From Rubricoccus marinus (GTDB lineage Bacteria > Bacteroidota > Rhodothermia > Rhodothermales > Rubricoccaceae), in NCBI RefSeq assembly GCF_002257665.1, contig NZ_MQWB01000001.1:618502-682501 (forward strand): a stretch of 64,000 bases of DNA, in the 5' to 3' direction. Below, piece by piece: positions 1 through 64,000 of this stretch; the stretch's first letter is position 1, and every line of letters begins with the position of its first letter. The notes under the pieces were generated by a model that was not told the origin of the DNA, searched no databases, and saw nothing but the letters and a program-made list of their open reading frames with translations. Both the position numbers and the translations under genes were made by a program.

Positions 1-1028
1 ACGAACTCGACGGTGCGGGTCGCGCCGACGGGCACGAGGACGGTGCTCTCGGGCCACTGGGCGCTGGCGGGGATCGGGCCGCCATCGGTCGCGACCGTTT
101 TCCACGCGTGGCCGTGGACGTGGATGGGGTGGTGGTCCATCGGCGAGAGGTTGCCGAAGCGGATCCGCACGCGGTCGTTGTGACCCACGACGAGCGGGGC
201 GGTCCCGGGGTAGGCCTGCCCGTTCATGGTGAGCAGGTTGAAGTCGCTCATCACGTTGGGGTCCGGGCGGCTCGTGCCCGGCTCCACGTACCACTCGTGG
301 AGCATGATCGCGATGTCGCGGTCCACGCCTCTGGCGCCAGAGGCCTTCGGGTGCACGATGAACATGCCCGTCAGGCCGAGCGCGATCTGCGTCATCTCGT
401 CGTGATGGGCGTGGTACATGAACGTCCCGTTCTGCTTGAGCGGGAACGCGTAGAGGAACGTCTCGCCCGGCCCGATCACGGGTTGGCTGAGACCGCCCAC
501 GCCGTCCATCCCGCTTGGCAGGAAGACGCCGTGCCAGTGGACCGTCGTTGGCGTGGACAGGTTGTTCGTGACGTAGATCCGCACGTCGTCGCCCTCGACG
601 CCTTCGAATGTGGGGCCGTGGACCTCGCCGTTGTAGCCCCAGCAGGTGGCGGTCAGGCCGGGCGCGAACGTGTGCTCCACCTCGCCCACGGTCAGGTGGT
701 AGACCCACGCACCGTCGTCGGCGCGGCGCCCGGTGATGGAGGAGCCGTTGGGGGTGTAGACGCGGGCGGGGCGGTCGCCCTGCCACTTCGTGGCGAGGGA
801 CTGGGGATTGGGGGCTGGGGACTGGAAAGCCGGCCGGGCGCCAGAGGCCTCTGGCGTGGTCGCGGAGGTGGGCGCCGCCTCTGGCGCGAGGGTGGTGTCG
901 CGGGCGGTGAGGGAGTCGGCGGCGGCTTCGGGGTCCCAGCGGACCGGGAGCGCGGCGGCGCGGCGGCCGCCGAGGGCGAAGCCGCCAATCGCGGCGGCGC
1001 CAGAGGCGAGGAGGTCGCGTCGGTTCAT
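1..1028 (-). CDS. multicopper oxidase, 3' end outside window
   Basis: Copper-dependent oxidase, probably periplasmic, likely oxidising Cu(I) or other substrates in copper tolerance. The N-terminus MNRRDLLASGAAA looks like a twin-arginine signal, as expected for an exported folded cuproenzyme. Copper-ligand motifs are visible: HWHG near residue 163, YHAHHDE near 204 and HPIHVHGHAW near 299. The final HCHxxxH motif and the C-terminus lie beyond position 1, so only about 342 residues are seen. The start is 11 bases after the stop of the TolC-like gene, so the two are probably cotranscribed. The segment at 797-824 encodes a Pro/Gln/Ser linker from a heptanucleotide repeat. Family assignment is secure; the exact substrate is not. 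Confidence 0.88.
   Translation of the reverse strand, partial: MNRRDLLASGAAAIGGFALGGRRAAALPVRWDPEAAADSLTARDTTLAPEAAPTSATTPEASGARPAFQSPAPNPQSLATKWQGDRPARVYTPNGSSITGRRADDGAWVYHLTVGEVEHTFAPGLTATCWGYNGEVHGPTFEGVEGDDVRIYVTNNLSTPTTVHWHGVFLPSGMDGVGGLSQPVIGPGETFLYAFPLKQNGTFMYHAHHDEMTQIALGLTGMFIVHPKASGARGVDRDIAIMLHEWYVEPGTSRPDPNVMSDFNLLTMNGQAYPGTAPLVVGHNDRVRIRFGNLSPMDHHPIHVHGHAWKTVATDGGPIPASAQWPESTVLVPVGATRTVEF
797..824. repeat. heptanucleotide tandem repeat inside the multicopper oxidase gene
   Basis: Four 7-base units of the form GGG[AG][CT]TG: GGGACTG, GGGATTG, GGGGCTG, GGGACTG. Read on the minus strand they encode a linker containing QSPAPNPQS before the first cupredoxin domain. The same unit type recurs between cysD and cysN/C (23219-23239), so this is a dispersed repeat class and not a chance low-complexity linker. 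Confidence 0.7.
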
Positions 1029-1039
1029 AGCGGTGCGGG

Positions 1040-2482
1040 TCAATGGCCCGCCTCGGGCGCGGGCATGGCGCCAGAGGCGGAGGGCAGGGCGGAGGCGCCG
1101 AGGTCGGGCATCCGGCCGGCGAGGAGGGCGTCGAGGTCGGTCCGGGCGTCCCAGTAGGCCGCGAGGGCGTCGGCGTAGCGTCGGGCAGCGTCGGCCTCGG
1201 CCTCTTGCGCGAGGAGCAGGCCGAAAACGCCGGTCTGCATGGCGTTGTACTGGCGGAGGGTCTGGGCCGTGAGGTCGGCGCGGAGCGCCAGGAGCACGCG
1301 TTGGTACTGGAGCGCGACGCGGCGCGTGGCGCCCAGCCGGGAGGCGAGCACGCGCGTGGCCGAGCGCACGTCGACGGCCGTCGCGGCGTAGTCGGCGCGG
1401 GCGCGGCGGAGCTCGGCGTGGAGGGCGGCGCGGCGGGCCTGGCCCTGGTCGAACAGGGGGAGCACGATCTCGGCCTCGGGGCCGGCTTCCCACTCGCCGT
1501 CCTCGCGTTCGAGTTCGCCGCCGAGTTCGAGGTCGGGCAGGATCGCAGCGCCTCTGGCGAGTCCGAGGCGCCCGGCGACGGCCTCGGCGTCGTAGCGGGC
1601 GGCCTGGAGCGCGAGGCTGGACTCGAGCGCGCGCGCTTCGAGCGCGGCCACGTCGAGCGTTTCGCCAGAGGCCTCTGGTGTGTCTGCCTCTGGCGAGACG
1701 GGTTGCGCCAGAGGCTCGTCGTCCGGGACCGGCATCAGGCGGCCACCCAGCCGGTAGTCGCTGGCGGAGAGCCCCATCGTGCGGGTCAGTCTCTCGCGCG
1801 ATTCCATCGCGGCCTGTTCGGCCAGGACGAGGTCCAGCCGGGTCCCTTCGTAGCGGGCCTGCTCGGCGAGCACGTCGGCGGCGGGGATCGTCCCGGCTTC
1901 GCGCAAGAGGAGCGCGGCGGTGTAGGCGGCCTCGGCGCGGGCGGTGATCTCGGTCTGGAACGACAGGCGGAGGCGGTCGGCCTGGGCGCGCGTGTAGGCG
2001 CTTCGGGTGCGTGCCGCGAGGTCGAGCACGGCCTCGGCCACGCGGACGCGCGCGGCGCCGTACTCGCTGCGGGCGACGCGCCGGCGCATCGGGATCCAGA
2101 GCACGTCCAGAAACTCGAAGGCGACGTTGAAGCCGAGGTCGGGCGCGCCGCCCTCGTCCAGCCCCCACAGCGCGCGTCCGCCGAACACGGGGTTGCCGAG
2201 CAGGCCGGCCTGGACAAGCGAGGCCTGGGCGACGCCGAGGTCTTCGTAGGTGGCCTGGAGCCGCCGGTTGTTCAGGAGCGCGATCTGGACCGCCTCGTCG
2301 GCCGAGAGCGAGTCCGCCAGAAGCCGCTCGACCGCGGCGTCGGCCTCGCGGTCGGCGTCGGCGTCCATTCGCCAGAGGACGGGCGCCTCGGCGCGGCCGT
2401 CGAGCGTGGTGCGGAGGTCCGCTTCGGCCTCGTGCGGCCGGACACCCGCGCAGCCGCTCGCAAGAAGGGCGAGGAGGAGCAA
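1040..2482 (-). CDS. TolC-family outer-membrane protein (copper efflux type)
   Basis: Outer-membrane channel component of a tripartite efflux system. The protein has a lipobox-type end of signal (LLALLASGC), then two long alpha-helical repeats rich in Ala, Arg and Leu with the typical QAALLNNRRLQATYEDLG-like opening and the repeated segment LALQAARYDAEA. The only in-frame start close to the signal is TTG at 2482, giving 480 residues but a signal with no basic n-region. The open frame runs far upstream through a repeat element without an ATG. An ATG at 2535 lies in another frame, so a frameshift or sequence error near 2490-2530 is possible. It sits between a DUF3347 protein and a multicopper oxidase, so copper export is the likely role. 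Confidence 0.78.
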   Translation of the reverse strand: MLLLALLASGCAGVRPHEAEADLRTTLDGRAEAPVLWRMDADADREADAAVERLLADSLSADEAVQIALLNNRRLQATYEDLGVAQASLVQAGLLGNPVFGGRALWGLDEGGAPDLGFNVAFEFLDVLWIPMRRRVARSEYGAARVRVAEAVLDLAARTRSAYTRAQADRLRLSFQTEITARAEAAYTAALLLREAGTIPAADVLAEQARYEGTRLDLVLAEQAAMESRERLTRTMGLSASDYRLGGRLMPVPDDEPLAQPVSPEADTPEASGETLDVAALEARALESSLALQAARYDAEAVAGRLGLARGAAILPDLELGGELEREDGEWEAGPEAEIVLPLFDQGQARRAALHAELRRARADYAATAVDVRSATRVLASRLGATRRVALQYQRVLLALRADLTAQTLRQYNAMQTGVFGLLLAQEAEADAARRYADALAAYWDARTDLDALLAGRMPDLGASALPSASGAMPAPEAGH

Positions 2483-2853
2483 GCCCGCGACGCCGCCGGA
2501 GCGGAAGCCCGGCCTCTGGCGCCGGAGCCGTGAGGCATAGCCGTGGCGAGGCGCTCTGCACCCCTCCCTCTGGTCTGGGAGAAGGGCGGCGCCGAAAGGA
2601 GGACCCGGGTTGCTCTCGCTCCCCCGACCGTCATTCCCGCGCAGGCGGGTATCCAGGATGGCGAGCGCCAGAGGCCCTCGCGCGCTCGAGCCGGTCAGGG
2701 AAACCGAGGACTGCGAGGAGCAGCACCCGGCGCGCGTCTGCGGCACTGCGGATCGGCTCGTGGGATCGCCCGGTACTCTGGATTCCCGCGTCCGCGGGAA
2801 TGACGCTGTAGGGGGAGGCGTGTCAGGAAGGGACGTGGAGGAGCTGAGAGTCG
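2483..2853. other. intergenic stretch with a REP-like inverted repeat
   Basis: This 371-base gap between the DUF3347 gene and the TolC-like gene holds the inverted repeat at 2629-2805 and three or four copies of the CGCCAGAGGC decamer family. No separate gene is supported. The long open frame crossing it on the minus strand has unnatural composition and overlaps the next gene. Confidence 0.6.
2629..2805. repeat. REP/MITE-like inverted repeat element
   Basis: A 28-base arm beginning CGTCATTCCCGCGCAGGCGG (2629-2656) is repeated in inverted, slightly diverged form at 2778-2805, ending GGGAATGACG. Each arm is itself a short hairpin (CCCGCGCAGGCGGG and CCCGCGTCCGCGGG). Arms of the form TCATTCCCGCG...GCGGGAATCCAG are a widely known dispersed element class in several bacterial phyla. 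The central ~120 bases carry a CGCCAGAGGC copy. No transposase is nearby, so the element would be non-autonomous. Confidence 0.75.
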
Positions 2854-3675
2854 TCATCCGCTGTGATCCATCGTCTCGTGGCTCATCGCGGGCGCGGGCA
2901 TCGCGCCAGAGGCGGGGGCGGCCTCTGGCGGGCCCATCCTCATGTCGTCCGCGCGGGCGGGGACGGCGGCGCCGCGCGTGCCGCAGGCCAGCATCCGAGA
3001 CCCGAAGTACGGGTTCTGCGTTTCGGTCCCGCGCTGGAGCCACACGCCGCCCTCGGGGAGGTCGGAGCGCATGCCGCAGGAGAACCGCGAGAGGCCGTAG
3101 CCCGCAGGCGCGCCGTGCGCCTCGACGAGGGCGACGAACGGGGCGCTAAGCGCGCCAAAAGCCTCTCGCGCCGCGTCCAGGTCTTCGGCGTCCGCAAGCA
3201 CGAACGCGTGCGTTTCCACCGCATCGACCTCGGCGCTGCGCATGTGCCAGAAGTGCGGGTCCGCCTCTGGCGCCTCCTCAGCGGCAAAGCTCCACGCGTC
3301 GGCAAAGGCCAGCGCGTGATCGGCGACACCCTCGAAGGCGCCGCGAGCGAGGGCGCTCTGGATGGCGAGGTAGGCGTCGAGCGCGTCTCCCAGAGCGGAC
3401 GGCGCGGCGGCGGTGTCGCCAGAGGCCTCTGGCGGCATCGGGGCGTGGCCGGCTGCAGCGTGGTCCGCCGGGGCGTGGCCCATCGCGGCGTGATCCGCCG
3501 GCATCGCGCCAGAGGCAGATCGACGCAGCGGGGCGGGGAGGACGGGCTGGGGCGCCCGCGCCAGAGGTGCGAGCGAGACGAAGGCCTCTGGCGAGGCGGG
3601 AGGCGCCGACTCCAATAGGGCGGGCGGCGCGGCGCACCCGGCGAGAACGCCGAGCGCGAGCAGAAAGCGGGACAT
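2854..3675 (-). CDS. DUF3347-domain copper-associated lipoprotein
   Basis: Predicted periplasmic lipoprotein of 273 residues. The signal MSRFLLALGVLAGC ends in a lipobox. Residues 60-85 are rich in Met and His (MPADHAAMGHAPADH) and the C-terminus ends MSHETMDHSG, both plausible copper ligands. The core from about residue 95 matches the DUF3347 pattern: an alpha-helical DAYLAIQSALARG segment, then CGMR, GGVWLQ and NPYFGSRMLACG. DUF3347 accompanies CusB-type metal efflux proteins. It lies upstream of the TolC-like protein and multicopper oxidase in the same direction. Copper binding is inferred from composition and neighbours. Confidence 0.85.
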   Translation of the reverse strand: MSRFLLALGVLAGCAAPPALLESAPPASPEAFVSLAPLARAPQPVLPAPLRRSASGAMPADHAAMGHAPADHAAAGHAPMPPEASGDTAAAPSALGDALDAYLAIQSALARGAFEGVADHALAFADAWSFAAEEAPEADPHFWHMRSAEVDAVETHAFVLADAEDLDAAREAFGALSAPFVALVEAHGAPAGYGLSRFSCGMRSDLPEGGVWLQRGTETQNPYFGSRMLACGTRGAAVPARADDMRMGPPEAAPASGAMPAPAMSHETMDHSG

Positions 3676-3795
3676 GATCCTGAGGGCAGGCGGACGCCAG
3701 AGGCGACCGCAGAGCAGGGCCGGGCGACGTGCCCGGACGACCAGCGCCGCGTACGGGCGCGGCGGAACGACGCGTCACGGCGACGCGCGGAGCCC

Positions 3796-4227
3796 TCAGG
3801 TCAGGAACCGACCGAGCAACAGGTGGACGCGGAGCCGGGCCTCTGGCGGAGGGGCGGGCTCGGGCGTCGGGGCTGGCGCCTCGTCGGTCGCCAGAGGCGC
3901 TTCGGAGACCGCTGCCAGCGGCACACTTGGAGGCGCGTCAACCGTCAGCGTGGGCACGACCGGCGCGGGGGCGTCGGCGGCGCAGCAGGCGGAGAGGCAG
4001 TCGGCGTCAGGCTCCGGCTCAGGCGCCGGGGGCTCGTCGTGACACGGTGCGGCCTCTGGCGCGGGCGCCATGTCCATCGCGCCGTGGTCCATCGCCGCTT
4101 CGTGCGTCTCGGCCTCTGGCGCCAGCGGCTCCGCGTGCGGGCACAGCGCGCTCGCGGCGGGGCCTGCGACGAGCGCGAGGACCAGCAGCGTGGCGAGGCG
4201 AGACGAACGGCGGAACGTGTGGAGCAC
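3796..4227 (-). CDS. small secreted Met/His/Cys-rich protein, probable metal binder
   Basis: A 143-residue protein with an N-terminal signal (HTFRRSSRLATLLVLALVAG). The mature part carries CPHAEP, a DHGAMDM cluster, CHDEPP and CLSACC, and is otherwise Pro/Ala/Glu-rich and probably disordered. No domain is recognised. As first gene of the copper cluster, 120 bases before the DUF3347 gene, it could buffer or sense periplasmic copper; this is inference. Decamer-derived peptides such as EPLAPEAE and EAPLATDEAP make up part of its length. Confidence 0.65.
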   Translation of the reverse strand: MLHTFRRSSRLATLLVLALVAGPAASALCPHAEPLAPEAETHEAAMDHGAMDMAPAPEAAPCHDEPPAPEPEPDADCLSACCAADAPAPVVPTLTVDAPPSVPLAAVSEAPLATDEAPAPTPEPAPPPEARLRVHLLLGRFLT

Positions 4228-4241
4228 CAGGGGGAGCCGGG

Positions 4242-4249
4242 TATCTTGA
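4242..4249 (+). promoter_or_regulatory. putative -7 promoter box TATCTTGA
   Basis: Matches the Bacteroidota -7 pattern TAnnTTTG in six of eight bases and belongs to a set of similar boxes in this window. Placing the transcription start about 12 bases after the box start gives a leader of about 22 bases before the ATG at 4276. No clear -33 TTTG is seen. Confidence 0.4.
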
Positions 4250-4275
4250 CGACGAACGTACTACCCCGCTCTGCT

Positions 4276-5343
4276 ATGTGCCGGTTCCTCTCTCTCCTTT
4301 GCCTCTTCTCCCTCGTGCCTCTGGCGTCTCCCGCCGGAGCGCAGGACGCGCCAGAGGACCCCGTCGTGCTCGTCATCCACGGCGGCGCCGGGACCATCAC
4401 GAAGGCCAACATGACCGACGCGCAAGAGGCCTCGATTCGCGCCTCGCTGGAGGCGGCGCTGAGGGCGGGCCACGCCGAGATCGAAGCGGGGCGCCCGGCG
4501 CTGGACGCCGTGGTCGCCGCGATCCACCTCATGGAAGAGGACCCGCAGTTCAACTCCGGCCGCGGCGGCGTCTTCGCCGCCGACGGGACGGTCCGCCACG
4601 ACGCGTCCATCATGGACGGCGCGACGGGCATGGCCGGGGCCTCGTCCAACACGCAGCACGTGCGCCACCCGATCTCGCTCGCGCGGGCCGTGATGGAGAA
4701 CAGCCCGCACGTGCTCCTGACCGCCGAAGGCGCCGAGGAGTTCGCGCTGCAGCAGGGCCTCGAAACCGTGCCCAACACGTACTTCCACACCGCGAGCCGC
4801 CGCGCCGCGCTGGACCGCGTGCAGCAGCGTGAGCGCGAGGCCATGAACGACGCCACCGGCGCCAACGGCGTGCCTCTGGCGCCAGAGGCGGGCACGCCCG
4901 CATGGATCGCGCCCGAGGACTGGCAGATGAAAGGGACCGTCGGCGCCGTCGCGCTGGACAACGGCGGGCACCTCGCGGCCGGCACGTCCACGGGCGGCAT
5001 GACCAACAAGCGCTGGGGCCGCGTCGGCGACAGCCCCATCATCGGCGCGGGGACCTACGCCATGGACGAGACCTGCGGCGTGAGCGCGACCGGCCACGGC
5101 GAGTACTTCATCCGCCTCGCTATCGCGCACGACATCGCGGCGCGTGCGAAGTACCTCGGCGAGACCTGCGCCGAGGCCGCCGACCACGTGATCAACACCA
5201 CGCTGACCGAGGCCGGCGGGACCGGCGGCGTCATCGTGCTGGACGCCTCTGGCGAAGCGGGCCTCCCGTTCAACACGGAGGGCATGTACCGCGGGACCAT
5301 CACGCGCTCCGGCAAGGTGATGACGGCGATGTACGGCGAGTAG
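4276..5343 (+). CDS. isoaspartyl peptidase / plant-type L-asparaginase, exported
   Basis: N-terminal nucleophile hydrolase that cleaves isoaspartyl dipeptides and L-asparagine. Signal peptide MCRFLSLLCLFSLVPLASPAG, then the family opening VVLVIHGGAGTI, the FNSGRGGVF loop and the self-cleavage site MKGTVGAVALD, in which the Thr becomes the catalytic nucleophile of the beta subunit. GTSTGGMTNKRWGRVGDSP and GAGTYA follow as in the family. Length 355 residues is typical. The ATG at 4276 is chosen because it begins the signal; the frame stays open far upstream without protein-like sequence. The LAPEAG insert at 4872-4889 is a decamer palindrome within the linker before the cleavage site. Confidence 0.92.
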   Translation: MCRFLSLLCLFSLVPLASPAGAQDAPEDPVVLVIHGGAGTITKANMTDAQEASIRASLEAALRAGHAEIEAGRPALDAVVAAIHLMEEDPQFNSGRGGVFAADGTVRHDASIMDGATGMAGASSNTQHVRHPISLARAVMENSPHVLLTAEGAEEFALQQGLETVPNTYFHTASRRAALDRVQQREREAMNDATGANGVPLAPEAGTPAWIAPEDWQMKGTVGAVALDNGGHLAAGTSTGGMTNKRWGRVGDSPIIGAGTYAMDETCGVSATGHGEYFIRLAIAHDIAARAKYLGETCAEAADHVINTTLTEAGGTGGVIVLDASGEAGLPFNTEGMYRGTITRSGKVMTAMYGE

Positions 5344-5347
5344 CGCC

Positions 5348-5851
5348 TCAGGCGCCAGAGGCCTCTGGCGCGTGGGCCGCTCGGTAGACTGCGATCGCCT
5401 CGGCCACGCGCTTGAGGTCTCCTGAGACGCGCGTGTGTGGGACATCGAAGGTCTCAGATTCCGTCCGCACCGTTAGCGTTTCTGCGCCGTCCTTCCATTG
5501 GACCTGTGTTTCCAGCACGGACGGCCAGGCGAGCCGTTTCGTGGTGCCTGCGGCTGCGAGGTACATCCCCTCGGGGGTGAGGGTGACCGCGGGGTGGTGC
5601 GCGAGCGCCCACCGGTACTTCGCACGGTACGCGAGAGCTGTCGCGATAAGGATCAGGAGCCCGAAGAGGAAAGCTTGTGTTGGGCTTGAGATCGTTCGCC
5701 CGATGTGCGGCGGCTCGCTAACGAAAACGCTCGGTGTGAGGACCATGACGCCACCCAGTGCTGTCGCCATGCAGGCGAGCAGCGTCGCGGGAAAGAGGCT
5801 TGCGCGCGAGTCCGCGAAACGGGTCGTGACAAACGGATCGACGGTCGGCAC
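5348..5851 (-). CDS. hypothetical membrane protein with PH-like C-terminal part
   Basis: Two hydrophobic segments (SLFPATLLACMATALGGVMV and FLFGLLILIATALAY) are followed by a soluble part with features of small bacterial PH-like domains (VTLTPEGMYLAAAG, AWPSVLETQVQW). No function can be assigned. The open frame extends to 6055, but the extra 68 residues have poor composition and overlap the hrcA upstream region, so the GTG at 5851 is preferred, giving 167 residues. The start is uncertain. The C-terminus HAPEASGA is encoded by the decamer palindrome at 5353-5370, four bases from the convergent peptidase gene. Confidence 0.6.
   Translation of the reverse strand: MPTVDPFVTTRFADSRASLFPATLLACMATALGGVMVLTPSVFVSEPPHIGRTISSPTQAFLFGLLILIATALAYRAKYRWALAHHPAVTLTPEGMYLAAAGTTKRLAWPSVLETQVQWKDGAETLTVRTESETFDVPHTRVSGDLKRVAEAIAVYRAAHAPEASGA
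5353..5370. repeat. inverted decamer pair CGCCAGAGGCCTCTGGCG
   Basis: An 18-base perfect palindrome, the outward arrangement of the dispersed decamer, located 10 bases past the stop of the isoaspartyl peptidase gene and inside the 3' end of the convergent gene. Position at the end of two convergent genes would suit a bidirectional terminator, but there is no T-run. Confidence 0.6.
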
Positions 5852-6102
5852 GAAGAGCGGTGTAGGAGCTAAGGGGCGGAGGCGAGGTCGCAAAATATCC
5901 GGCAGGCCCTCGGTGTTGGTTTCGCCAGAGGCCGACCTGCTGTGGACCGCTCGCCAGCGGCTCCGCCAGAGGCCCTCGGTCAAAAAGGTGCCAAACGTGC
6001 GCGCCTGCGCATGCCGTTCACAACTGCGGCCGCGTGTTGTCGTTGTTTGGGCCACAGCGTCGTTTGGCCGATATGTTCAGCCCTCACGACTGCGAGGACC
6101 CG

Positions 6103-7197
6103 ATGCCCCAGCCGCTCCACACCCCTTCTGCCTCTGACCGCGCCTCGCTGCGCGGCGGGAATCCGTTCGGCCTCTCCGAGCGCGAGCGGGACGTGCTCGG
6201 TCGGATCGTGCAGCGGTTTATCCAGAGCGCGTCGCCCATCGGCTCCAAGGCCCTCGCGGACGACTTCGAGCTGTCCAGCGCCTCGCTCCGCAACACGATG
6301 CGGACGCTGGAGGAAGCGGGTTTCCTCGGGCACCCGCACACGTCGTCCGGCCGCGTGCCCACGCAGCAAGGCTACCGGCTGTACGTGGATGAGCTGATGG
6401 ACGTGCGCGGCCTCTCCTCGCGCGACGCCGACCTCTTGCGCGACACCGTCACGCGGCGCCTGGGTGACCTGGAGGCCGTCGCGCGGGACTCCAGCCGCTT
6501 GCTCGGCCGGCTCGCGCAGCTCCTCGGCGTTGTCCTTACGCCGCGTCTCTCGACGGGCGTGTTGGACCGCCTCGAAGTCGTGCCGCTCTCCTCGCACCGC
6601 GTCCTCTTCGTACTCGCCATCCGCGGCGGCTTCGCCCGGACCGTGCAGGCCGAGGTCGAGATCCCGGTCGATACGAACCACCTGGACCGCGTGGTGCAGC
6701 GCCTCAACGAGCGACTGAGCGGCCTCACGCTAGACGAGATCCGCCAGACCGGCGCCGACCGCCTCCACGACCTCGCCTCTGGCGACCAGACCGGCGTCGT
6801 CCGCGTGGTCCTGCGCGAGGCGCCCGACCTTTTCCGCGACCCGTCCCCCGAGCGGCGCGCGTCGATCAGCGGCGCGCAGCACATTGTGAGCCAGCCCGAG
6901 TTCTCCGCGCCCGAGACCGTCCGCGAGGTCGTCGAACTGGCCGAGAGTGAGGACGTGGTCGTGCACCTGCTCGAAACGCCGGCGCTCGTGGACCCCTCCG
7001 CGCCCGAGAAAGCCGTGGTCCTCATCGGCCGCGAGACCGAGCACTCCAGCGGTGCCTACTCCATCGTTGCCGCGCCGTACCGGCAGGGCGGCGCCAGAGG
7101 CGCCGTGGCCGTGATCGGCCCCACCCGCATGGACTACCCCCGCGCCGTCGCCCTCGTGGAGCACGTCGCGGGCCTCCTCACCGATTCCCCCGACTAA
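6103..7197 (+). CDS. hrcA: heat-inducible transcription repressor HrcA
   Basis: Repressor of class I heat-shock genes that classically binds CIRCE operators. The N-terminal winged helix is visible (LSERERDVLGRIVQRFIQS, IGSKALADDFELSSASLRN, GRVPTQQGYRLYVDEL), and the GAF-like dimerisation region and terminal GPTRMDYPRAVALVEHV motif are present. The ATG at 6103 is chosen because GAGGA lies five bases upstream; an in-frame ATG exists at 6073. Length 364 residues is slightly longer than usual. It is followed after 11 bases by grpE. I did not find a convincing CIRCE inverted repeat upstream. Confidence 0.93.
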   Translation: MPQPLHTPSASDRASLRGGNPFGLSERERDVLGRIVQRFIQSASPIGSKALADDFELSSASLRNTMRTLEEAGFLGHPHTSSGRVPTQQGYRLYVDELMDVRGLSSRDADLLRDTVTRRLGDLEAVARDSSRLLGRLAQLLGVVLTPRLSTGVLDRLEVVPLSSHRVLFVLAIRGGFARTVQAEVEIPVDTNHLDRVVQRLNERLSGLTLDEIRQTGADRLHDLASGDQTGVVRVVLREAPDLFRDPSPERRASISGAQHIVSQPEFSAPETVREVVELAESEDVVVHLLETPALVDPSAPEKAVVLIGRETEHSSGAYSIVAAPYRQGGARGAVAVIGPTRMDYPRAVALVEHVAGLLTDSPD

Positions 7198-7208
7198 CCT
7201 CACCTCGG

Positions 7209-7880
7209 ATGCCGACCGACCCCAACGTCCCGACCTCCGGGCCTCTGGCGCCAGAGGCGCAGCCCGCTGGAACGCCCCCCGCCGGGGCGCAACAGGACGG
7301 CCCCGGCGCATCGGTCCGAGACGACGTACGCAACCAGATGAAACAGGACGACCCCGCCGACGTGGCCGTAAACGCCGTGGACGAGCTGGCCGAGCAGGCC
7401 ACCGAAATGGAGCGCCTCCGCGAGGAGAACAAGTCGCTCCAGGACCAACTCCTCCGCCGCGCCGCCGAGTTCCAGAACTACCGCCGCCGGACCGACGAGC
7501 AGCGCAGCGCCGATGAGGCCCGCGCCCGCGATTCCATTTTGGTCCCCTTCCTGGAGATCTACGACGATCTCCGCCGCTCGCTCGACGCCTCGCGGCGGCA
7601 GGGCAAGCAGGACGGCGAGGGCACGTCGCCAGCGTTCGAAGCACTCGCCGAGGGCATCGAGCTCGTGTTCAAGAAGTACGGCAGCACGCTGGAGAAGATG
7701 TGCGTCGAGCGCATCGAGGCCACCGGGCAGCCGTTCAGCGAGGACCTCCACGAGGCGATGATGCAGCAGCCCGCTCCCGACGCCGACACGCCTTCGGGCA
7801 CCGTTCTTGCGGAAATCCAGCCCGGATACCGCATCGGCGACCGCATTCTGCGCCACGCGCGCGTCATCGTCGCCGGATAG
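7209..7880 (+). CDS. grpE: nucleotide exchange factor GrpE
   Basis: Co-chaperone that releases ADP from DnaK. The N-terminal 55 residues are disordered and contain PLAPEA from a decamer palindrome (7241-7258). The long coiled coil ([33 protein letters not shown]) and the beta-domain ending [19 protein letters not shown] and [10 protein letters not shown] are typical. Total 223 residues. It lies between hrcA and dnaJ in one operon; dnaK is not in the window. Confidence 0.95.
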
Positions 7881-7915
7881 CGCCGACCTCCGCCTCGCGC
7901 CTCTGGCGCACCCCT

Positions 7916-9082
7916 ATGGCTACCGAGACCACTGACTTTTACGAGATCCTAGGCGTCGAGCGCGACGCGTCGCCAGAGGCCATCAAGAAGGCCTACCGCA
8001 AGCGCGCGATGGAGTCGCACCCGGACCGCAACCCGGGCGACGCCGAGGCAGAGCGCCGCTTCAAGGAGGCGGCCGAGGCGTACGAAGTCCTCTCCGATGC
8101 CGACAAACGCGCCCGTTACGACCGGTTTGGCCGCCAGGGACTCGGCGGCGCGGCCTCTGGCGGAGGCGCGGGATTTAACGACATCTCGGACATCTTCTCC
8201 GCCTTCTCCGACATCTTCGGGCAGGACCCGCGCTTCAGTGGGGGCGGCTTCGGAGGCGCCCGGCGCCGTCGCGGCCAGGGCCGTCCGGGCTCGGACCTCC
8301 GCGTCCGGCTGGAACTCACGCTCGAAGAGATCGCCGAAGGCGTGGAGCGCCAGCTCAAGCTGCGCAAGTTCATCGCCTGCGAGGTGTGCGATGGGTCGGG
8401 TGCCGAAAACGGAGACGCGGGGTTCGAAACGTGCCCCACGTGCGCCGGCCAAGGCGAGGTCCGCACCGTCACCAACTCCATTCTCGGCCAGTTCGTCAAC
8501 GTCCAGCCGTGCCCCACGTGTGCGGGTGAGGGCCGGATCGTCGTAGACAAGTGCTCGGTCTGTGAGGGAGAGGGCCGCACCAAGGGCGAGGAGACGATCA
8601 CGGTCGAAGTGCCTGCGGGCGTCTCGGGCGGGCACTACCTCCAGATCCGTGGGGCCGGCAACGCGGGCGTCCGTGGCGGCGCACCCGGCAACCTCCGCGT
8701 CGAGATCAACGAAACGCCCCACGAGGACTTCGCCCGCGACGGCCTCGATGTGCTCCACGACCTGCACCTCTCGTTCCCCGATGCCGCGCTCGGCACCGAG
8801 GTGGACGTGCCCACCCTCCGCGGCCGCGCCAAGCTCCGCATCGATCCCGGTATCCAGAGCGGGCGCGTTCTCCGGATGCGCGGACGGGGCCTCCCCGAGA
8901 TCGGCGGCGGCCGCAAGGGAGACCAGATGGTCCACGTCCACGTGTGGACGCCCCAAACCCTCTCGCCGGCGCTTACGGAAGCGTTAGAGCAGCTCCGTTT
9001 GGAGCCCGAGATGACGCCCAAGCCAGAGAGCCGCGAGAAGCGCTCCTTCTTCTCGCGCGTGAAAGACGCCTTCGCGGGCTAG
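7916..9082 (+). CDS. dnaJ: chaperone protein DnaJ
   Basis: Hsp40 co-chaperone stimulating DnaK ATPase activity. The J domain begins [13 protein letters not shown] with HPD near residue 35, a short Gly/Phe-rich region follows, and four zinc-binding motifs are seen at about residues 155-225: [24 protein letters not shown] and CSVCEGEG. The C-terminal substrate domain has [17 protein letters not shown] and [10 protein letters not shown]. Length 388 residues is normal. The ATG at 7916 follows grpE by 35 bases; the gap carries a decamer copy. Part of hrcA-grpE-dnaJ. Confidence 0.96.
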
Positions 9083-9164
9083 CCTCTGGCGGAACGGCCC
9101 TGGTCACGCCAGAGGCCTCTGGCGCGGCGGAATCCCCGCCGCGCATCGGGCGGTACAGGGGGGC

Positions 9165-9710
9165 ATGGACGCCACGCCCCACGACCCCGCCCCGACCGAT
9201 CAGGCCGCCGAGCGGCCCGGCTCTGTCCCCGCTGACGGGGAGAGCCTGCGCGAAACGCTCCGCCAATGGGCCTCGCCGGTCGTGGTGGTGACCTGCGTCG
9301 GCGCCAGAGGCGCGCGGGGGGCCACGATCGGCTCGTTCGCGAGCGCGAGCCTCGCGCCGCCGCTCGTGACGTTTAACGTGACGCACGGCACGCGCTTCCA
9401 CGAAGCGCTAGAGACGGCGCCGAGCTTTGCGGTCCACCTCCTCGCGTCGGAGCAGGCGGACACAGCCGCCCGCTTCGCCATTCCAGATCTAGAGGACCAG
9501 CTGGAAGACATTGCGCACTGGCCCACTTCGCGCGGCCTGCCTCTCTTGGACGGCACGCTCGGGATTCTTCTCTGCCGACCGCACGCGCGCGTGGAGATCG
9601 GAGACCACACGCTGGTTGTCGGTCGCGTGGAAGAGATCGTGCCCGGGCGCGAGGGCGACCCACTGCTCTACCTCCAGCAGTCGTATCGCGGCGTCGGAGC
9701 GGAGGTCTAA
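9165..9710 (+). CDS. flavin reductase-like FMN-binding protein
   Basis: Belongs to the flavin reductase / styrene monooxygenase reductase-like split beta-barrel family, which reduces FMN or FAD with NAD(P)H. Visible features are WASPVVVVTCVGARGARGATIGSFASASLAPPLVTFNV, a FAVHLLASEQ segment and the terminal LLYLQQSYRGV. Length 181 residues fits. The partner oxygenase is not nearby, so the physiological substrate cannot be inferred. The stop overlaps the convergent TIGR02757 gene by a few bases. Confidence 0.85.
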   Translation: MDATPHDPAPTDQAAERPGSVPADGESLRETLRQWASPVVVVTCVGARGARGATIGSFASASLAPPLVTFNVTHGTRFHEALETAPSFAVHLLASEQADTAARFAIPDLEDQLEDIAHWPTSRGLPLLDGTLGILLCRPHARVEIGDHTLVVGRVEEIVPGREGDPLLYLQQSYRGVGAEV

Positions 9711-10579
9711 GCCTCTGGCGCCAGAGGAGAGTTGTCTGTGTCGGGCATCGGTTGTCCGTCGTACGCGCCGAGGCCGAATAAGGCGTAGTCGTAGCGGCAG
9801 GGATCGCTGGGGTCCATCGCGCGGCAGGCGGCGGTGAGCTCAAGCGCCGCGCGCCAATCGTCGTACGAGCGCTGAAGCAAGCCAAGCCGGCGGGCTTGCC
9901 GCCCAGTGTGCACATCTAAGGGGAGAAGCAACTGCGACGGCGCGATGCCGCGCCAGAGGCCGAAGTCAACGGGGCCGGGCCGCACCATCCAGCGCATGTA
10001 CATCGAGAGGCGCTTGCAGGCGCTGCCCGTCTCTGGCCGCGCGAGGTGCTTCTTCAGCCGCGTCGGCGTGCCCGGAACGATGGTCATAAGCGTCTGGGAC
10101 AAGCCTTGCAGCGCTGGGCCGATGTGCGGAGCCTCTCGCGGGAGGTGCGCAAGCGCGAGGGACTCGATAGAACCGTAGCGCTTGAGAACGGCTTGGAGCG
10201 CGAGCGTGAGCGCGACCGCGTCGCCAGAGGTGAACGTGCGGTGCTTGAAGCCGTCCAGCCTGTGGCCGTCGCGAGAGGCGTCAAACGTGCGCACGAACCG
10301 CGCAGGGGCGTAGTCCATGCGTTCCATCAGCTCCGCCAGCTTGGCGAGCATGATGTTGCGGCGTCCCCACGCGAGAACGGCCGCAAAAAGCCCGGCCACC
10401 TCTCGGTCGGCCGGGCTCTCGAACGCGTGCGGGATGGAGACGGGATCGTCTCCTATAAATGCTGTCCGCTCGTAGCGCCCGACGAGCGCGTTCAATTCTG
10501 CGCGCAACGCCTCTGGCGGAGGCGGAACGGCAGGGAACGACGCGGCGGGGTCCTTCGAAGCAGGCAGCGGTCGGCTCAC
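9707..10579 (-). CDS. TIGR02757 / DUF2400 family protein
   Basis: Conserved protein of unknown function common in Bacteroidota. Diagnostic segments are SIPHAFESPADREVAGLFA, AWGRRNIMLAKLAELMERMD, CKRLSMYMRWMVR, PLDVHTGRQARRLGLL and RYDYALFGLGAYD. Length 290 residues is about 30 longer than usual because of an N-terminal Pro/Ala-rich stretch and a C-terminal PLAPEA added by the decamer palindrome at 9711-9727. The start codon overlaps the DUF4342 stop (ATGA), indicating cotranscription. Confidence 0.88.
   Translation of the reverse strand: MSRPLPASKDPAASFPAVPPPPEALRAELNALVGRYERTAFIGDDPVSIPHAFESPADREVAGLFAAVLAWGRRNIMLAKLAELMERMDYAPARFVRTFDASRDGHRLDGFKHRTFTSGDAVALTLALQAVLKRYGSIESLALAHLPREAPHIGPALQGLSQTLMTIVPGTPTRLKKHLARPETGSACKRLSMYMRWMVRPGPVDFGLWRGIAPSQLLLPLDVHTGRQARRLGLLQRSYDDWRAALELTAACRAMDPSDPCRYDYALFGLGAYDGQPMPDTDNSPLAPEA
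9711..9727. repeat. inverted decamer pair at convergent gene ends
   Basis: GCCTCTGGCGCCAGAGG immediately follows the flavin reductase stop and forms the last codons of the convergent TIGR02757 gene. It can form an 8-bp stem, so a role in 3'-end formation is possible. Confidence 0.55.
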
Positions 10580-11049
10580 TCCTCGTCGGCGGGGCGGCCC
10601 ATCGTCTTCGGCGCGGCACCAGAGTCGTCGGACTCCTCGCCAGAGGCCTCTGGCGTGTTCACGTTGTGCACGTCCTCGCCTGCGGCGGTCGCGCGAGCCT
10701 TTTCGGCCTCTTGCGCGGCGACGGCCTCGGGGTCGCGCTCGACCTCCAACGTCACGTCGGCCACGAGGGCGGCGGCGGCGCCCACGGCAGCGAGCATCGG
10801 GTTGAGAAGGAGTGCCGCGGCGCCAAAGCCGGCCCCGACGGTGAGGGGAATCTCGAAGAGCGTCTTCTCCCCCTTGCGGAGCGAGATGCGACGCACGTTG
10901 CCTTCTTCAATCAGCTCGCGCACCTTGTCGACGATCTGGTTGGAGGCCACCTTGACCTCTTCGACGGCGACAGCGGCGCGGTCCTTGGCGGTATCGGCGA
11001 GGCGGGACGCCTCATCTTGGACGTCTTTCAGGGAAGGGCGGGAGCTCAT
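10576..11049 (-). CDS. DUF4342-domain protein
   Basis: A 157-residue protein. The core (KVRELIEEGNVRRISLRKG, KTLFEIPLTVGAGFGAAALLLNP, AAAALVADVTLEVE) matches DUF4342, a small domain with one hydrophobic hairpin. An amphipathic N-terminal helix and an acidic C-terminal tail containing TPEASGEES (decamer-derived) flank it. The ATG at 11049 is chosen because upstream sequence in the frame is not protein-like. It is the first gene of a two-gene unit with the TIGR02757 gene. Function unknown. Confidence 0.8.
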   Translation of the reverse strand: MSSRPSLKDVQDEASRLADTAKDRAAVAVEEVKVASNQIVDKVRELIEEGNVRRISLRKGEKTLFEIPLTVGAGFGAAALLLNPMLAAVGAAAALVADVTLEVERDPEAVAAQEAEKARATAAGEDVHNVNTPEASGEESDDSGAAPKTMGRPADEE

Positions 11050-11417
11050 GGGCGTGTGGGGGAGAGGGGAGCGCTCTCCACGGCCAAGCGCGCCGTTTTG
11101 TTTCGGATGTGGAGGAAGAGACACCCCACCCGTTTCGAATCGGAACGGTCGCCAGAGGCCCAGTTCTGCGCCCTCTGACGGGCATTCGGGCATGCGTGGG
11201 CATTCGGAAGGGCCGCAAGCGCAGGAAAACGCACCCTTTGGACTGTTTATACCGCTGATGTCGGGGTGGCACGCGCCAGAGGCCTCCTTCGGCACGGCTC
11301 TGGCAAGAGGCCTCATCACGAACGGGACGCCACCCCACGGCGCCCAGATTGAATCCGGGTCCACTCTGGGCCCTTCACTCCGGGGCGCCACGCTCCAACC
11401 AATACACCCCCAATATC
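11050..11417. other. divergent upstream region with a direct repeat
   Basis: This 368-base gap separates the DUF4342 gene from the first pilin-like gene. It holds single decamer copies around 11151 and 11273 and a 10-base direct repeat GGGCATTCGG at 11180-11189 and 11198-11207. No gene or RNA is recognised. Confidence 0.5.
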
Positions 11418-11837
11418 ATGGGCCAGCAGCAGCTCCTCCTCCTCGTCCTCGGCATCGTCATCGTCGGCCTCGCGGTCGTCGTCGGCATCCAGGCATTTGG
11501 CGAGAACCAGCAGAAATCCAACATCGACGCGATGACCAATGACGGCATCCGCATCGCATCTGACGCCCAGGCCTGGGCGCTCAAGCCTCAGGCATTCGGC
11601 GGTGGTGAGGGCAACTTCTGCTCGAACGGTGCCGCCGATGACGACACCCCTATTACTCTCGCTCTCCTCGGCGTTGACGCTACGAACGTGAATGGTACGT
11701 ACACGCTCGCAAACACTGCCTGCACGGGTATCACCATCACCGGTGCTAGCGGCAGCAGCGATGCTGAAGTCGTCGTGACGGTTGTGGGTACGGACGCTGA
11801 TGACATCAGCACGGCGGTCTTCCCTGACGGTCAGTAG
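11418..11837 (+). CDS. pilin-like membrane-anchored protein A
   Basis: A 139-residue protein starting MGQQQLLLLVLGIVIVGLA, a very short leader followed by a 22-residue hydrophobic helix, then a soluble domain with two Cys (FCSNG, NTACTG). The layout resembles type IV pilins or pseudopilins, with a possible cleavage after Gly2, but there is no Glu at +5 and no FTLIE motif, so processing is uncertain. The next gene is a paralogue. The gene contains no decamer copies and its codon use looks less GC-biased than neighbours. Function unknown. Confidence 0.7.
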   Translation: MGQQQLLLLVLGIVIVGLAVVVGIQAFGENQQKSNIDAMTNDGIRIASDAQAWALKPQAFGGGEGNFCSNGAADDDTPITLALLGVDATNVNGTYTLANTACTGITITGASGSSDAEVVVTVVGTDADDISTAVFPDGQ

Positions 11838-11880
11838 GACCAAAGGGGCAGTACGAGCACACTTGGTGTTCAGCCTTTCC

Positions 11881-11908
11881 GGCCCCCAACTGCTAGCAGT
11901 TGGGGGCC
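11881..11908 (+). terminator. 28-base perfect palindrome, probable terminator
   Basis: Arms GGCCCCCAACTGCT and AGCAGTTGGGGGCC are exactly complementary and located 44 bases after the first pilin-like gene. No T-run follows, so it may attenuate transcription into the second gene or protect the upstream mRNA. Confidence 0.6.
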
Positions 11909-11954
11909 GATCTGTAAACAGAGTCAATTCCGCCGGGCATCACCCCTTGCACTC

Positions 11955-12374
11955 ATGGGACAGCAACAGCTATTTCTTCTCGTTCTCGGACTCGTCATCG
12001 TCGGCCTCGCTGTCGTCGTCGGATTGCAGGTGTTTGAGGGCTCGAACCGTCAGAACCAAGCTGATGACGTTCTGAACCGAAACGTCCGCCTCGCGATGGA
12101 CGCCGTGAGTTGGCGCGCCCGAGCGACCGTTCATGGCGGCGGCGGAAACGGCTCCTACGCGCCTCTCGCGGACGGCGGATTTGAGGTCATGGGGGTAGAA
12201 GGAAACGTGTACGCTACCGAACACGCCATTCTCAGCGCGACTGGCACAACGCTCGAGATCGTCGGCGTGAGTTCCGCGTCTCGCGGCGTCGGCGCGTACG
12301 TCCGCGTCGAGGGCAACCGTATTGCGGAGTCCTACAGCGCCATCGACGGGTCCATCACGCTGCCGTCCGATTGA
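11955..12374 (+). CDS. pilin-like membrane-anchored protein B
   Basis: Paralogue of the preceding gene, also 139 residues, starting MGQQQLFLLVLGLVIVGLA and keeping the VVVG.Q.F continuation. The soluble parts are diverged (SWRARATVHGGGGNGSY, VEGNRIAESYSAIDG) and this copy has no Cys pair. Tandem duplication with conserved membrane helix and diverged head suggests two subunits of one filament or surface assembly; this is inference. No assembly genes such as an ATPase or prepilin peptidase are in the window. Confidence 0.7.
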   Translation: MGQQQLFLLVLGLVIVGLAVVVGLQVFEGSNRQNQADDVLNRNVRLAMDAVSWRARATVHGGGGNGSYAPLADGGFEVMGVEGNVYATEHAILSATGTTLEIVGVSSASRGVGAYVRVEGNRIAESYSAIDGSITLPSD

Positions 12375-12388
12375 CGGCCTGAGCTAGC

Positions 12389-12404
12389 GCCTCTGGCGCC
12401 AGAG
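12389..12404. repeat. inverted decamer pair between convergent genes
   Basis: GCCTCTGGCGCCAGAG lies 15 bases after pilin-like gene B and 20 bases before the end of the convergent manC gene, followed by another single decamer half. Position fits a bidirectional 3'-end hairpin. Confidence 0.55.
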
Positions 12405-12423
12405 CCTGCACTCCGCCAGAGGC

Positions 12424-13539
12424 TCACGTGAGGTGATCCAGTCCGTGCACGCCGAGGTAGTCCACTACGTCCTTGACGCGCTGCGCACTCTCTCGGTGGC
12501 AGACGAGGACCGCGTCCTCCGCGTCCACCACGACCGCGTCCTGTAAACCCACGAGGACCAACATCCGGCCCGGGCCCGCTTTGGCGTAGGACCGGCTGGT
12601 GTGGTGGAAGATCACATCGCCCTCGGCCACGTTGCCCGCCTCGTCCTTCTCGGCCACGGCGTGCACTGCGCGCCAATCGCCGACATCGCTCCAGCCGAAC
12701 GCGCCGGGGACGACCCACACGTGGCGGGCCTTTTCCATGATGCCCACGTCGATGCTGACCTTGGGCGTCCGCTCGTAGGCGCGCGTGATGGCCTCTTGCG
12801 CAGGGCTGCTCGCCAGAGGCGCGAACAGGGCGTGGATCTCGGGGAGGTGTTCCTCCATCTCGGCAAGGATGGCGTCGGCTCGCCAGATGAACATGCCGGA
12901 GTTCCAGAGGAAGTCGCCGGCTTCGACGAACCGCTCAGCAGTCGCGAGGTCAGGCTTTTCGGCGAACGTCATCACGCGGTGCGCCTCTGGCGTGGCCGCG
13001 GGGCCGTCGTCGCTTACGCCATCGGTCTCGCCGTCGGCGTCGTACTGGATGTAGCCGTAGCCCGTCTCGGGGTGCGTAGGGCGGACGCCGATGGTGACGA
13101 GTGGGAACGCGCCAGAGGCCCCGTCCGCCTCTGGCGTCTCGGCGCGGCGGACGGCTTCGCGAACGACCTCTTGGAAGCGCTTGACGTTTTGGACGAGGTG
13201 ATCCGCGGGGAGGATCAGCATCGTCGCGTCCGGGTCCAGGCCGTGCAGGCGCGCGGCGGCAAAGGCGATGCACGGCGCGGTGTTCTTCGCGATCGGCTCG
13301 GCGAGGATGTTCTCGGCCGGGACAAAGGGAAGGTGCTCCTGCGTCTGCTCTACGTAGTCGGCGTGGGTGACGACAAAGATCCGCTCGGGCTCGACGAGGC
13401 CCTGGAGCCGGGCGGCGGTGTTCTGGATCAGCGAGGTGGGGCCGAGGACGTCGAGGAACTGCTTGGGCGTGGCGCGGCGGCTGCGCGGCCAGAAGCGGCT
13501 ACCGACGCCGCCGGCCATGATCACGGCGTAGAGGGACAT
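12424..13539 (-). CDS. manC: mannose-1-phosphate guanylyltransferase
   Basis: Makes GDP-mannose from mannose-1-phosphate and GTP for polysaccharide synthesis. The nucleotide-binding signature AVIMAGGVGSRFWPRSR is at the N-terminus, followed by PKQFLDVLG, AEPIAKNTAP, ILPADHL, TGYGYI, FAEKPD, LWNSGMFIW and the GWSDVGDW motif. Length 371 residues fits the short form without an isomerase domain. The ATG at 13539 is preferred to 13566 because it begins at the beta strand before the signature. Decamer inserts give PEADGASGAF near residue 140 and ATPEAH near 185, both in surface loops. Confidence 0.93.
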   Translation of the reverse strand: MSLYAVIMAGGVGSRFWPRSRRATPKQFLDVLGPTSLIQNTAARLQGLVEPERIFVVTHADYVEQTQEHLPFVPAENILAEPIAKNTAPCIAFAAARLHGLDPDATMLILPADHLVQNVKRFQEVVREAVRRAETPEADGASGAFPLVTIGVRPTHPETGYGYIQYDADGETDGVSDDGPAATPEAHRVMTFAEKPDLATAERFVEAGDFLWNSGMFIWRADAILAEMEEHLPEIHALFAPLASSPAQEAITRAYERTPKVSIDVGIMEKARHVWVVPGAFGWSDVGDWRAVHAVAEKDEAGNVAEGDVIFHHTSRSYAKAGPGRMLVLVGLQDAVVVDAEDAVLVCHRESAQRVKDVVDYLGVHGLDHLT

Positions 13540-13562
13540 AAGGGGGCGGTCAGAGGGGACGG

Positions 13563-13570
13563 CCAAGATA
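13563..13570 (-). promoter_or_regulatory. putative -7 promoter box TATCTTGG for manC
   Basis: On the minus strand the box TATCTTGG begins at 13570, about 31 bases before the manC ATG. It matches TAnnTTTG in all but one position of the specified bases. A decamer copy lies just upstream in the place where a -33 element would be expected. Confidence 0.4.
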
Positions 13571-13631
13571 GGGAGCGGGCCTCTGGCGCTCGTGCGTCGA
13601 CAGAGGCCTCGCGCGCGGCCACCCGCAGCCG

Positions 13632-14246
13632 CTATTCCGTGCCGGTGGCCTCGGGGAAGTAAAAACTCTCCAGCATCGCGAGGTACTCCGCCAGCGGCGG
13701 CAGGCCGACCTCGGCGCGGCGCGCGTCCACGGTCTCCGGGTCCGCCAGAGGCGACACGAGGATCTCGCCCTCGGCGCCAAACCCGGCCTGCGTGCCATAC
13801 ACCTGCGGTTCGCCCTTGCCGACGAGCACGCGGTCGAGGAGGAGCGCGTAGCTCTGGCCGTGGAGGTCGCCCGAACGGTAGGCGGCCTCGACGAGCGGGA
13901 GAAGCCGCTCCTGCGTGGCGGTGTCGCCGTGCTGGAGGATCATGAACGCGGCGTTGCTGCCGTCCATCCCCACGAGCGCCGCGCCGGGCCAGCCGTGCAC
14001 ATCCACGATCTCGACAACGCGCGCGAGGTGCGCCGCGTCGGTCGCGACCATTTCGGCGAGGAGCGCGCTGTCGGGCTCGGCGATGCCGGCTTCGATCAGC
14101 CTCTGGCGGATGGCCTGGTCGGCCTCGTACATACTCAGCAGCTCGGAGCGGAGCGCGGGGTCTGTGGCGCCAGAGGCCTCTGGCGAGGACTGCGCGGCGG
14201 CCGGGAGGGCGAGGATGAAGGCGAGAGCGAGGAGGATGGCTTTCAT
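13632..14246 (-). CDS. secreted DUF6624-domain protein
   Basis: A 204-residue exported protein (signal MKAILLALAFILALPAAAQ). The mature domain has the DUF6624 pattern: RSELLSMYEADQAIRQRL, VHGWPGAALVG, AAFMILQHGD, LLLDRVL and QVYGTQAG. Function is unknown; such domains are common in Bacteroidota secretomes. A decamer pair encodes the SSPEASGATD stretch just after the signal cleavage site, a tolerant position. Confidence 0.8.
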   Translation of the reverse strand: MKAILLALAFILALPAAAQSSPEASGATDPALRSELLSMYEADQAIRQRLIEAGIAEPDSALLAEMVATDAAHLARVVEIVDVHGWPGAALVGMDGSNAAFMILQHGDTATQERLLPLVEAAYRSGDLHGQSYALLLDRVLVGKGEPQVYGTQAGFGAEGEILVSPLADPETVDARRAEVGLPPLAEYLAMLESFYFPEATGTE

Positions 14247-14335
14247 GGGAGCGGGGGTGTGGGGTGTGAAAAAGGCAGAGCGATGGCAGGGAAGGCGGGA
14301 TTCCGCTTCCTGACCCGGGGGTGTTGGGGCCTTGG

Positions 14336-15106
14336 TTAGAGGCTGAGCCGGTCTCGCAGGGCGGCCGCGCGGCGGCGCGAGAACTCGACCTCGGTGCCGT
14401 CGGTCAGGCGGACCAGAAGGCCGCCGTTGAGGGCGTCATCGATCCGCGCGATGTGCGCCAGTCCGACGAGTTGCGCGCGGTTGGCGCGGGCGAAGTGTGC
14501 GGGGTCCAGGCGGTCTTCGAGCGCACCCAGCGAGCGGAGCACGAGCGGCGACTCTTCGCGCCCATCAGCGCCGGTGAACACGAAGCGGGTGTAGTTGCCG
14601 ACCGACTCGAACAGCCGCACGTCGCCCAGGCGGACGAGGTGCATCCGGGCGCCGTCCTTGACGAACACGCGGGAATCGGGACCGAGCGGCGCCTCTGGCG
14701 AGGTGGCGGCGCCAGAGGCCTCTGGCGTAGCGTCGCGCCGCGAGAGGCGGGCGACGGCCTCGGCCATACGGGCGGGCTCGACGGGCTTGAGCAGGTAGTC
14801 CAGCGCGCTGACCCGGAAGGCCTCCAGGGCGTGCTCGTCGTAGGCGGTCACAAAGACGACCTGGGGCGCGGCGTCCAGGCCCGCGAGCCATTCGAAGCCG
14901 GTCCGGCCGGGCATCTGGATGTCGAGGAAGACCACGTCGGGTGCCTCGCCAGAGGCGGCCAGGCGGGCGAGTGCGGCGTCGGCCTCGTCGGCGCTGCCGG
15001 CTTCGGCGACGATCTCTACGCGGGGGTGATCCCCCAGGAGCGCGCGCATCTCGCGCCGCGCCAGAGGCTCGTCGTCTACGATCAGGGCGCGGAGGGTCTC
15101 AGGCAT
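14336..15106 (-). CDS. LytTR-family response regulator
   Basis: Cytoplasmic regulator of 256 residues. The receiver domain starts LRALIVDDEPLARREM with phospho-acceptor Asp in VVFLDIQMPG and the switch residues VTAYDEHALEAF and YLLKPVEP. After a decamer-rich linker (TPEASGAATSPEAPLG) the LytTR DNA-binding domain follows: HLVRLGDVRLFESVGNYTRF, RSLGALEDRL and HFARANRAQLV. The start overlaps the kinase stop by eight bases, so the two are translationally coupled partners. Confidence 0.92.
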   Translation of the reverse strand: MPETLRALIVDDEPLARREMRALLGDHPRVEIVAEAGSADEADAALARLAASGEAPDVVFLDIQMPGRTGFEWLAGLDAAPQVVFVTAYDEHALEAFRVSALDYLLKPVEPARMAEAVARLSRRDATPEASGAATSPEAPLGPDSRVFVKDGARMHLVRLGDVRLFESVGNYTRFVFTGADGREESPLVLRSLGALEDRLDPAHFARANRAQLVGLAHIARIDDALNGGLLVRLTDGTEVEFSRRRAAALRDRLSL

Positions 15107-16193
15107 CGGAGCGGAAGGGGAGGCGGGCGCGGGCGGTGACCCGGTCGGCGTCGTGGGAGAGGGAGAGATCGGCGGCGGAGCCGTAGAGGAGAGCGAGGCG
15201 CTCGCGGGCGTTGGCGAGGCCCGTCCCAGTCCCGCCTGCGACCTCTGGCGCGGAAGCCCGAGGCGCAGCGGGGTTGGTGACGTCGAGCGTGAGCACGTCG
15301 CCAGAGGCATGGGCGCGCACGGCGATCTCGCCGCCCGCCTCGCACCGCGCGACGCCATGCTTGGCGGCGTTCTCGACGAGCGTGAGCAGCAAGAGCGCCG
15401 GGACCTCGGCGCCAGAGGCCTCTGGCGCAACGTCCCACGACACGCGGAGCCGGTCGCCGAAGCGGATGGCTTCGAGATCGAGGTACGGCCGGACGAGAGC
15501 CAGTTCGGCCTCCAGCGTGTGCGTCGCCTCGCGGCCCGCCTTGAGGGTCTGGCGCAAGAGGCTGGAGAGGAGCGTGACGGCGCGGCGGGCCTCGTGCGGC
15601 TCGTCCAGCACGAGCGCGCGGATGGAGTTGAGCGCGTTGAACAGGAAGTGCGGGTTGAGCTGCTGGTCGAGCGCCTGGAGCCGCGCTTCGGCCAGGCTCG
15701 CGCGGAGGACGAGCCGGTCGCGCTCAGCGTCGCGGAAGCGGAAGGCATAGACCGCGAGGTAGTAGACCACGGCCCACGCGCCGAACACGATGGCGTTGAA
15801 CGCCGCGCCGCTGACCGTCACCACGTCCACGCGGACGGGCGGCGGAGCCGTGGGCGCCAGAGGCCCGAAAAGGAGGTCGCTCCCCGCCACGACGAGGTTG
15901 CTGAGAACCGACACCGCCGCCCCCAGGGCGATCACGGTCGGGATAACGCGCAGCAGCAGCGCCGCCAGGGGCCGGTCGGGCCATGCCCATCGCGAGGACA
16001 GCCGGTGCAGCACGTGCGTCGCGGCGATGTTGAGCGCCAAGCCGCTGGCGACAAACGCCGCGAGGCGGCCGGGCCCGATGGACGGCAGCCCGCCAGAGGC
16101 CACGCCGACGACCACGAACAGCGCGTGGAACAGCGCCCAGCCGAGAAGCTGGCAGGCCCAGTAGAGGCGGCGGCGGGTGGAGGAGATCGGCAT
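15099..16193 (-). CDS. LytS/YehU-type sensor histidine kinase
   Basis: Membrane sensor of 364 residues. Four hydrophobic segments lie in about the first 160 residues, without a recognised extracytoplasmic ligand domain. The kinase part has the His_kinase (PF06580) hallmark LDQQLNPHFLFNALNSIRAL containing the phospho-accepting His, then an ATPase domain with LVENAAKHGV and GTGLANARERLALLYG. It partners with the overlapping LytTR regulator. The ATG at 16193 is chosen since the frame upstream to 16703 runs through repeats. Signal sensed is unknown. Confidence 0.92.
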   Translation of the reverse strand: MPISSTRRRLYWACQLLGWALFHALFVVVGVASGGLPSIGPGRLAAFVASGLALNIAATHVLHRLSSRWAWPDRPLAALLLRVIPTVIALGAAVSVLSNLVVAGSDLLFGPLAPTAPPPVRVDVVTVSGAAFNAIVFGAWAVVYYLAVYAFRFRDAERDRLVLRASLAEARLQALDQQLNPHFLFNALNSIRALVLDEPHEARRAVTLLSSLLRQTLKAGREATHTLEAELALVRPYLDLEAIRFGDRLRVSWDVAPEASGAEVPALLLLTLVENAAKHGVARCEAGGEIAVRAHASGDVLTLDVTNPAAPRASAPEVAGGTGTGLANARERLALLYGSAADLSLSHDADRVTARARLPFRSDA

Positions 16194-16485
16194 CGGGTCG
16201 GCGGGTGACAGGAGGAGGCTACCGCGCCGGGCCTCTGGCGTCGCGGCGAAAGGGACGAGCGGTGCGAGGCCGTGATAAGCGGTGCGGCCTCCACCTCTAG
16301 CGCCAGAGGCGGAGGCCGCACCGCTCCGTGGCGACCCGCTGCGTCCGCTCGCCCTACGGTCGCGGACCCTGTCCCCCTCGGAGGGGGGACAGAAGAGATC
16401 GCCGTTCCAGGCGCATCTCTTCAGGGAGCTCTCAGAACGCAGCGGAGCCCGGCCTCTGGCGCCAGAGGCCCGGGCCGGCTTGCTT

Positions 16486-16523
16486 CCCGTACCCCGTACC
16501 CCGTACCCCGTACCCCGTACCCC
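16486..16523. repeat. heptanucleotide tandem repeat (ACCCCGT)n
   Basis: Four exact copies of ACCCCGT at 16491-16518 with partial copies on both sides. One of several 7-base arrays of different sequence between 16 and 25.5 kb, all in gaps next to sugar-nucleotide or sulfate genes. Confidence 0.85.
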
Positions 16524-16701
16524 GCCGACCTGCGCCAGCGGCCCCTCGCGCAGTCTCCATTCAAGCCGTCGCGCGGGTCTGCCGATCCCGAATGGGCGCG
16601 ACCTTAACGCAGCGTTCCGGGCACCCGCCCGAGATTGGCCGCCTCTGGCGCCGCCAGAGGCTCTCCTTGCACTCGCTTTTCGCGCCTCGGGCGCGGCCCC
16701 C

Positions 16702-16709
16702 AACCTTCC
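16702..16709 (+). promoter_or_regulatory. putative -7 box AACCTTCC, near-leaderless promoter of ugd
   Basis: The box begins 13 bases before the ATG, so transcription would start at about base 16714, directly before the start codon. A TTTT run at 16677-16680 lies about 21 bases upstream, an acceptable spacing for the Bacteroidota -33 element. Confidence 0.4.
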
Positions 16710-16714
16710 GCAAC

Positions 16715-18103
16715 ATGAACATCGCAGTCGTCGGCACCGGATACGTTGGCCTCGTCGGAGGCACCTGCTTCGCCGAAATGGGCAACCAGGTCATTTGCGT
16801 CGACATCGACGAGTCCAAGGTCGCCAAGCTCCAGAGCGGGACCGTGACCATCTACGAGCCCGGCCTGGAGGTCTATTTCGACCGCGGCATCCGCGAGAAC
16901 CGCCTCTCGTTTACGACCGACCTCGCGGAGGCATTGGAGCCCGCCGACGTCGTCTTCCTCGCGCTCCCCACGCCGCCCGCCGAGGACGGCAGCGCCGACC
17001 TCCAGTACGTGCTCGGCGTCGCCGACGACATCGGCAAGCTGCTCGCCGCCAACCCGGATTGGGGCTACAAGGTGCTCGTCGACAAGAGCACGGTCCCCGT
17101 CGGCACCGCCCGCCGCGTGATCGAGGCCGTCGAGGCGCACGGCCTGAAGGCCGGCGAGCACTTCGACGTGGTGAGCAACCCCGAATTCCTGCGCGAGGGC
17201 GTCGCCGTAGAGGACTTCATGAAGCCCGAGCGCGTCGTGATCGGGACCGACTCCGAGCGCGCAGGCGAGATCATGACGCGGCTCTACGAGCCGTTCGTCC
17301 GTTCCGGCAACCCCATCATCGTGATGGACGAGGAGAGCGCCGAGATGACGAAGTACGCGGCCAACTCGCTGCTCGCGACCAAGATCACGTTCATGAACGA
17401 GATCGCGAACCTCTGCGACTTGGTCGGCGCCGACGTGGACAAGGTCCGCCGCGGGATTGGGACCGATAGCCGCATCGGCTCCAAGTTCCTCTACGCCGGG
17501 ATCGGCTTTGGCGGCTCCTGCTTCCCGAAGGACGTGCAGGCGCTCCACCGCACGGCGCGAGAGGAGGGCTACGAGTTCCGCATGCTCCAGGCCGTCCTCG
17601 ACGTGAACGACGACCAGAAAACGGTTCTCGTCCCGCGCATCACCGCTGCGCTCGGCGGCGAGGACCTGACGGGCAAAACCATCGGCATCTGGGGGCTCGC
17701 CTTCAAGCCGCACACCGACGACGTCCGCGAGGCTCCGGCCCACGTCGTGATCCGCGAGCTCGTCGCCAGAGGCGCCTCCGTCCAAGCATTCGACCCGGAG
17801 GCCGTCGAGACGACGCAGGCCGCTTTTGAGCACACGCCGCTCGAAGGCCCTGGGAGCCTCACCTACTCCGAGAGCGCCTATGCCGCCGCCTCTGGCGCCG
17901 ACGCCCTCGTCGTCGCAACCGAGTGGCCGGAGTTCCGCCGCCCCGACCTGGATCGCGTACGCGAGAGCATGAAGCAGCCGCTCGTCTTCGACGGCCGCAA
18001 CGTGTTCGACTCGAAGCGCATGGCCGAGCTCGGCTTTACCTACTCGTCCATCGGCCGGCCCTCGTACGAGGCGGCAACGGTCGAGCGCGGCGCGACCGCC
18101 TAG
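16715..18103 (+). CDS. ugd: UDP-glucose/GDP-mannose dehydrogenase family protein, probably UDP-glucose 6-dehydrogenase
   Basis: Oxidises a UDP-sugar to the UDP-uronic acid with two NAD+. The N-terminal Rossmann motif IAVVGTGYVGLVGGTCFAE, central helix NEIANLCDLVGAD and catalytic Cys in GFGGSCFPKD are visible; the C-terminal domain has GLAFKPHTDDVREAP and ATEWPEFR. Length 462 residues. UDP-glucose specificity is inferred from the next gene, a UDP-glucuronate decarboxylase; UDP-GlcNAc dehydrogenase activity cannot be excluded given the Wlb-like genes at 30-34 kb. No Shine-Dalgarno is seen; a promoter box lies 13 bases upstream. Confidence 0.93.
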   Translation: MNIAVVGTGYVGLVGGTCFAEMGNQVICVDIDESKVAKLQSGTVTIYEPGLEVYFDRGIRENRLSFTTDLAEALEPADVVFLALPTPPAEDGSADLQYVLGVADDIGKLLAANPDWGYKVLVDKSTVPVGTARRVIEAVEAHGLKAGEHFDVVSNPEFLREGVAVEDFMKPERVVIGTDSERAGEIMTRLYEPFVRSGNPIIVMDEESAEMTKYAANSLLATKITFMNEIANLCDLVGADVDKVRRGIGTDSRIGSKFLYAGIGFGGSCFPKDVQALHRTAREEGYEFRMLQAVLDVNDDQKTVLVPRITAALGGEDLTGKTIGIWGLAFKPHTDDVREAPAHVVIRELVARGASVQAFDPEAVETTQAAFEHTPLEGPGSLTYSESAYAAASGADALVVATEWPEFRRPDLDRVRESMKQPLVFDGRNVFDSKRMAELGFTYSSIGRPSYEAATVERGATA

Positions 18104-18105
18104 TT

Positions 18106-18126
18106 CGTACCGCGTACTGCGTAAGG
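18106..18126. repeat. heptanucleotide tandem repeat CGTA-type
   Basis: Three units CGTACCG, CGTACTG, CGTAAGG directly after the ugd stop. Each unit shares CGTA and the 7-base period with other arrays nearby, though sequence differs. Confidence 0.65.
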
Positions 18127-18241
18127 GTGCGCGTAGGCTCCGTCCTGCGCGCCTGATCGTCCGGTCCCGAGGATCGGCTCTGTTCTCGCGCAGGACCCTG
18201 AGCCGATCTCCCTTTCGCATCCCGCACCACGCAGCACTCCT

Positions 18242-19180
<939 letters not shown>

Positions 19181-19197
19181 CGCTGGCAGGAGGGGGG

Positions 19198-19218
19198 CAG
19201 TAGGGAGTAGCCAGTAGC
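19198..19218. repeat. heptanucleotide tandem repeat GTAG-type
   Basis: Three 7-base units CAGTAGG, GAGTAGC, CAGTAGC in the gap after the UDP-glucuronate decarboxylase gene. A decamer copy and a palindromic decamer pair (19273-19290) follow. Confidence 0.65.
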
Positions 19219-19272
19219 AGACACGCCTGCGTCAGAGGCCTCTGGCGTAGACGTCGCGCCGCTCTAGTCCGC

Positions 19273-19290
19273 GCCTCTGGCGCCAGAGGC
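19273..19290. repeat. inverted decamer pair GCCTCTGGCGCCAGAGGC
   Basis: Perfect 18-base palindrome in the gap between the decarboxylase gene and cysQ, about 95 bases before the cysQ start. Confidence 0.6.
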
Positions 19291-19384
19291 GGATACCATT
19301 CTGCCACTGGCGACGGGCCCACCCCACTGGCTCCGCATCCCTCCAACCCGCACCCCGCCGCGCCAGCGGCCATCCCTCTCCCCA

Positions 19385-20185
19385 ATGCTCGAACTCGCCC
19401 TTAAGGCCGCCCGCGCAGGCGGCGACGCCATCCTGCCCTTTGTCAGCCAACCCATCCCGACCGAGTACAAGTCGGACGACTCGCCGCTGACGCAGGCCGA
19501 CCTCGCCAGCCATCACGCGATCGTCGCGATCCTGGAGGCCGAGACGCCCGAGATCCCGATCCTCTCCGAAGAGGGCGACCCGCAGAACGTGGACCGCAGC
19601 GGCTGGACCCGCTTCTGGTGCATCGACCCGCTCGACGGGACCAAGGAGTTCGTTAAGGGCTCGGGCGAGTTCACGGTCAACGTGGCGCTGATCGAAAGCG
19701 GCGTGCCGACGATGGGTGTGGTCCACGTGCCGGTCAAAAATGTGACCTATCTCGGGGACGCCTCTGGCGCCTTCAAGGAGGAGAACGGGTCGCGCCGCAC
19801 GATGAGCACGCGCCCGGCGCCAGAGGCTGCGCTAACGGTCGTTGCCTCTCGCGACCACGCCGGACCCGAGATCGCGGCGTGCATCGAGCGCATCGAAGCG
19901 GACGGACGCGCGGTGGAGGCGACCAGCATGGGCTCGTCGCTCAAGTTCTGCCTCGTCGCCGAGGGCGCCGCCGACTTTTACCCGCGCACGGGCCCCACGA
20001 TGGAGTGGGACACCGCCGCCGCGCACGCCGTGTTGAACGCCGCGGGCGGTCGCCTCGTCGCGCTCAAAGGCGAGCACAAGGGCGAGGCGCTCCCCTACAA
20101 CCGCGCCAACCTGCTCAACCCGCCCGTGGTGGCGTGGGGTGACCCGAGCCTGGAGTGGGAGGCGTGGCTCGACGGGCTGGTTTAG
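19385..20185 (+). CDS. cysQ: 3'(2'),5'-bisphosphate nucleotidase CysQ
   Basis: Hydrolyses PAP to AMP, removing the by-product of PAPS use by sulfotransferases or PAPS reductase. Inositol monophosphatase fold: DSPLTQADLASH, ILSEEGD, the metal-binding WCIDPLDGTKEFVKG, GVVHVP, SMGSSLKFCLVAEGAADFYPR and TMEWDTAAAHAVL. Length 266 residues is typical. Next to a SLC13 transporter, cysD and cysN/C, it completes a PAPS supply and recycling set. Confidence 0.94.
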   Translation: MLELALKAARAGGDAILPFVSQPIPTEYKSDDSPLTQADLASHHAIVAILEAETPEIPILSEEGDPQNVDRSGWTRFWCIDPLDGTKEFVKGSGEFTVNVALIESGVPTMGVVHVPVKNVTYLGDASGAFKEENGSRRTMSTRPAPEAALTVVASRDHAGPEIAACIERIEADGRAVEATSMGSSLKFCLVAEGAADFYPRTGPTMEWDTAAAHAVLNAAGGRLVALKGEHKGEALPYNRANLLNPPVVAWGDPSLEWEAWLDGLV

Positions 20186-20340
20186 AGCCTCTGGCGCATC
20201 AGAGTTGTTCGGCGCCGGTATTAGGTGTTCGCCAGGGACCTCACCGCGCTTCCTTCCAGCGCCAGAGGCAGATTCTCCACGAGGCCACTGCGAGAACCGA
20301 CCTCTAGCGGTAGGCTTGCGCCTCCCTCCCCCGCAACGTT

Positions 20341-22098
20341 TTGTCTCTCGGCTGGACCGCCTGGTACACGCTCGCCGTTCTCGTCCTGATGGTCGTGGGG
20401 TTGGTGCGGTCGTGGGCGCGGACGGATCTCGTCCTGCTTGGCTCGCTCGGGCTCCTGCTGATCGCGGGCGTGCTTTCGCCAGAGGATGCTTTTGCGGGGT
20501 TTGCCAACCCGGCGGTGATTGCGATTGGAGCCCTCTTCGTCGTCGCTGCTGGTGTTGACCGGACAGGAGCGCTTGGGTTCGTGGACGGGCTTCTACGCCC
20601 ACGGAGCGCGAGCAAGGGGGCGGCCGTCGTCCGGCTGTTCGTCCCGACGGCAGTGCTTTCAGGGGTTCTGAACAACACCCCGGTCGTGGCGATGCTGATT
20701 CCTCGCATTCAGGCGTGGGCGCGAGAGAGAGGGATTCCAGCTTCCAAGTTGCTCATCCCCCTTTCGACGGCCGCGATTGTTGGCGGCTGGCTCACGTTGA
20801 TTGGCACAAGCACGAACGTCGTAGTGCACGGCCTGATGCAGGCAGAGGGACTCGATGGCTTCTCCTTCTTCGACCTCACGTACATCGGAGTCCCGGCCGT
20901 TCTCGCCGTCGGTGCCTACTACGCGCTTATCGGACACCGTCTCCTGCCCAATCGGGATGGAGCCGGCGGCGCCCCCCGGCAGGATTACCGATTCGAACTC
21001 CTTGTCTCGCCTGAGGCCTCTTGGCTGGGGCAAACCGTCGAGGAGGCCGGGCTCCGTATGCTCGGTGACGCTTTCCTCTCGCGCATCCGGCGCGGAGATT
21101 CCGTTTTTGGTGCCTCCCCTGAGACGCCACTAGAGGCAGGAGACGTGCTGGAGTTCGCAGGGGACGCGCAGGCGCATGACGCGCTACTCGCGCGCCCCGG
21201 CCTCTTGCGGAAGGCGCCAACGGTTGGAGACGGCTCAGAGGCGGATCTCCCGCTCTTCGAAGTCGTCGTCGCGCCGGGATCTCGACTGGAGGGCAAGACA
21301 CTCAAGAGCGCCGATTTTCGGGAGCGGTACGGCGGCGTCGTTCTCGCTATCCGGCGGCGTGATGGCCAGGTAGAAGGTGGTCTCGGAAACGTCTTTCTTC
21401 GCGCGGGAGACCTGTTGCTGGTCGAGGGCAAGGGGGCGCTCCAGAACCGGCTCTCGGTGCAGTCGCAGGATTTCGCTCTCGTCGCGCCGATCGACACGCT
21501 GCGCCCGATCACGAGCCGGGCGCCTATCGCGCTCGCTATCCTGTTTGGCATGATCGGGCTCGTGGCCTTTGGCTTACTGCCTCTGGCGTCCGCTGCGTTT
21601 GCCGCCGCGCTCGGGATGGTGGTCACGGGGTGTCTGCGTGGCCCTAGCGTACTCCGCGCGATGGATGGTCCTGTGCTGCTCGTCATCGGGGCCGCGCTCG
21701 GGATCGGCCACGCTGTTGAGGTGACCGGGCTCGCAGGTGTCGCCGCCAGAGGCGTGGAGCTCATTGGGGCGTGGGGCGGACCTGTAGGCGCACTCATCGC
21801 GGTCTACGTTGTAAGCAACCTTCTGGCAGAACTAGTGACGAACAAGGCCTCAGCAGCATTAATGGTGCCCGTTGCGTTAGCGGTCGCGGCAGATCTCGGG
21901 GCAGACCCGGTCGGCTTCTGCATTGCTGTGGCTGTGGGCAGCGCGGCCAGCTTCCTGACGCCCATCGGGTACCAAACGAACCTGATGGTGATGTCAGCGG
22001 GCGGCTACAAGTACACCGACTTCACGCGCGCTGGCGCGCCGGTGAGTCTCATCGTGGCCGTGGTCACCATTACGGTCTGTTCACTCGTATGGCTATAG
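20341..22098 (+). CDS. SLC13-family permease with two TrkA-C domains, probable sulfate transporter
   Basis: Membrane transporter of 585 residues. The N-terminal half has the NNTPVVAMLIP re-entrant signature and LTLIGTSTNVVVHGL; two RCK/TrkA-C domains occupy about residues 215-380 (VEEAGLRMLGDAFLSRIRR, LEGKTLKSADFRERYGGVV); the second transport half has LLAELVTNKASAALMVP and FLTPIGYQTNLMVM. This arrangement is that of CysZ-independent sulfate transporters such as SAC1/SLT-like proteins. Sulfate as substrate is inferred from cysQ upstream and cysDNC downstream. The start is TTG at 20341, just before the first membrane segment; start uncertain. Confidence 0.88.
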   Translation: MSLGWTAWYTLAVLVLMVVGLVRSWARTDLVLLGSLGLLLIAGVLSPEDAFAGFANPAVIAIGALFVVAAGVDRTGALGFVDGLLRPRSASKGAAVVRLFVPTAVLSGVLNNTPVVAMLIPRIQAWARERGIPASKLLIPLSTAAIVGGWLTLIGTSTNVVVHGLMQAEGLDGFSFFDLTYIGVPAVLAVGAYYALIGHRLLPNRDGAGGAPRQDYRFELLVSPEASWLGQTVEEAGLRMLGDAFLSRIRRGDSVFGASPETPLEAGDVLEFAGDAQAHDALLARPGLLRKAPTVGDGSEADLPLFEVVVAPGSRLEGKTLKSADFRERYGGVVLAIRRRDGQVEGGLGNVFLRAGDLLLVEGKGALQNRLSVQSQDFALVAPIDTLRPITSRAPIALAILFGMIGLVAFGLLPLASAAFAAALGMVVTGCLRGPSVLRAMDGPVLLVIGAALGIGHAVEVTGLAGVAARGVELIGAWGGPVGALIAVYVVSNLLAELVTNKASAALMVPVALAVAADLGADPVGFCIAVAVGSAASFLTPIGYQTNLMVMSAGGYKYTDFTRAGAPVSLIVAVVTITVCSLVWL

Positions 22099-22292
22099 CG
22101 CTCTAGGCTTCTAGCACCGAGGCGTGGGGAGGTTATGGAGGCCTGGAAACCATCGTTAGAGACCCCAGGAGCTAATACGAGGCGTTGGTGAAGCTCATAT
22201 CCGATACGGGCCTGGGGTATAGCTTGGTCCTCGCACCAGAGGAACCAACCTCCGGTGACTTGGCAGACCTTCCGGACGACCCCCCAGCCGAT

Positions 22293-23210
22293 ATGGCGAC
22301 CGTCGAGACGACCTACCGCGACTCGCACCTTCGTGCTCTCGAAGCCGAGGCCATCTTCATCATGCGCGAGGTAGCCTCGCAGTTCGAGCGCCCCGTGCTC
22401 CTGTTCTCGGGCGGCAAGGACTCCATCGTGATGACCCACCTGGCGCGCAAGGCGTTTCACCCGGGCACGATCCCCTTCCCGCTTCTGCACGTCGACACCG
22501 GTCACAACTTCGACGAGACCATCGAATTCCGCGACTGGCTCGTTGAGGAGTTGGGTGTCCGGCTCGAAGTGGCGTCCGTGCAGGATGCCATCGATAAGGG
22601 TCGCGTGGTGGAGGAGACCGGCCCCGAGGCGTCCCGCAACGGTCTCCAGATTGTACCGCTGCTCGATGCCCTCCAGGAGCACCAGTACGACGCTGCCTTT
22701 GGCGGTGGCCGCCGCGACGAGGAAAAGGCCCGCGCCAAGGAGCGCTTCTTCTCCCACCGCGACCGCTTCGGACAGTGGGACCCGAAGAACCAGCGCCCGG
22801 AGCTGTGGCACCTCTACAACGGTCACAAAAACGTCGGCGAGCACTTCCGCGTCTTCCCGCTCTCCAACTGGACGGAGATGGATGTGTGGCAGTACATCGC
22901 GCTGGAGGACATCGCGATCCCGAACCTCTACTTCGCCCACGAGCGCGAGGTGTTCGAGCGCCGCGGGACGATCCTCGCCAAGACCGACTTCATGGAGCTG
23001 CTCCCCGGTGAGGAGCTTCGCAAGCAGACCATCCGCTTCCGCACGATTGGTGACGCGACCTGCACGGGTGCCGTCAGCAGCACGGCCGCCACGCTCCCGG
23101 AGATCATCCAGGAGGTCGCCGCCGCCCGCGAGACCGAGCGCGGGGGGCGCCACGACGACAAGCGCTCCGAGGCGGCCATGGAGGACCGCAAAAAGCAAGG
23201 CTATTTCTAG
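22293..23210 (+). CDS. cysD: sulfate adenylyltransferase subunit 2
   Basis: Small catalytic subunit of ATP sulfurylase, forming APS from ATP and sulfate with CysN. Features: HLRALEAEAIFIMREV, the PP-loop LLFSGGKDSIVM, LLHVDTGHNFDETIEFRD, AFGGGRRDEEKARAKER, FPLSNWTEMDVWQYIA and the C-terminal EAAMEDRKKQGYF. The ATG at 22293 gives 305 residues, matching the family; an in-frame start at 22185 adds 36 unusual residues. No decamer copies lie in the gene. It is followed by the CysN/C fusion. Confidence 0.95.
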   Translation: MATVETTYRDSHLRALEAEAIFIMREVASQFERPVLLFSGGKDSIVMTHLARKAFHPGTIPFPLLHVDTGHNFDETIEFRDWLVEELGVRLEVASVQDAIDKGRVVEETGPEASRNGLQIVPLLDALQEHQYDAAFGGGRRDEEKARAKERFFSHRDRFGQWDPKNQRPELWHLYNGHKNVGEHFRVFPLSNWTEMDVWQYIALEDIAIPNLYFAHEREVFERRGTILAKTDFMELLPGEELRKQTIRFRTIGDATCTGAVSSTAATLPEIIQEVAAARETERGGRHDDKRSEAAMEDRKKQGYF

Positions 23211-23218
23211 AGGGACGT

Positions 23219-23296
23219 GGGGACTGGGGATAGGGGACTGGCAACACGATCGCCGTCTCCCGTCTGCCAGTCCCTAGAACCCAACCCCTAGTCCCT
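23219..23296. repeat. inverted pair of heptanucleotide arrays
   Basis: Left array GGGGACT, GGGGATA, GGGGACT, GG (23219-23241) and right array CCAGTCC, CTAGAAC, CCAACCC, CTAGTCC (23267-23294) are imperfect reverse complements around a 23-base spacer. They fill most of the gap between cysD and cysN/C and could form a long hairpin in the mRNA. The unit type matches that inside the multicopper oxidase gene. Confidence 0.75.
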
Positions 23297-23314
23297 CAGA
23301 CTCAGACGACCGGA

Positions 23315-25288
23315 ATGACTACGAACGGAACGACCCCGCCAGAGGCCTCTGGCGACGCAGGCGACGACTACCTGGAGATGGACCTCCTGCGGTTTACCAC
23401 CGCAGGCTCGGTGGACGACGGCAAGAGCACCCTTATCGGGCGCCTGCTGTACGACACCAAGTCCATCTTCCAGGACCAGATGGACGCCGTCGAGGAGGCG
23501 AGCAAGTCGCGCGGGATGACGGATGACGACAGCATCCCCAACCTCGCGCTGCTGACCGACGGGCTCCGCGCCGAGCGCGAGCAGGGCATCACGATCGACG
23601 TGGCTTACCGCTACTTCGCGACGCCCAAGCGCAAGTTCATCATCGCCGACACGCCGGGGCACGTCCAGTACACCCGCAACATGGTCACCGGCGCGAGCAC
23701 GGCCGACCTCGCGGTGATCCTGATCGACGCCGCCAGAGGCGTGCAGACGCAGAGCAAGCGCCACGGCTTTATCGCCGCGCTCCTCGGCCTGCCGCACGTG
23801 GTCGTGTGCGTCAACAAGATGGACCTCGTGGGCTACTCCGAGAAGGTGTTCGAGGACATCGTGGACGAGTACACCGACTTCGCGGCGAAGCTGGACGTGA
23901 AGGACATCACCTTCATCCCCGTCAGCGCGCTCGTGGGCGACAACGTGGTCGACCGCAGCGACAAGATGCCGTGGTACGGCGGCTCGACGTTCCTGCACCA
24001 CCTGGAGAGCGTCAACGTCGCGGGCGACAAGAACCTGTGCGACTTCCGCTTCCCGGTCCAGACGGTTATCCGGCCCAACCAGAGCTTCCGCGGCTTCGCG
24101 GGCACGATCGCCTCTGGCGCGATCCGCCCCGGCGAGGAGGTGATGGCGCTGCCCGCCGGCACCAAGAGCAAGGTCAAGGAGATCACGACGTTCCAGGGCG
24201 ACCTGGCCGAGGCCCGCGCAGGCGAGGCGGTCGTAATCACGCTCGAAGACGAGATCGACGTCTCGCGCGGCGACATGCTCGTGCGGACGGGCAACACGCC
24301 GAGCGTAGGCAACAAGATCGAGGCGATGATGTGCTGGATGAGCGAGGAGCCTCTGGCGCGCGACCGGCACTACATCCTGCGCCACACGACCCGCGAGGTC
24401 AAGGCGTTCGTCGACGACATCCGCTACCGCGTCGACATCGACACGCTGCACCGGATGGACTCTGAGAGCCTCGCGCTCAACGAGATCGGCCGCGTGCTCG
24501 TGAGCACGGCGTCGCCGCTGTTCTACGACCGCTACAGCCTCAACAAGGAGACCGGCGCGTTCGTCCTCATCGACCCGTACTCCAACACGACGGTCGCAGC
24601 GGGCATGATCCGCGGCGAAGGCCAGGACGCCGACCGTGTCGCGGAAGCGGCGCAGCGGCTGGCGGGCATGGAGCGCAAGAAGTCGTCCAACGTGACGTGG
24701 GAGGGGCTCAACATCCCGCGCGAGGAGCGCGAGGCGAAGCAGACCCACAAGGCGGCCGCTCTCTGGTTCACGGGCCTCTCCGGCTCGGGCAAGACGACCG
24801 TCGCCCGCGAGGTGGAGAAGCAGCTCTTCGCCAGAGGCATCAAGACGATGCTGCTCGACGGCGATCAGGTGCGCCACGGCCTCTGCGGCGACCTCGGGTT
24901 CAGCCCGTCGGATCGCGCCGAGAACATCCGCCGCGTCGGCGAGGTCGCCCGTCTCTTCGTGGAGAGCGGCGCGCTCACGCTGTGCACCTTCGTCTCGCCC
25001 TACCGCGGCGACCGCGACTGGGTGCGCGAGCTGATGCCCGACGGCCGCTTCCTGGAGGTGTTTGTCGATGTAGACCTGGAGACCGCGAAGGCGCGCGACC
25101 CTAAGGGCCTCTACGCGAAGGTGGACGCTGGCGAGATCAAGAACTTCACCGGCATCAGCGCGCCGTACGAGGCGCCTGAGAACCCGGAGATGACGCTGAA
25201 CACGACCGACGCGACCGTCGAAGAGTCCGCCGCCGAGGTGATTCGTCAGTTGGAGGCCGCCGGGTTGATTCCGGCCTCTGGCGAGTAG
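23315..25288 (+). CDS. cysNC: bifunctional sulfate adenylyltransferase subunit 1 / APS kinase
   Basis: Fusion of CysN GTPase, which drives APS formation with CysD, and CysC kinase, which makes PAPS. The GTPase P-loop AGSVDDGKSTLIGR is near residue 30, followed by EREQGITIDVAYRYF, DTPGHVQYTRNMVTGAS and NKMDLV. The APS kinase P-loop GLSGSGKTT is near residue 485, with LLDGDQVRHGLCGDLGFS and ENIRRVGEVA. Length 657 residues matches NodQ-type fusions. A decamer pair encodes the disordered N-terminal TPPEASGDAG. PAPS could feed assimilation or polysaccharide sulfation; no PAPS reductase or sulfotransferase is in the window. Confidence 0.96.
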   Translation: MTTNGTTPPEASGDAGDDYLEMDLLRFTTAGSVDDGKSTLIGRLLYDTKSIFQDQMDAVEEASKSRGMTDDDSIPNLALLTDGLRAEREQGITIDVAYRYFATPKRKFIIADTPGHVQYTRNMVTGASTADLAVILIDAARGVQTQSKRHGFIAALLGLPHVVVCVNKMDLVGYSEKVFEDIVDEYTDFAAKLDVKDITFIPVSALVGDNVVDRSDKMPWYGGSTFLHHLESVNVAGDKNLCDFRFPVQTVIRPNQSFRGFAGTIASGAIRPGEEVMALPAGTKSKVKEITTFQGDLAEARAGEAVVITLEDEIDVSRGDMLVRTGNTPSVGNKIEAMMCWMSEEPLARDRHYILRHTTREVKAFVDDIRYRVDIDTLHRMDSESLALNEIGRVLVSTASPLFYDRYSLNKETGAFVLIDPYSNTTVAAGMIRGEGQDADRVAEAAQRLAGMERKKSSNVTWEGLNIPREEREAKQTHKAAALWFTGLSGSGKTTVAREVEKQLFARGIKTMLLDGDQVRHGLCGDLGFSPSDRAENIRRVGEVARLFVESGALTLCTFVSPYRGDRDWVRELMPDGRFLEVFVDVDLETAKARDPKGLYAKVDAGEIKNFTGISAPYEAPENPEMTLNTTDATVEESAAEVIRQLEAAGLIPASGE

Positions 25289-25312
25289 AGCGGTCGCCCA
25301 ACGTATGATCCT

Positions 25313-25340
25313 GGACGACGGACGACGGACGACGGACGAC
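25313..25340. repeat. heptanucleotide tandem repeat (GGACGAC)4
   Basis: Four exact copies of GGACGAC in the gap after cysN/C. A decamer palindrome (25346-25362) separates it from a second array at 25390-25414. Confidence 0.9.
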
Positions 25341-25389
25341 ATGCAGCCTCTGGCGCCAGAGGTCGGGCGTGTTCTGTCCGCGCGTCCGT

Positions 25390-25414
25390 GGTCTGTGGTC
25401 TGCGGTCTGCGGTC
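25390..25414. repeat. heptanucleotide tandem repeat GGTCTGY
   Basis: Units GGTCTGT, GGTCTGC, GGTCTGC and partial GGTC directly before the rfbC start codon. The array reads in frame with rfbC if the earlier GTG at 25388 is used, giving a repetitive leader, which argues for the later start. Confidence 0.85.
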
Positions 25415-25423
25415 CTCAACGCC

Positions 25424-25993
25424 GTGACCGTTCGCGACACCACCCTGCCCGGCGTGCTCCTCATCGAGCCCGCCGTCTACGGCGACGCCAGAGGCTTCTT
25501 CCTGGAGACCTTCGAGGCGTCGCGCTACGAGGCCGCTGGCGTGCCGACAGAGTGGGTGCAGACCAACCACAGCCGCAGCCGCGCGGGTACGCTGCGCGGG
25601 CTGCACACGCAGATCCAGAATCCCCAGGGTAAGCTCGTCCGCGTCGCCAGAGGCTCGGTCTACGATGTCGTTCTGGACCTGCGGCGCGGCTCGCCCACCT
25701 TCGGGCAGTGGGAGGCGCACGAACTGGACGACGAGTCCCACCGCCAGCTCTGGATCCCGCCCGGCCTCGCGCACGGCTTCTGCGTCGTCTCGCCAGAGGC
25801 CGACTTCGTCTACGCCTGCACCGCGCGCTACGACGCGAGCGACGAGGGCGGCGTGATCTGGAACGACCCGGACCTCGGCATCCCGTGGCCTGTGGCCGAC
25901 CCGCTGGTCTCGGAAAAGGACCAAAACCTGCCGCTACTGCGCGACCTCGGGATCAGCGATCTGCCTCTGGCGGGAAGTGAGGGCAACGTGTAA
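25424..25993 (+). CDS. rfbC: dTDP-4-dehydrorhamnose 3,5-epimerase
   Basis: Cupin epimerase of the dTDP-L-rhamnose pathway. Features: LPGVLLIEP, DARGFFLETF, the catalytic His region AGTLRGLHTQ, GSVYDVVLDLRRGSPTFGQW, the IPPGLAHGFCVV loop and the C-terminal IWNDPDLGIPWPV. The GTG at 25424 starts at MTVRDTTLPG and gives 189 residues, the usual length; the open frame starts 36 bases earlier inside a tandem repeat. rfbD lies at 28.3 kb; rfbA and rfbB are not obvious here, though the nucleotidyltransferase at 36.9 kb is RmlA-like. Confidence 0.94.
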   Translation: MTVRDTTLPGVLLIEPAVYGDARGFFLETFEASRYEAAGVPTEWVQTNHSRSRAGTLRGLHTQIQNPQGKLVRVARGSVYDVVLDLRRGSPTFGQWEAHELDDESHRQLWIPPGLAHGFCVVSPEADFVYACTARYDASDEGGVIWNDPDLGIPWPVADPLVSEKDQNLPLLRDLGISDLPLAGSEGNV

Positions 25994-26098
25994 ACGGCTC
26001 GCGAGACGTCGATGCTAGGGCCGGTCGCCAAGGCACCGGTGCGCGAGAGCGGTCCGGTGTCTTCGGCCTTATGTCCGGAGAGCGCAGCAGCGAAGGCG

Positions 26099-26893
26099 TC
26101 AGTCGTTAAGGATGAACTCGAGAGCGTACGGAACGGTAGAGCTCACAGCCTCGCCATCGCGGATGGCGGGAATGAACTGGGTGTGGTTCACCGCCCGGAT
26201 AAGGGCCCGTTCGAGCGCTCGCCGGGCCTGAGAGAGCGTGGGGCGGGTGCGGGCGCGACCCTCTCGGCCTCCGCCCGTGAAGCTGGGCTCCCATGCCGTT
26301 AGCTGGCCCCCGTCCTGCAGCACGTTCGATTCCACAACCGTTACATCGGCCACCTTTCCGTCCGAGCCCACAGCGATCGCAACGGTGATCACACCCTCGA
26401 CGCTTGCATCGATGGCTTCGATGGGCCACTCGACGTTGGACCGGAGCCGCTGCCAGCCGCCGAGGGGCTGAGCCGGAGTGTGGAGGCTACTCTCGATCTC
26501 TGAAGCGAGCGGTGGCGGCTCAAAACGGATGGGCATTGTGACGCGCGTCGGGACGGGGAGCCCTCCGATTCGTCCAGGCGTGAACTCCAGACCGTTGAGA
26601 GCTACCACGGCAGCAGCGCCGAGCGAGGGGTCGGGTGCCCGTCGTACGACCGCCTCCCGCGCGATGCCAGACGTGTCGACCACGGCCGACACGTACACCA
26701 CGCCCCCGATGCCGGCGGCCTGTGCGGAGTCGGGGTAGACCACGCGCGCGGTCAGCGCCGCCAGCCCACCTACGATCTCCGGCGGCTCCTCCACGATATC
26801 GTAGACCGCGGCCACGCCAGAGGCCTCTGGCGCGTCTTGAGCGTGGAGGGGGAGTGCAACTGCGAGCGCGAGGAGAGGGAAGAGAAAACGCAT
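26099..26893 (-). CDS. exported protein with two TonB C-terminal-like domains
   Basis: A 264-residue protein with a cleavable-looking signal (MRFLFPLLALAVALPLHAQ) and no later membrane helix. Two TonB-type repeats are visible: VVYPDSAQAAGIGGVVYVSAVVD...FTPGRIGGLPV, and VEWPIEAIDASVEGVITVAIAVG...FIPAIRDGEAV. Classical TonB is anchored in the inner membrane by an uncleaved helix, so this protein probably does not energise receptors by itself. Function unknown; it is surrounded by polysaccharide genes on the other strand. Confidence 0.78.
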   Translation of the reverse strand: MRFLFPLLALAVALPLHAQDAPEASGVAAVYDIVEEPPEIVGGLAALTARVVYPDSAQAAGIGGVVYVSAVVDTSGIAREAVVRRAPDPSLGAAAVVALNGLEFTPGRIGGLPVPTRVTMPIRFEPPPLASEIESSLHTPAQPLGGWQRLRSNVEWPIEAIDASVEGVITVAIAVGSDGKVADVTVVESNVLQDGGQLTAWEPSFTGGGREGRARTRPTLSQARRALERALIRAVNHTQFIPAIRDGEAVSSTVPYALEFILND

Positions 26894-27017
26894 CGATCTA
26901 AAAAACAGGGATGGAGAGCTCGGCCAGCGCGTGCCGAGGGTGCGCGGACGGAGACATACGGAGAGGCGGCGCGCGCTCCTCTCCCTTTCCGGTAGCTACG
27001 GACTCGGGCGCCCGAGG

Positions 27018-28190
27018 TCAATCCAGACCGACATCGGGGAGGGGGGCGTGCCCCGGGTCGGGAGTGATCTCCAGGCGCAGAGCCTCGCTTGCCGCCCGCA
27101 GCCGCGCTTCGGCCTCCGGTGCGGTCGGCGCGGTGACGATCAGGTGACCGACCTCCTGGCCCGTCCCCTCACGTCGGTCGACGCGGTCGCCGGGTTGGAC
27201 GCGCAGGGTGACTTCCGTGACGCCTGGAAGCTCGCGCACTGTCTCCACGCCAGAGGCCACTCGGACGATGCCCTCGCCCGGATGGAGAATCTGGACGGCC
27301 GCGGCCTGGCGTGGCTGGGGAAGCTCGACGTGCTCGCCGCACTCGACGCGGAAGGCCAGTTCCCACGGGTCCATCTCGTAGGCGAGCGCCATCAGGCGCA
27401 TCAGGTGCCCACCGGGGGGGCGCGCGGCCAACTCCCCGAAGACCGGGCCTTCCGGCGTCAGGAAGGCCTCCATGTGCGTCAGCCCCCGCTCCACGCCGAG
27501 CGCGCGCCACGCCGCACCGTGAAGGTCGCGGACGGCCTGTTCCTCTGGCGCCGCCAGAGGAGCAGGGACAACGCTCGCCTCGCCGACCGCGAGGTAGCGG
27601 GTCGGGTTCATCGCGCGCATCTGGCCGCCCCAGCCCAGCCCTTCGGCGCTCATCTCGGTTCCGTGGATGAACGCCTCGGCCATCCACCCGTCTTCGAGAG
27701 TCTCCGGCACCTCCGAGGCCTCCCGAGCGATGCGCGCGCCGCGTCCGCCTGACCCGACGCACGGTTTGACGACGAGAGGCAGACCGAGGCGCTCGACCAA
27801 CTCGTCGCGAGTCAATCCCTCGCTGGCTTCGACGAAGTCGGCACAGGGGAGTCCTGCAGTCCGGATGGCCCGTTTCATCGCGCCTTTGTGGGTGCACAGG
27901 CGGGCCGCCTCTGGCGAGAGGCCGCCCAGGCCCAACGCCGCGCGGAGATGCGCTGCGGGAACGACGGACCGCTCCGTGAGCGCCACCACCGCGTCAATGC
28001 CTTCGCCCTTCAGGTCCGCCGCGAGGGTTTTCCAGGCCTCTGGCGGCGCGTCGAAAGACGCCTCGATGGTGTGGGCCGGTCGGAGCCGAGTGCTGGGGAG
28101 CGTCTCCGCGACGAGGATCGGGCGCAGGCCCATTCGCGCTGCGCTCTCGATGGCGGCTCGCCGCATCCCTACCAAAACGACCGTACGCAT
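27018..28190 (-). CDS. ATP-grasp domain protein
   Basis: A 390-residue carboxylate-amine or carboxylate-thiol ligase of unknown substrate. N-terminal pre-ATP-grasp fold RTVVLVGMRRAAIESAARMG, then the ATP-grasp region THKGAMKRAIRTAGLPCADF, LPLVVKPCVGSGGRGARIA, WMAEAFIHGTEMSAEG and the metal-site segment VFGELAARPPGGHLMRL. A C-terminal biotin-carboxylase-like small domain follows. The ATG at 28190 starts the first beta strand. It is convergent with no partner gene and divergent from rfbD, so its pathway cannot be inferred. Confidence 0.83.
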   Translation of the reverse strand: MRTVVLVGMRRAAIESAARMGLRPILVAETLPSTRLRPAHTIEASFDAPPEAWKTLAADLKGEGIDAVVALTERSVVPAAHLRAALGLGGLSPEAARLCTHKGAMKRAIRTAGLPCADFVEASEGLTRDELVERLGLPLVVKPCVGSGGRGARIAREASEVPETLEDGWMAEAFIHGTEMSAEGLGWGGQMRAMNPTRYLAVGEASVVPAPLAAPEEQAVRDLHGAAWRALGVERGLTHMEAFLTPEGPVFGELAARPPGGHLMRLMALAYEMDPWELAFRVECGEHVELPQPRQAAAVQILHPGEGIVRVASGVETVRELPGVTEVTLRVQPGDRVDRREGTGQEVGHLIVTAPTAPEAEARLRAASEALRLEITPDPGHAPLPDVGLD

Positions 28191-28322
28191 CGCGTCGGGG
28201 CTCGAAGTGTGTGATGGAGTCGGTCCCAGCCGCAAGCGCCGGAACGGCCGAAGGATAAACCACGATGCCAGTCAGACGTCCTCGCGCCGGTAGGGGACCG
28301 GCCGTGCGCCCCGGCGCGTGCG

Positions 28323-28330
28323 ATCTTTCC
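28323..28330 (+). promoter_or_regulatory. putative -7 box ATCTTTCC, leaderless promoter of rfbD
   Basis: The box starts exactly 12 bases before the rfbD ATG, so transcription would begin at the start codon if the usual Bacteroidota spacing applies. No upstream Shine-Dalgarno is present. Confidence 0.4.
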
Positions 28331-28334
28331 CGGC

Positions 28335-29231
28335 ATGCGCATCCTCGTTACCGGAGCCAACGGCCAGGTCGGCCACGCCGTCGCGGCGCTCGCGCGCCAG
28401 AAGCAGATGGACGTACGGGCCTTCGCGAGAGCGGACCTCGACATCACCGACGCCCAAGCCGTGGACCGAGCGGTCGCGGACGCCAGCGGCGCCGGGCCTC
28501 TGGCGCTTGTCAACGCGGCGGCTTACACCGCGGTGGACCGGGCCGAGAACGACCGCGAAGCGGCGTTCGCCGTCAACCGCGATGGCCCCGCGCATCTGGC
28601 CGAAGCCTGCGCCCGCCACGGCGCCGCGCTTGTCCACCTCTCGACGGATTACGTCTTCGACGGGGCCAAGGGCGCGCCTTACACAGAGGACGATGCGCCC
28701 GCTCCGCTGAACGTCTACGGCGAGAGTAAGTGGGCAGGGGAGGAGGCCGTCCGCCAGAGGCTGGAGCGACACGCCATCGTCCGTACGGCGTGGGTGTTCT
28801 CCGCCAGAGGCCACAACTTCATCCGCACGATGTGGCGCTTGGCGCACGAGCGAGAGGAACTCCGCGTGGTCGCGGACCAGACGGGCCATCCGACGTGGGC
28901 GGGCCACCTTGCAGAAGCGGTAGTCGTGCTCGCGAGAGGCCTGGCATCCGGGGGCGAGGCCGGGACCTTCCACGTGGCCGGAACGCCCTCCACGTCGTGG
29001 TATGGGTTGGCCGAGGCCGTCGTGGCCCAGGCGCGGGCCTCTGGCGAGAGCGCCGTCGCGAGCGTTCAGCCGATCCCGAGCTCGGAATACCCGACGCCTG
29101 CGGCGCGCCCGCCAGAGGTCCGCCTCGCGATGGAGAACGTTGCCCGAGCCTACGGTCTGGGAGCCTTCCGTTGGCAGGACGGAGTAGAGGCCGTCGCCCG
29201 GGAGTTGATGGCGGCGAGCCGTGAGGGGTGA
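28335..29231 (+). CDS. rfbD: dTDP-4-dehydrorhamnose reductase
   Basis: NADPH-dependent reductase for the last step of dTDP-L-rhamnose synthesis. Rossmann motif ILVTGANGQVGHAVAALA, then VNAAAYTAVDRAENDREAAFAVN, the catalytic STDYVFDG...YGESKWAGE and HPTWAGHLAEAV. Length 298 residues is standard. Together with rfbC it shows rhamnose as a surface-sugar constituent. Decamer-derived residues occur at ASGAGPLALV and ARASGESAV. Confidence 0.94.
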   Translation: MRILVTGANGQVGHAVAALARQKQMDVRAFARADLDITDAQAVDRAVADASGAGPLALVNAAAYTAVDRAENDREAAFAVNRDGPAHLAEACARHGAALVHLSTDYVFDGAKGAPYTEDDAPAPLNVYGESKWAGEEAVRQRLERHAIVRTAWVFSARGHNFIRTMWRLAHEREELRVVADQTGHPTWAGHLAEAVVVLARGLASGGEAGTFHVAGTPSTSWYGLAEAVVAQARASGESAVASVQPIPSSEYPTPAARPPEVRLAMENVARAYGLGAFRWQDGVEAVARELMAASREG

Positions 29232-29389
29232 GGGCGCCAGAGGCCTAACGGTTCGGTGTCTTTCAGGCATCGCCCCAGGCTCCGGCACGATGTTGGACAG
29301 AAGCGCGCTTGGATGGCAACGGCTGAGGCAGTAACGTCTGGAGCCCACTGCGCGCCAACTTGTGACCCTGACGCCTCTCGCGGCACCGA

Positions 29390-30559
29390 ATGGCCTTTGC
29401 TTCTCTCCTTATTGGCTTCGCGGCTAGCCTCGCGACCGCGTTCCTCCTGGTGCCCGTTGTCGCGCGTATCGGCACTCGCGCGGGCTGGGTAGACGTACCA
29501 GACCGCTGGCGGAAGAACCACACGGCGCCGGTGCCCAATGCGGGGGGCATCGCGATCCTGTTTTCGGCGTTCGTGGGGGTGGGCGCCATCGCGCTCGGCG
29601 CGGCGTTCTGGCCGGACGCATGGGGTGCGATCCCGGCCCTCCCGGCGCGGCGCGTGCTGGTCGGGGCTTTGCTGGCGTCGGTTCTCGGGCTGGTAGACGA
29701 CCGCGTAGACCTGCGCTTTCAAGTCAAGCTGGTTGCTCAGCTTCTGGTGGTGGCGCTCACCTTTAGCGCGAACCTGCGAATCGAAGTGCTGGACGGAGTG
29801 CTGGGCACTGGCGGGGTCGGTATGGCCGCCTCCTTCGCGCTGACGGCGCTGTGGATGGTGGGGATGATGAACGCTGTTAACCTCATCGACGGCATGGATG
29901 GGCTGGCCGCTGGCGTCGTTGCGATCGCCCTCGCGGGGCTCGCGGCGGTCCACGCCATTGGGGGGGACTTGGGCTCCCTGGTCCTCGTGGTGTCGGTCGT
30001 CGGGGCGCTGCTGGGCTTCCTGCGCTACAACCGCTCGCCAGCGAGCGTCTTCATGGGAGACAGCGGGAGCCTGTTCCTGGGGTACGTACTCGCGGCCTAC
30101 GGCCTCCGCGGTTCGGCGCACGAGGACCCTCTGCTCCAACTCATCATCCCGGCGGTCGTGATGGGGCTGCCGCTGCTGGACCTGATTGTGTCCGTGTTGC
30201 GGCGGAAGCTGATGGGGCACTCGCTCTTCTTTGCCGACCATGACCACATCCACCACCGACTGGCCGCCCAGATGTCGTCCGGCGAAGCGGTGCGGGTGCT
30301 GTACTGGTTCAGCGTGTTCGTCGCTCTCGGCGCATGCGCGATGGCGGCTTTCCCGGCGCCTCTGGCGGCGCTGACGTTCGCGCTCGGCTCCGGCGTGGTG
30401 TACAGCTTCTTGCGCAGCATCGGCTACCTACCGTCGCCACGGCGGGTAGCGGCGCTGCTGACCAACCCCGAAGCGCTCCGCCGCGCCGGGCAGCTTCGCA
30501 GCGCGCGCATCGAGCGCCGGCGGCAGCAACGCGAGGCGAAGGCCAACCAGGGCGCCTGA
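29390..30559 (+). CDS. WecA/TagO-type undecaprenyl-phosphate sugar-1-phosphate transferase
   Basis: Polytopic membrane enzyme (389 residues, about ten helices) that starts polysaccharide synthesis by moving a HexNAc-1-phosphate onto undecaprenyl phosphate. Motifs of the MraY/WecA superfamily are all visible: NAGGIAI, LGLVDDRVDLRF (metal-binding Asp pair), NAVNLIDGMDGLAAG, SVFMGDSGSLFLGY and the cytoplasmic HDHIHHRL. A basic C-terminal tail ends the protein. It lies between rhamnose and Wlb-like genes, which supports initiation of a lipid-linked glycan; sugar specificity is not readable. Confidence 0.93.
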   Translation: MAFASLLIGFAASLATAFLLVPVVARIGTRAGWVDVPDRWRKNHTAPVPNAGGIAILFSAFVGVGAIALGAAFWPDAWGAIPALPARRVLVGALLASVLGLVDDRVDLRFQVKLVAQLLVVALTFSANLRIEVLDGVLGTGGVGMAASFALTALWMVGMMNAVNLIDGMDGLAAGVVAIALAGLAAVHAIGGDLGSLVLVVSVVGALLGFLRYNRSPASVFMGDSGSLFLGYVLAAYGLRGSAHEDPLLQLIIPAVVMGLPLLDLIVSVLRRKLMGHSLFFADHDHIHHRLAAQMSSGEAVRVLYWFSVFVALGACAMAAFPAPLAALTFALGSGVVYSFLRSIGYLPSPRRVAALLTNPEALRRAGQLRSARIERRRQQREAKANQGA

Positions 30560-30565
30560 CCGCGC

Positions 30566-30583
30566 GCCTCTGGCGCCAGAGGC
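30566..30583. repeat. inverted decamer pair between convergent genes
   Basis: GCCTCTGGCGCCAGAGGC lies seven bases after the WecA-type gene and five bases before the end of the convergent Gfo/Idh gene. It is the only sequence available to separate the two transcripts. Confidence 0.6.
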
Positions 30584-30587
30584 CGAC

Positions 30588-31643
30588 CTACGCGCCGCGC
30601 TGCACGTCGATGGGCGCCCCGCCCGCTCCGATGGACCGCCGAGCGGCTTCCAGGATGCGGACCACGGCGAGGCCTTCGCGCCCGTCCGAGCGCGGCGCGC
30701 GGCCCTGCCGGATCGCGGAGGCGAACTCCTCGACCTCGAGCCTCAGCGGCTCGGCCCGGTCGATGCGCGGAACGAGCACGTCGCCGGAACGGACCGAAAG
30801 CGCGTCGGCGTAGGGAACCGTTCCGTCGCGTTCGCTCGCGGGCGTGCCCACGCCCTTGTCGTAGACGCGGACGGGCTCGGCGGCCTCCATGTCGTCGATA
30901 ACCGCCATCTGCTCGCTGCCGACGACCGTTGTGCGGCGGACCTTGTGCGGGTCCAGCCACGAGCAGTGGAGGTGCGCGATCTCGCCGCCCTCGAACGTCA
31001 CGCTCGCGAAGACGACATCCTCCGGCCCGCCGGGCTGGAGGTACGCGTGGCCTCTGGCGGAAACGGAGACGGGCTCGCCTGGAATGAGCGAGAGCGCGAT
31101 CGCGAGGTCGTGCGGCGCGAGGCTGTCGAACGCGCTCTCGTGCTCGCGCACGATCCCGAGGTTGACGCGCACGCTGTAGAGGTAGCGGATCTGCCCCAGC
31201 GTGCCCGCGCGGACGAGCGACTCGACGTGCCGGTACGCCGGGTGGTAGCGCAAGAGGTGGCCCACCATCAGCCGCAGGTCCCGCGCGTCGGCCAGCGCCA
31301 CGAGGGCTTCCGCCTCGGCCTCGGTCTGCGCCAGAGGCTTCTCCACGAACACGTGCTTGCCGGCTTCCAGCGCCCGCGTCGCGATGCTCGCGTGCGTTGG
31401 CGTCTCGGTCGCCACGATGACGGCCTCGATGGACGGGTCCGCCAGAACCGAGTCAAGGTCGCCCGTCAGCCGGGCCTCTGGCGCGAGGCGGCCGGCGACG
31501 TCGCGCGCGTCCTCGTCGCGGTCACACACGGCGACAACTTCGGCGCCGGGCATGGCGGCGGCGTTGCGGAGCAGGTTGCGCCCCCAGTAGCCCACGCCGA
31601 TCTGGGCCAGGCGGAGCGGCTCGGTGTAGGCGAACGACGACAT
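30588..31643 (-). CDS. Gfo/Idh/MocA-family oxidoreductase, WlbA-like
   Basis: NAD(P)-dependent sugar oxidoreductase of 351 residues. N-terminal RLAQIGVGYWGRNLLRN, VCDRDEDA, IVATETPTHASIA, the EKPLA motif and the C-terminal substrate domain starting HLLRYHPAYRHVESLV. Its ATGA start overlaps the stop of an aminotransferase gene, and an acetyltransferase precedes that, the same trio as WlbA-WlbE-WlbB in diacetamido uronic acid synthesis. 3-dehydrogenation of UDP-GlcNAcA is therefore the likely role, by context. Confidence 0.86.
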   Translation of the reverse strand: MSSFAYTEPLRLAQIGVGYWGRNLLRNAAAMPGAEVVAVCDRDEDARDVAGRLAPEARLTGDLDSVLADPSIEAVIVATETPTHASIATRALEAGKHVFVEKPLAQTEAEAEALVALADARDLRLMVGHLLRYHPAYRHVESLVRAGTLGQIRYLYSVRVNLGIVREHESAFDSLAPHDLAIALSLIPGEPVSVSARGHAYLQPGGPEDVVFASVTFEGGEIAHLHCSWLDPHKVRRTTVVGSEQMAVIDDMEAAEPVRVYDKGVGTPASERDGTVPYADALSVRSGDVLVPRIDRAEPLRLEVEEFASAIRQGRAPRSDGREGLAVVRILEAARRSIGAGGAPIDVQRGA

Positions 31644-32764
31644 CAGGCGGGTACGGGCTGGGTGACGAGGTCGCGGACGGCACGGGCGACGCGCGCGAGG
31701 TCGTCCTGCGAGAGGTGCGGGTGCATCGGCAGCGAGAGCACCTCGCGGCAGGCCCGCTCGGTCTCAGGCAACGGGCCTCTGGCGCCTGCTGCGTAGGGCG
31801 GCATCTCGTGGAGTGGGACCGGGTAGTACACCATCGTTGGGATGCCCCGCTCGCGCAGCCCGTCCGCGACGGCGTCGCGGTCCGCCACGCGCAGGGTGTA
31901 CTGGTGAAACACGTGCCGCGCGCCAGAGGCCCGAGGGGGGCGCGTGACCTCCGGGAGGTGCGCGAAGTGGTCGTCGTAGACCGCCGCGGCCAGGCGCCTC
32001 GCAGTGGTCCACGCAGGCAGGTGGCGCAGCTTGACGCGCAGGATGGCGGCCTGCATGGCGTCCAGGCGCGAGTTGATGCCGACCTCGGTGTGGAAGTACT
32101 TCCGCGCCGCGCCGTGGTTGGCGATGCGCCGCGCGCGCTCCGCCAGAGGCGCACTCGTGGTGTAGACCGCGCCGCCGTCGCCATAGGCGCCGAGGTTTTT
32201 AGACGGGTAGAAGGAGAGCGTCCCGAGGTCGCCCGCCAGCCCCGCCGCCTCGCCGCCGCGCGTGGCGCCGATGGCCTGCGCCGCGTCCTCCACAATCGGG
32301 ATGCCGCGCGGCTCGCAGACGGACCGGAGCGCAGCCATGTCCGCCATCTGCCCGAACAGGTGGACCGGGACCACGGCCTTCGTGCGGTCCGTGATCGCGG
32401 CCTCGACGGCCTCTGGCGCGAGGTTGAACGTGGCGGGGTCGATGTCCGCGAAGACCGGGACGGCGCCCAGCAAAGCCGCCGCCTCCGCCGTCGCGACGAA
32501 CGTGAACGAAGGGCAGACGACCTCGTCGCCCGGTCCTACGCCGAGCGCCATGAGCGCGATCTGAAGCGCGTCCGTCCCGTTCGCACAGCCGATCACGTGG
32601 GCCTCTGGCGCGCGGGCGTCCAGATCGGCGACGTACGCCGCGAGCGCGGCCTCGAAGCCCGCCACGATGGGGCCTCGGACGAACGCCGTCGCGTCCAAGA
32701 TGCCCGCGAGGGCGGCGTCGAGTTCGGGGCGGATAGAGGCGACCTCGGCCTTGAGGTCCACCAT
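31643..32764 (-). CDS. DegT/DnrJ/EryC1-family sugar aminotransferase, WlbE-like
   Basis: PLP-dependent aminotransferase acting on a keto-sugar nucleotide. Features: MVDLKAEVASIRPELDAAL, ANGTDALQIALMAL, CPSFTFVATAEA, FADIDP, PVHLFGQMADM, VEDAAQAIGA, the PLP-lysine SFYPSKNLGAYGDGGAV and the GINSRLDAMQAAILRVKL segment. The ATG at 32764 is chosen because homologues begin at the VDLK motif; an earlier ATG at 32806 would lie almost on the promoter box. Length 373 residues. Confidence 0.9.
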   Translation of the reverse strand: MVDLKAEVASIRPELDAALAGILDATAFVRGPIVAGFEAALAAYVADLDARAPEAHVIGCANGTDALQIALMALGVGPGDEVVCPSFTFVATAEAAALLGAVPVFADIDPATFNLAPEAVEAAITDRTKAVVPVHLFGQMADMAALRSVCEPRGIPIVEDAAQAIGATRGGEAAGLAGDLGTLSFYPSKNLGAYGDGGAVYTTSAPLAERARRIANHGAARKYFHTEVGINSRLDAMQAAILRVKLRHLPAWTTARRLAAAVYDDHFAHLPEVTRPPRASGARHVFHQYTLRVADRDAVADGLRERGIPTMVYYPVPLHEMPPYAAGARGPLPETERACREVLSLPMHPHLSQDDLARVARAVRDLVTQPVPA

Positions 32765-32810
32765 GCTGAGCGGGCGTCCGGGCGCCTCTGGCGTGTGTAC
32801 GTGCATGGCG

Positions 32811-32818
32811 GGAAGCTA
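32811..32818 (-). promoter_or_regulatory. putative -7 promoter box TAGCTTCC
   Basis: On the minus strand the box begins at 32818. Transcription would begin near 32806, giving a leader of about 42 bases to the ATG at 32764, or a leaderless message if the ATG at 32806 is used. Confidence 0.4.
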
Positions 32819-32900
32819 CGGGGCGTCCGCACTACGAGGCTGCGGCTGCGGACGCCACGCCAGAGGCTACGGTTTGGTCACGCCGCGGAGGCGATCGGTC

Positions 32901-33668
32901 TCACCCCCCGTTTTCGCGCAGTTGCTCGGGCGCCACGTCGCGCGTCTCCCTCGCGGGGACACCCACGTGCACGCGCCCGCCAGAGGCGCCCCGCGTGAGC
33001 ACCGCGCCCGCGCCGACGACGGCCTCTGGCGCCACCTCCACGCCCGGTAGGAGCACGGCGCCGACGCCCAGTCGCGCGCTCTGCCGGACGGTCGGGCCGC
33101 CGAAGCGCTCTTTGCGCTCTTCCGTTCGGCCCATAAAGGCGTCGTTGCTCGTGAGAACGCCCGGCGCGACGAACACGTCGTCTTCGACGGTCGTGAAGGC
33201 GGTGATGTACGCGTTCGTTTCCAGCTTGCATCGCGCGCCAACAGTAGAATCGTTTTCGATGGCGACGCCGCGCCCCACGATGGTTTCGGCTCCTACCACG
33301 ACGCGCTCGCGGACCGTCGCGTAGTCCGCCACGAGCACGCGCTTACCGATCTCGCATCCGCGGTACAACACCGCCCCGGTCCCAATGATGCTATCCGCGC
33401 CGATCGCCAGAGGCGCGAGGTCCGGCGCGCCAGATGTCGTCGCGCTACGGGCCGCCCGCATTGGCCGCTTGCCGAGCACGGCGTGGTCGTCCACGCGCAC
33501 GCCCTCGCCGATCTCCACGTCCTCGTGGATCACCACGTGGTGTCCGATGGTGCACCCCGCCCCGATCCGCGCGCCTCTGGCGACAACGGAGAAGTGACCC
33601 ACGGCCACGTCGGGCGCGAGCATGGCGCCAGAGGCGACCTGGGCTGTGGGGGAGAGGCGGTCGGTCAT
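32901..33668 (-). CDS. left-handed beta-helix acetyltransferase, WlbB-like
   Basis: Hexapeptide-repeat acyltransferase of 255 residues, probably adding an acetyl group to an amino-sugar nucleotide. Repeats of the [LIV]GxxxxI type run through the protein: VAVGHFSVVARGARIGAG, TIGHHVVIHEDVEIGEGV, SIIGTGAVLYRGCEIG, VFVAPGVLTSNDAFMGR and LGVGAVLLPGVEVAPEAV. The ATG at 33668 begins MTDRLSPTAQVA. It is first in the minus-strand set with the aminotransferase and dehydrogenase, so a 2,3-diacetamido sugar acid is the probable product; an LpxA-like lipid A role is less likely. Confidence 0.85.
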   Translation of the reverse strand: MTDRLSPTAQVASGAMLAPDVAVGHFSVVARGARIGAGCTIGHHVVIHEDVEIGEGVRVDDHAVLGKRPMRAARSATTSGAPDLAPLAIGADSIIGTGAVLYRGCEIGKRVLVADYATVRERVVVGAETIVGRGVAIENDSTVGARCKLETNAYITAFTTVEDDVFVAPGVLTSNDAFMGRTEERKERFGGPTVRQSARLGVGAVLLPGVEVAPEAVVGAGAVLTRGASGGRVHVGVPARETRDVAPEQLRENGG

Positions 33669-33692
33669 GGGATCGGAGGCGGGCGGGCGGCG

Positions 33693-33708
33693 TAGCTTCG
33701 GCAAGCTA
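33693..33708. promoter_or_regulatory. back-to-back -7 boxes TAGCTTCG / TAGCTTGC
   Basis: TAGCTTCGGCAAGCTA reads as a TAnnTTyG box on the plus strand (33693-33700) and a second one on the minus strand (33708-33701). It lies between the divergent starts at 33668 and 33723. Predicted leaders are about 28 bases (minus) and 18 bases (plus). One compact bidirectional promoter is the simplest reading. Confidence 0.5.
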
Positions 33709-33722
33709 TCCCCGCTTCTGCT

Positions 33723-33863
33723 ATGCCTCTCCTCGCTTTCCTCCTCGCGCCCACGCCCGAGGGCTACGGCACTGGCCTCGAATGGCTGCCCATCGTCAGC
33801 TTCGTCGTGCCGCTGTTGCTCCTCGCCGCGATCTGGTTCCTCGGCAGCCGCAACACGGTATAG
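33723..33863 (+). CDS. 46-residue single-pass membrane protein
   Basis: Short open frame starting MPLLAFLLAPTPEGYGTG, then a strongly hydrophobic helix PIVSFVVPLLLLAAIWFLG and the tail SRNTV. It has a promoter box 30 bases upstream and a strong hairpin with T-run 55 bases downstream, which together support a real transcription unit. Function unknown. Confidence 0.6.
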   Translation: MPLLAFLLAPTPEGYGTGLEWLPIVSFVVPLLLLAAIWFLGSRNTV

Positions 33864-33864
33864 C

Positions 33865-33882
33865 GCCTCTGGCGCCAGAGGC
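33865..33882. repeat. inverted decamer pair after the small membrane protein gene
   Basis: GCCTCTGGCGCCAGAGGC begins one base after the stop codon and is followed 36 bases later by a conventional terminator hairpin. Confidence 0.6.
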
Positions 33883-33917
33883 CTGCCGCGACGCGCCCTT
33901 GGCGCGGACCGAAACAG

Positions 33918-33950
33918 ACGACGCCGCCCCGGATGTCCCGGAGCGGCGTC
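33918..33950 (+). terminator. rho-independent terminator with T-run
   Basis: Arms CGACGCCGCCCCGG and CCGGAGCGGCGTCG form a 14-base stem with one mismatch and a 5-base loop, followed by TTTTCT at 33955. It sits between convergent genes and could serve the minus-strand TPR gene as well. Confidence 0.75.
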
Positions 33951-33975
33951 GCGCGTTTTCTAGACGAGGCGAAGA

Positions 33976-34800
33976 TCAGCCGCCCGCCTCAGCGTTGGCG
34001 TTCTCCATCTCGTTGAGGTAGTACTCGGCCCAAGAGGCCCAAGAGCCCTCCTTGGCAGCCGTGAAGGCCTCACGTGCGGCGTCCTCGTTCTCGGCGCCCA
34101 TGTGAGCGAGGCCGAGCTGAATGAAGTACGCCGAACGGTCCGGCTGGCCTTCGCTCTGGTCAACCGCCAGCTGCGCGTAGTGCGTGGCCTCTTGCGAGCG
34201 CCCGAGAGCGTTCAACGCCTTGGCGTAGTAGAACGCGACCTGCGAGGAGTCGTAGTCCGCGTTCATGCGGACATCCTCCAAGAGCTCGAACGCCGTGTTC
34301 GCAGCGCTCTCCGAGAGCGGCTCGGCCTGCAGAAGGGTAGTTGCGCGGGTGATCTTGTCGTTCACGGCCTGCGCGCCCTGCTCCTCTTCGATGCGGGCCT
34401 CTACCACGCGGCGCTCTTCGCGAGCGGCGTCGAAGATGTTGCCCATGCCCTCCACGCCCTCAGCGAGCTCAATCGCCTTGCGGTAAGAGACCATCGCGGC
34501 CTTCAGGTTGTTGAGGCGGACGTACGAACGGGCCTGCCCAAACGGGTTCTTGGCGTAGGTCGAGTCGAGCTCGTATCCCTCGGAATAGCGCTCAAGCGCC
34601 ATCTCGTAATCGGAGGCCTTGAACAGGGAGTCCGCTTGCATGGAGAGCATGCGGGAACGGTCGGGATCGAACGTGACGACCTCTACGGTGTCGGCCATCA
34701 TCTCCATCTCCATCATGTCGGAGGAGTCAGCAGGAGCATCTTGGGCCGAAGCGGTACCGGCAAAAGCGAGGGCCGCCAGGAGCGGAAGGAAACGAGTCAT
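33976..34800 (-). CDS. secreted tetratricopeptide-repeat protein
   Basis: A 274-residue exported protein (signal MTRFLPLLAALAFAGTASAQ) with an acidic Met/Asp/Glu-rich segment (DSSDMMEMEMMADTVE) and TPR helices: ALERYSEGYELDSTYAKNPF, SYVRLNNLKAAMVSYRKAI, FYYAKALNALGRSQEATHYA and YFIQLGLAHMGAENEDAAREA. TPRs usually scaffold protein contacts. The ATG at 34800 is chosen for the signal. No decamer copies lie in the gene. Confidence 0.8.
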   Translation of the reverse strand: MTRFLPLLAALAFAGTASAQDAPADSSDMMEMEMMADTVEVVTFDPDRSRMLSMQADSLFKASDYEMALERYSEGYELDSTYAKNPFGQARSYVRLNNLKAAMVSYRKAIELAEGVEGMGNIFDAAREERRVVEARIEEEQGAQAVNDKITRATTLLQAEPLSESAANTAFELLEDVRMNADYDSSQVAFYYAKALNALGRSQEATHYAQLAVDQSEGQPDRSAYFIQLGLAHMGAENEDAAREAFTAAKEGSWASWAEYYLNEMENANAEAGG

Positions 34801-34842
34801 GGGGAGGGGGGTGATGTCGAGTGTGGCGGATGCGGACAGCCG

Positions 34843-34850
34843 GGAAACTA
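34843..34850 (-). promoter_or_regulatory. putative -7 promoter box TAGTTTCC
   Basis: Minus-strand box about 50 bases before the TPR gene ATG. It matches TAnnTTTG except in the last two positions, as do several other boxes in the window. Confidence 0.35.
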
Positions 34851-35027
34851 CAGAGACCGTGCCGGTGCTGAAACGGCACATCTGCGCCCCTTCGTACCCG
34901 CAAAGTGTCCACCATGCCAGACGGCCGTGCCGCGGTGCCACGACGGACCGCGTCACCTTGGCGACGGAGACCGCCGCCCTGTCGCCTCTGGCGAGAGCGG
35001 TGCGGGGCTCCCGGCCACCAGAGGCCG

Positions 35028-35759
35028 CTAGAAGTTGGGCAGGATCCCGGACTGCTCACTGTACCGGTCGATGATTGCGACCGCCTCGTCGGGGTCGTCC
35101 GTGAGGGTAAACAGGTCCGTGTCCTCTGGCGAGATAAAGCCACCCGCTTTGAGCGTGCCGTCGATCCAGTCGAGCAGCCCGCTCCAGTACTCCGTGCCCA
35201 TCAGGACGACGGGGAAGCGCGCGGTCTTGTGCGTCTGGATAAGGGTGAGGCTCTCAAACAACTCGTCCATCGTGCCGAAGCCGCCCGGCAAGACCACGAA
35301 GCCCTGGGCGTACTTGACGAACATCACCTTCCGCGCAAAGAAGAAGTCGAAGTTGAGCAAGCCCGTGGCGTCTACGTACGGGTTCGCGCTCTGCTCGTGT
35401 GGCAGCACAATGTTCAAGCCGATCGAGACGCCGCCGGCCTCTTGCGCGCCCTGGTTCGCCGCCTGCATGATCCCCGGGCCGCCCCCCGTTATCACCGCGT
35501 AGCCGCGCTCGGAGAGCTTCCGGCCAACGGTGACGCCCATCTCGTAGTAGGGGTGGTCTGGGGGCGTCCGTGCCGAGCCGAACACGGACACGCTGGGGCC
35601 GCACTGGCCCATCCGTTCGTAGCCCTCCACGAACTCGCTCATGACGCGGAATACCTGCCACGTCTCCTTGACGCGCATCTGTTGCCAGGCCATCATCTCC
35701 TCTGGCGTCATTTCCTTGGAGGCGTCGAAAGGGGTGGGTTGGCGGTTATCAGTCGACAT
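35028..35759 (-). CDS. LOG-family (TIGR00730) nucleotide-binding protein
   Basis: Rossmann-fold protein of 243 residues related to LONELY GUY cytokinin-activating phosphoribohydrolases and lysine-decarboxylase-like proteins. The diagnostic PGGFGTMDELFE motif is clear, preceded by VFGSARTPPDHPYYEMG, VITGGGPGIMQAANQGA and FVKYAQGFVVLP. Nucleotide 5'-monophosphate hydrolysis is the known activity of the family; the substrate here is unverified. A minus-strand box TACGTTCC at 35784-35791 could be its promoter. Confidence 0.9.
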   Translation of the reverse strand: MSTDNRQPTPFDASKEMTPEEMMAWQQMRVKETWQVFRVMSEFVEGYERMGQCGPSVSVFGSARTPPDHPYYEMGVTVGRKLSERGYAVITGGGPGIMQAANQGAQEAGGVSIGLNIVLPHEQSANPYVDATGLLNFDFFFARKVMFVKYAQGFVVLPGGFGTMDELFESLTLIQTHKTARFPVVLMGTEYWSGLLDWIDGTLKAGGFISPEDTDLFTLTDDPDEAVAIIDRYSEQSGILPNF

Positions 35760-35813
35760 GAGTTTGGGGAGTGGGATTAAGGGGGAACGTACCGACGCAC
35801 ACCCCCAAACGAG

Positions 35814-35846
35814 AACCGCCCCCGGCCGAGGTGGCCGGGGGCGGTT
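35814..35846 (-). terminator. terminator hairpin after the OmpA-family gene
   Basis: Perfect 14-base arms AACCGCCCCCGGCC and GGCCGGGGGCGGTT with a 5-base loop, 38 bases past the stop of the OmpA-like gene in its reading direction. No long T-run follows. Confidence 0.7.
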
Positions 35847-35884
35847 GACAACGGGCGCGCCAGAGGCGGGCCTAAAGATCGGCC

Positions 35885-36616
35885 TTAGTTGAGGCCGTTC
35901 TGACGGCTGTACTCGTCGCGGTAGGAGGGGTCCTCCATGTTCTGACGGAACTGCTCGCTCGGGTAGATGGCGATCTCTACACGGCGGTTCTGCGGGCTCG
36001 TGCCGGGGATGCCGGGGATCGGCTCCATCTCGCCACGGCCGAAGTTCTCCAGACGGTTGCTGGCAACGCCCTGCACGGCGAGGAAGTCACGGACCGAGCG
36101 GGCGCGGGCCTCAGAGAGGTTCTGGTTCAACTGCGTACCACCGTCCGTAGAGGCGTGTCCGACGATGGTCACGTCGTAGTTGGGGTAGCGGTTGAGGCTG
36201 GCCGCGAGGTCGCGGAGGTCAGCCTGGACGCCAGCCTTCAGCGTGGACTTGCCGAGGTCGAACAGCAGGTCGTTGTTGAAGTTGATCGCGATGGCGGTCG
36301 TGTTGCCGTCCTCGCTCGGGATCGGCGTCACCGTGACGTCATCGGGGAGGTCGTTGTCGAGCTCGCGGGCCTGGCGGTCCATCTGGCGGCCGATCACGGC
36401 GCCTGCTGCGCCGCCCACGGCGGCACCGATGATGGCGCCTCTGGCGGTCGAGCCCGTGGCGCGGCCGATCACGGCGCCGATGACTCCACCGGAGCCTGCG
36501 CCGACGACGGCGCCCTTACCGGTGTTGTTCATCCCGGAGCAGCCGGTCTGAGAGATGCCGAGAACGAGGAGAAGCGCGAGCGGCAAGGCCGCGAGGCGGA
36601 GTCGGGAGAGAGTCAT
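35885..36616 (-). CDS. OmpA-family lipoprotein with glycine-zipper region
   Basis: Outer-membrane lipoprotein of 243 residues. Signal ends at the lipobox GISQTGC. Residues 35-75 form Gly/Ala-rich zipper helices (GAVVGAGSGGVIGAVIGRA, GAIIGAAVGGAAGAVIG). The C-terminal OmpA domain, which binds peptidoglycan, has FNNDLLFDLGKSTLKAG, VTIVGHASTDGGTQLNQNLSEARARSV and the terminal QNRRVEIAI. It follows the PAL/YiaD-type layout and probably ties the outer membrane to the wall. A downstream hairpin ends the transcript. Confidence 0.92.
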   Translation of the reverse strand: MTLSRLRLAALPLALLLVLGISQTGCSGMNNTGKGAVVGAGSGGVIGAVIGRATGSTARGAIIGAAVGGAAGAVIGRQMDRQARELDNDLPDDVTVTPIPSEDGNTTAIAINFNNDLLFDLGKSTLKAGVQADLRDLAASLNRYPNYDVTIVGHASTDGGTQLNQNLSEARARSVRDFLAVQGVASNRLENFGRGEMEPIPGIPGTSPQNRRVEIAIYPSEQFRQNMEDPSYRDEYSRQNGLN

Positions 36617-36875
36617 GGTGGGGCGGCGTGAACCGCGGTGGGTGTGAGGGGCACCGGTGGGAAGAGTGGCGCCTGATACTGTGTGTCCCCCCTTTCAAGT
36701 TCCATGCCCGGCGCGTCGGGAGGGTGGAAAACGGGCCGTGAGGGCGCCTCTGGCGTGCGGAGCTGTCCGAGACAGTGAACACCGGTGTCGCCCTTTCGGA
36801 CCGTTTGTGAGGCTCTGGCCGCGCCAGAGGTCGTGGAAGTCACGGGCGGTTCAACCGGGCCGTGGAGGGCCCGCG

Positions 36876-36883
36876 TAGCTTTC
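36876..36883 (+). promoter_or_regulatory. putative -7 promoter box TAGCTTTC
   Basis: Box 38 bases before the nucleotidyltransferase ATG. The 297-base gap from 36617 holds no gene; it carries two decamer copies (near 36745 and 36822) and this box. Confidence 0.4.
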
Positions 36884-36913
36884 CCGCCTACTCCTTTAGC
36901 TCGCTCTCTCAGA

Positions 36914-37915
36914 ATGCGCCTCATCGTCCCCATGGCTGGTCGCGGCACCCGCCTCCGCCCGCACACCCACGTTACGCCGAAGCCGCTCCTGCCCGTCGTG
37001 GGCCGGACGATGGTGGAACGCATCGTCGAAACCTTTGCCGAGGCCATCGGCGACTTCGAGGAGGCGGTCTTCATCCTCGGCCCTGACTTCGGGGACGGCG
37101 TCAAGGCGGAGCTCTCGGAGATCTGCTCGCGGTTCGGCATCGAGGCCTCGTTTGGCGTGCAGGAGACCGCCAAGGGTACGGCTCACGCCATCGCGCAGGC
37201 CGGCGACAAGCTGGACGGCGAGTGCGTGCTCGTCTTCGCGGACACGCTTTTCGTCATGGACGCGGCGCCGGACCTGGACGCCGACGCTGTGGTATGGGTG
37301 ATGGAGGTCGAGGACCCCTCGCGCTTTGGCGTCGTGGTCAAGGACGGCGACCGGATCTCGGACTTCGTGGAGAAGCCGGACACGCCGATCTCCAACGAGG
37401 CCATCGTGGGCATCTACTACGTCCGCGAGGGCGAGCGCCTGGGCCGCGAGATCGCGTACCTGATGGATAACAACATCACGGGTAAGGGCGACGAGTTCCA
37501 ACTCACCGACGCGCTGGACCGGATGCTGAAGGACGGCGCGACGTTCAAGACGGCCGCCGTGACGGAGTGGCTGGACTGCGGCACGATCCCCGCCATCCGC
37601 GACACCTCCCGCATCGTGCTCGCCAAAGAGGGCGAGAACCGGAAGGAGGGGACGATCGAGAACAGCCAAATCATCGAGCCGGTTTTTATCGGCGAGGGCG
37701 CGACGGTCAAGGACTCCGTGGTGGGTCCGTACGTCGCCATCCACAGCGGCGCGACGGTCACAGAGTCCGCCGTCCGCGACACGATCGTCTTCGGCGACTC
37801 AACCATCGACAGCACAGCGCTCGAAGGGTCGCTCGTGGGCCACAACGCCCACGTGCGGGGCTTTGCCGGCACGCTCAACATCGGCGATCACGCGACCGTC
37901 GGACCGGAGGAGTAG
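36914..37915 (+). CDS. sugar-phosphate nucleotidyltransferase with beta-helix C-terminus
   Basis: A 333-residue enzyme making an NDP-sugar. N-terminal signature LIVPMAGRGTRLRPHTHVTPKPLLPV, FADTLF metal site, FVEKPDTPISNEAIVGIYY and EWLDCGTIPAI. The last ~80 residues have hexapeptide-like repeats (VFIGEGATVKDSVVGPYVAI, TVTESAVRDTIVFGDSTID). It resembles long RmlA-type glucose-1-phosphate thymidylyltransferases as in archaea and many Bacteroidota; this would supply dTDP-glucose for the rfbC/rfbD pathway, but UDP or other nucleotide specificity is possible. Confidence 0.88.
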   Translation: MRLIVPMAGRGTRLRPHTHVTPKPLLPVVGRTMVERIVETFAEAIGDFEEAVFILGPDFGDGVKAELSEICSRFGIEASFGVQETAKGTAHAIAQAGDKLDGECVLVFADTLFVMDAAPDLDADAVVWVMEVEDPSRFGVVVKDGDRISDFVEKPDTPISNEAIVGIYYVREGERLGREIAYLMDNNITGKGDEFQLTDALDRMLKDGATFKTAAVTEWLDCGTIPAIRDTSRIVLAKEGENRKEGTIENSQIIEPVFIGEGATVKDSVVGPYVAIHSGATVTESAVRDTIVFGDSTIDSTALEGSLVGHNAHVRGFAGTLNIGDHATVGPEE

Positions 37916-38113
37916 CCTCTGGCGGGTCGACCTTGTCCGCGCCAGAGGCCTCTGGCGCGGGCCCGACGCCTCTGGCACACCTGCGAAAGCGGGGGCGCCA
38001 GAGGCGTTTTGTGTGGCTATGTCTCCGCAGGGCGTTCGGCTGCACCCACCGCCGGCGCCAGAGGCCAAACCGACGTTTCACGTGGGGGCGGAAGCAGCGC
38101 GCCCGTTCGCGCG

Positions 38114-38121
38114 TAGGCTCC
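38114..38121 (+). promoter_or_regulatory. putative -7 box TAGGCTCC, leaderless promoter of mutS2
   Basis: The box starts exactly 12 bases before the mutS2 ATG, the same geometry as at rfbD. The 210-base gap before it carries at least five decamer copies. Confidence 0.35.
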
Positions 38122-38125
38122 CGCG

Positions 38126-40654
38126 ATGACCGACTCCATCCAGCTTCACCCCGCCGACGCCGAAGCGCGCCTGGGCTTCGACACGATCCGCGCCCGGCTT
38201 CTGGCGCACGCGCGCACGCCGTACGGCCGCGAGAAGCTGGAGGCGCTCCAGCCTGTTGCCGACGTGGACGCTGTGGCGGCGCCTCTGGCGCGAGCAGGAG
38301 AGATGCAGAGCGCCGTCGCCAGCGGCTCGCCCGTGCCCGTCCGCGAGACGGCCGACATCCGCGCGACGTTGCGTCGACTCGGCCCCAAAGGCTCACGCGT
38401 CTCGGGCGAGGAACTGGCTGACGTACGCCACACGCTCGAAACGCTCCGCGCGCTCCACGACGATTTGCACGGACGCCAGAGGCATGCGCCCGCGCTCTGG
38501 CAGATCGGGCAACGCGTGGTGGTCATCAAAGCGCTGGAGGACCGCATCTTCCGCACGATCGATGAGAATGGGGAGGTGCGGGACGACGCGAGCCCCGAGC
38601 TTTCGCGCTTGGCGCGCGCGATCCAGAACGCCGAGGGGCAGGTGCGCAGCGCCGTCCAACGAGCGCTTCGCGAGGCGACCGCCCAGGGCTGGGCGACCGA
38701 GGACCAACCGACGATCCGCGGCGGGCGCGCGGTGATTCCGGTCCGCGCCGAGGCGAAGCGCAAGATCAAGGGCTTCGTACAAGACGTTTCCAGCACGGGG
38801 CAGACCGTGTTCGTGGAGCCCGCGGCGGCCGTCGAGATCAACAACGAGATCCGTGAGCTTCAGGTCGCCAGAGGCTACGAGATCGAGCGGATCCTGGCGG
38901 AGGTGAGCGCGCACCTGCGCCACCACCGTCCTGAGATCGAGCGGAGCCTGGAGGCTCTTGCCACGCTGGACGCGGCGCACGCAGCGGGACGGCTCGCGCA
39001 CGACCTGGGCGCCATCGTGCCAGAGGTCGCCAGCGCGGGCGCGATGCGGCTTGTCGGCGCGCGAAATCCGGTGCTGATGCTACACGTGGCCTCTGGCGAG
39101 GGGCGGGGAGGGAAGGAGGCCTCTGGCGCCAGAGGCTCGGAAGCGGCAGGGGAGCCTGCCGCGCGAGCGGCCCGCGACGTGGTGCCGCTGGACCTGAGCC
39201 TGGGCGACGAGCACGTCACGCTTGTGGTGACGGGACCGAACGCGGGCGGCAAATCCGTCGCGCTGAAGACGGTTGGCCTGTTCGCGCTCATGGGGGCCTG
39301 TGGCCTCCCGGTCCCCGCCGCGCCTGGCACGCGGCTCGTGCTGCCGACGCGGATCTTCGTGGACGTAGGCGACCGGCAGTCCATCGAGGACGACCTCTCG
39401 ACGTTTACGAGCCACCTGCAGACGATGCGGCGGGTGCTGGAGGAGGCCGACGAGCGCTCGCTCGTGCTTATCGACGAGGCGGGAACGGGGACGGATCCGG
39501 CCGAGGGCGGCGCGATCGCGGAGTCCGTGCTGCGCCGCCTCACGCAGCGCCGCGCGATGACCGTCGCGACGACGCACGTCGGCGCGCTCAAAGCATTCGC
39601 GCACGACACGCCCGGGGCTGAGAACGCGAGCATGGAGTTCTCGCGCCAGAGGCTGGAGCCGACGTACCGGTTCCAGACCGGCATTCCGGGCTCGTCGTAC
39701 GCCTTCGAGATCGCGCGGCGCGTGGGGCTGGACGGACCGGTGATCGACGAGGCGCGCGCCAAGGTGGGCGAGAGCGCGGCGCGGCTCGAAGACTTGCTCG
39801 CCGAGGCGGAGTCCCGGGCCGAGGAGGCCGAGCGGACCCGCGCCGAGGCAGAGATCCAACTCAAGGAGGCCAACCGCGTCCGCGCGGACTACGAGCAGCG
39901 CCTGGAGAAACACCGCGCCGAGCGCGACGCCATCAAGGCCGCCGCTCTCGCCGACGCCGACTCCATCCTGCGCGACGCCAACGCCGCCGTGGAGCGCGCC
40001 GTCCGGGAGATCAAGGAGGCCGAGGCCGAGAAGGAGGCCACGCAACTCGCTCGCCAGAGGCTCGCCGAGACGAAGGAAACCGTCCAGCGGCGCTCGCGCA
40101 ACGTGGACAAGCGCCGCAAACGCCGCGCGCCGAGTACTCCGGGCGGCGCCCTGCTCGGCCCCGCCTCTGGCGCGAAGGCCGCCGGTGCGCCGGCCTCTAG
40201 CGGTCCCATCGCAGTAGGCGACCAGGTGCGGATCGACGGCAACGGCGCCTCTGGCGAGGTGCTGGAGCTGACCGGCAAGGAAGCGGTGATCGCGCTGGGC
40301 GCGCTCACAAGCCGCGTCAAGCTGAAGCGGCTCACCAAGGTGGGCGGGCGCAAAGAGCAGAAGGTGTTCGTCAAAGGCGGCGGCGCGCACGAGCCGCTGC
40401 CCATCACGCGGGCGCGCGTCAAGGTGGACCTCCGCGGCCAGCGCGTGGAAGACGCGCTCCAAGAAGTGGAGCGGTTCGTGGACGAAGGCATCGCGGCCGG
40501 GTTGCCCAGCGTCGAGATCCTACACGGCAAGGGGACAGGAGCGCTGCGGCAGGCCATCCAGAACCAACTCGCGCGTCGGCGCGACATCGTCGGCTTCGAG
40601 GCGGCGGAGTGGGACCAGGGCGGCGACGGCGTGACCGTCGTGCGGCTGGCGTGA
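38126..40654 (+). CDS. mutS2: endonuclease MutS2
   Basis: MutS-family ATPase with a C-terminal Smr nuclease domain; family members act in recombination suppression or ribosome rescue. Core helices, then Walker A VVTGPNAGGKSVALKTVGL near residue 369, Walker B LVLIDEAGTGTDPAEGGA, a His switch (TTHVGALKAFA), a long coiled coil (about 540-660), and the Smr domain VDLRGQRVEDALQEVERFVDEG with ILHGKGTGALR. Length 842 residues is longer than most because decamer-rich linkers are inserted before the ATPase domain (ASGEGRGGKEASGARGSEA) and after the coiled coil. Confidence 0.95.
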   Translation: MTDSIQLHPADAEARLGFDTIRARLLAHARTPYGREKLEALQPVADVDAVAAPLARAGEMQSAVASGSPVPVRETADIRATLRRLGPKGSRVSGEELADVRHTLETLRALHDDLHGRQRHAPALWQIGQRVVVIKALEDRIFRTIDENGEVRDDASPELSRLARAIQNAEGQVRSAVQRALREATAQGWATEDQPTIRGGRAVIPVRAEAKRKIKGFVQDVSSTGQTVFVEPAAAVEINNEIRELQVARGYEIERILAEVSAHLRHHRPEIERSLEALATLDAAHAAGRLAHDLGAIVPEVASAGAMRLVGARNPVLMLHVASGEGRGGKEASGARGSEAAGEPAARAARDVVPLDLSLGDEHVTLVVTGPNAGGKSVALKTVGLFALMGACGLPVPAAPGTRLVLPTRIFVDVGDRQSIEDDLSTFTSHLQTMRRVLEEADERSLVLIDEAGTGTDPAEGGAIAESVLRRLTQRRAMTVATTHVGALKAFAHDTPGAENASMEFSRQRLEPTYRFQTGIPGSSYAFEIARRVGLDGPVIDEARAKVGESAARLEDLLAEAESRAEEAERTRAEAEIQLKEANRVRADYEQRLEKHRAERDAIKAAALADADSILRDANAAVERAVREIKEAEAEKEATQLARQRLAETKETVQRRSRNVDKRRKRRAPSTPGGALLGPASGAKAAGAPASSGPIAVGDQVRIDGNGASGEVLELTGKEAVIALGALTSRVKLKRLTKVGGRKEQKVFVKGGGAHEPLPITRARVKVDLRGQRVEDALQEVERFVDEGIAAGLPSVEILHGKGTGALRQAIQNQLARRRDIVGFEAAEWDQGGDGVTVVRLA

Positions 40655-41223
40655 CGGGGCCACTGGCGCCTGTGACGGACAGCCTGGAGGTCCGGTGGTT
40701 CTTCCGCGGGCCTCTGGCGCCAGAGGCCGGGGCGTGGTTCGCGTCGCTCGGGCCCGACGTCGCGGACGAGACGCGGACGGACCGCTACCTCGTGCCAGCG
40801 GAGAGCGACGATCTGGGCCTCAAGATCCGAGAGGGGACCGTCCAGGCCAAGCAGCGCGTCGGCGCGTTCGGCACGCGGCCTTTGGCGCCGGGCGCGCGCG
40901 GCGGCGTCGAGGCGTGGCGGAAGTGGACGCTGGGATCGGCCGGTACGGTGCCGGGCGAAGGCTGGATCGACGTGGCGAAATCGCGGCGCCAGAGGCCGGT
41001 GGTCTTGCTGGGCCGGCACGCCCGGTGCGCCCTCGAACTCAGCGAACTCGACGCCCGCGGCGAGGCGTGGTGGTCCGTCTGCCTGGAGGCCTCTGGCGCG
41101 AGCCCGCGCGCGCGGTGGATGGCGCTTCGCGAGAGCGCCCGGCTGTGGCTCCGCACGGCGCCAAGCCTCAACGAGGAGCACGCGATGGGCTACCCGGCGT
41201 GGTTGCGCCGTTTCGCAGGCTGA
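40651..41223 (+). CDS. CYTH-like domain protein of unknown function
   Basis: A 190-residue protein. The order LEVRWFFRG, RTDRYLVPAESDDLGLKIREG, VQAKQRVGAFGTRP, GVEAWRKWTLG resembles CYTH/triphosphate tunnel folds, whose alternating basic and acidic strands bind polyphosphate, but the ExExK motif is not intact, so assignment is tentative. GTG at 40651 overlaps the mutS2 stop codon; GTG at 40672 is an alternative. The segment GPLAPEAGAW is encoded by a decamer palindrome (40710-40727). Confidence 0.65.
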   Translation: MTGPLAPVTDSLEVRWFFRGPLAPEAGAWFASLGPDVADETRTDRYLVPAESDDLGLKIREGTVQAKQRVGAFGTRPLAPGARGGVEAWRKWTLGSAGTVPGEGWIDVAKSRRQRPVVLLGRHARCALELSELDARGEAWWSVCLEASGASPRARWMALRESARLWLRTAPSLNEEHAMGYPAWLRRFAG

Positions 41224-41292
41224 GCACGGCACGGGACACCCTGTCCGATATGGAGACCGGCGCCAGCGGCCCAAACGTGCCGTGCAGCCACA

Positions 41293-41324
41293 TTGCGCAC
41301 GGCGCGATCTGCGGCCTACCTTTT
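41293..41324 (+). promoter_or_regulatory. putative Bacteroidota-type promoter TTG-N20-TACCTTTTG
   Basis: TTGC at 41293 and TACCTTTT at 41317-41324 are separated by 20 bases, close to the TTTG-N19-TAnnTTTG consensus of Bacteroidota primary sigma promoters. It precedes the DUF4783 gene, giving a leader of about 40 bases. Confidence 0.5.
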
Positions 41325-41368
41325 GCTGTGCCTCCGACGTCCGACCCCGTCGCCACGTCCCCTATTCT

Positions 41369-41815
41369 GTGAGCGTACCCCATTCGATCTTCCGTTTCTC
41401 GCTCGTGTGTGCGATCGCACTCGCGAGCGTCTCGTTCGTGGCGTCCCCGTCCCTTGCCCAGGCCGACGAGGCGCTGGAGCGCGTCTCCCGTGCCCTCGAA
41501 GAGGGCGATTCCGAAGGCGCGCTCGTCGACGCGGCCTCTCGCGTCGAGGTCGTCGTGTTCGGCGAGGGCGGCATGTACCGCCAGGGGCAGGCCACGCACG
41601 TGCTCAAGGACTTTTTCCGGCGCTACCCGCCGTCCCGCGTCGCCTTTGGTGAGCAGTCCTCGTCGGACGATGGGCGGACGGCCATCGGCCGCTACTGGAC
41701 GCGCGATGGAGGGTCGCCTCTGAGCGTCCGCGTGGTGCATCGCGTGGAGGGCCGCCGCTGGGAGCTCGTCGGGATCCGCATCGACCGCGGGGCCGCGTTC
41801 CGTCCGGGGCTCTAG
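41369..41815 (+). CDS. secreted DUF4783-domain protein
   Basis: A 148-residue exported protein. The signal FRFSLVCAIALASVSFVASPSLAQ precedes a small alpha/beta domain with ALEEGDSEGALVDAASRVEVVVFGEGGMYRQGQATHVLKDFF, GRTAIGRYWTRDGG and LVGIRIDRG, matching DUF4783, an NTF2-like family found in Bacteroidota. GTG at 41369 is the likely start because it begins the signal. Function unknown. Confidence 0.8.
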   Translation: MSVPHSIFRFSLVCAIALASVSFVASPSLAQADEALERVSRALEEGDSEGALVDAASRVEVVVFGEGGMYRQGQATHVLKDFFRRYPPSRVAFGEQSSSDDGRTAIGRYWTRDGGSPLSVRVVHRVEGRRWELVGIRIDRGAAFRPGL

Positions 41816-41866
41816 GCCCTGAGGACGCTCGGCACACCGCCTCGGCGGAGAACCCGCAGACGTCCC

Positions 41867-41884
41867 GCCTCTGGCGCCAGAGGC
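41867..41884. repeat. inverted decamer pair upstream of the large kinase
   Basis: GCCTCTGGCGCCAGAGGC lies 51 bases after the DUF4783 stop and 16 bases before the promoter-like box of the next gene, so it may end the first transcript. Confidence 0.6.
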
Positions 41885-41899
41885 CCTGAGCCGTCCGCG

Positions 41900-41907
41900 T
41901 AGCTTCC
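41900..41907 (+). promoter_or_regulatory. putative -7 box TAGCTTCC, leaderless promoter of kinase gene
   Basis: The box begins 11 bases before the GTG start of the kinase gene. With usual spacing, transcription starts at the GTG itself. Confidence 0.4.
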
Positions 41908-41910
41908 GAC

Positions 41911-44900
41911 GTGACCGACGCCCCCGCTTCCCCGGACTCCTCGACTTCCGTCCGCCAGAGGCGCGCGGCGGTCTTTGGAATCGTCGCGCTGGGGCTCGCG
42001 CTGCTGATCCCGCTTACGTGGGCGCTCGAAGCCGCCGTCGTGGCCCGTTCTGGAGGGGATCGCGCCGCACGAGTGGCGCAGGAACGGACCGTCGGCGCCG
42101 TCAGGGCCCGCGCGTCCTCGCTCGTGGCCTCGATGCAGCGCGAGGCCGTCACCGTGGCTGCGCTCCCGGAGGTCCGGGCCGCTCTTACAGCGCCAGAGGC
42201 GGCCGTGTCCGGTGACCCCGGCGAGGCGCTGGGTGCGCTTCTGGCGCGCGCGTTGCCGCCGTTTACGTCGGTCGAGGTGTACCGTCCGGGGCTCAAGCTC
42301 GTGGCGTGGAACGGGGACACGTTCCGGCTCGGCGTGCGCGCAACGCCGGACACGTTGCTCTCCCTGGCCGTGCCGGACCCCGCTGAGCGCCGGGCGCTCA
42401 CGGTCTGGGCGCCCGTCGTTGTGCGCGACACGCTTCGCGGCGCCGTGCGCGTCGTGCGCCTCGCGCAAGCGGCCGTCCCCGTTCGCAACCGCTTTCTCCA
42501 GGACTACGACATCGCCGACGAGTGGCGTGATGGCATCGACGGCCCGTTCGAGGTGCTCATCTCCGGCCGCGCGTCGCCGCCCCGGCCGGGCGCGCAGCCT
42601 CTGGCGGGGATCGCGGGCCGCACCATCGGGTGGGTGCGCGTGCCCGTCCCGACGGCCTCAGCGTTGACCGACGGCGTGCGCGCGCGCTTCCGCAACGCGA
42701 TGGCGTTCTGGGCCGTGCTCTTGCTGGGCTGGCTCCTCTGCGGCCTCGGCGGGCTTTTCGCCTACGTACTGCGCAGCGCTGCTCGCGGCGACACCCCGCG
42801 CCTCTGGCGCCGGAGCGCGACCGTCCTCACAGGCTTCGCCGTGGCGCTGACGGCGAGCCGCTACGCGCTGCTGCACCTGGACGTGCCCGTGCGCTGGCTC
42901 GGCAATGGCCGCGAGACGCCGCCGCTGTTCGACCCGCTGATCCTCGCCTCCGACTTCGGCTGGGGCCTCGTGAGGTCTCCCGGCGACTTCGCGCTGACGG
43001 CGCTGTTCGGTATCGTCCTCGCCGTCGCGATCCTCGCCCACGCGCTCCGGCGCGCGGCCTCTGGCGCGAGTCCGGCGCGGTTCGGCGCCAGAGGCCTCGG
43101 GCGCATGCTGGCGGTAGGCGCCGTGAGCGGGCTGGGCGCGAGCGCGGTCGGGTTCGTGGCGCGGAGCGCGGTTTTGGACGCGCCGCAACTGGGCTACGCG
43201 GACCGCACCGGCCCCATCATTGATGGCCTCCTTGCGCTCGCGATGGGGTCGGTCGTCTCGGTCGCAGCGGCCGTGATGTGCGCCATTGCCGGGGCCGTGT
43301 TGATGACGCGGGCGTTCGCCAGAGGCGAGGCGTTCGCCGTGGCCGCTCTCGCGGTCCTCGCGGGCGCGCTACCCGTCGTTTGGCTGGGCGCGATGGCGGC
43401 GGCCTCTGGCGTCGCGCTCGCGCTGGCGGGGGCGGGGCTGGGCCTGGCACTCGGCGGGCGGGTGGACCGATGGGGCTGGCCGCTGACGTTCCGAGGGCTG
43501 CTCGCAGGCGTGTTCGTGCTCGCGCCCGTCGCGTACGGGTTCATGGCCGGACCGCTAGGGGAACGAACCGACGCCCTCCTCTCCGACGCCGCGCGGAGCT
43601 TTGCCGGCGGCCGCGATGAGCGCGTCACCTACGCGTTGGACCAGGTCCTCGCCGAAGCCCGCGCCGACGACGCCCTCCGCCCGGCCTTGCTCGACGCCGT
43701 CGCCGTGGCCGACTCGCTCCGCCGCCGCGGCACGCGTGTCGCGCCCGGGCCTCTGGCGCCAGAGGCCGTCCTGGACACGACCGACGTGGCGCTCGCGACG
43801 CTGGACTCCACGCGGCAGTCGCTGGGAGATCTCGCCGCTGGGCTCGTCCAGAGCTCGCTGCTAGGCTCGCTCGCCGACGTTGCCGCCGAGCTCCGCTTTA
43901 TCAGCCCTACCGGCGACACGCTCGGCGGCTTTGCCGAGGGCGGCGCGCCCCCCGCGCCGAGCGCCGACCCGCTGGCGTTTGCGAACATGCGAGATCGGTA
44001 CCTGGAGCGCGACGAGGGCGGCTTCTTCGTAGGCAGCGCGCCCTCGCCGGACCGCCGCGGCCTGCCGCGCTACGCGGGCATCGGGCCTCTGGCGTCGGCT
44101 AGTGGCGAAGCCTCTGGCGAGGAGCCCCGCGCGTGGATCTACGTCCGCGCCACGCCCCGTCCGGCGCGCTTCGCCGCCGAGACGCCGTTTCCGCGCGTGC
44201 TCGCGCCCGCCAACCTGTTCGGCCTGGACGACGAGGCCGTCGCCTACGCGGAGTACGACGACGGCGTCCGCGCCAGAGGCGGTGACGAAGCCCCGTTCAA
44301 GCTCCCCGAGACCATCTACGACGCGCTGGAATCCGGCGCAGGGGCCGCGCTGCTCAACGAAAAAGCCGACGGCGAGACCGTCCGCGCGTTCTACGTCCGC
44401 GTGGGCAGCGGCACGCGCGATGTCGTCTCCGCCCGCGTCGCCGGCGGCGATCCGCTCGACGTCTTGCTCGTCCTGCTCCGCCTCACGCTCGCGGGCCTGG
44501 GCGTTGCCGCGATCCTGTACGCCGTCGGCGTGCCCATCCGGCGCCGCATGGGCCTGTTGCCCGCGCCGCGCACGCGCTTCCGCGACAAGGTTCTCAACCG
44601 CTTTCTGTTCGTCGGCCTCGCGAGTGTGGCGCTAACAGGCCTCGTGGGGCAACGCGTGATCGAGGAGCAGAACCAGCAGGCCGTGCGCGACCTCTTGCGC
44701 CAGAGGCTCGGTCGCGTGGAGGCGGCGCTCTCGGCCGATTCCGACCCGGGCACACCGACGGGCGCGCTGCTCACGCGCGCCCGGCCCGACGCCATCTCGG
44801 CGTCGCTCGGCTTCGACGTGCACCTCTACGGCGGCGCGGACCTGCTCGCGTCCTCGCGCCGCCAACTTGTGAACCAGCGCCTGATTGAGCCGCGCCTGCC

Positions 44901-46125
44901 CGCCGAGGTGTACGACGCGCTCTACGTCCAGGGCCGCCCGTTCGCCTTCGCCGAGAGCCGGATCGGGACGGCCGACGGTGGCTTTGCCTACACGACCGGC
45001 TACAAGGCGCTTCCGGACTCGCTCGGCAATCCCGTCGGCGCTGCCGCCGTGCCGACGCTGCCGGAGCAGGCGGCCATCGAGGCCGGGCAGGCGCGCATGG
45101 TGACGTACCTGTTCGGCGGCCTTCTCGTGCTCCTGGTGGCGATCGTGGCGGGTGCGGCGCTTCTGGCGGGACAGCTCACGCGGCCGTTCGGCCGCTTGCA
45201 GCAAGGCTTGCGCGCGGTCGGGGAAGGGCGGAGCGAGGAGCCCATCCCGGTCGAGACCCGTGACGAGGTGGGCGAACTCGTGGAGACGTTCAACGCGATG
45301 CAGGCGCAACTGGCGGACAGCCGCCGCAAGCTCGCCGAGCAGGAACGCGAGCTGGCGTGGCGCGAGATGGCGAAGCAGGTGGCGCACGAAATCAAGAACC
45401 CGCTCACGCCGATGAAGCTCAGCGTGCAGCACCTGCGCCACATCTTCCGCGCGCCCGGCGAGGACGATCCGCCAGAGGCCCGGAAGTTTGCCGGGGCGTT
45501 CGAGCGCACGACCGAGATGCTCGTCGAGCAGATCGAGAGCCTCCGCCACATCGCCAGCGAGTTCTCGGACTTTGCGCGGCTCCCGCTGCGCAACCCGGAG
45601 CCGTTGGACCTGAGCGAGATCGCGCGCGACGCCGCGGCTCTTTTCGAGACCGAGGCCATGGGCGAGACGGCCCGCGCCACGCTCCAGACAGACCTCGCAG
45701 ACCAGCCTCTGGCGACGGTCGCGGACCGAGAGGAGCTGCGCCGCGCGTTCGTCAACCTGCTCACGAACGCCCACCAGGCGATGCCCCACCGCGACGACCA
45801 GACGCGCCCGGGCCGCATCATCCTCCGCACGCGCCACCAGACCGCGCCGGACGGAACCGAGTGGGCCATCGCGGAAGTCGCCGACACAGGCATGGGCGTC
45901 CCGCCAGAGGCCCGCGAGAAGATCTTTCAGCCGTCGTTCTCCACCAAGTCCAGCGGCATGGGGCTGGGCCTCGCCGTCGTCAAGCGCGCCGTGGAGGCCG
46001 CTGGCGGGAGCATCGCCTTCGAGACGGAAACCGAGGGCCAGGCGACGGGAACGACGTTCACGATGCGGCTGCCTCTGGCGCCAGAGGCCGGGACTTCTGG
46101 CGATGGCCACGCCGCGAGACTATAG
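41911..46125 (+). CDS. large multi-pass membrane sensor histidine kinase
   Basis: A 1404-residue kinase. TM1 is at about 20-40; an extracytoplasmic region of about 200 residues follows; then a polytopic block with several helices (about 250-560), a second large extracytoplasmic region (about 560-850), helix RLTLAGLGVAAILYAVGVPI, a third sensor region, a last helix TYLFGGLLVLLVAIVAG, HAMP (LTRPFGRLQQGLRAVGEGR), HisKA with phospho-His in QVAHEIKNPLTPMKLSVQHL near 1159, and HATPase with NLLTNAHQAM, ADTGMGVPPEA and GMGLGLAVVKRAVEA. The kinase core is NtrY-like. No response regulator is adjacent. Decamer-derived peptides are frequent, mainly outside the kinase core. GTG start, no Shine-Dalgarno. 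Confidence 0.9.
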   Translation: MTDAPASPDSSTSVRQRRAAVFGIVALGLALLIPLTWALEAAVVARSGGDRAARVAQERTVGAVRARASSLVASMQREAVTVAALPEVRAALTAPEAAVSGDPGEALGALLARALPPFTSVEVYRPGLKLVAWNGDTFRLGVRATPDTLLSLAVPDPAERRALTVWAPVVVRDTLRGAVRVVRLAQAAVPVRNRFLQDYDIADEWRDGIDGPFEVLISGRASPPRPGAQPLAGIAGRTIGWVRVPVPTASALTDGVRARFRNAMAFWAVLLLGWLLCGLGGLFAYVLRSAARGDTPRLWRRSATVLTGFAVALTASRYALLHLDVPVRWLGNGRETPPLFDPLILASDFGWGLVRSPGDFALTALFGIVLAVAILAHALRRAASGASPARFGARGLGRMLAVGAVSGLGASAVGFVARSAVLDAPQLGYADRTGPIIDGLLALAMGSVVSVAAAVMCAIAGAVLMTRAFARGEAFAVAALAVLAGALPVVWLGAMAAASGVALALAGAGLGLALGGRVDRWGWPLTFRGLLAGVFVLAPVAYGFMAGPLGERTDALLSDAARSFAGGRDERVTYALDQVLAEARADDALRPALLDAVAVADSLRRRGTRVAPGPLAPEAVLDTTDVALATLDSTRQSLGDLAAGLVQSSLLGSLADVAAELRFISPTGDTLGGFAEGGAPPAPSADPLAFANMRDRYLERDEGGFFVGSAPSPDRRGLPRYAGIGPLASASGEASGEEPRAWIYVRATPRPARFAAETPFPRVLAPANLFGLDDEAVAYAEYDDGVRARGGDEAPFKLPETIYDALESGAGAALLNEKADGETVRAFYVRVGSGTRDVVSARVAGGDPLDVLLVLLRLTLAGLGVAAILYAVGVPIRRRMGLLPAPRTRFRDKVLNRFLFVGLASVALTGLVGQRVIEEQNQQAVRDLLRQRLGRVEAALSADSDPGTPTGALLTRARPDAISASLGFDVHLYGGADLLASSRRQLVNQRLIEPRLPAEVYDALYVQGRPFAFAESRIGTADGGFAYTTGYKALPDSLGNPVGAAAVPTLPEQAAIEAGQARMVTYLFGGLLVLLVAIVAGAALLAGQLTRPFGRLQQGLRAVGEGRSEEPIPVETRDEVGELVETFNAMQAQLADSRRKLAEQERELAWREMAKQVAHEIKNPLTPMKLSVQHLRHIFRAPGEDDPPEARKFAGAFERTTEMLVEQIESLRHIASEFSDFARLPLRNPEPLDLSEIARDAAALFETEAMGETARATLQTDLADQPLATVADREELRRAFVNLLTNAHQAMPHRDDQTRPGRIILRTRHQTAPDGTEWAIAEVADTGMGVPPEAREKIFQPSFSTKSSGMGLGLAVVKRAVEAAGGSIAFETETEGQATGTTFTMRLPLAPEAGTSGDGHAARL

Positions 46126-46264
46126 GGCAAGGCTCGCCGCGTTCGGCATGCCTCGCTCGCGATAAGCAAGGGCCGGGTTGGACTGACGCCCGAGCGCCAG
46201 CGGCTGAACATTTGCGCGGGACCTGTATGATGTGGTACCGTCGCCTACCCTTCCAGCGCAGCTC

Positions 46265-47404
46265 ATGGCCCTCACGATTGGCGTCCCCCGCGAGACCGCA
46301 CCCGGCGAGGCGCGCGTCGCCCTCGCGTCCGATGCCGCCCGGCGGCTCGTCCGCAAAGGCTGCGAGGTCCGCGTAGAGCAAGGGGCAGGGGAACGCGCCT
46401 TCATCTCCGACGCCGACTTCGAGGCCGCCGGGTGCCACATCGTGGACCGTGCCGAAGCCCTCGCCTCTGGCGCCGTTTGCACCGTCTCTGGTCTAGACGC
46501 CAGCGGCCTCGACGGGTTGGCCTCTGGCGCCGTCGTGCTCGGCCTCTTGCGTCCGTTGGACGACACCACGGCTGTCGAAGCGCTCGCCGCCAGAGGCGCG
46601 ACGGCCGTAGCGATGGAGATGGTGCCGCGCACCTCCCGCGCGCAGCGCATGGACGCGCTCTCGGCCATGAGCACGGTTTCGGGCTACCGCGCGGCGTTGC
46701 TCGCGGCGTTCCGGCTGCCGCAGTTCTTCCCGCTCCTCACGACCGCTGCCGGAACGGTCCGGCCTGCGCGCGTGCTCGTGATCGGCGCGGGCGTGGCAGG
46801 CCTTCAGGCCCTCGCGACGGCCCGCCGCCTGGGCGCCATCACGGCCGGATACGACGTGCGCGCCGCCGCGCGCGAGCAGGTCGAGTCCGTCGGCGCCAGC
46901 TTTGTCGAGTTGGACATGGAGACCGCCGATCAGGAGGACGCGGGCGGCTACGCGAAAGCCCTCGCCGAGGACGAAGCGGCCCGCCAGGTCGAGGCCCTCG
47001 CAAAGGTCCTCCCCGACTACCACGTCGTGATCACGACGGCTCTCATCCCCGGACGCGCCGCGCCGGTCCTCATCACCGCCAGAGGCGTGGCCGGCATGCG
47101 CCCCGGCTCTGTCATCGTGGACCTTGCCGCCGCGAATGGCGGCAACGTCGAGGCCACGCGCGCCGACGAGGAAATCGTGGCCTCTGGCGTGACCGTTCTC
47201 GGCCCGACCAACCTCGCGGCCGAGATGCCGACCCACGCGAGCGAGATGTACGGCCGCACCGTCGCCGCCTTCCTCCTGGAGTTCCTAGACGACGAGGGGA
47301 CCCTCAACCTCGACCCCGAGGACGAGATCGTCGCGGGCGCCGTCGTGGCCCGGGACGGCGAGATTGTCCACCCGCGCGTGCTCGCCGCGCTCGCGCCCGC
47401 CTAG
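46265..47404 (+). CDS. pntAA: NAD(P) transhydrogenase subunit alpha, part 1
   Basis: NAD(H)-binding domain dI of the proton-translocating transhydrogenase. Features: IGVPRETAPGEARVALASDA, the RAQRMDALSAMSTVSGYRA dimer region, RVLVIGAGVAGLQALATARRLGA nucleotide motif, the mobile loop ITTALIPGRAAPVLI and VDLAAANGGNVE. Length 379 residues fits a split alpha subunit. ATG at 46265 chosen. It starts a pntAA-pntAB-pntB operon that makes NADPH from NADH using the proton gradient. Confidence 0.95.
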   Translation: MALTIGVPRETAPGEARVALASDAARRLVRKGCEVRVEQGAGERAFISDADFEAAGCHIVDRAEALASGAVCTVSGLDASGLDGLASGAVVLGLLRPLDDTTAVEALAARGATAVAMEMVPRTSRAQRMDALSAMSTVSGYRAALLAAFRLPQFFPLLTTAAGTVRPARVLVIGAGVAGLQALATARRLGAITAGYDVRAAAREQVESVGASFVELDMETADQEDAGGYAKALAEDEAARQVEALAKVLPDYHVVITTALIPGRAAPVLITARGVAGMRPGSVIVDLAAANGGNVEATRADEEIVASGVTVLGPTNLAAEMPTHASEMYGRTVAAFLLEFLDDEGTLNLDPEDEIVAGAVVARDGEIVHPRVLAALAPA

Positions 47405-47406
47405 CC

Positions 47407-47424
47407 GCCTCTGGCGCCAGAGGC
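47407..47424. repeat. inverted decamer pair inside the pnt operon
   Basis: GCCTCTGGCGCCAGAGGC starts two bases after the pntAA stop and is followed by part of a third copy. It lies between cotranscribed genes, so strict termination here would be harmful; an mRNA-processing hairpin or a neutral element is more likely. Confidence 0.6.
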
Positions 47425-47472
47425 CTCTGACGCCGACACGCTCCACCAGCCCGGAACTGGGAACCCCCAAAC

Positions 47473-47802
47473 ATGGACCTCTCGCTCCTCGTCGTCTTCG
47501 TGCTCGCCTCGTTTCTCGGGTTCGAGCTCATCTCCAAGGTGCCCGCGACGCTGCACACCCCGCTTATGTCGGGCTCCAACGCCATCAGCGGCATCACCAT
47601 CGTCGGCGCGATCCTTGTGATGGGGGAGACCGGCTCGCCTCTGGCGAAGTGGGTCGGCTTCGCGGCGCTCGTCCTCGCGACGATCAACGTCGTCGGCGGC
47701 TTTCTCGTGACCGACCGGATGTTGGAGATGTTCAAGCCGCGCGTCCCCGCGCCAGAGGCCGTCGCCTCGGCGCCAGAGGCCTCGAACGGGGTGAAGGCAT
47801 GA
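47473..47802 (+). CDS. pntAB: NAD(P) transhydrogenase subunit alpha, part 2
   Basis: Small membrane subunit (109 residues, three helices) of domain dII. Features: LVVFVLASFLGFELISKVPATLHTPLMSGSNAISGI and a last helix ending FLVTDRMLEMFK. The C-terminal PAPEAVASAPEASNG is decamer-derived. Its stop overlaps the pntB start (ATGA). Confidence 0.95.
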   Translation: MDLSLLVVFVLASFLGFELISKVPATLHTPLMSGSNAISGITIVGAILVMGETGSPLAKWVGFAALVLATINVVGGFLVTDRMLEMFKPRVPAPEAVASAPEASNGVKA

Positions 47803-49253
47803 CCGTCCTCACCACCCTCGCCTACCTCGTCGCGTCCTGCCTGTTCATCGTGGGGCTCAAGCGGCTGGGTTCGCCGCGCACGGCGCGGGCGGGCAACCGG
47901 CTGGCCTCTGGCGGCATGCTGATCGCCGTCGTGGCGGCGCTTCTGGAGAACCAGATCCTCAACCCGGTCGAACTCGTGGCCGGGCTCCTCGTGGGCGGCA
48001 TCATCGGCGTCTGGCTGGCGCGCAAGACCGAGATGACCTCGATGCCCGAGCTCGTCGCGGCGTTCAACGGCTTTGGCGGCGCGGCCAGCGCGCTCGTCGC
48101 GGGCGCCGAGATGCTCCGTGGTAGCGGCACGCAGATGCGGGAGATCGCCGCCAGCGGCGAGACGGTCTCGTTCGTCCCCGATATGGGGGCGGGCGACCTG
48201 TTCATCGTCGCCCTCTCCGTCCTGATCGGCTTGGTCACGCTCTCGGGCTCGTTCGTGGCGTACGGCAAGCTGCGGGGCCGCTCGCTCGGCTCGTTCCCGG
48301 GCATCCGCCTGGTGTCGCTGCTGATCGCGGTGGGTGTGATCGCCTCCATCGTGCTCCTGATCGGGACCGCGGGGGAATCGAGCCGGATGGACGAGGCTGT
48401 GCTGTTTTTGGGCGGTCTGTCCATCCTCGCGCTCGCGCTCGGCGTCGTCCTCGTGCTGCCCATCGGTGGGGCGGATATGCCGGTCGTCGTCGCGCTGCTC
48501 AATGCGTCTTCGGGGCTCGCCGCCGCGGCCACAGGCTTCGTGCTGGGCAACGTCGCCCTCGTCGTCTCCGGCGCGCTCGTCGGCGCCAGCGGCCTCATCC
48601 TGACTCGCATCATGTGCGAGGCCATGAACCGCTCGCTCGGCAACGTGCTCCTGGGCGGCTTCGGCGCCGACGCCGCCGCGGCCTCTGGCGCCAGCGGCGA
48701 CGCGGAGGAGAAGCCCGTACGCCGCACCACGCCCGACGACGTGGCCGTGATGATGAGCTACGCGCAGCGCGTCGTCGTCGTGCCGGGCTACGGCCTCGCG
48801 GTCGCGCAGGCGCAGCACGAGGTGCGCGAGATGGCCGACATGCTCGCGGCCTCTGGCGTCGAGGTCGTCTACGCGATCCACCCCGTCGCGGGCCGGATGC
48901 CGGGCCACATGAACGTGCTCCTCGCCGAGGCCAACGTGCCGTACGATCACCTGATCGAGATGGACGACGCCAACCCGGACTTCCCCCAGACCGATGTCGT
49001 CCTCGTTGTGGGTGCAAATGACGTGGTCAACCCCGCCGCGCGGAGCGACGAGTCGAGCCCGATTTACGGCATGCCGATCCTCAACGTGGATGAGGCGCAG
49101 CAAGTCGTCGTCCTCAAGCGCAGCATGAGCACGGGCTATGCGGGCGTCCAGAACCCGCTCTTCTTCCTGGACAACACGCAGATGCTCTTCGGAGACGCCA
49201 AAGCCAGCATCAAGGCCATCGTGGGCGAACTCAAAGAGCTCCAGCCCGCATGA
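47799..49253 (+). CDS. pntB: NAD(P) transhydrogenase subunit beta
   Basis: Membrane and NADP(H)-binding subunit of 484 residues. About nine helices, including GNRLASGGMLIAVVAALL and FNGFGGAASALVAGAEML, and the conserved LPIGGADMPVVVALLNASSG. The dIII domain has VPGYGLAVAQAQHEVREM, HPVAGRMPGHMNVLLAEANV, GANDVVNPAA and MSTGYAGVQNPLFF. The linker AAAASGASGDAEE between dII and dIII contains a decamer copy. The gene after it overlaps by four bases. Confidence 0.96.
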   Translation: MTVLTTLAYLVASCLFIVGLKRLGSPRTARAGNRLASGGMLIAVVAALLENQILNPVELVAGLLVGGIIGVWLARKTEMTSMPELVAAFNGFGGAASALVAGAEMLRGSGTQMREIAASGETVSFVPDMGAGDLFIVALSVLIGLVTLSGSFVAYGKLRGRSLGSFPGIRLVSLLIAVGVIASIVLLIGTAGESSRMDEAVLFLGGLSILALALGVVLVLPIGGADMPVVVALLNASSGLAAAATGFVLGNVALVVSGALVGASGLILTRIMCEAMNRSLGNVLLGGFGADAAAASGASGDAEEKPVRRTTPDDVAVMMSYAQRVVVVPGYGLAVAQAQHEVREMADMLAASGVEVVYAIHPVAGRMPGHMNVLLAEANVPYDHLIEMDDANPDFPQTDVVLVVGANDVVNPAARSDESSPIYGMPILNVDEAQQVVVLKRSMSTGYAGVQNPLFFLDNTQMLFGDAKASIKAIVGELKELQPA

Positions 49254-49786
49254 GCGGCGCGGCCCTCGCGATCCTCCTGCCTCTGGCGTTTTTCGTGGCC
49301 TTCCCGCTGTTCTGGATGGTGGTCATTGGCCTCATTGGGAAGACCGGCTGGAGGCCCCTGGCGGAGGCGTACCCGGCCGAGCGGTGGCCCGCCAGAGGCT
49401 ACAAGGTGTCCTGGCAGTCAGGGCGGGTCGGCGCGGTGAACTACAGCAACGCGCTCAACGCCGTCGCGACGCCAGAGGGCCTGTTTCTCCGTCCATCGTT
49501 CCTCTTCCGGGTCGGCCACCCGCCCGTGTGCATCCCCTGGGCGGCGTTCGTGGATACGGCTCCCGCGATGATCTTCGGCACGCGGTTTATTCTGGAAACC
49601 GGGCCGAGCCTCGTGCTCTACGGCAAGCTGGCCCGCGCCGTCACTGCCGCGTTGGAGGCGCGGGACCGGGCCTCTGGCGAGTACGACGCTGCCCTAGAAC
49701 ACGAAAGCGGCGGCCTCCCGTGGGAAGCCGCCGCCGAGACTCGCGAGCCGGGCCGATCTAGAAGGGGAGATCGTCGTCGGGCGTGA
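49250..49786 (+). CDS. hypothetical single-pass membrane protein
   Basis: A 178-residue protein with one N-terminal helix ([25 protein letters not shown]) and a soluble part ([36 protein letters not shown]). It is translationally coupled to pntB by an ATGA overlap. Its last ~28 codons run through a strong hairpin and overlap the 3' end of ssb, so the natural C-terminus may have been extended by drift. No family recognised. Confidence 0.65.
49707..49734 (-). terminator. ssb terminator embedded in the opposite gene
   Basis: Arms GCGGCGGCCTCCC and GGGAAGCCGCCGC form a 13-base stem with one mismatch. On the minus strand the stem is followed by TTTCGTGTTC, 24 bases after the ssb stop. On the plus strand the same bases are codons of the neighbouring membrane protein. 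Confidence 0.65.
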
Positions 49787-50261
49787 AGTCGTAGTTGTCG
49801 CCGCCGCCAGAGGACGGGGCGCTCTGACGCTGGCCGCCGCCAGAGGACTGGCGCTGCGGACGGGGGCTCTGGTCGTAGCTGTCGTTGCTATCGCCGTAGT
49901 TGCCTCCGCCACCACCGCTGCTATCGTCGCGGCCGCCGAGCATCTGCATCTCGCGCGCCTTGACCTCGGTGGTGTACCGGGTGTTGCCGTCCTTGTCCTC
50001 CCACTGGCGGGTCTGGAGCTGGCCCTCGATGTAGACCTGGCGGCCCTTTTTGAGGTACTCGCCGCAGATCTCCGCAAGGCGGGCCCACGCCACGATGCGG
50101 TGCCACTCCGTGTTTTCTACCTGGTTGCCGTCGCGGTCCTTGTAGGACTCACTCGTCGCGAGGGAGAAGTTGCAGACGGCCGTGCCGCTGCCGGTGTAGC
50201 GAAGCTCGGGGTCTGACCCGAGGTTGCCGACGAGGATGACTTTGTTGATGCCACGTGCCAT
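49758..50261 (-). CDS. ssb: single-stranded DNA-binding protein
   Basis: OB-fold protein of 167 residues that coats single-stranded DNA in replication and repair. Features: [62 protein letters not shown], and [15 protein letters not shown] Gly/Ser/Gln-rich linker leads to the acidic tip [10 protein letters not shown], which recruits partner proteins. ATG at 50261. Confidence 0.97.
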
Positions 50262-50578
50262 GGTATAAATGCCCGTTCGGGCGGCTGTTGTGCACGTTCC
50301 GCTGGTCCGCAAGCGGCCAGCCGTTCTCTTGAATCCCGCCCGAGTACGCCTCCGGCAGAGCGGCAGTCTAGACACAACACGAGGCCGTGTCTAACCGGCG
50401 TTGGTGGAAAATATCCACATTCGGTGTCAACCCTCTGTCACAGGGAGCGAGCGAGAAATACCGGTCGCCTCTGGCGCCAGAGGCCGGGCCGCCGCCACCC
50501 CTGTTTGGACATGAAACCTGCCCCGGCGCGAGACGCCGACGACGCGGCGATCTTCCGGTCCGCTCTCCCGCTGCTCCT
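50262..50578. other. divergent region between ssb and mazG
   Basis: This 317-base gap holds the decamer palindrome at 50467-50484 and an ATCTTCCG box at 50550 that could serve mazG. No other gene is supported; the mazG frame is open through part of it but the translation is not protein-like. Confidence 0.5.
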
Positions 50579-51463
50579 GTGCTTCCGCCCGTTCCCATCG
50601 ACCGCGAAACGCTCGGCCTAACCGACGCCGACCGCGACGCCGCTCACGCCGACCTTTTTGCGGACTTCGTCGCCATCGTCCATCGCCTCCGGCGGGACTG
50701 CCCGTGGGACCGCGAGCAAACGCACGACTCGGTCAAGCAGCTCACCATCGAGGAAGCCTTCGAGGTAGTCCAGGCCATCGACGATGGGGACACGCAAGAG
50801 CTGAAAAAGGAACTCGGCGATCTCTTCCTCCACGTTCTCTTCCACGCGCACATCGCCGAGACCAACGGCACGTTCACGCTCCGCGACGTAATGGAGGGCG
50901 AGATGCAGAAGCTCGTCCGCCGCCACCCGCACGTGTTCAAAGGCGCAGACGGCCAGCCTCTGGCGGTGAGCAGCACCGGCGAGGTGCTCCAAAACTGGGA
51001 GGCCATCAAGCGCGCCGAGCGCGAGGCCTCTGGCGCCGACGAAACCCCGAGCGCACTGGATGGTGTGCCGCAGGCACTCCCGGCCCTGCTCCGCGCCGAG
51101 CGCGTCCAGGAAAAAGCCGCACTTGTCGGCTTCGACTTTCCCGACGCCAGAGGCGCGTGGGCCAAGGTGGAGGAGGAACTGGCGGAGGTGCACGAGGCCT
51201 CTGGCGCCAGTGGCAATCCGGAGCACGACGCCGACCGGCTCGAAGCCGAGATCGGGGACCTGCTGTTCGCCGTTACCAACTACGCGCGGATGCGCGGGAT
51301 CTCTCCAGAGAACGCGCTGCGCCGGACCGTCGGCACGTTTTCCAGCCGGTTCTCGCACGTCGAGCGCGGGCTCGCCCGAGAGGGCCGCACGCCAGAGGCC
51401 GCGACGCTGGACGAGATGGACGCGCTCTGGGACGAAGCCAAGGCCTTGGAGCGGCGCACGTAG
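50579..51463 (+). CDS. mazG: nucleoside triphosphate pyrophosphohydrolase MazG
   Basis: Hydrolyses NTPs or dNTPs to monophosphate and pyrophosphate. Two MazG domains: the first with FVAIVHRLRRDCPWDREQTHDSVKQLTIEEAFEVVQAI and ELGDLFLHVLFHA, the second with AWAKVEEELAEVHEA and EAEIGDLLFAVTNYARM. The HPHVFKGADGQPLAVSS and ENALRRTVGTFSSRFSHVE segments are typical. GTG at 50579 gives 294 residues, near the usual ~270; decamer inserts (REASGADET, HEASGASGNPE) account for much of the excess. Confidence 0.93.
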   Translation: MLPPVPIDRETLGLTDADRDAAHADLFADFVAIVHRLRRDCPWDREQTHDSVKQLTIEEAFEVVQAIDDGDTQELKKELGDLFLHVLFHAHIAETNGTFTLRDVMEGEMQKLVRRHPHVFKGADGQPLAVSSTGEVLQNWEAIKRAEREASGADETPSALDGVPQALPALLRAERVQEKAALVGFDFPDARGAWAKVEEELAEVHEASGASGNPEHDADRLEAEIGDLLFAVTNYARMRGISPENALRRTVGTFSSRFSHVERGLAREGRTPEAATLDEMDALWDEAKALERRT

Positions 51464-51514
51464 CGCCAGAAGCCTCTAGGGCCCGCAGGCTCTGGAGCCG
51501 AGGGGCCTCTGGCG

Positions 51515-51934
51515 TCAGGAGCCCTCGTCGTAGGGCGGCATCGCCAACTCGTCCACGCCGAGAATCTCGGCCGCCTCCTCTCGTGTGCGCACGCCCACAA
51601 CGTCGCGGCCGCGGGGCCTCATCAGGCGCGCGTAGAACTGGACCGAGTACAGTTCGAGTGACCGCGGCGTGATCACGATCGTGCGCGACCCCTCAAGCTG
51701 CGTGCGGGTCTCGTCCTCCAAGCGGTTTAGCCGAGAGATATCCGTCGGCATGATGTTCGCCCCCTCGCTGGCCGTCATGTCCCACACCTCCGTAAAGCCC
51801 GGCCGCCACTCCTCGTGGAATGCGACCGTCCGTCCTACCCGTTCAATTTCCCCAACACCGACGACTCCGCGAGGGCGCGCAAGGGCATACCGGTGCTCAG
51901 GGACCAGGATGATGTCGTCAGAGGGGGAGGGCAT
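51515..51934 (-). CDS. hypothetical protein, STAS-like appearance
   Basis: A 139-residue protein starting MPSPSDDIILVPEHRYALARP. The segment WRPGFTEVWDMTASEGANIMPTDI and ITPRSLELYSVQFYARLMRPRG suggest the alpha/beta arrangement of SpoIIAA-like or similar small single-domain proteins, but I cannot confirm a family. The ATG at 51934 is chosen; the frame extends to 52063 with less convincing sequence. It stands alone on the minus strand. Confidence 0.55.
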   Translation of the reverse strand: MPSPSDDIILVPEHRYALARPRGVVGVGEIERVGRTVAFHEEWRPGFTEVWDMTASEGANIMPTDISRLNRLEDETRTQLEGSRTIVITPRSLELYSVQFYARLMRPRGRDVVGVRTREEAAEILGVDELAMPPYDEGS

Positions 51935-52221
51935 CGAGGGCGCGGGGGTCTCCCTAATGACACGGGCTCTGAGGATATGGTTTCCCGTTGATATTGTGTC
52001 CATTAGGCCCTGGGTTTCTAAAACAAAGAGTAGGGGCCGGCTTCGCGATTCCTTGTAGGACAAACCCGGGTGCCATTGTGGGAATGCGAGCGTGGAAACT
52101 AAAGAATGAGGAGCGCCCTGTCGTTCTCGCTACCCGGACTTTCCCTAGAGCCTGGCGGCGGAGCCAGTGGCGGACGCCCGCGGATTGAGCGCCTAGCTTA
52201 GAACGCACCCTCCTCGCGCCC
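51935..52221. other. divergent intergenic region, few decamers
   Basis: A 287-base gap between the hypothetical protein and the M1 peptidase. It is relatively AT-rich for this window and lacks exact decamer copies, with a promoter-like box TAGCTTAG at 52194-52201 about 28 bases before the peptidase ATG. Nothing else is recognised. Confidence 0.45.
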
Positions 52222-53976
52222 ATGTCACGCCTCTCGGTCCTCCTCGCGCTTCTCGTCGCCGCGCCAGCGGCCGCCCAGTTCGGAAATTCTGGCAACGATT
52301 CTGGCAAGCCGCTGCACCCGGAGCAGGCGGCATTCGACGTGTCCACCTATGCGCTGGACCTCGCGATCTCGCCAGAGGCCCGGACCATTGAGGGCTCGCT
52401 CACGATGAGCGCTCGGACCGTCGCGCCGACCACCCACATCCGCCTGGACCTGGACGACGCGCTGACGGCTTCTGGCGTGGTCGCGCCCGTGTGCATCCTT
52501 CTCGACGGCATCGAGAACTGCGGCGAGGGCAGCGACCAGCCTCTGACGTGGGAGCGGCTTCCGGGCCAGGTCCGCATCGCGCTGGGCCGCACGTTCCAGC
52601 CTGGGGAGGCTATCCTCGTGCGCGTGGACTACGGCGGGAGCCCGCGCGTGGCGCCGCGCCCGCCGTGGGACGGCGGCTTCTCGTGGGAGCAGACGGCCTC
52701 TGGCGAGCCCTGGGTGGCCGTGAGCTGCCAGGGCGAGGGCGCCGACCTCTGGTGGCCGACAAAGGATCACCCCAGTGACGAGGCCGATAGCATGACGATC
52801 CGCCTCACGGCGCCAGAGGCCCTTCGCGCGATCTCGAACGGGCAGCACGTCGGGCGCGAGGTCAACGGTGACGGGACGGCCAGCGAGACGTGGATGGTCA
52901 CGACGCCCATTAACAACTACGGCGTCTCGTTCGGCGTGGGGCCCTACGTGGAGGTCACGGACACGTACAGCAGCCCGCTCGGCTACACCATGCCTGTGAC
53001 GTTTTACGTGCTTCCGGAGCGGCGGGCAGACGCCGAGAAGCAACTTCCGGGCTTTTTGGACGCCGTCGGGTTCATGGAGCGCACGTTCGGGCCGTATGGC
53101 TCGCGCGAGGACGGCTACCACGTCCTCCACACGCCCTACCTCGGCATGGAGCACCAGAGCCTGATCGCTTACGGCTCCACCTTTGAGGACAACGCGTACG
53201 GCTTCGACTGGCTGCATTTCCACGAACTCGCCCACGAGTGGTTCGCCAACCTCGGGACGGCTCCGGACTGGCGCGATTTCTGGGTCCACGAGTCGTTCGC
53301 CAACTACGCCGAGGCGCTCTACGCCGAGGACATCGCGCGGCGCGAGACCGGCAACGAGGCTCTCGCGCGAGAGGCCTACCTCGGCTACATCGCCGGCGTG
53401 CGCGGCAACCTCCGCAACGTGCAGCCTGTGGCCCCGCGCGAGCCGCGCACCACGTCGCAGATGTACAACCTCCCGGACGGGGGCTTCAACGGCGACATCT
53501 ACTTCAAGGGCTCGTGGTTCCTCCACACGCTCCGCTTCGCGATGGCCGACGACCCCGCGTTTTTCCGCGCGCTCGGCACCATCCTCTACCCCCAGGGCAC
53601 CGAGGCGGCGCTGGCCGCTGGCGACCCGGCCGCTGACTTCCGGTGGGTGTCCACCGAGGACGTGGTCGCAACGTTCCAGCAGGAGACCGCCATCGATTTG
53701 AGGCCTCTGGCGGAGGTCTACCTGCGCCAGCCCTCGCTTCCGGTCCTACACATGGAACGCCGCGGCAACGACGGCTACGCGTTCCGCTGGGAACTCCCCG
53801 AGGGCGCCCTGCCCGACGGCATGACGTTCGACCTCCCCGTGCCGACCTCACACGGGATGATCCCGATGCCCGGCGGCGCGGGCGCGATGGGCCTCCCCAG
53901 CAGCGAGGTCCGCGTCGACACCACCGTCGCGCTTTTTGAGATGGCAGAAGACGAAGACGCCGAGGCCGCCGAGTAG
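52222..53976 (+). CDS. M1-family metallopeptidase, exported
   Basis: Zinc aminopeptidase of 584 residues with a signal (MSRLSVLLALLVAAPAAAQ). N-terminal beta domain, then the catalytic domain with HELAHEWF near residue 334 and WVHESFANYAE, which gives HEXXH-X18-E for zinc. The substrate-amine GAMEN motif is represented by LGMEHQSLIAYG, a common variation in secreted Bacteroidota members. The C-terminal part is short, without the ERAP-type domain. Probably digests peptides in the periplasm or outside. Confidence 0.92.
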   Translation: MSRLSVLLALLVAAPAAAQFGNSGNDSGKPLHPEQAAFDVSTYALDLAISPEARTIEGSLTMSARTVAPTTHIRLDLDDALTASGVVAPVCILLDGIENCGEGSDQPLTWERLPGQVRIALGRTFQPGEAILVRVDYGGSPRVAPRPPWDGGFSWEQTASGEPWVAVSCQGEGADLWWPTKDHPSDEADSMTIRLTAPEALRAISNGQHVGREVNGDGTASETWMVTTPINNYGVSFGVGPYVEVTDTYSSPLGYTMPVTFYVLPERRADAEKQLPGFLDAVGFMERTFGPYGSREDGYHVLHTPYLGMEHQSLIAYGSTFEDNAYGFDWLHFHELAHEWFANLGTAPDWRDFWVHESFANYAEALYAEDIARRETGNEALAREAYLGYIAGVRGNLRNVQPVAPREPRTTSQMYNLPDGGFNGDIYFKGSWFLHTLRFAMADDPAFFRALGTILYPQGTEAALAAGDPAADFRWVSTEDVVATFQQETAIDLRPLAEVYLRQPSLPVLHMERRGNDGYAFRWELPEGALPDGMTFDLPVPTSHGMIPMPGGAGAMGLPSSEVRVDTTVALFEMAEDEDAEAAE

Positions 53977-54018
53977 CCCCTGGCGGTGCGACCTTCCCGC
54001 CAGAAGCCGCCGCTCCCC

Positions 54019-54783
54019 ATGACCGCTCTCGCTCGCTCTTCCGCCCTCGCGCTCCTGCTGCTCGCCTCTGGCGCGAGCGCGCAGCAGGCCGCTACGCCCG
54101 AAGGGCCCGCGCCAGAGGCCCGCCCGCCGATGGGCCTCTTGGCTGGACGCGAGCTGATGGCCGAGATGCTGGACGCGCTCGGCGGCGTGGCCGCGTGGGA
54201 TTCCGTGGAGGCGTACTCCACGGCTGGCGACACACAGGTGAACTCGCTGGTGATGGGCGATGTGAGCGTGGAGAGCATCTCGGTCGTCCGCGGTGCGGAC
54301 GGCGTGCGGGTGGAGCAGTTCACCCCGGTCGGAAGCGTCCTCGTGCAGATTGATGGGGACCGCGTCGGCTTCGCGATCTCTGGGGAGAGCCGGCCGGCGC
54401 CCGACGGAATGGCCTCTAGCGTCCGCTCCCAGCTCCTCTTCAGCGTGCCGTACGTGATCATGCGCCGCGAGGACCTCGCCATCAACCGCGTCGCCGACCG
54501 GCCCGGCGGGCTCCCGGTCCTCCGCTTCCGCGCCCCTGGCGTGGAGGCCCTCTACGACCTCGTGATGAGCCAGGACCGGCGCCCGCTGCGCATCGAGTCC
54601 ATCCAGGCCAGCGCAGCCGGACCCGGTTACTACGCTTACATCTTTTCCGACTACCGCGAGGCGGACGGCCTCCTCGTGCCCTTCCAGACCGAGCAGCGCG
54701 TGGACGACCTCCTGCTCACCACCACGGTGCTCAGCGCGTTTACCGTCTCCCCCGAGATCACCGCCCGCACGTTCGCGCGCTGA
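54019..54783 (+). CDS. exported LolA-like hypothetical protein
   Basis: A 254-residue protein with a signal (SSALALLLLASGASAQQ). The body (LGGVAAWDSVEAYSTAGD, VRGADGVRVEQFTP, IMRREDLAINRVADRPGG, LYDLVMSQDRRPLRIES, YYAYIFSDYREADGLLVPFQ) follows the beta-sheet plan of outer-membrane lipoprotein-sorting (LolA/LppX-like) proteins. It lies 42 bases after the peptidase gene and may be cotranscribed. Assignment tentative. Confidence 0.65.
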   Translation: MTALARSSALALLLLASGASAQQAATPEGPAPEARPPMGLLAGRELMAEMLDALGGVAAWDSVEAYSTAGDTQVNSLVMGDVSVESISVVRGADGVRVEQFTPVGSVLVQIDGDRVGFAISGESRPAPDGMASSVRSQLLFSVPYVIMRREDLAINRVADRPGGLPVLRFRAPGVEALYDLVMSQDRRPLRIESIQASAAGPGYYAYIFSDYREADGLLVPFQTEQRVDDLLLTTTVLSAFTVSPEITARTFAR

Positions 54784-54941
54784 TCCCGCCTCTGGCGTCC
54801 CGGCGCCGCGCCAGAGGCCGAGTGGTCCTGGCGCGCTACCGCGCTCCTGTGACGATCTCGCGCCAACCTCGGCGCTCAAACCGTCGCCGTTTAGAGTGGC
54901 CGGACTCGTGCTGATACCGCGCCGGTCCCCACCGCCCCACC

Positions 54942-56660
54942 ATGCGTTTTCTCTCCCCCGTCCTCGCCGTCCTGTTCGCCTCTGGCGCGATGGCGCAGGC
55001 GCCCCAGGTCGCGTCCCTCTCGCCCAGCCCTGGCCTCGTGGTCGCGGAGCGCGACGCGGACATCGTGGTCACCTTTGACCGGGCGCTGGACGCGGCCACC
55101 ATCAGCGAGGCGTCCGTCCGCGTGTTCGGACGGTGGTCCGGCGTCGCCAGAGGCACGCTCCAACTGGAAAACGGCCGTCGCCGCGTGCGCTTCTCGCCCT
55201 CGCGGCCGTTTATGGCGGGCGAAACCGTCACGGTCTCGGTCTCGCGAGAGGTCACCTCTGGCGGCGTGGCGCTCGCCAGCGGCTTCGAGGCGCAGTTCTG
55301 GACGCGCGCCGGCTACCGCTCGGACACCTACGCAGTGGGGGAGTGGATTGACATCCGCCAGCCCGGCGAGGGCAGCATCATCTCCTACGGCGCCTACGCC
55401 GGCGATCTGGACGGCGACGGGGACTCGGACCTCGCGGTCCCCAACGAGCTTCCCGCCGACGTGCGCGTGTTCCTCAACGACGGGAGCGGCGGCTATGGCG
55501 AGTTCACGGTCCATGCGCTCCCCAACGGCAACTGGCCCAGTCCCAGCGAGGGCGCAGATCTCGACCACGATGGCGCGATTGACCTGGTGGTGGGCAACGG
55601 CAACAACGACATGTTGAGCGTGCTCATGGGCGACGGTGAAGGCGCGTTCTCCAGCGTCGCCTCGTATCCCACCACGGGCAACGCCGTGCGCGGAATCGCG
55701 GTGGTGGACGCGGACGGAGACGGCCACGACGACGTTGTAACGACCAACCGCGACACCCACAACATGAGCCTGTTCATGGGCCGCGGCGATGGCACGTTCA
55801 GCGCTCCCGTCACGCTCGATCCCGGCGGAAGAGGCGCCACGGCCCTGGCCTCTGGCGATGCCAACGGCGACGGCATCCTGGACCTCTTCGTCGGCGCCAT
55901 CAACTCGCGCGAGGTGATTCTCATGCTCGGCGACGGCGCAGGCGGCTTCACCGTCGCGGACCGCGTCACCACCTCTGGCGCGCCGTGGATGCTCGCCGCA
56001 GGCGACCTCGACGGCGACGGCGACGTCGACGTGGTCTCGGCCGGTTCCTACGACGACGTGGTCGACGTCGTGCTCAGCGACGGCGCGACGCTGCGGGCCG
56101 GCGCCTCGCTGCCCTCCGGCACGTTCACGATCGCCGTGGATCTCGGCGACCTGGACGGCGACGGCGACCTCGACCTCGTCTCCAGCAACTACAACTCCGG
56201 CGACTTCGTGGTCTATGCCGGCGACGGCGCGGGCGGCTTTACCGAGCGCCAGAGGCTCGCCATTGACGGCGCGGGCTCTTGCGCCGTCCTCCACGACCGC
56301 GACGGCGACGGCGTGCTGGACATCACCGCCATCGACGAGATCAACGACCGGCTCTACTTCGTGCAGCACGTCAGCACGCCGGGAACCGAGCCCGAGCCCG
56401 AGGCCGCCGTGCGGATCGCGCTCGCGAGCGCGAACCCGGCCTCTGGCGACGTGCGCGTGCGGCTCCAGGCCGAAGCCGGCCGGAGCGCCCGCGTCACGGT
56501 TTCCGACGTGCTCGGCCGCGAGGTCGCCGTCCTCCACGACGGACCGGCCTCTGGCGAGCGCACACTCACGTGGCGCGCCGACGCCGCGCCGGGACTATAC
56601 CTCGTACGGATGGAGGCATCCTCTGGCGATAGCGGACTGGTCCGCGTCGTGCGTCTCTAG
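54942..56660 (+). CDS. T9SS cargo protein with Ig-like and FG-GAP repeats
   Basis: Secreted protein of 572 residues. Signal MRFLSPVLAVLFASGAMAQ; a SbsA-type Ig-like domain (about 20-125: VASLSPSPGLVVAERDADIV); then seven FG-GAP/VCBS-type repeats with calcium loops such as DLDGDGDSDLAVPN, DLDHDGAIDLVVGN, DADGDGHDDVVTTN, DANGDGILDLFVGA, DLDGDGDVDVVSAG, DLDGDGDLDLVSSN and DRDGDGVLDITAID; and a C-terminal T9SS type A sorting domain (VSDVLGREVAVLHDG, WRADAAPGLYLVRMEA). It should be exported through the type IX system and attached or released at the surface. Decamer inserts give ASGE and ASGD in the sorting domain. Confidence 0.92.
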   Translation: MRFLSPVLAVLFASGAMAQAPQVASLSPSPGLVVAERDADIVVTFDRALDAATISEASVRVFGRWSGVARGTLQLENGRRRVRFSPSRPFMAGETVTVSVSREVTSGGVALASGFEAQFWTRAGYRSDTYAVGEWIDIRQPGEGSIISYGAYAGDLDGDGDSDLAVPNELPADVRVFLNDGSGGYGEFTVHALPNGNWPSPSEGADLDHDGAIDLVVGNGNNDMLSVLMGDGEGAFSSVASYPTTGNAVRGIAVVDADGDGHDDVVTTNRDTHNMSLFMGRGDGTFSAPVTLDPGGRGATALASGDANGDGILDLFVGAINSREVILMLGDGAGGFTVADRVTTSGAPWMLAAGDLDGDGDVDVVSAGSYDDVVDVVLSDGATLRAGASLPSGTFTIAVDLGDLDGDGDLDLVSSNYNSGDFVVYAGDGAGGFTERQRLAIDGAGSCAVLHDRDGDGVLDITAIDEINDRLYFVQHVSTPGTEPEPEAAVRIALASANPASGDVRVRLQAEAGRSARVTVSDVLGREVAVLHDGPASGERTLTWRADAAPGLYLVRMEASSGDSGLVRVVRL

Positions 56661-56768
56661 CTCAGAGGCCGTGCGGAAGCTGTCGTGGCGCTAGGTGCGA
56701 TGGGCCCGGGGGACCACAAACGGAAAGGGAGCGTAGCGTACTCTTCCGGCCTCACCGCTTCCGTCCCC

Positions 56769-57557
56769 ATGCGTTTCGCCCTCGCCGTTTGCACGTTCCT
56801 CCTCCTGCCTCTGGCGGGATGCAGCACCCCGCCAGCCGACTCGCCCCCGGCCTTCGCCGACGTGTGGGCGGCGCTCTCGGGCACCGAAACGGCGAGCTAC
56901 GACGCCTGCGACGGGTTCATGTCGGGCTACGTCAGCACGTACGGCGCCAGAGGCCTCGCGTGCACCACGAACACGCGGATCCCGCTCCGCACGCTGCTCG
57001 CTCGGTACAGCGGCTCGGTCTACACCAGCGGCCCGCATAGCCTCGACGCCAGCGGCCTCTCGGTCGACCTCCTGAGCGACGACTTTGGCCACTACAACCC
57101 CGAGTTCGTCGAGTGGGCCGTCGACAACTCCATCGTGGGTGAGAACGACGCGACGGTCCGCGCGCTTCTGGCGCCGGTCTACCGGGCGCGGTTCCAGCAA
57201 CTCGCGCGGGTCTACTGGAGCGTGTACCAGAACCTAGCCTCCGAGGGCTACCCGGACCGTGCGCCCGCCGGCGCGCCAGAGGCCTACGCGGAGTACCTCG
57301 CCTCTGGCGTCGTGCCGGAGATGGCGCGGACGGAGTACTACCCCGGTTTTACGATGACCGTCTTTAGCGACCGCAACGAGGCGCTCGCGCGAGACATCGC
57401 CGGGCCGGGAGAGTGGCACTTCGGGGCGATGTACGAGGCCAATACGGCCGTGGGCTTCTGGATGCGCCGCCGGGCGGACGGCACGCAAGAGGCCTTCCGA
57501 GACGGACTGGAACGCCTGCTCGCCGCCTACGATGCGGAGTGGCTCGCCGCGATGTAG
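56769..57557 (+). CDS. hypothetical lipoprotein
   Basis: A 262-residue lipoprotein; signal MRFALAVCTFLLLPLAGC with a clear lipobox. The mature part is mostly alpha-helical, with paired Cys (DACDGFMS and GLACTTN) and segments DDFGHYNPEFVEWAVDNSIVG and YWSVYQNLASEGY. No family recognised. The ATG at 56769 begins the signal. It is downstream of the T9SS cargo gene in the same direction, 108 bases away. Confidence 0.7.
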   Translation: MRFALAVCTFLLLPLAGCSTPPADSPPAFADVWAALSGTETASYDACDGFMSGYVSTYGARGLACTTNTRIPLRTLLARYSGSVYTSGPHSLDASGLSVDLLSDDFGHYNPEFVEWAVDNSIVGENDATVRALLAPVYRARFQQLARVYWSVYQNLASEGYPDRAPAGAPEAYAEYLASGVVPEMARTEYYPGFTMTVFSDRNEALARDIAGPGEWHFGAMYEANTAVGFWMRRRADGTQEAFRDGLERLLAAYDAEWLAAM

Positions 57558-57664
57558 GACGCATGCGGACCCGTTCTCTCTGCCGGATCCCACGGCAGGG
57601 TCGGGGTCTCTGAGGAGTCAGGTGCGCAGGAGGACCGTTGTAGAGTCCCCATCCCTGCACTCCG

Positions 57665-58387
57665 ATGACGACCCGACGCTTTCTCCTCCTCGCGCTTCCG
57701 TTTCTCTTGGTCGGCTTTACCGCCTCGCAGTCCGACTTCATCGTCGCGGCCTTTACCGGCATGCAGGCGGGAGGCGAGATCAACGGCTGGGAACCGCTCA
57801 CGCTGGGCGACGCCGGTGAGACGACCTATACACTGATCGAGGACGGCGGCGACGTTGTGGTCAAAGCCGAGGCCAACGATTCCGCCTCCGGCCTGATCCG
57901 CCGCGTCGAGGCAGACCTGAACGACTTCCCCGTGATGTCCTGGCGGTGGAAAGTGGACGGCATGATCCCCGGCGGCGACGTCCGCCGTAAAGGCGGCGAC
58001 GACTACCCCGCGCGCATCTACGTCACGTTCGATTACGACCCCTCGGACCTCTCCTTCGGTGACCGCCTGAAGTACCGCGCGCTCCGCGCCCTCGGCTACG
58101 ACGACATCCCCGTTCGCGCGCTCAACTACATCTGGGCCAACAAGGACAGCGAGACGCAGATCGTCCCGAATGCCTACACGGACTGGGTTCAGATGGTGCC
58201 GGTCGAGAGTGGCGCCGCCAAAGCGGGCGTGTGGCAGACTGCCCAGCGCAACGTGCTGGAGGACTACCGCGCCGCGTTCGGCGAGGAGCCGCCCAAGATC
58301 AACGGCATCGCCATCATGACCGATGCTGACAACACCGGCAAGAGCGCGACGGCGTACTTCGGCGACATCCGCCTGCTCGCGGAGTAG
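57665..58387 (+). CDS. exported DUF3047-domain protein
   Basis: A 240-residue protein with a signal (MTTRRFLLLALPFLLVGFTA). The DUF3047 core is visible: WRWKVDGMIPGGDVRRKGGDDYPARIYVTFDYD, ALNYIWANKDS, QIVPNAYTDWVQMVPV and GIAIMTDADNTGKSATAYFGDI. These are probable carbohydrate- or ligand-binding beta-sandwich proteins; function not established. A strong terminator follows at 58425. Confidence 0.85.
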   Translation: MTTRRFLLLALPFLLVGFTASQSDFIVAAFTGMQAGGEINGWEPLTLGDAGETTYTLIEDGGDVVVKAEANDSASGLIRRVEADLNDFPVMSWRWKVDGMIPGGDVRRKGGDDYPARIYVTFDYDPSDLSFGDRLKYRALRALGYDDIPVRALNYIWANKDSETQIVPNAYTDWVQMVPVESGAAKAGVWQTAQRNVLEDYRAAFGEEPPKINGIAIMTDADNTGKSATAYFGDIRLLAE

Positions 58388-58424
58388 CCCGATCGCCTCT
58401 GGCGCGAGCGCCGCACCCCAGCAG

Positions 58425-58455
58425 AACGCCCCGCTCAACGGTTGAGCGGGGCGTT
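58425..58455 (+). terminator. terminator hairpin after the DUF3047 gene
   Basis: Perfect 15-base arms AACGCCCCGCTCAAC and GTTGAGCGGGGCGTT separated by one base, followed by GTCGTTTCC. Located 38 bases past the stop. Confidence 0.75.
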
Positions 58456-58509
58456 GTCGTTTCCGCCAGAGGCCGCGGCGAGCCTCTGGCGAGATCCGGG
58501 CGCCAGAGG

Positions 58510-59013
58510 CTACAGGCTGACCTTCTCGTTTTCGCCCACGTCGTCGGCGGGCTCGCCGGTGATCATCGCTTTCGCGAGGCTGTACACGTGCGCGACGACG
58601 GAGGCGGGGGAGTCCCAGTACTCCGCGCGGTCCACGTCGACCTCGATCAGGCGGAGGTTCTCGTCGTCCGGGCCATCTGGAAACCACGCGCGGACCGAGG
58701 GCGACCAGTGCTCCTTGATCTTCGCCATGTCGTGCGTGACGCGGGCCGTGCCCGTCATGGTGACGTACTCCTGGTCATCGGGCTTGGAAAAGGCGACGCT
58801 GACCTTTGGGTTGCGCTCGATGTGAGCCACCTTCTCGCTGTCCTTGCCGGTGAAGAGGTAGAGCGTGCCGTCGAACTCGCCGGGGTCCTGGAGGCCCATA
58901 GGGCGGTTCCACGGTGCGCCGTCGGTGTCGATGGTGGTGAGCATCGCGAAGCGATGGTCGGAGATGATGTCGGCGAGCTTGGAAACGGCTTCGCTGCGGG
59001 ACATGTCGGACAT
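58510..59013 (-). CDS. pyridoxamine 5'-phosphate oxidase-like FMN-binding protein
   Basis: Split-barrel protein of 167 residues, general-stress type. Features: LADIISDHRFAMLTTIDTDGAPWNRPMG, LYLFTGKDSEKVAHIERNPKVSVAFSKPD, YVTMTGTARVTHD and the C-terminal LIEVDVDRAEYWDSPAS. Proteins of this type bind FMN or F420 and may protect against oxidative stress; B6 synthesis is unlikely at this size. Start at the first of two nearby ATGs (59013 or 59004). Confidence 0.87.
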   Translation of the reverse strand: MSDMSRSEAVSKLADIISDHRFAMLTTIDTDGAPWNRPMGLQDPGEFDGTLYLFTGKDSEKVAHIERNPKVSVAFSKPDDQEYVTMTGTARVTHDMAKIKEHWSPSVRAWFPDGPDDENLRLIEVDVDRAEYWDSPASVVAHVYSLAKAMITGEPADDVGENEKVSL

Positions 59014-59067
59014 GGGAGGGGAGGGGGAGAGTGGAGCCGTTCTACCCGGCCTCCGGCGTCGTGGTTC

Positions 59068-59085
59068 GCCGCTGGCGCCAGCGGC
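59068..59085. repeat. variant inverted decamer pair GCCGCTGGCGCCAGCGGC
   Basis: An 18-base perfect palindrome in which both arms carry the same T-to-G / A-to-C change relative to the common decamer, so pairing is kept. It lies 55 bases upstream of the PNPOx-like gene start and next to the lpd terminator. Confidence 0.6.
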
Positions 59086-59093
59086 AAACGAGA

Positions 59094-59126
59094 CCGCCCC
59101 CGAACGCGCGAGGCATTCGGGGGCGG
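59094..59126 (-). terminator. terminator hairpin after lpd
   Basis: Arms CCGCCCCCGAA and TTCGGGGGCGG with an 11-base loop, 55 bases past the lpd stop in its reading direction. On the minus strand it is followed by TCTCGTTTGCC. Confidence 0.65.
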
Positions 59127-59180
59127 ATCGCCGCCAGAGGCCTCTGGCGGGAGCAACAAGCGCCAGAGGCGCCGGTCGGT

Positions 59181-60617
<1,437 letters not shown>

Positions 60618-60701
60618 GGAAGAAGGGGGTGGGTAGTGGAACTGAGCGAGGATACTCAGGAGCCGCGGTGGGGTGTCCGGACGCGCGGTGAAAAGCGGCG
60701 G

Positions 60702-60719
60702 GCCTCTGGCGCCAGAGGC
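60702..60719. repeat. inverted decamer pair between eutN-like gene and lpd
   Basis: GCCTCTGGCGCCAGAGGC in the 144-base gap downstream of the EutN-like gene, followed by a further copy at about 60740. It may mark the 3' end of the EutN-like transcript. Confidence 0.6.
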
Positions 60720-60761
60720 CTGCGGGCAGAACGCGCGCAGGCGCCAGAGGCTTCGAGGGCG

Positions 60762-61073
60762 TTACCGCGCCAGCTGCCCGTCGGCTTCCCACTCGTCCAC
60801 GACCGCGATGATGACCACGTTCGCGGGCGTCGGAAGGGCCTCCGGGGGGGCGTCGGCGTCGAGGAGCTGCGCCACGACGGCGCCCTCTTTGGCCACGAGG
60901 ACGGCGTCCCCCACGCCCGCGCTCAGGCCGGGGTCGAGCGCGACGTCCTCTGCCGCGCCGTCTAGCAGGGAGCCGTCTGCCGCCAGAGGCGCGACGAGCA
61001 GAAGCTTGCGGGCATGTAGCTGGTCGCTCTTCTGGGACGCGACGACGGATCCGGTGACTCGGCAGAGACGCAT
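60762..61073 (-). CDS. EutN/CcmL-family microcompartment vertex protein
   Basis: A 103-residue protein matching pentameric vertex proteins of bacterial microcompartments: MRLCRVTGSVVASQK, HARKLLLVAPLAADGSL, GLSAGVGDAVLVAKEG and the closing VVIIAVVDEWE. The open frame begins at 61160, but the family always starts at the RV.G.VV strand, so the ATG at 61073 is used. No hexameric BMC shell protein or encapsulated enzyme is seen nearby, which is unusual. It lies upstream of lpd in the same direction. Confidence 0.85.
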   Translation of the reverse strand: MRLCRVTGSVVASQKSDQLHARKLLLVAPLAADGSLLDGAAEDVALDPGLSAGVGDAVLVAKEGAVVAQLLDADAPPEALPTPANVVIIAVVDEWEADGQLAR

Positions 61074-61106
61074 GTCGAGAGTATAGAACGAACTAGCGCA
61101 GTGGTG

Positions 61107-61114
61107 TACCTTTG
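61107..61114 (+). promoter_or_regulatory. -7 promoter box TACCTTTG
   Basis: Exact match to the Bacteroidota -7 consensus TAnnTTTG, about 90 bases before the antitoxin-like gene. The leader would contain two copies of TTCACACAACC (61155-61166, 61174-61185). A -33 TTTG is not evident at the expected place. Confidence 0.5.
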
Positions 61115-61196
61115 CTTGTGCCAACGGACAAACCACCACTCCTGTCCGCTTGGCCTTCACACAACCTCCCGCCTTTCACACAACCACTCTCCAGAG

Positions 61197-61406
61197 ATGT
61201 ACAGCACACGCGGAATTGAGGCTATCGCCACCGTGACCGAATTGCGGTCACGAACGTCCGCCCTTATCGATCAGGCTGCCGGCCTTGAAACTGGCATCAT
61301 GATCCAGAAAAACAACGAGCCGGTGGCCGTACTCGTCGGCTACTCGAAGTACATGGAGCTCTACGAGTTGGAGAAGAAGACTCGCGCCAAGGCCAAGAAG
61401 AAGTAG
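61197..61406 (+). CDS. Phd/YefM-family antitoxin-like protein, no toxin partner
   Basis: A 69-residue protein: MYSTRGIEAIATVTELRSRTSALIDQ is the DNA-binding Phd-type fold, followed by GIMIQKNNEPVAVLVGYSKYMELYEL, the usual strand-helix, and a Lys-rich tail KKTRAKAKKK. Canonical systems encode a RelE or Doc toxin next to it; here the next gene is convergent and ends two bases later. It may be an orphan antitoxin or a small transcription regulator. The ATG at 61197 is chosen because it begins the fold. No decamer copies. Confidence 0.75.
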   Translation: MYSTRGIEAIATVTELRSRTSALIDQAAGLETGIMIQKNNEPVAVLVGYSKYMELYELEKKTRAKAKKK

Positions 61407-61407
61407 C

Positions 61408-63333
61408 TCATCGTTCGCCGATGAGCCGCTTCAGTTCTTCGATGCGCCGGACGGTCGCTTCGCGATCCAGCCCGCGGAAACGCTCCGGCAGCATCGAGCG
61501 GCTTGTGCACTCCATGACTGCCACGAGGTTTTGAAGCTCTACCTGCAGCGGGTAGGTGGGAGGCACGAAGTCTTCCACGACGGCTGCGAGCACCTCGCCT
61601 GAGACCGTGCCCTCTTCTGCTTCGGCGGGGGAGGGTTTTTTCGGGGCCGGCTCGGCGGGCGCCGCCTCTGGCGCTGCCCCGTCGCCGCCGGGCGCCGCGT
61701 TATCGGTCGGCTCCGCGCCAGAGGCCTCGGCCGCTGGCGTCGCCGCAGCGGCGTCGCCGTTGTCGGCCGCGAGGAACTCGGCGAGGTCCGTGGTGGCCCT
61801 GAACTTGGCGCGCGTGAGAAGCGCCTCCATGTCGGCGCCGGAATAGGTCCGTTCCCCATCGAGCAGGGCGTCGGGCACGTCGGACAGGGCGACTCTGACG
61901 CCGGTTTTCTTCATCATGACCTCCAGCAGCTCCACGCGGTCCTCGCGCGTGGACGGATAGAAGAGGCCGATGTGCTCCTCGGCGCGACCCTGCCGCTTGA
62001 GGTCGACCGGCATGAGGTCCGGCCGGGCCGTCACGAGGAACCAGATGATCTTGCCACGGAAGCGGGTGTCGCTCATCGCCTGCGCGATCTGGCCGAACAC
62101 GCGGCTGGACACGCCGCTGTCGCCAGAGGCGCTGCGGTCGCCGAGCGCGGCGTCGGCCTCGTCGATCATGACCGCGACGGGGTTCATCGCGCGGAGCAGC
62201 GTCAGGATCTTCTCCAGGTTGCCCTCGGTCACGCCCTGCCACTGCGAACGGAAGTTCTTGAGCTTGACCATCGGAATCCCGATCTCGCCCGCGAAGGTGG
62301 TGATCAGGAACGTCTTGCCCGTGCCAACGGGGCCGCTCACGAGGTAGCCCATCGGCATCACGTCGGGGCGGCCCTTGCGGATGGCATCGGCGGCGGCGCG
62401 GAGGTGCGCCTTGGCCTCGCTGTGACCGGCGACCATCTTGAGCGTGTAGTCCGTTTCCACGAACTCCAGCAAGCCATAGGCCTCGGCCTCGATGAGCTCC
62501 TTTTTCTTCTCGCTCAGCGCCTCGAACGTCATGCGGCGCTCGTTCTCGATCACGTCCGCCAGGATCGTGCGGAGCTGCACGTAGCCCAGGCCGGCCGTGT
62601 TCTGCGAGAGCGCCACGGGGGGCACGTCGGAGAGGGCTTCGTACCTCTGGCGCCGGCCGCCGGTGCCGAGGAACGAGTCCAAGAAGCTGCTGCGCTGATC
62701 GGCGTCGGGCAGAGTGATCTCTAACTCGGCGTTGTAGGGGCTCTGGATAAACTGCCGGTTGAGGTCGGTCAGGTTCTCCGTGATGAGCACGAGCGAGAAG
62801 TCGGCTTCCAGCAGGATGGGGTCGTGGGACCACTTCTGGAGGTAGACCAGCGCCGTCCGGTCCTCGGCGGAGTAGCTCGCCGCCTCGGTCATCGGGATGA
62901 TGGTTTCGGCGTAGTCGACGACGACCGCGATGCGCTTGCCGTCGGCGAGCCGCAGGCGGATGTAGTTGTCCAGCAGGGCAAAGACGCGCGCCGGGTCCTT
63001 GGGCATCTTCTTGGCGTACTCCGTGCCGAAGATGGTGTCGTATCCGCTGAGCGCCCGGTTGAAGTCGGCGCGGGAGGCCGGGTCCGCGAAGTGGATGCCG
63101 TGGGAGCGGTCGTAGAACAAGACGACATCGCGGCCCGCGAACAGGTCTTCGGAGAGGAACTGCCGTAGCGGCACGTAAGCCGTCTGGTCCTTCTCGTCGA
63201 TCGTGCGCACCAAGTCCCGCACGTTGCCGTGGAGCACGAACTGGTTGATCGTCTTGGTGAAGTACCGGCGGGCGAGGTTGCGCGCCCACTCGGGGTAGTG
63301 CGCAAGAGGATCAGCAGTCTGGGTGTCGGCCAT
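61408..63333 (-). CDS. AAA+ ATPase with uncharacterised N-terminal domain
   Basis: A 641-residue protein. The first ~310 residues begin WARNLARRYFTKTINQFVLHGNVRDLV and contain VVDYAETIIPM and LVLITENLTDLN, which look like a degenerate P-loop domain. A AAA+ module follows with Walker A SGPVGTGKTFLI near 335, Walker B AVMIDEADAALGD near 388 and RQGRAEEHIGLFYPS, then a helical lid (YSGADMEALLTRAKF). A disordered Ala/Pro/Glu linker holding the only decamer copies precedes a conserved C-terminal segment (MECTSRSMLPERFRGLDREATVRRI). A TATCTTCC box lies at 63364-63357 upstream. Role unknown. Confidence 0.82.
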   Translation of the reverse strand: MADTQTADPLAHYPEWARNLARRYFTKTINQFVLHGNVRDLVRTIDEKDQTAYVPLRQFLSEDLFAGRDVVLFYDRSHGIHFADPASRADFNRALSGYDTIFGTEYAKKMPKDPARVFALLDNYIRLRLADGKRIAVVVDYAETIIPMTEAASYSAEDRTALVYLQKWSHDPILLEADFSLVLITENLTDLNRQFIQSPYNAELEITLPDADQRSSFLDSFLGTGGRRQRYEALSDVPPVALSQNTAGLGYVQLRTILADVIENERRMTFEALSEKKKELIEAEAYGLLEFVETDYTLKMVAGHSEAKAHLRAAADAIRKGRPDVMPMGYLVSGPVGTGKTFLITTFAGEIGIPMVKLKNFRSQWQGVTEGNLEKILTLLRAMNPVAVMIDEADAALGDRSASGDSGVSSRVFGQIAQAMSDTRFRGKIIWFLVTARPDLMPVDLKRQGRAEEHIGLFYPSTREDRVELLEVMMKKTGVRVALSDVPDALLDGERTYSGADMEALLTRAKFRATTDLAEFLAADNGDAAAATPAAEASGAEPTDNAAPGGDGAAPEAAPAEPAPKKPSPAEAEEGTVSGEVLAAVVEDFVPPTYPLQVELQNLVAVMECTSRSMLPERFRGLDREATVRRIEELKRLIGER

Positions 63334-63663
63334 GTCGGGGGCGTGCGGTGCGGGCGGGAAGATACCGGGCGCAAGAGGCAGAGCGGCGCCTCTGGCGGAG
63401 CGCGTGTGTAGACGACGTTTCGCCGGCAGAGATGCCCTAACGGTGTGTGAATCTGGAATTCTTGGACCATAGGCAATACTGACCGGTTGGTAGAGAGCGG
63501 CTACCACCCAACTTGCCCTGATATCTATTCACCGCAAGGGTGGCTGCAGCACTTCTCAACCCACTGCCGCGCAACTGAGCGCGGACGTTTTCCGGGCGCC
63601 TCTGGCGCTGGACCCGGGCCGCACCTCGCGGTCTCCTTTCTCACACAACCCTCTCTTAGTCTC
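63334..63663. other. divergent region before the AAA+ ATPase and a membrane protein
   Basis: A 330-base gap. It carries the minus-strand box TATCTTCC (63357-63364), decamer copies near 63388 and 63600, and the motif TTTCTCACACAACC (63637-63650) directly before the next gene, shared with the leader of the antitoxin-like gene 2.4 kb away. No other gene is supported. Confidence 0.5.
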
Positions 63664-64000
63664 ATGGCCAACATTCCAGTAGAAAAGACCGAATCCGGCG
63701 CCGCTTGGCTCCCGTGGTTGCTCGGCCTTCTCGCCCTCGCCGCCGTCGCGTTCTTCATTTTCCAGGCGATAGACGATCCGGACACCGTCGAGACCGCTGA
63801 GGTGGAAGCCGTGACTCCCCTGGAGCCGGCCGAGCCCATCGACGCGCCTGACGCGACGGGACCGCTGACCGCCGCGATGTTTCTCGCTGCGGACGACGTC
63901 TCGCAGTACGTCGGTGAGAACGTCACCTTTACCGGCCTGCGCGTGATGGAAGTCACGGGCGACAAGACGTTCACCGTCTCCCCCGATGGAAGCGATCAGA
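63664..64000 (+). CDS. membrane-anchored protein, 3' end outside window
   Basis: The first 112 residues are visible. An N-terminal stretch MANIPVEKTESGAAWLPW leads into a single helix LLGLLALAAVAFFIFQAI, then an acidic Pro/Glu-rich linker (EVEAVTPLEPAEPIDAP) and the start of a folded domain (AAMFLAADDVSQYVGENVTF) that may be an OB-like or PRC-like fold. The protein continues past the window. It is divergent from the AAA+ ATPase. Function unknown. Confidence 0.7.
   Translation, partial: MANIPVEKTESGAAWLPWLLGLLALAAVAFFIFQAIDDPDTVETAEVEAVTPLEPAEPIDAPDATGPLTAAMFLAADDVSQYVGENVTFTGLRVMEVTGDKTFTVSPDGSDQ

Follow-up and report, generated by a model that had tools for sequence, protein, structure and literature searches.

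The stretch of DNA analysed here (the window, 64 kb of Rubricoccus marinus) contains an isoaspartyl peptidase gene holding an 18-bp dyad, which is formed by two opposed, overlapping copies of the decamer GCCTCTGGCG (Table 1). Comparison with relatives of the family Rubricoccaceae (Rhodothermota) places this dyad within an 11-residue lineage-specific insertion, where the R. marinus protein reads ANGVPLAPEAGTPAWIAPEDWQMK and that of the same-genus genome G046 reads AAGVPM-----------PEDWQMR; the proteins of G048 and G050 also lack the insertion. The LAPEAG peptide, listed for the isoaspartyl peptidase by an earlier note on this DNA, is present, and the decamer encodes peptides in several other proteins of the window. 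Among these, the LytTR regulator has a linker for which G046 shows a different sequence in the alignment.

Table 1. Copies of the decamer, the proteins that carry them and pilus-related genes (window positions, except those preceded by contig C1)
Feature	Position	Strand	Remarks
GCCTCTGGCG copies and overlapping dyads	1..64000	both	233 decamers; 15 '+-' and 12 '-+' dyads
Isoaspartyl peptidase / asparaginase-2 family gene (Asparaginase_2), holds the 4872-4889 dyad	4276..5343	+	Pfam PF01112, 4.9e-104
18-bp dyad GCCTCTGGCGCCAGAGGC	4872..4889		decamer (+) 4872-4881, (-) 4880-4889, common CG; encodes PLAPEA
Dyad, PLAPEA near GrpE N-terminus (gene 7209-7880)	7241..7258		PF01025, 9e-39
C-terminal PLAPEA tail, DUF2400 protein	9710..9727	-	extension absent from G046, G047, G050
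Decamers encoding TPEASGAATSPEAPLG, LytTR response regulator (gene 14336-15106)	14681..14728	-	between receiver and LytTR domains
Dyad encoding ASGARG (EASGARG), MutS2 (gene 38126-40654)	39119..39136
EASGASGNPE peptide, decamer at 51197-51206	51194..51223	+	protein called MazG by the earlier note
PilB- and PilC-like proteins	C1:207580-210874
PilT-family ATPase (8.4e-95) and PilQ-like secretin	C1:693848-700006		just beyond the window

The 233 exact matches of GCCTCTGGCG in the window (120 on the plus and 113 on the minus strand) contrast with dinucleotide shuffles, in which the mean was 0.62 and the highest count 4. In the 4.43-Mb genome we counted 14,176 copies (7,049 and 7,127 by strand) against 61 for the reversed-word control, corresponding to one per 313 bp, 3.2/kb or about 3% of the bases, and one of the marks of DUS/USS systems is the gross over-representation of such a fixed word, about 10 bp long. 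Fine-scale analyses of placement, frames and dyads covered 780 kb of contig C1, on which 569 genes were called from codon usage with our own script, their start positions being approximate. The decamer is evenly spread over these 780 kb, with 16 to 59 copies in each 10-kb block. The small contigs C2-C5 contain none of the four bases (G+C 0) and are apparently N-masked. Two 18-bp dyads compared with 2.9 million viral contigs gave no match, and in a literature search the GCCTCTGGCG string was absent from papers on uptake sequences.

The density of GCCTCTGGCG is three times higher in intergenic than in coding DNA (8.37 versus 2.78/kb), with a peak directly 3' of stop codons, where it reaches 31/kb in the first 20 nt, and with 15.3/kb in convergent gaps. 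Within genes, the interval 30-90 nt from the start has 5.5 and 4.1/kb, compared with 2.7/kb in mid-gene, and the density is hardly raised at the C-terminus; the clustering in termini and linkers described earlier is partly true. Together with 128 dyads lying at most 80 nt 3' of the stop codons of the 569 genes, these densities correspond to the enrichment in permissive DNA and the inverted pairs at gene ends that characterise DUS/USS systems. Among one-letter variants of the decamer, those changed at positions 2, 8, 9 and 10, and most of those changed at 5 and 6, are near background. Over-representation, at 5 to 19 times expectation, is seen for A or T at position 1, T at position 3, G or C at position 4 and T or A at position 7. 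From this position-wise pattern the recognised core appears to be approximately C--CT-GCG, and the graded tolerance, as judged from variant counts, looks more like the reading of a site by a protein than like equal decay by mutation. Separately, two words in the 780 kb look like tolerated variants: GCCTCTTGCG, with 133 copies, is 19-fold above expectation and GCCGCTGGCG, with 274 copies, 9-fold, and the second of them includes the larger part of the G046 word.

Single copies that form no dyad make up about 80% of the total. Coding DNA has 39 and 50 overlapping dyads at offset 8, against about 3 for other offsets (13-17 times chance), and DNA outside genes has 136 and 64. Their extension is all-or-none, a full right-hand partner being present in 272 of 1,055 intergenic copies, and the symmetry ends at the decamer edge, with arms beyond it not above chance, for which reason a template-switch origin was rejected. 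The 8 nt that follow gene-end dyads contain a mean of 1.2 T, versus 1.1 beside coding dyads, and with no T-tract we also rejected classical intrinsic termination as the sole function of the dyads. In the 780 kb, 23 dyads start at the base immediately 3' of a stop codon.

The all-or-none dyads and their frequency after stop codons would suit an abundant protein that binds the chromosome at these sites, probably as a dimer, for instance a nucleoid organiser or a global regulator; the gene-end dyads would then act as RNA hairpins as well. We regard this as unlikely, since the dyads are not followed by the U-tract of classical terminators, most copies stand alone, many are found in mid-gene, and a change of word within one genus (see below) would require the specificity and thousands of sites to shift together; in addition, we know of no regulator with about 14,000 near-perfect sites. 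The overlapping dyads speak instead for an uptake word, since they match those described for the DUS of Simonsiella muelleri, 1,294 in number, which were taken to hint at recognition by a dimer (PMC3630211).

In the 569 proteins the decamer leaves its mark in all six reading frames, as had been claimed from the sequence, but over a 14-fold range: ASG 607, PE 464, PLA 347, ARG 264, RQR 112 and LW 43, the LW frame being 14 times rarer than the ASG frame. The exact decamer spells 607 of the 872 ASG and 464 of the 587 PEA tripeptides, and holds half of all TCT serine codons and most AGA arginine codons. When 122 proteins were compared with their G046 orthologues, the counts (R. marinus:G046) were 155:33 for ASG, 132:39 for PEA, 55:6 for ASGA, 61:6 for APEA, 24:1 for LAPEA, 11:0 for PLAPEA, 25:2 for EASG and 15:0 for PEASG, and an unbiased ranking of all tripeptides is headed by ASG, PEA, SGA, ARG, APE and PLA. 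RQP and RQL, which are frames of the G046 word, are instead enriched in G046 proteins. The proteome-wide signature proposed in the earlier note is thus confirmed, on a far larger scale than it stated, and all the peptides it named were found. Dyads within genes encode nearly always PLAPEA, ASGARG or PEASG; of the peptides predicted for palindromic pairs, LAPEA and ASGARG are seen, whereas LWRQR occurs in no called gene of the window and its frame accounts for 1 of the 89 coding dyads in the 569 genes. The sites fall at poorly conserved positions, with a residue identity of 48% versus 72%, and their flanks have 56-63% identity versus 70%, out to 7 residues. With frames of small or flexible residues favoured and coding density three-fold below intergenic, these values support the idea that the element is imposed on the DNA and that proteins tolerate it. 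The idea also withstands the comparison proposed against it, namely the same peptides at the same positions in relatives, since all four residues are shared with the sister at 36 of the 320 gap-free sites.

The origin of coding copies was followed in 401 decamers from genes with G046 orthologues, with random positions as control. In 320 cases (80%; random 93%) the decamer aligns to G046 without gaps, in 19 (4.7%; random 0.9%) it lies wholly inside an insertion of its own lineage, in 27 (6.7%; random 2.3%) it touches a gap, in 12 it faces a gap in its own protein (random 1.1%) and in 23 (5.7%; random 2.4%) it belongs to a terminal extension. Substitution is the main route of decamer origin, and insertions are about five times over-represented. 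That the element lengthens several proteins is therefore true for a minority of sites, including the dyad at 4872-4889, and not for the large gap-free majority. Inserted residues amount to 699 in R. marinus proteins and 404 in those of G046, and decamer-bearing runs make up 324 of the 699, so that they could account for the whole excess insertion length of the lineage. Among insertions of at least 5 residues, 23 of 46 in R. marinus carry the decamer, versus 1 of 20 in G046 carrying the G046 word, which is unlinked to G046 insertions. Dyads lie in insertions more often (6 of 26) than single copies do (19 of 349). The last two comparisons would favour a mobile mini-element inserting decamer or dyad copies, which we consider very improbable given the gap-free majority, the lack of extended dyad arms beyond chance and the density in inserted DNA, which at 9.1 decamers/kb is about that of intergenic DNA (8.4/kb), as expected for unconstrained DNA. 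Because of this density, the insertions may be a permissive landing ground and not the product of a decamer-inserting process. Decamer-bearing insertions are also not expected from point mutation and drive alone, which counts against the reading of GCCTCTGGCG as an uptake word (see below).

In the same-genus genome G046, GCCTCTGGCG has 99 copies (control 101), and a comparable enrichment appears nowhere else in the 114 genomes of the order. The relatives are rich in other words: GCTGGCGG has 8,020 copies in G046 (control 1,599) and 7,454 in G050 (control 2,023), and CCGAGGCGGG has 1,778, 1,369 and 1,030 copies in G047, G048 and G049 (controls 140, 59 and 100). Each word is at about background level in genomes using another, and GCCTCTGGCG, GCTGGCGG and CCGAGGCGGG are species-specific dialects. 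All three words, in six genomes, contain GGCG, in line with the common core of DUS/USS dialects, but with a G+C content of about 70% this is weak evidence. In small samples of G044 and G045, GGATCGGG/CCCGATCC is over-represented (12 versus 0.6 in 14.9 kb) and may be a further dialect, of the genus g3. A GCAGGTTGG repeat in the order-mate G030 (segment positions 8043-8202) was rejected as a genome-wide word, being a local tandem array. The G046/G050 word GCTGGCGG is one letter from E. coli Chi, which would speak for a Chi-like or segregation (KOPS-like) word; the words of the other relatives differ, however, and GCCTCTGGCG is strand-balanced in every 100-kb block (217/217, 172/153 etc.) as it is genome-wide, so that we rejected this possibility, to which we attach hardly any probability, for want of strand polarity.

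The very high density, the gain of decamers mostly by substitution and the alternate words, which related species also have for HIP (PMC4390886), recall HIP1, a word that a methylation- or repair-directed mutation bias would create and keep, with or without a function. Such an origin seems improbable for GCCTCTGGCG, as HIPs are palindromes around a 4-6 bp methyltransferase site, whereas the unit here is an asymmetric decamer found mostly in single copies, and as the accessible part of the same source does not name strong enrichment 3' of stop codons or in convergent gaps among the features of HIP. Moreover, a search of the C5 class alone (PF00145) gave no methyltransferase match in the R. marinus genome, although its relatives have them.

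Concerning genes for competence and pili, ComEC is present in nine of nine family genomes. It is common among bacteria without uptake words, and ComEC and pilus genes do not discriminate, because they are found too in species for which no uptake sequence is known. A type IV pilus-like cluster (C1:690227-700006), about 7.7 kb past the window end, encodes three unassigned proteins with a hydrophobic N-terminus (possible pilins), the PilT-family ATPase, two further unassigned proteins and the PilQ-like secretin. The unassigned proteins of this cluster are candidate receptors; no ComP homologue or ComP-like receptor was identified, and pilins went mostly undetected. A second GspE-type ATPase and two pilins lie in a genome-specific secretion/pilin stretch (C11:11398-22776). 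This stretch looks recently acquired, consistent with its 2 decamers in about 9.7 kb, versus about 31 predicted at the genome mean, a scarcity that we count in favour of an uptake word. Against such a word, recognisable type IV pilins (PF07963) are found only on this decamer-poor contig and in G043, and in none of the dialect-bearing relatives, and the T2SSE ATPase has no match in the G046 MAG, although contig C64 of that MAG breaks off 189 bases beyond the matched portion of the cluster. A literature search found no uptake or competence report for any member of the Rubricoccaceae, and none on uptake sequences in Bacteroidetes/Bacteroidota.

The asymmetric decamer, the dialects, the permissive placement, the inverted pairs at gene ends, the overlapping dyads, the frame bias and the pilus genes fit a DUS/USS-like word, and in our view it is an even question whether GCCTCTGGCG is such an own-DNA recognition word, in Rhodothermota. 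In the mechanism proposed, DNA with GCCTCTGGCG would be preferred by a receptor on the cell surface, probably a type IV pilus minor pilin, and word-bearing DNA would be taken up and recombined in more often. Chance mutations toward the word would then be driven up in frequency, bringing the genome near saturation, with proteins absorbing the word where they can. A dimeric receptor might be the reason for the overlapping dyads, and relatives would have drifted to other words, leading to partial sexual isolation. To our knowledge, such self-DNA tags are proven so far in two unrelated bacterial families only. More tentatively, R. marinus and its relatives may have the first DNA-uptake-sequence system known from bacteria other than Neisseriaceae and Pasteurellaceae. 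This system of the Rhodothermota would comprise at least three dialects in one family, the highest density known, dimer-read dyads and measurable protein lengthening by motif-bearing insertions. Since gene orientation and position bias (PMC2346458) and the dialects of Neisseriaceae DUS (PMC3630211) are already published, the peptide signature is an expected consequence of uptake words; new here are the word, its density and dialects in the phylum, and the link with lineage-specific insertions.

If GCCTCTGGCG is an uptake word, self-recognising natural transformation would have evolved a third time, in a phylum for which we found no report, and the family would offer a natural experiment on the way in which, within a single genus, a dialect shift rewrites thousands of sites. 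Otherwise, some process can write a 10-bp word into about 3% of a genome and visibly alter its proteome. Either way, annotation and phylogeny of proteins from these bacteria need to take account of residues that the DNA dictates.

Among known systems, the USS of Pasteurellaceae is sparser than GCCTCTGGCG. It shares with it coding copies biased by orientation and position, is unrelated in sequence and phylum, and is not reported to form overlapping dyads in the accessible part of the source (PMC2346458). Cyanobacterial HIP1 and the alternate HIPs are alike in their very high density and the alternate words of relatives, but HIP words are short methyltransferase-linked palindromes (PMC4390886), in contrast to an asymmetric word in a genome with no C5 methyltransferase match. 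The DUS of Neisseriaceae belongs to another phylum and reaches at most about 2.5/kb (K. oralis, 5,918 in 2.4 Mb), compared with 3.2/kb here, where most close pairs overlap by 2 bp and no ComP homologue was identified. In both cases, however, there is an asymmetric decamer in thousands of copies, with species dialects, inverted pairs after genes and overlapping dyads (in Simonsiella and Kingella; PMC3630211), and R. marinus likewise has type IV pilus genes.
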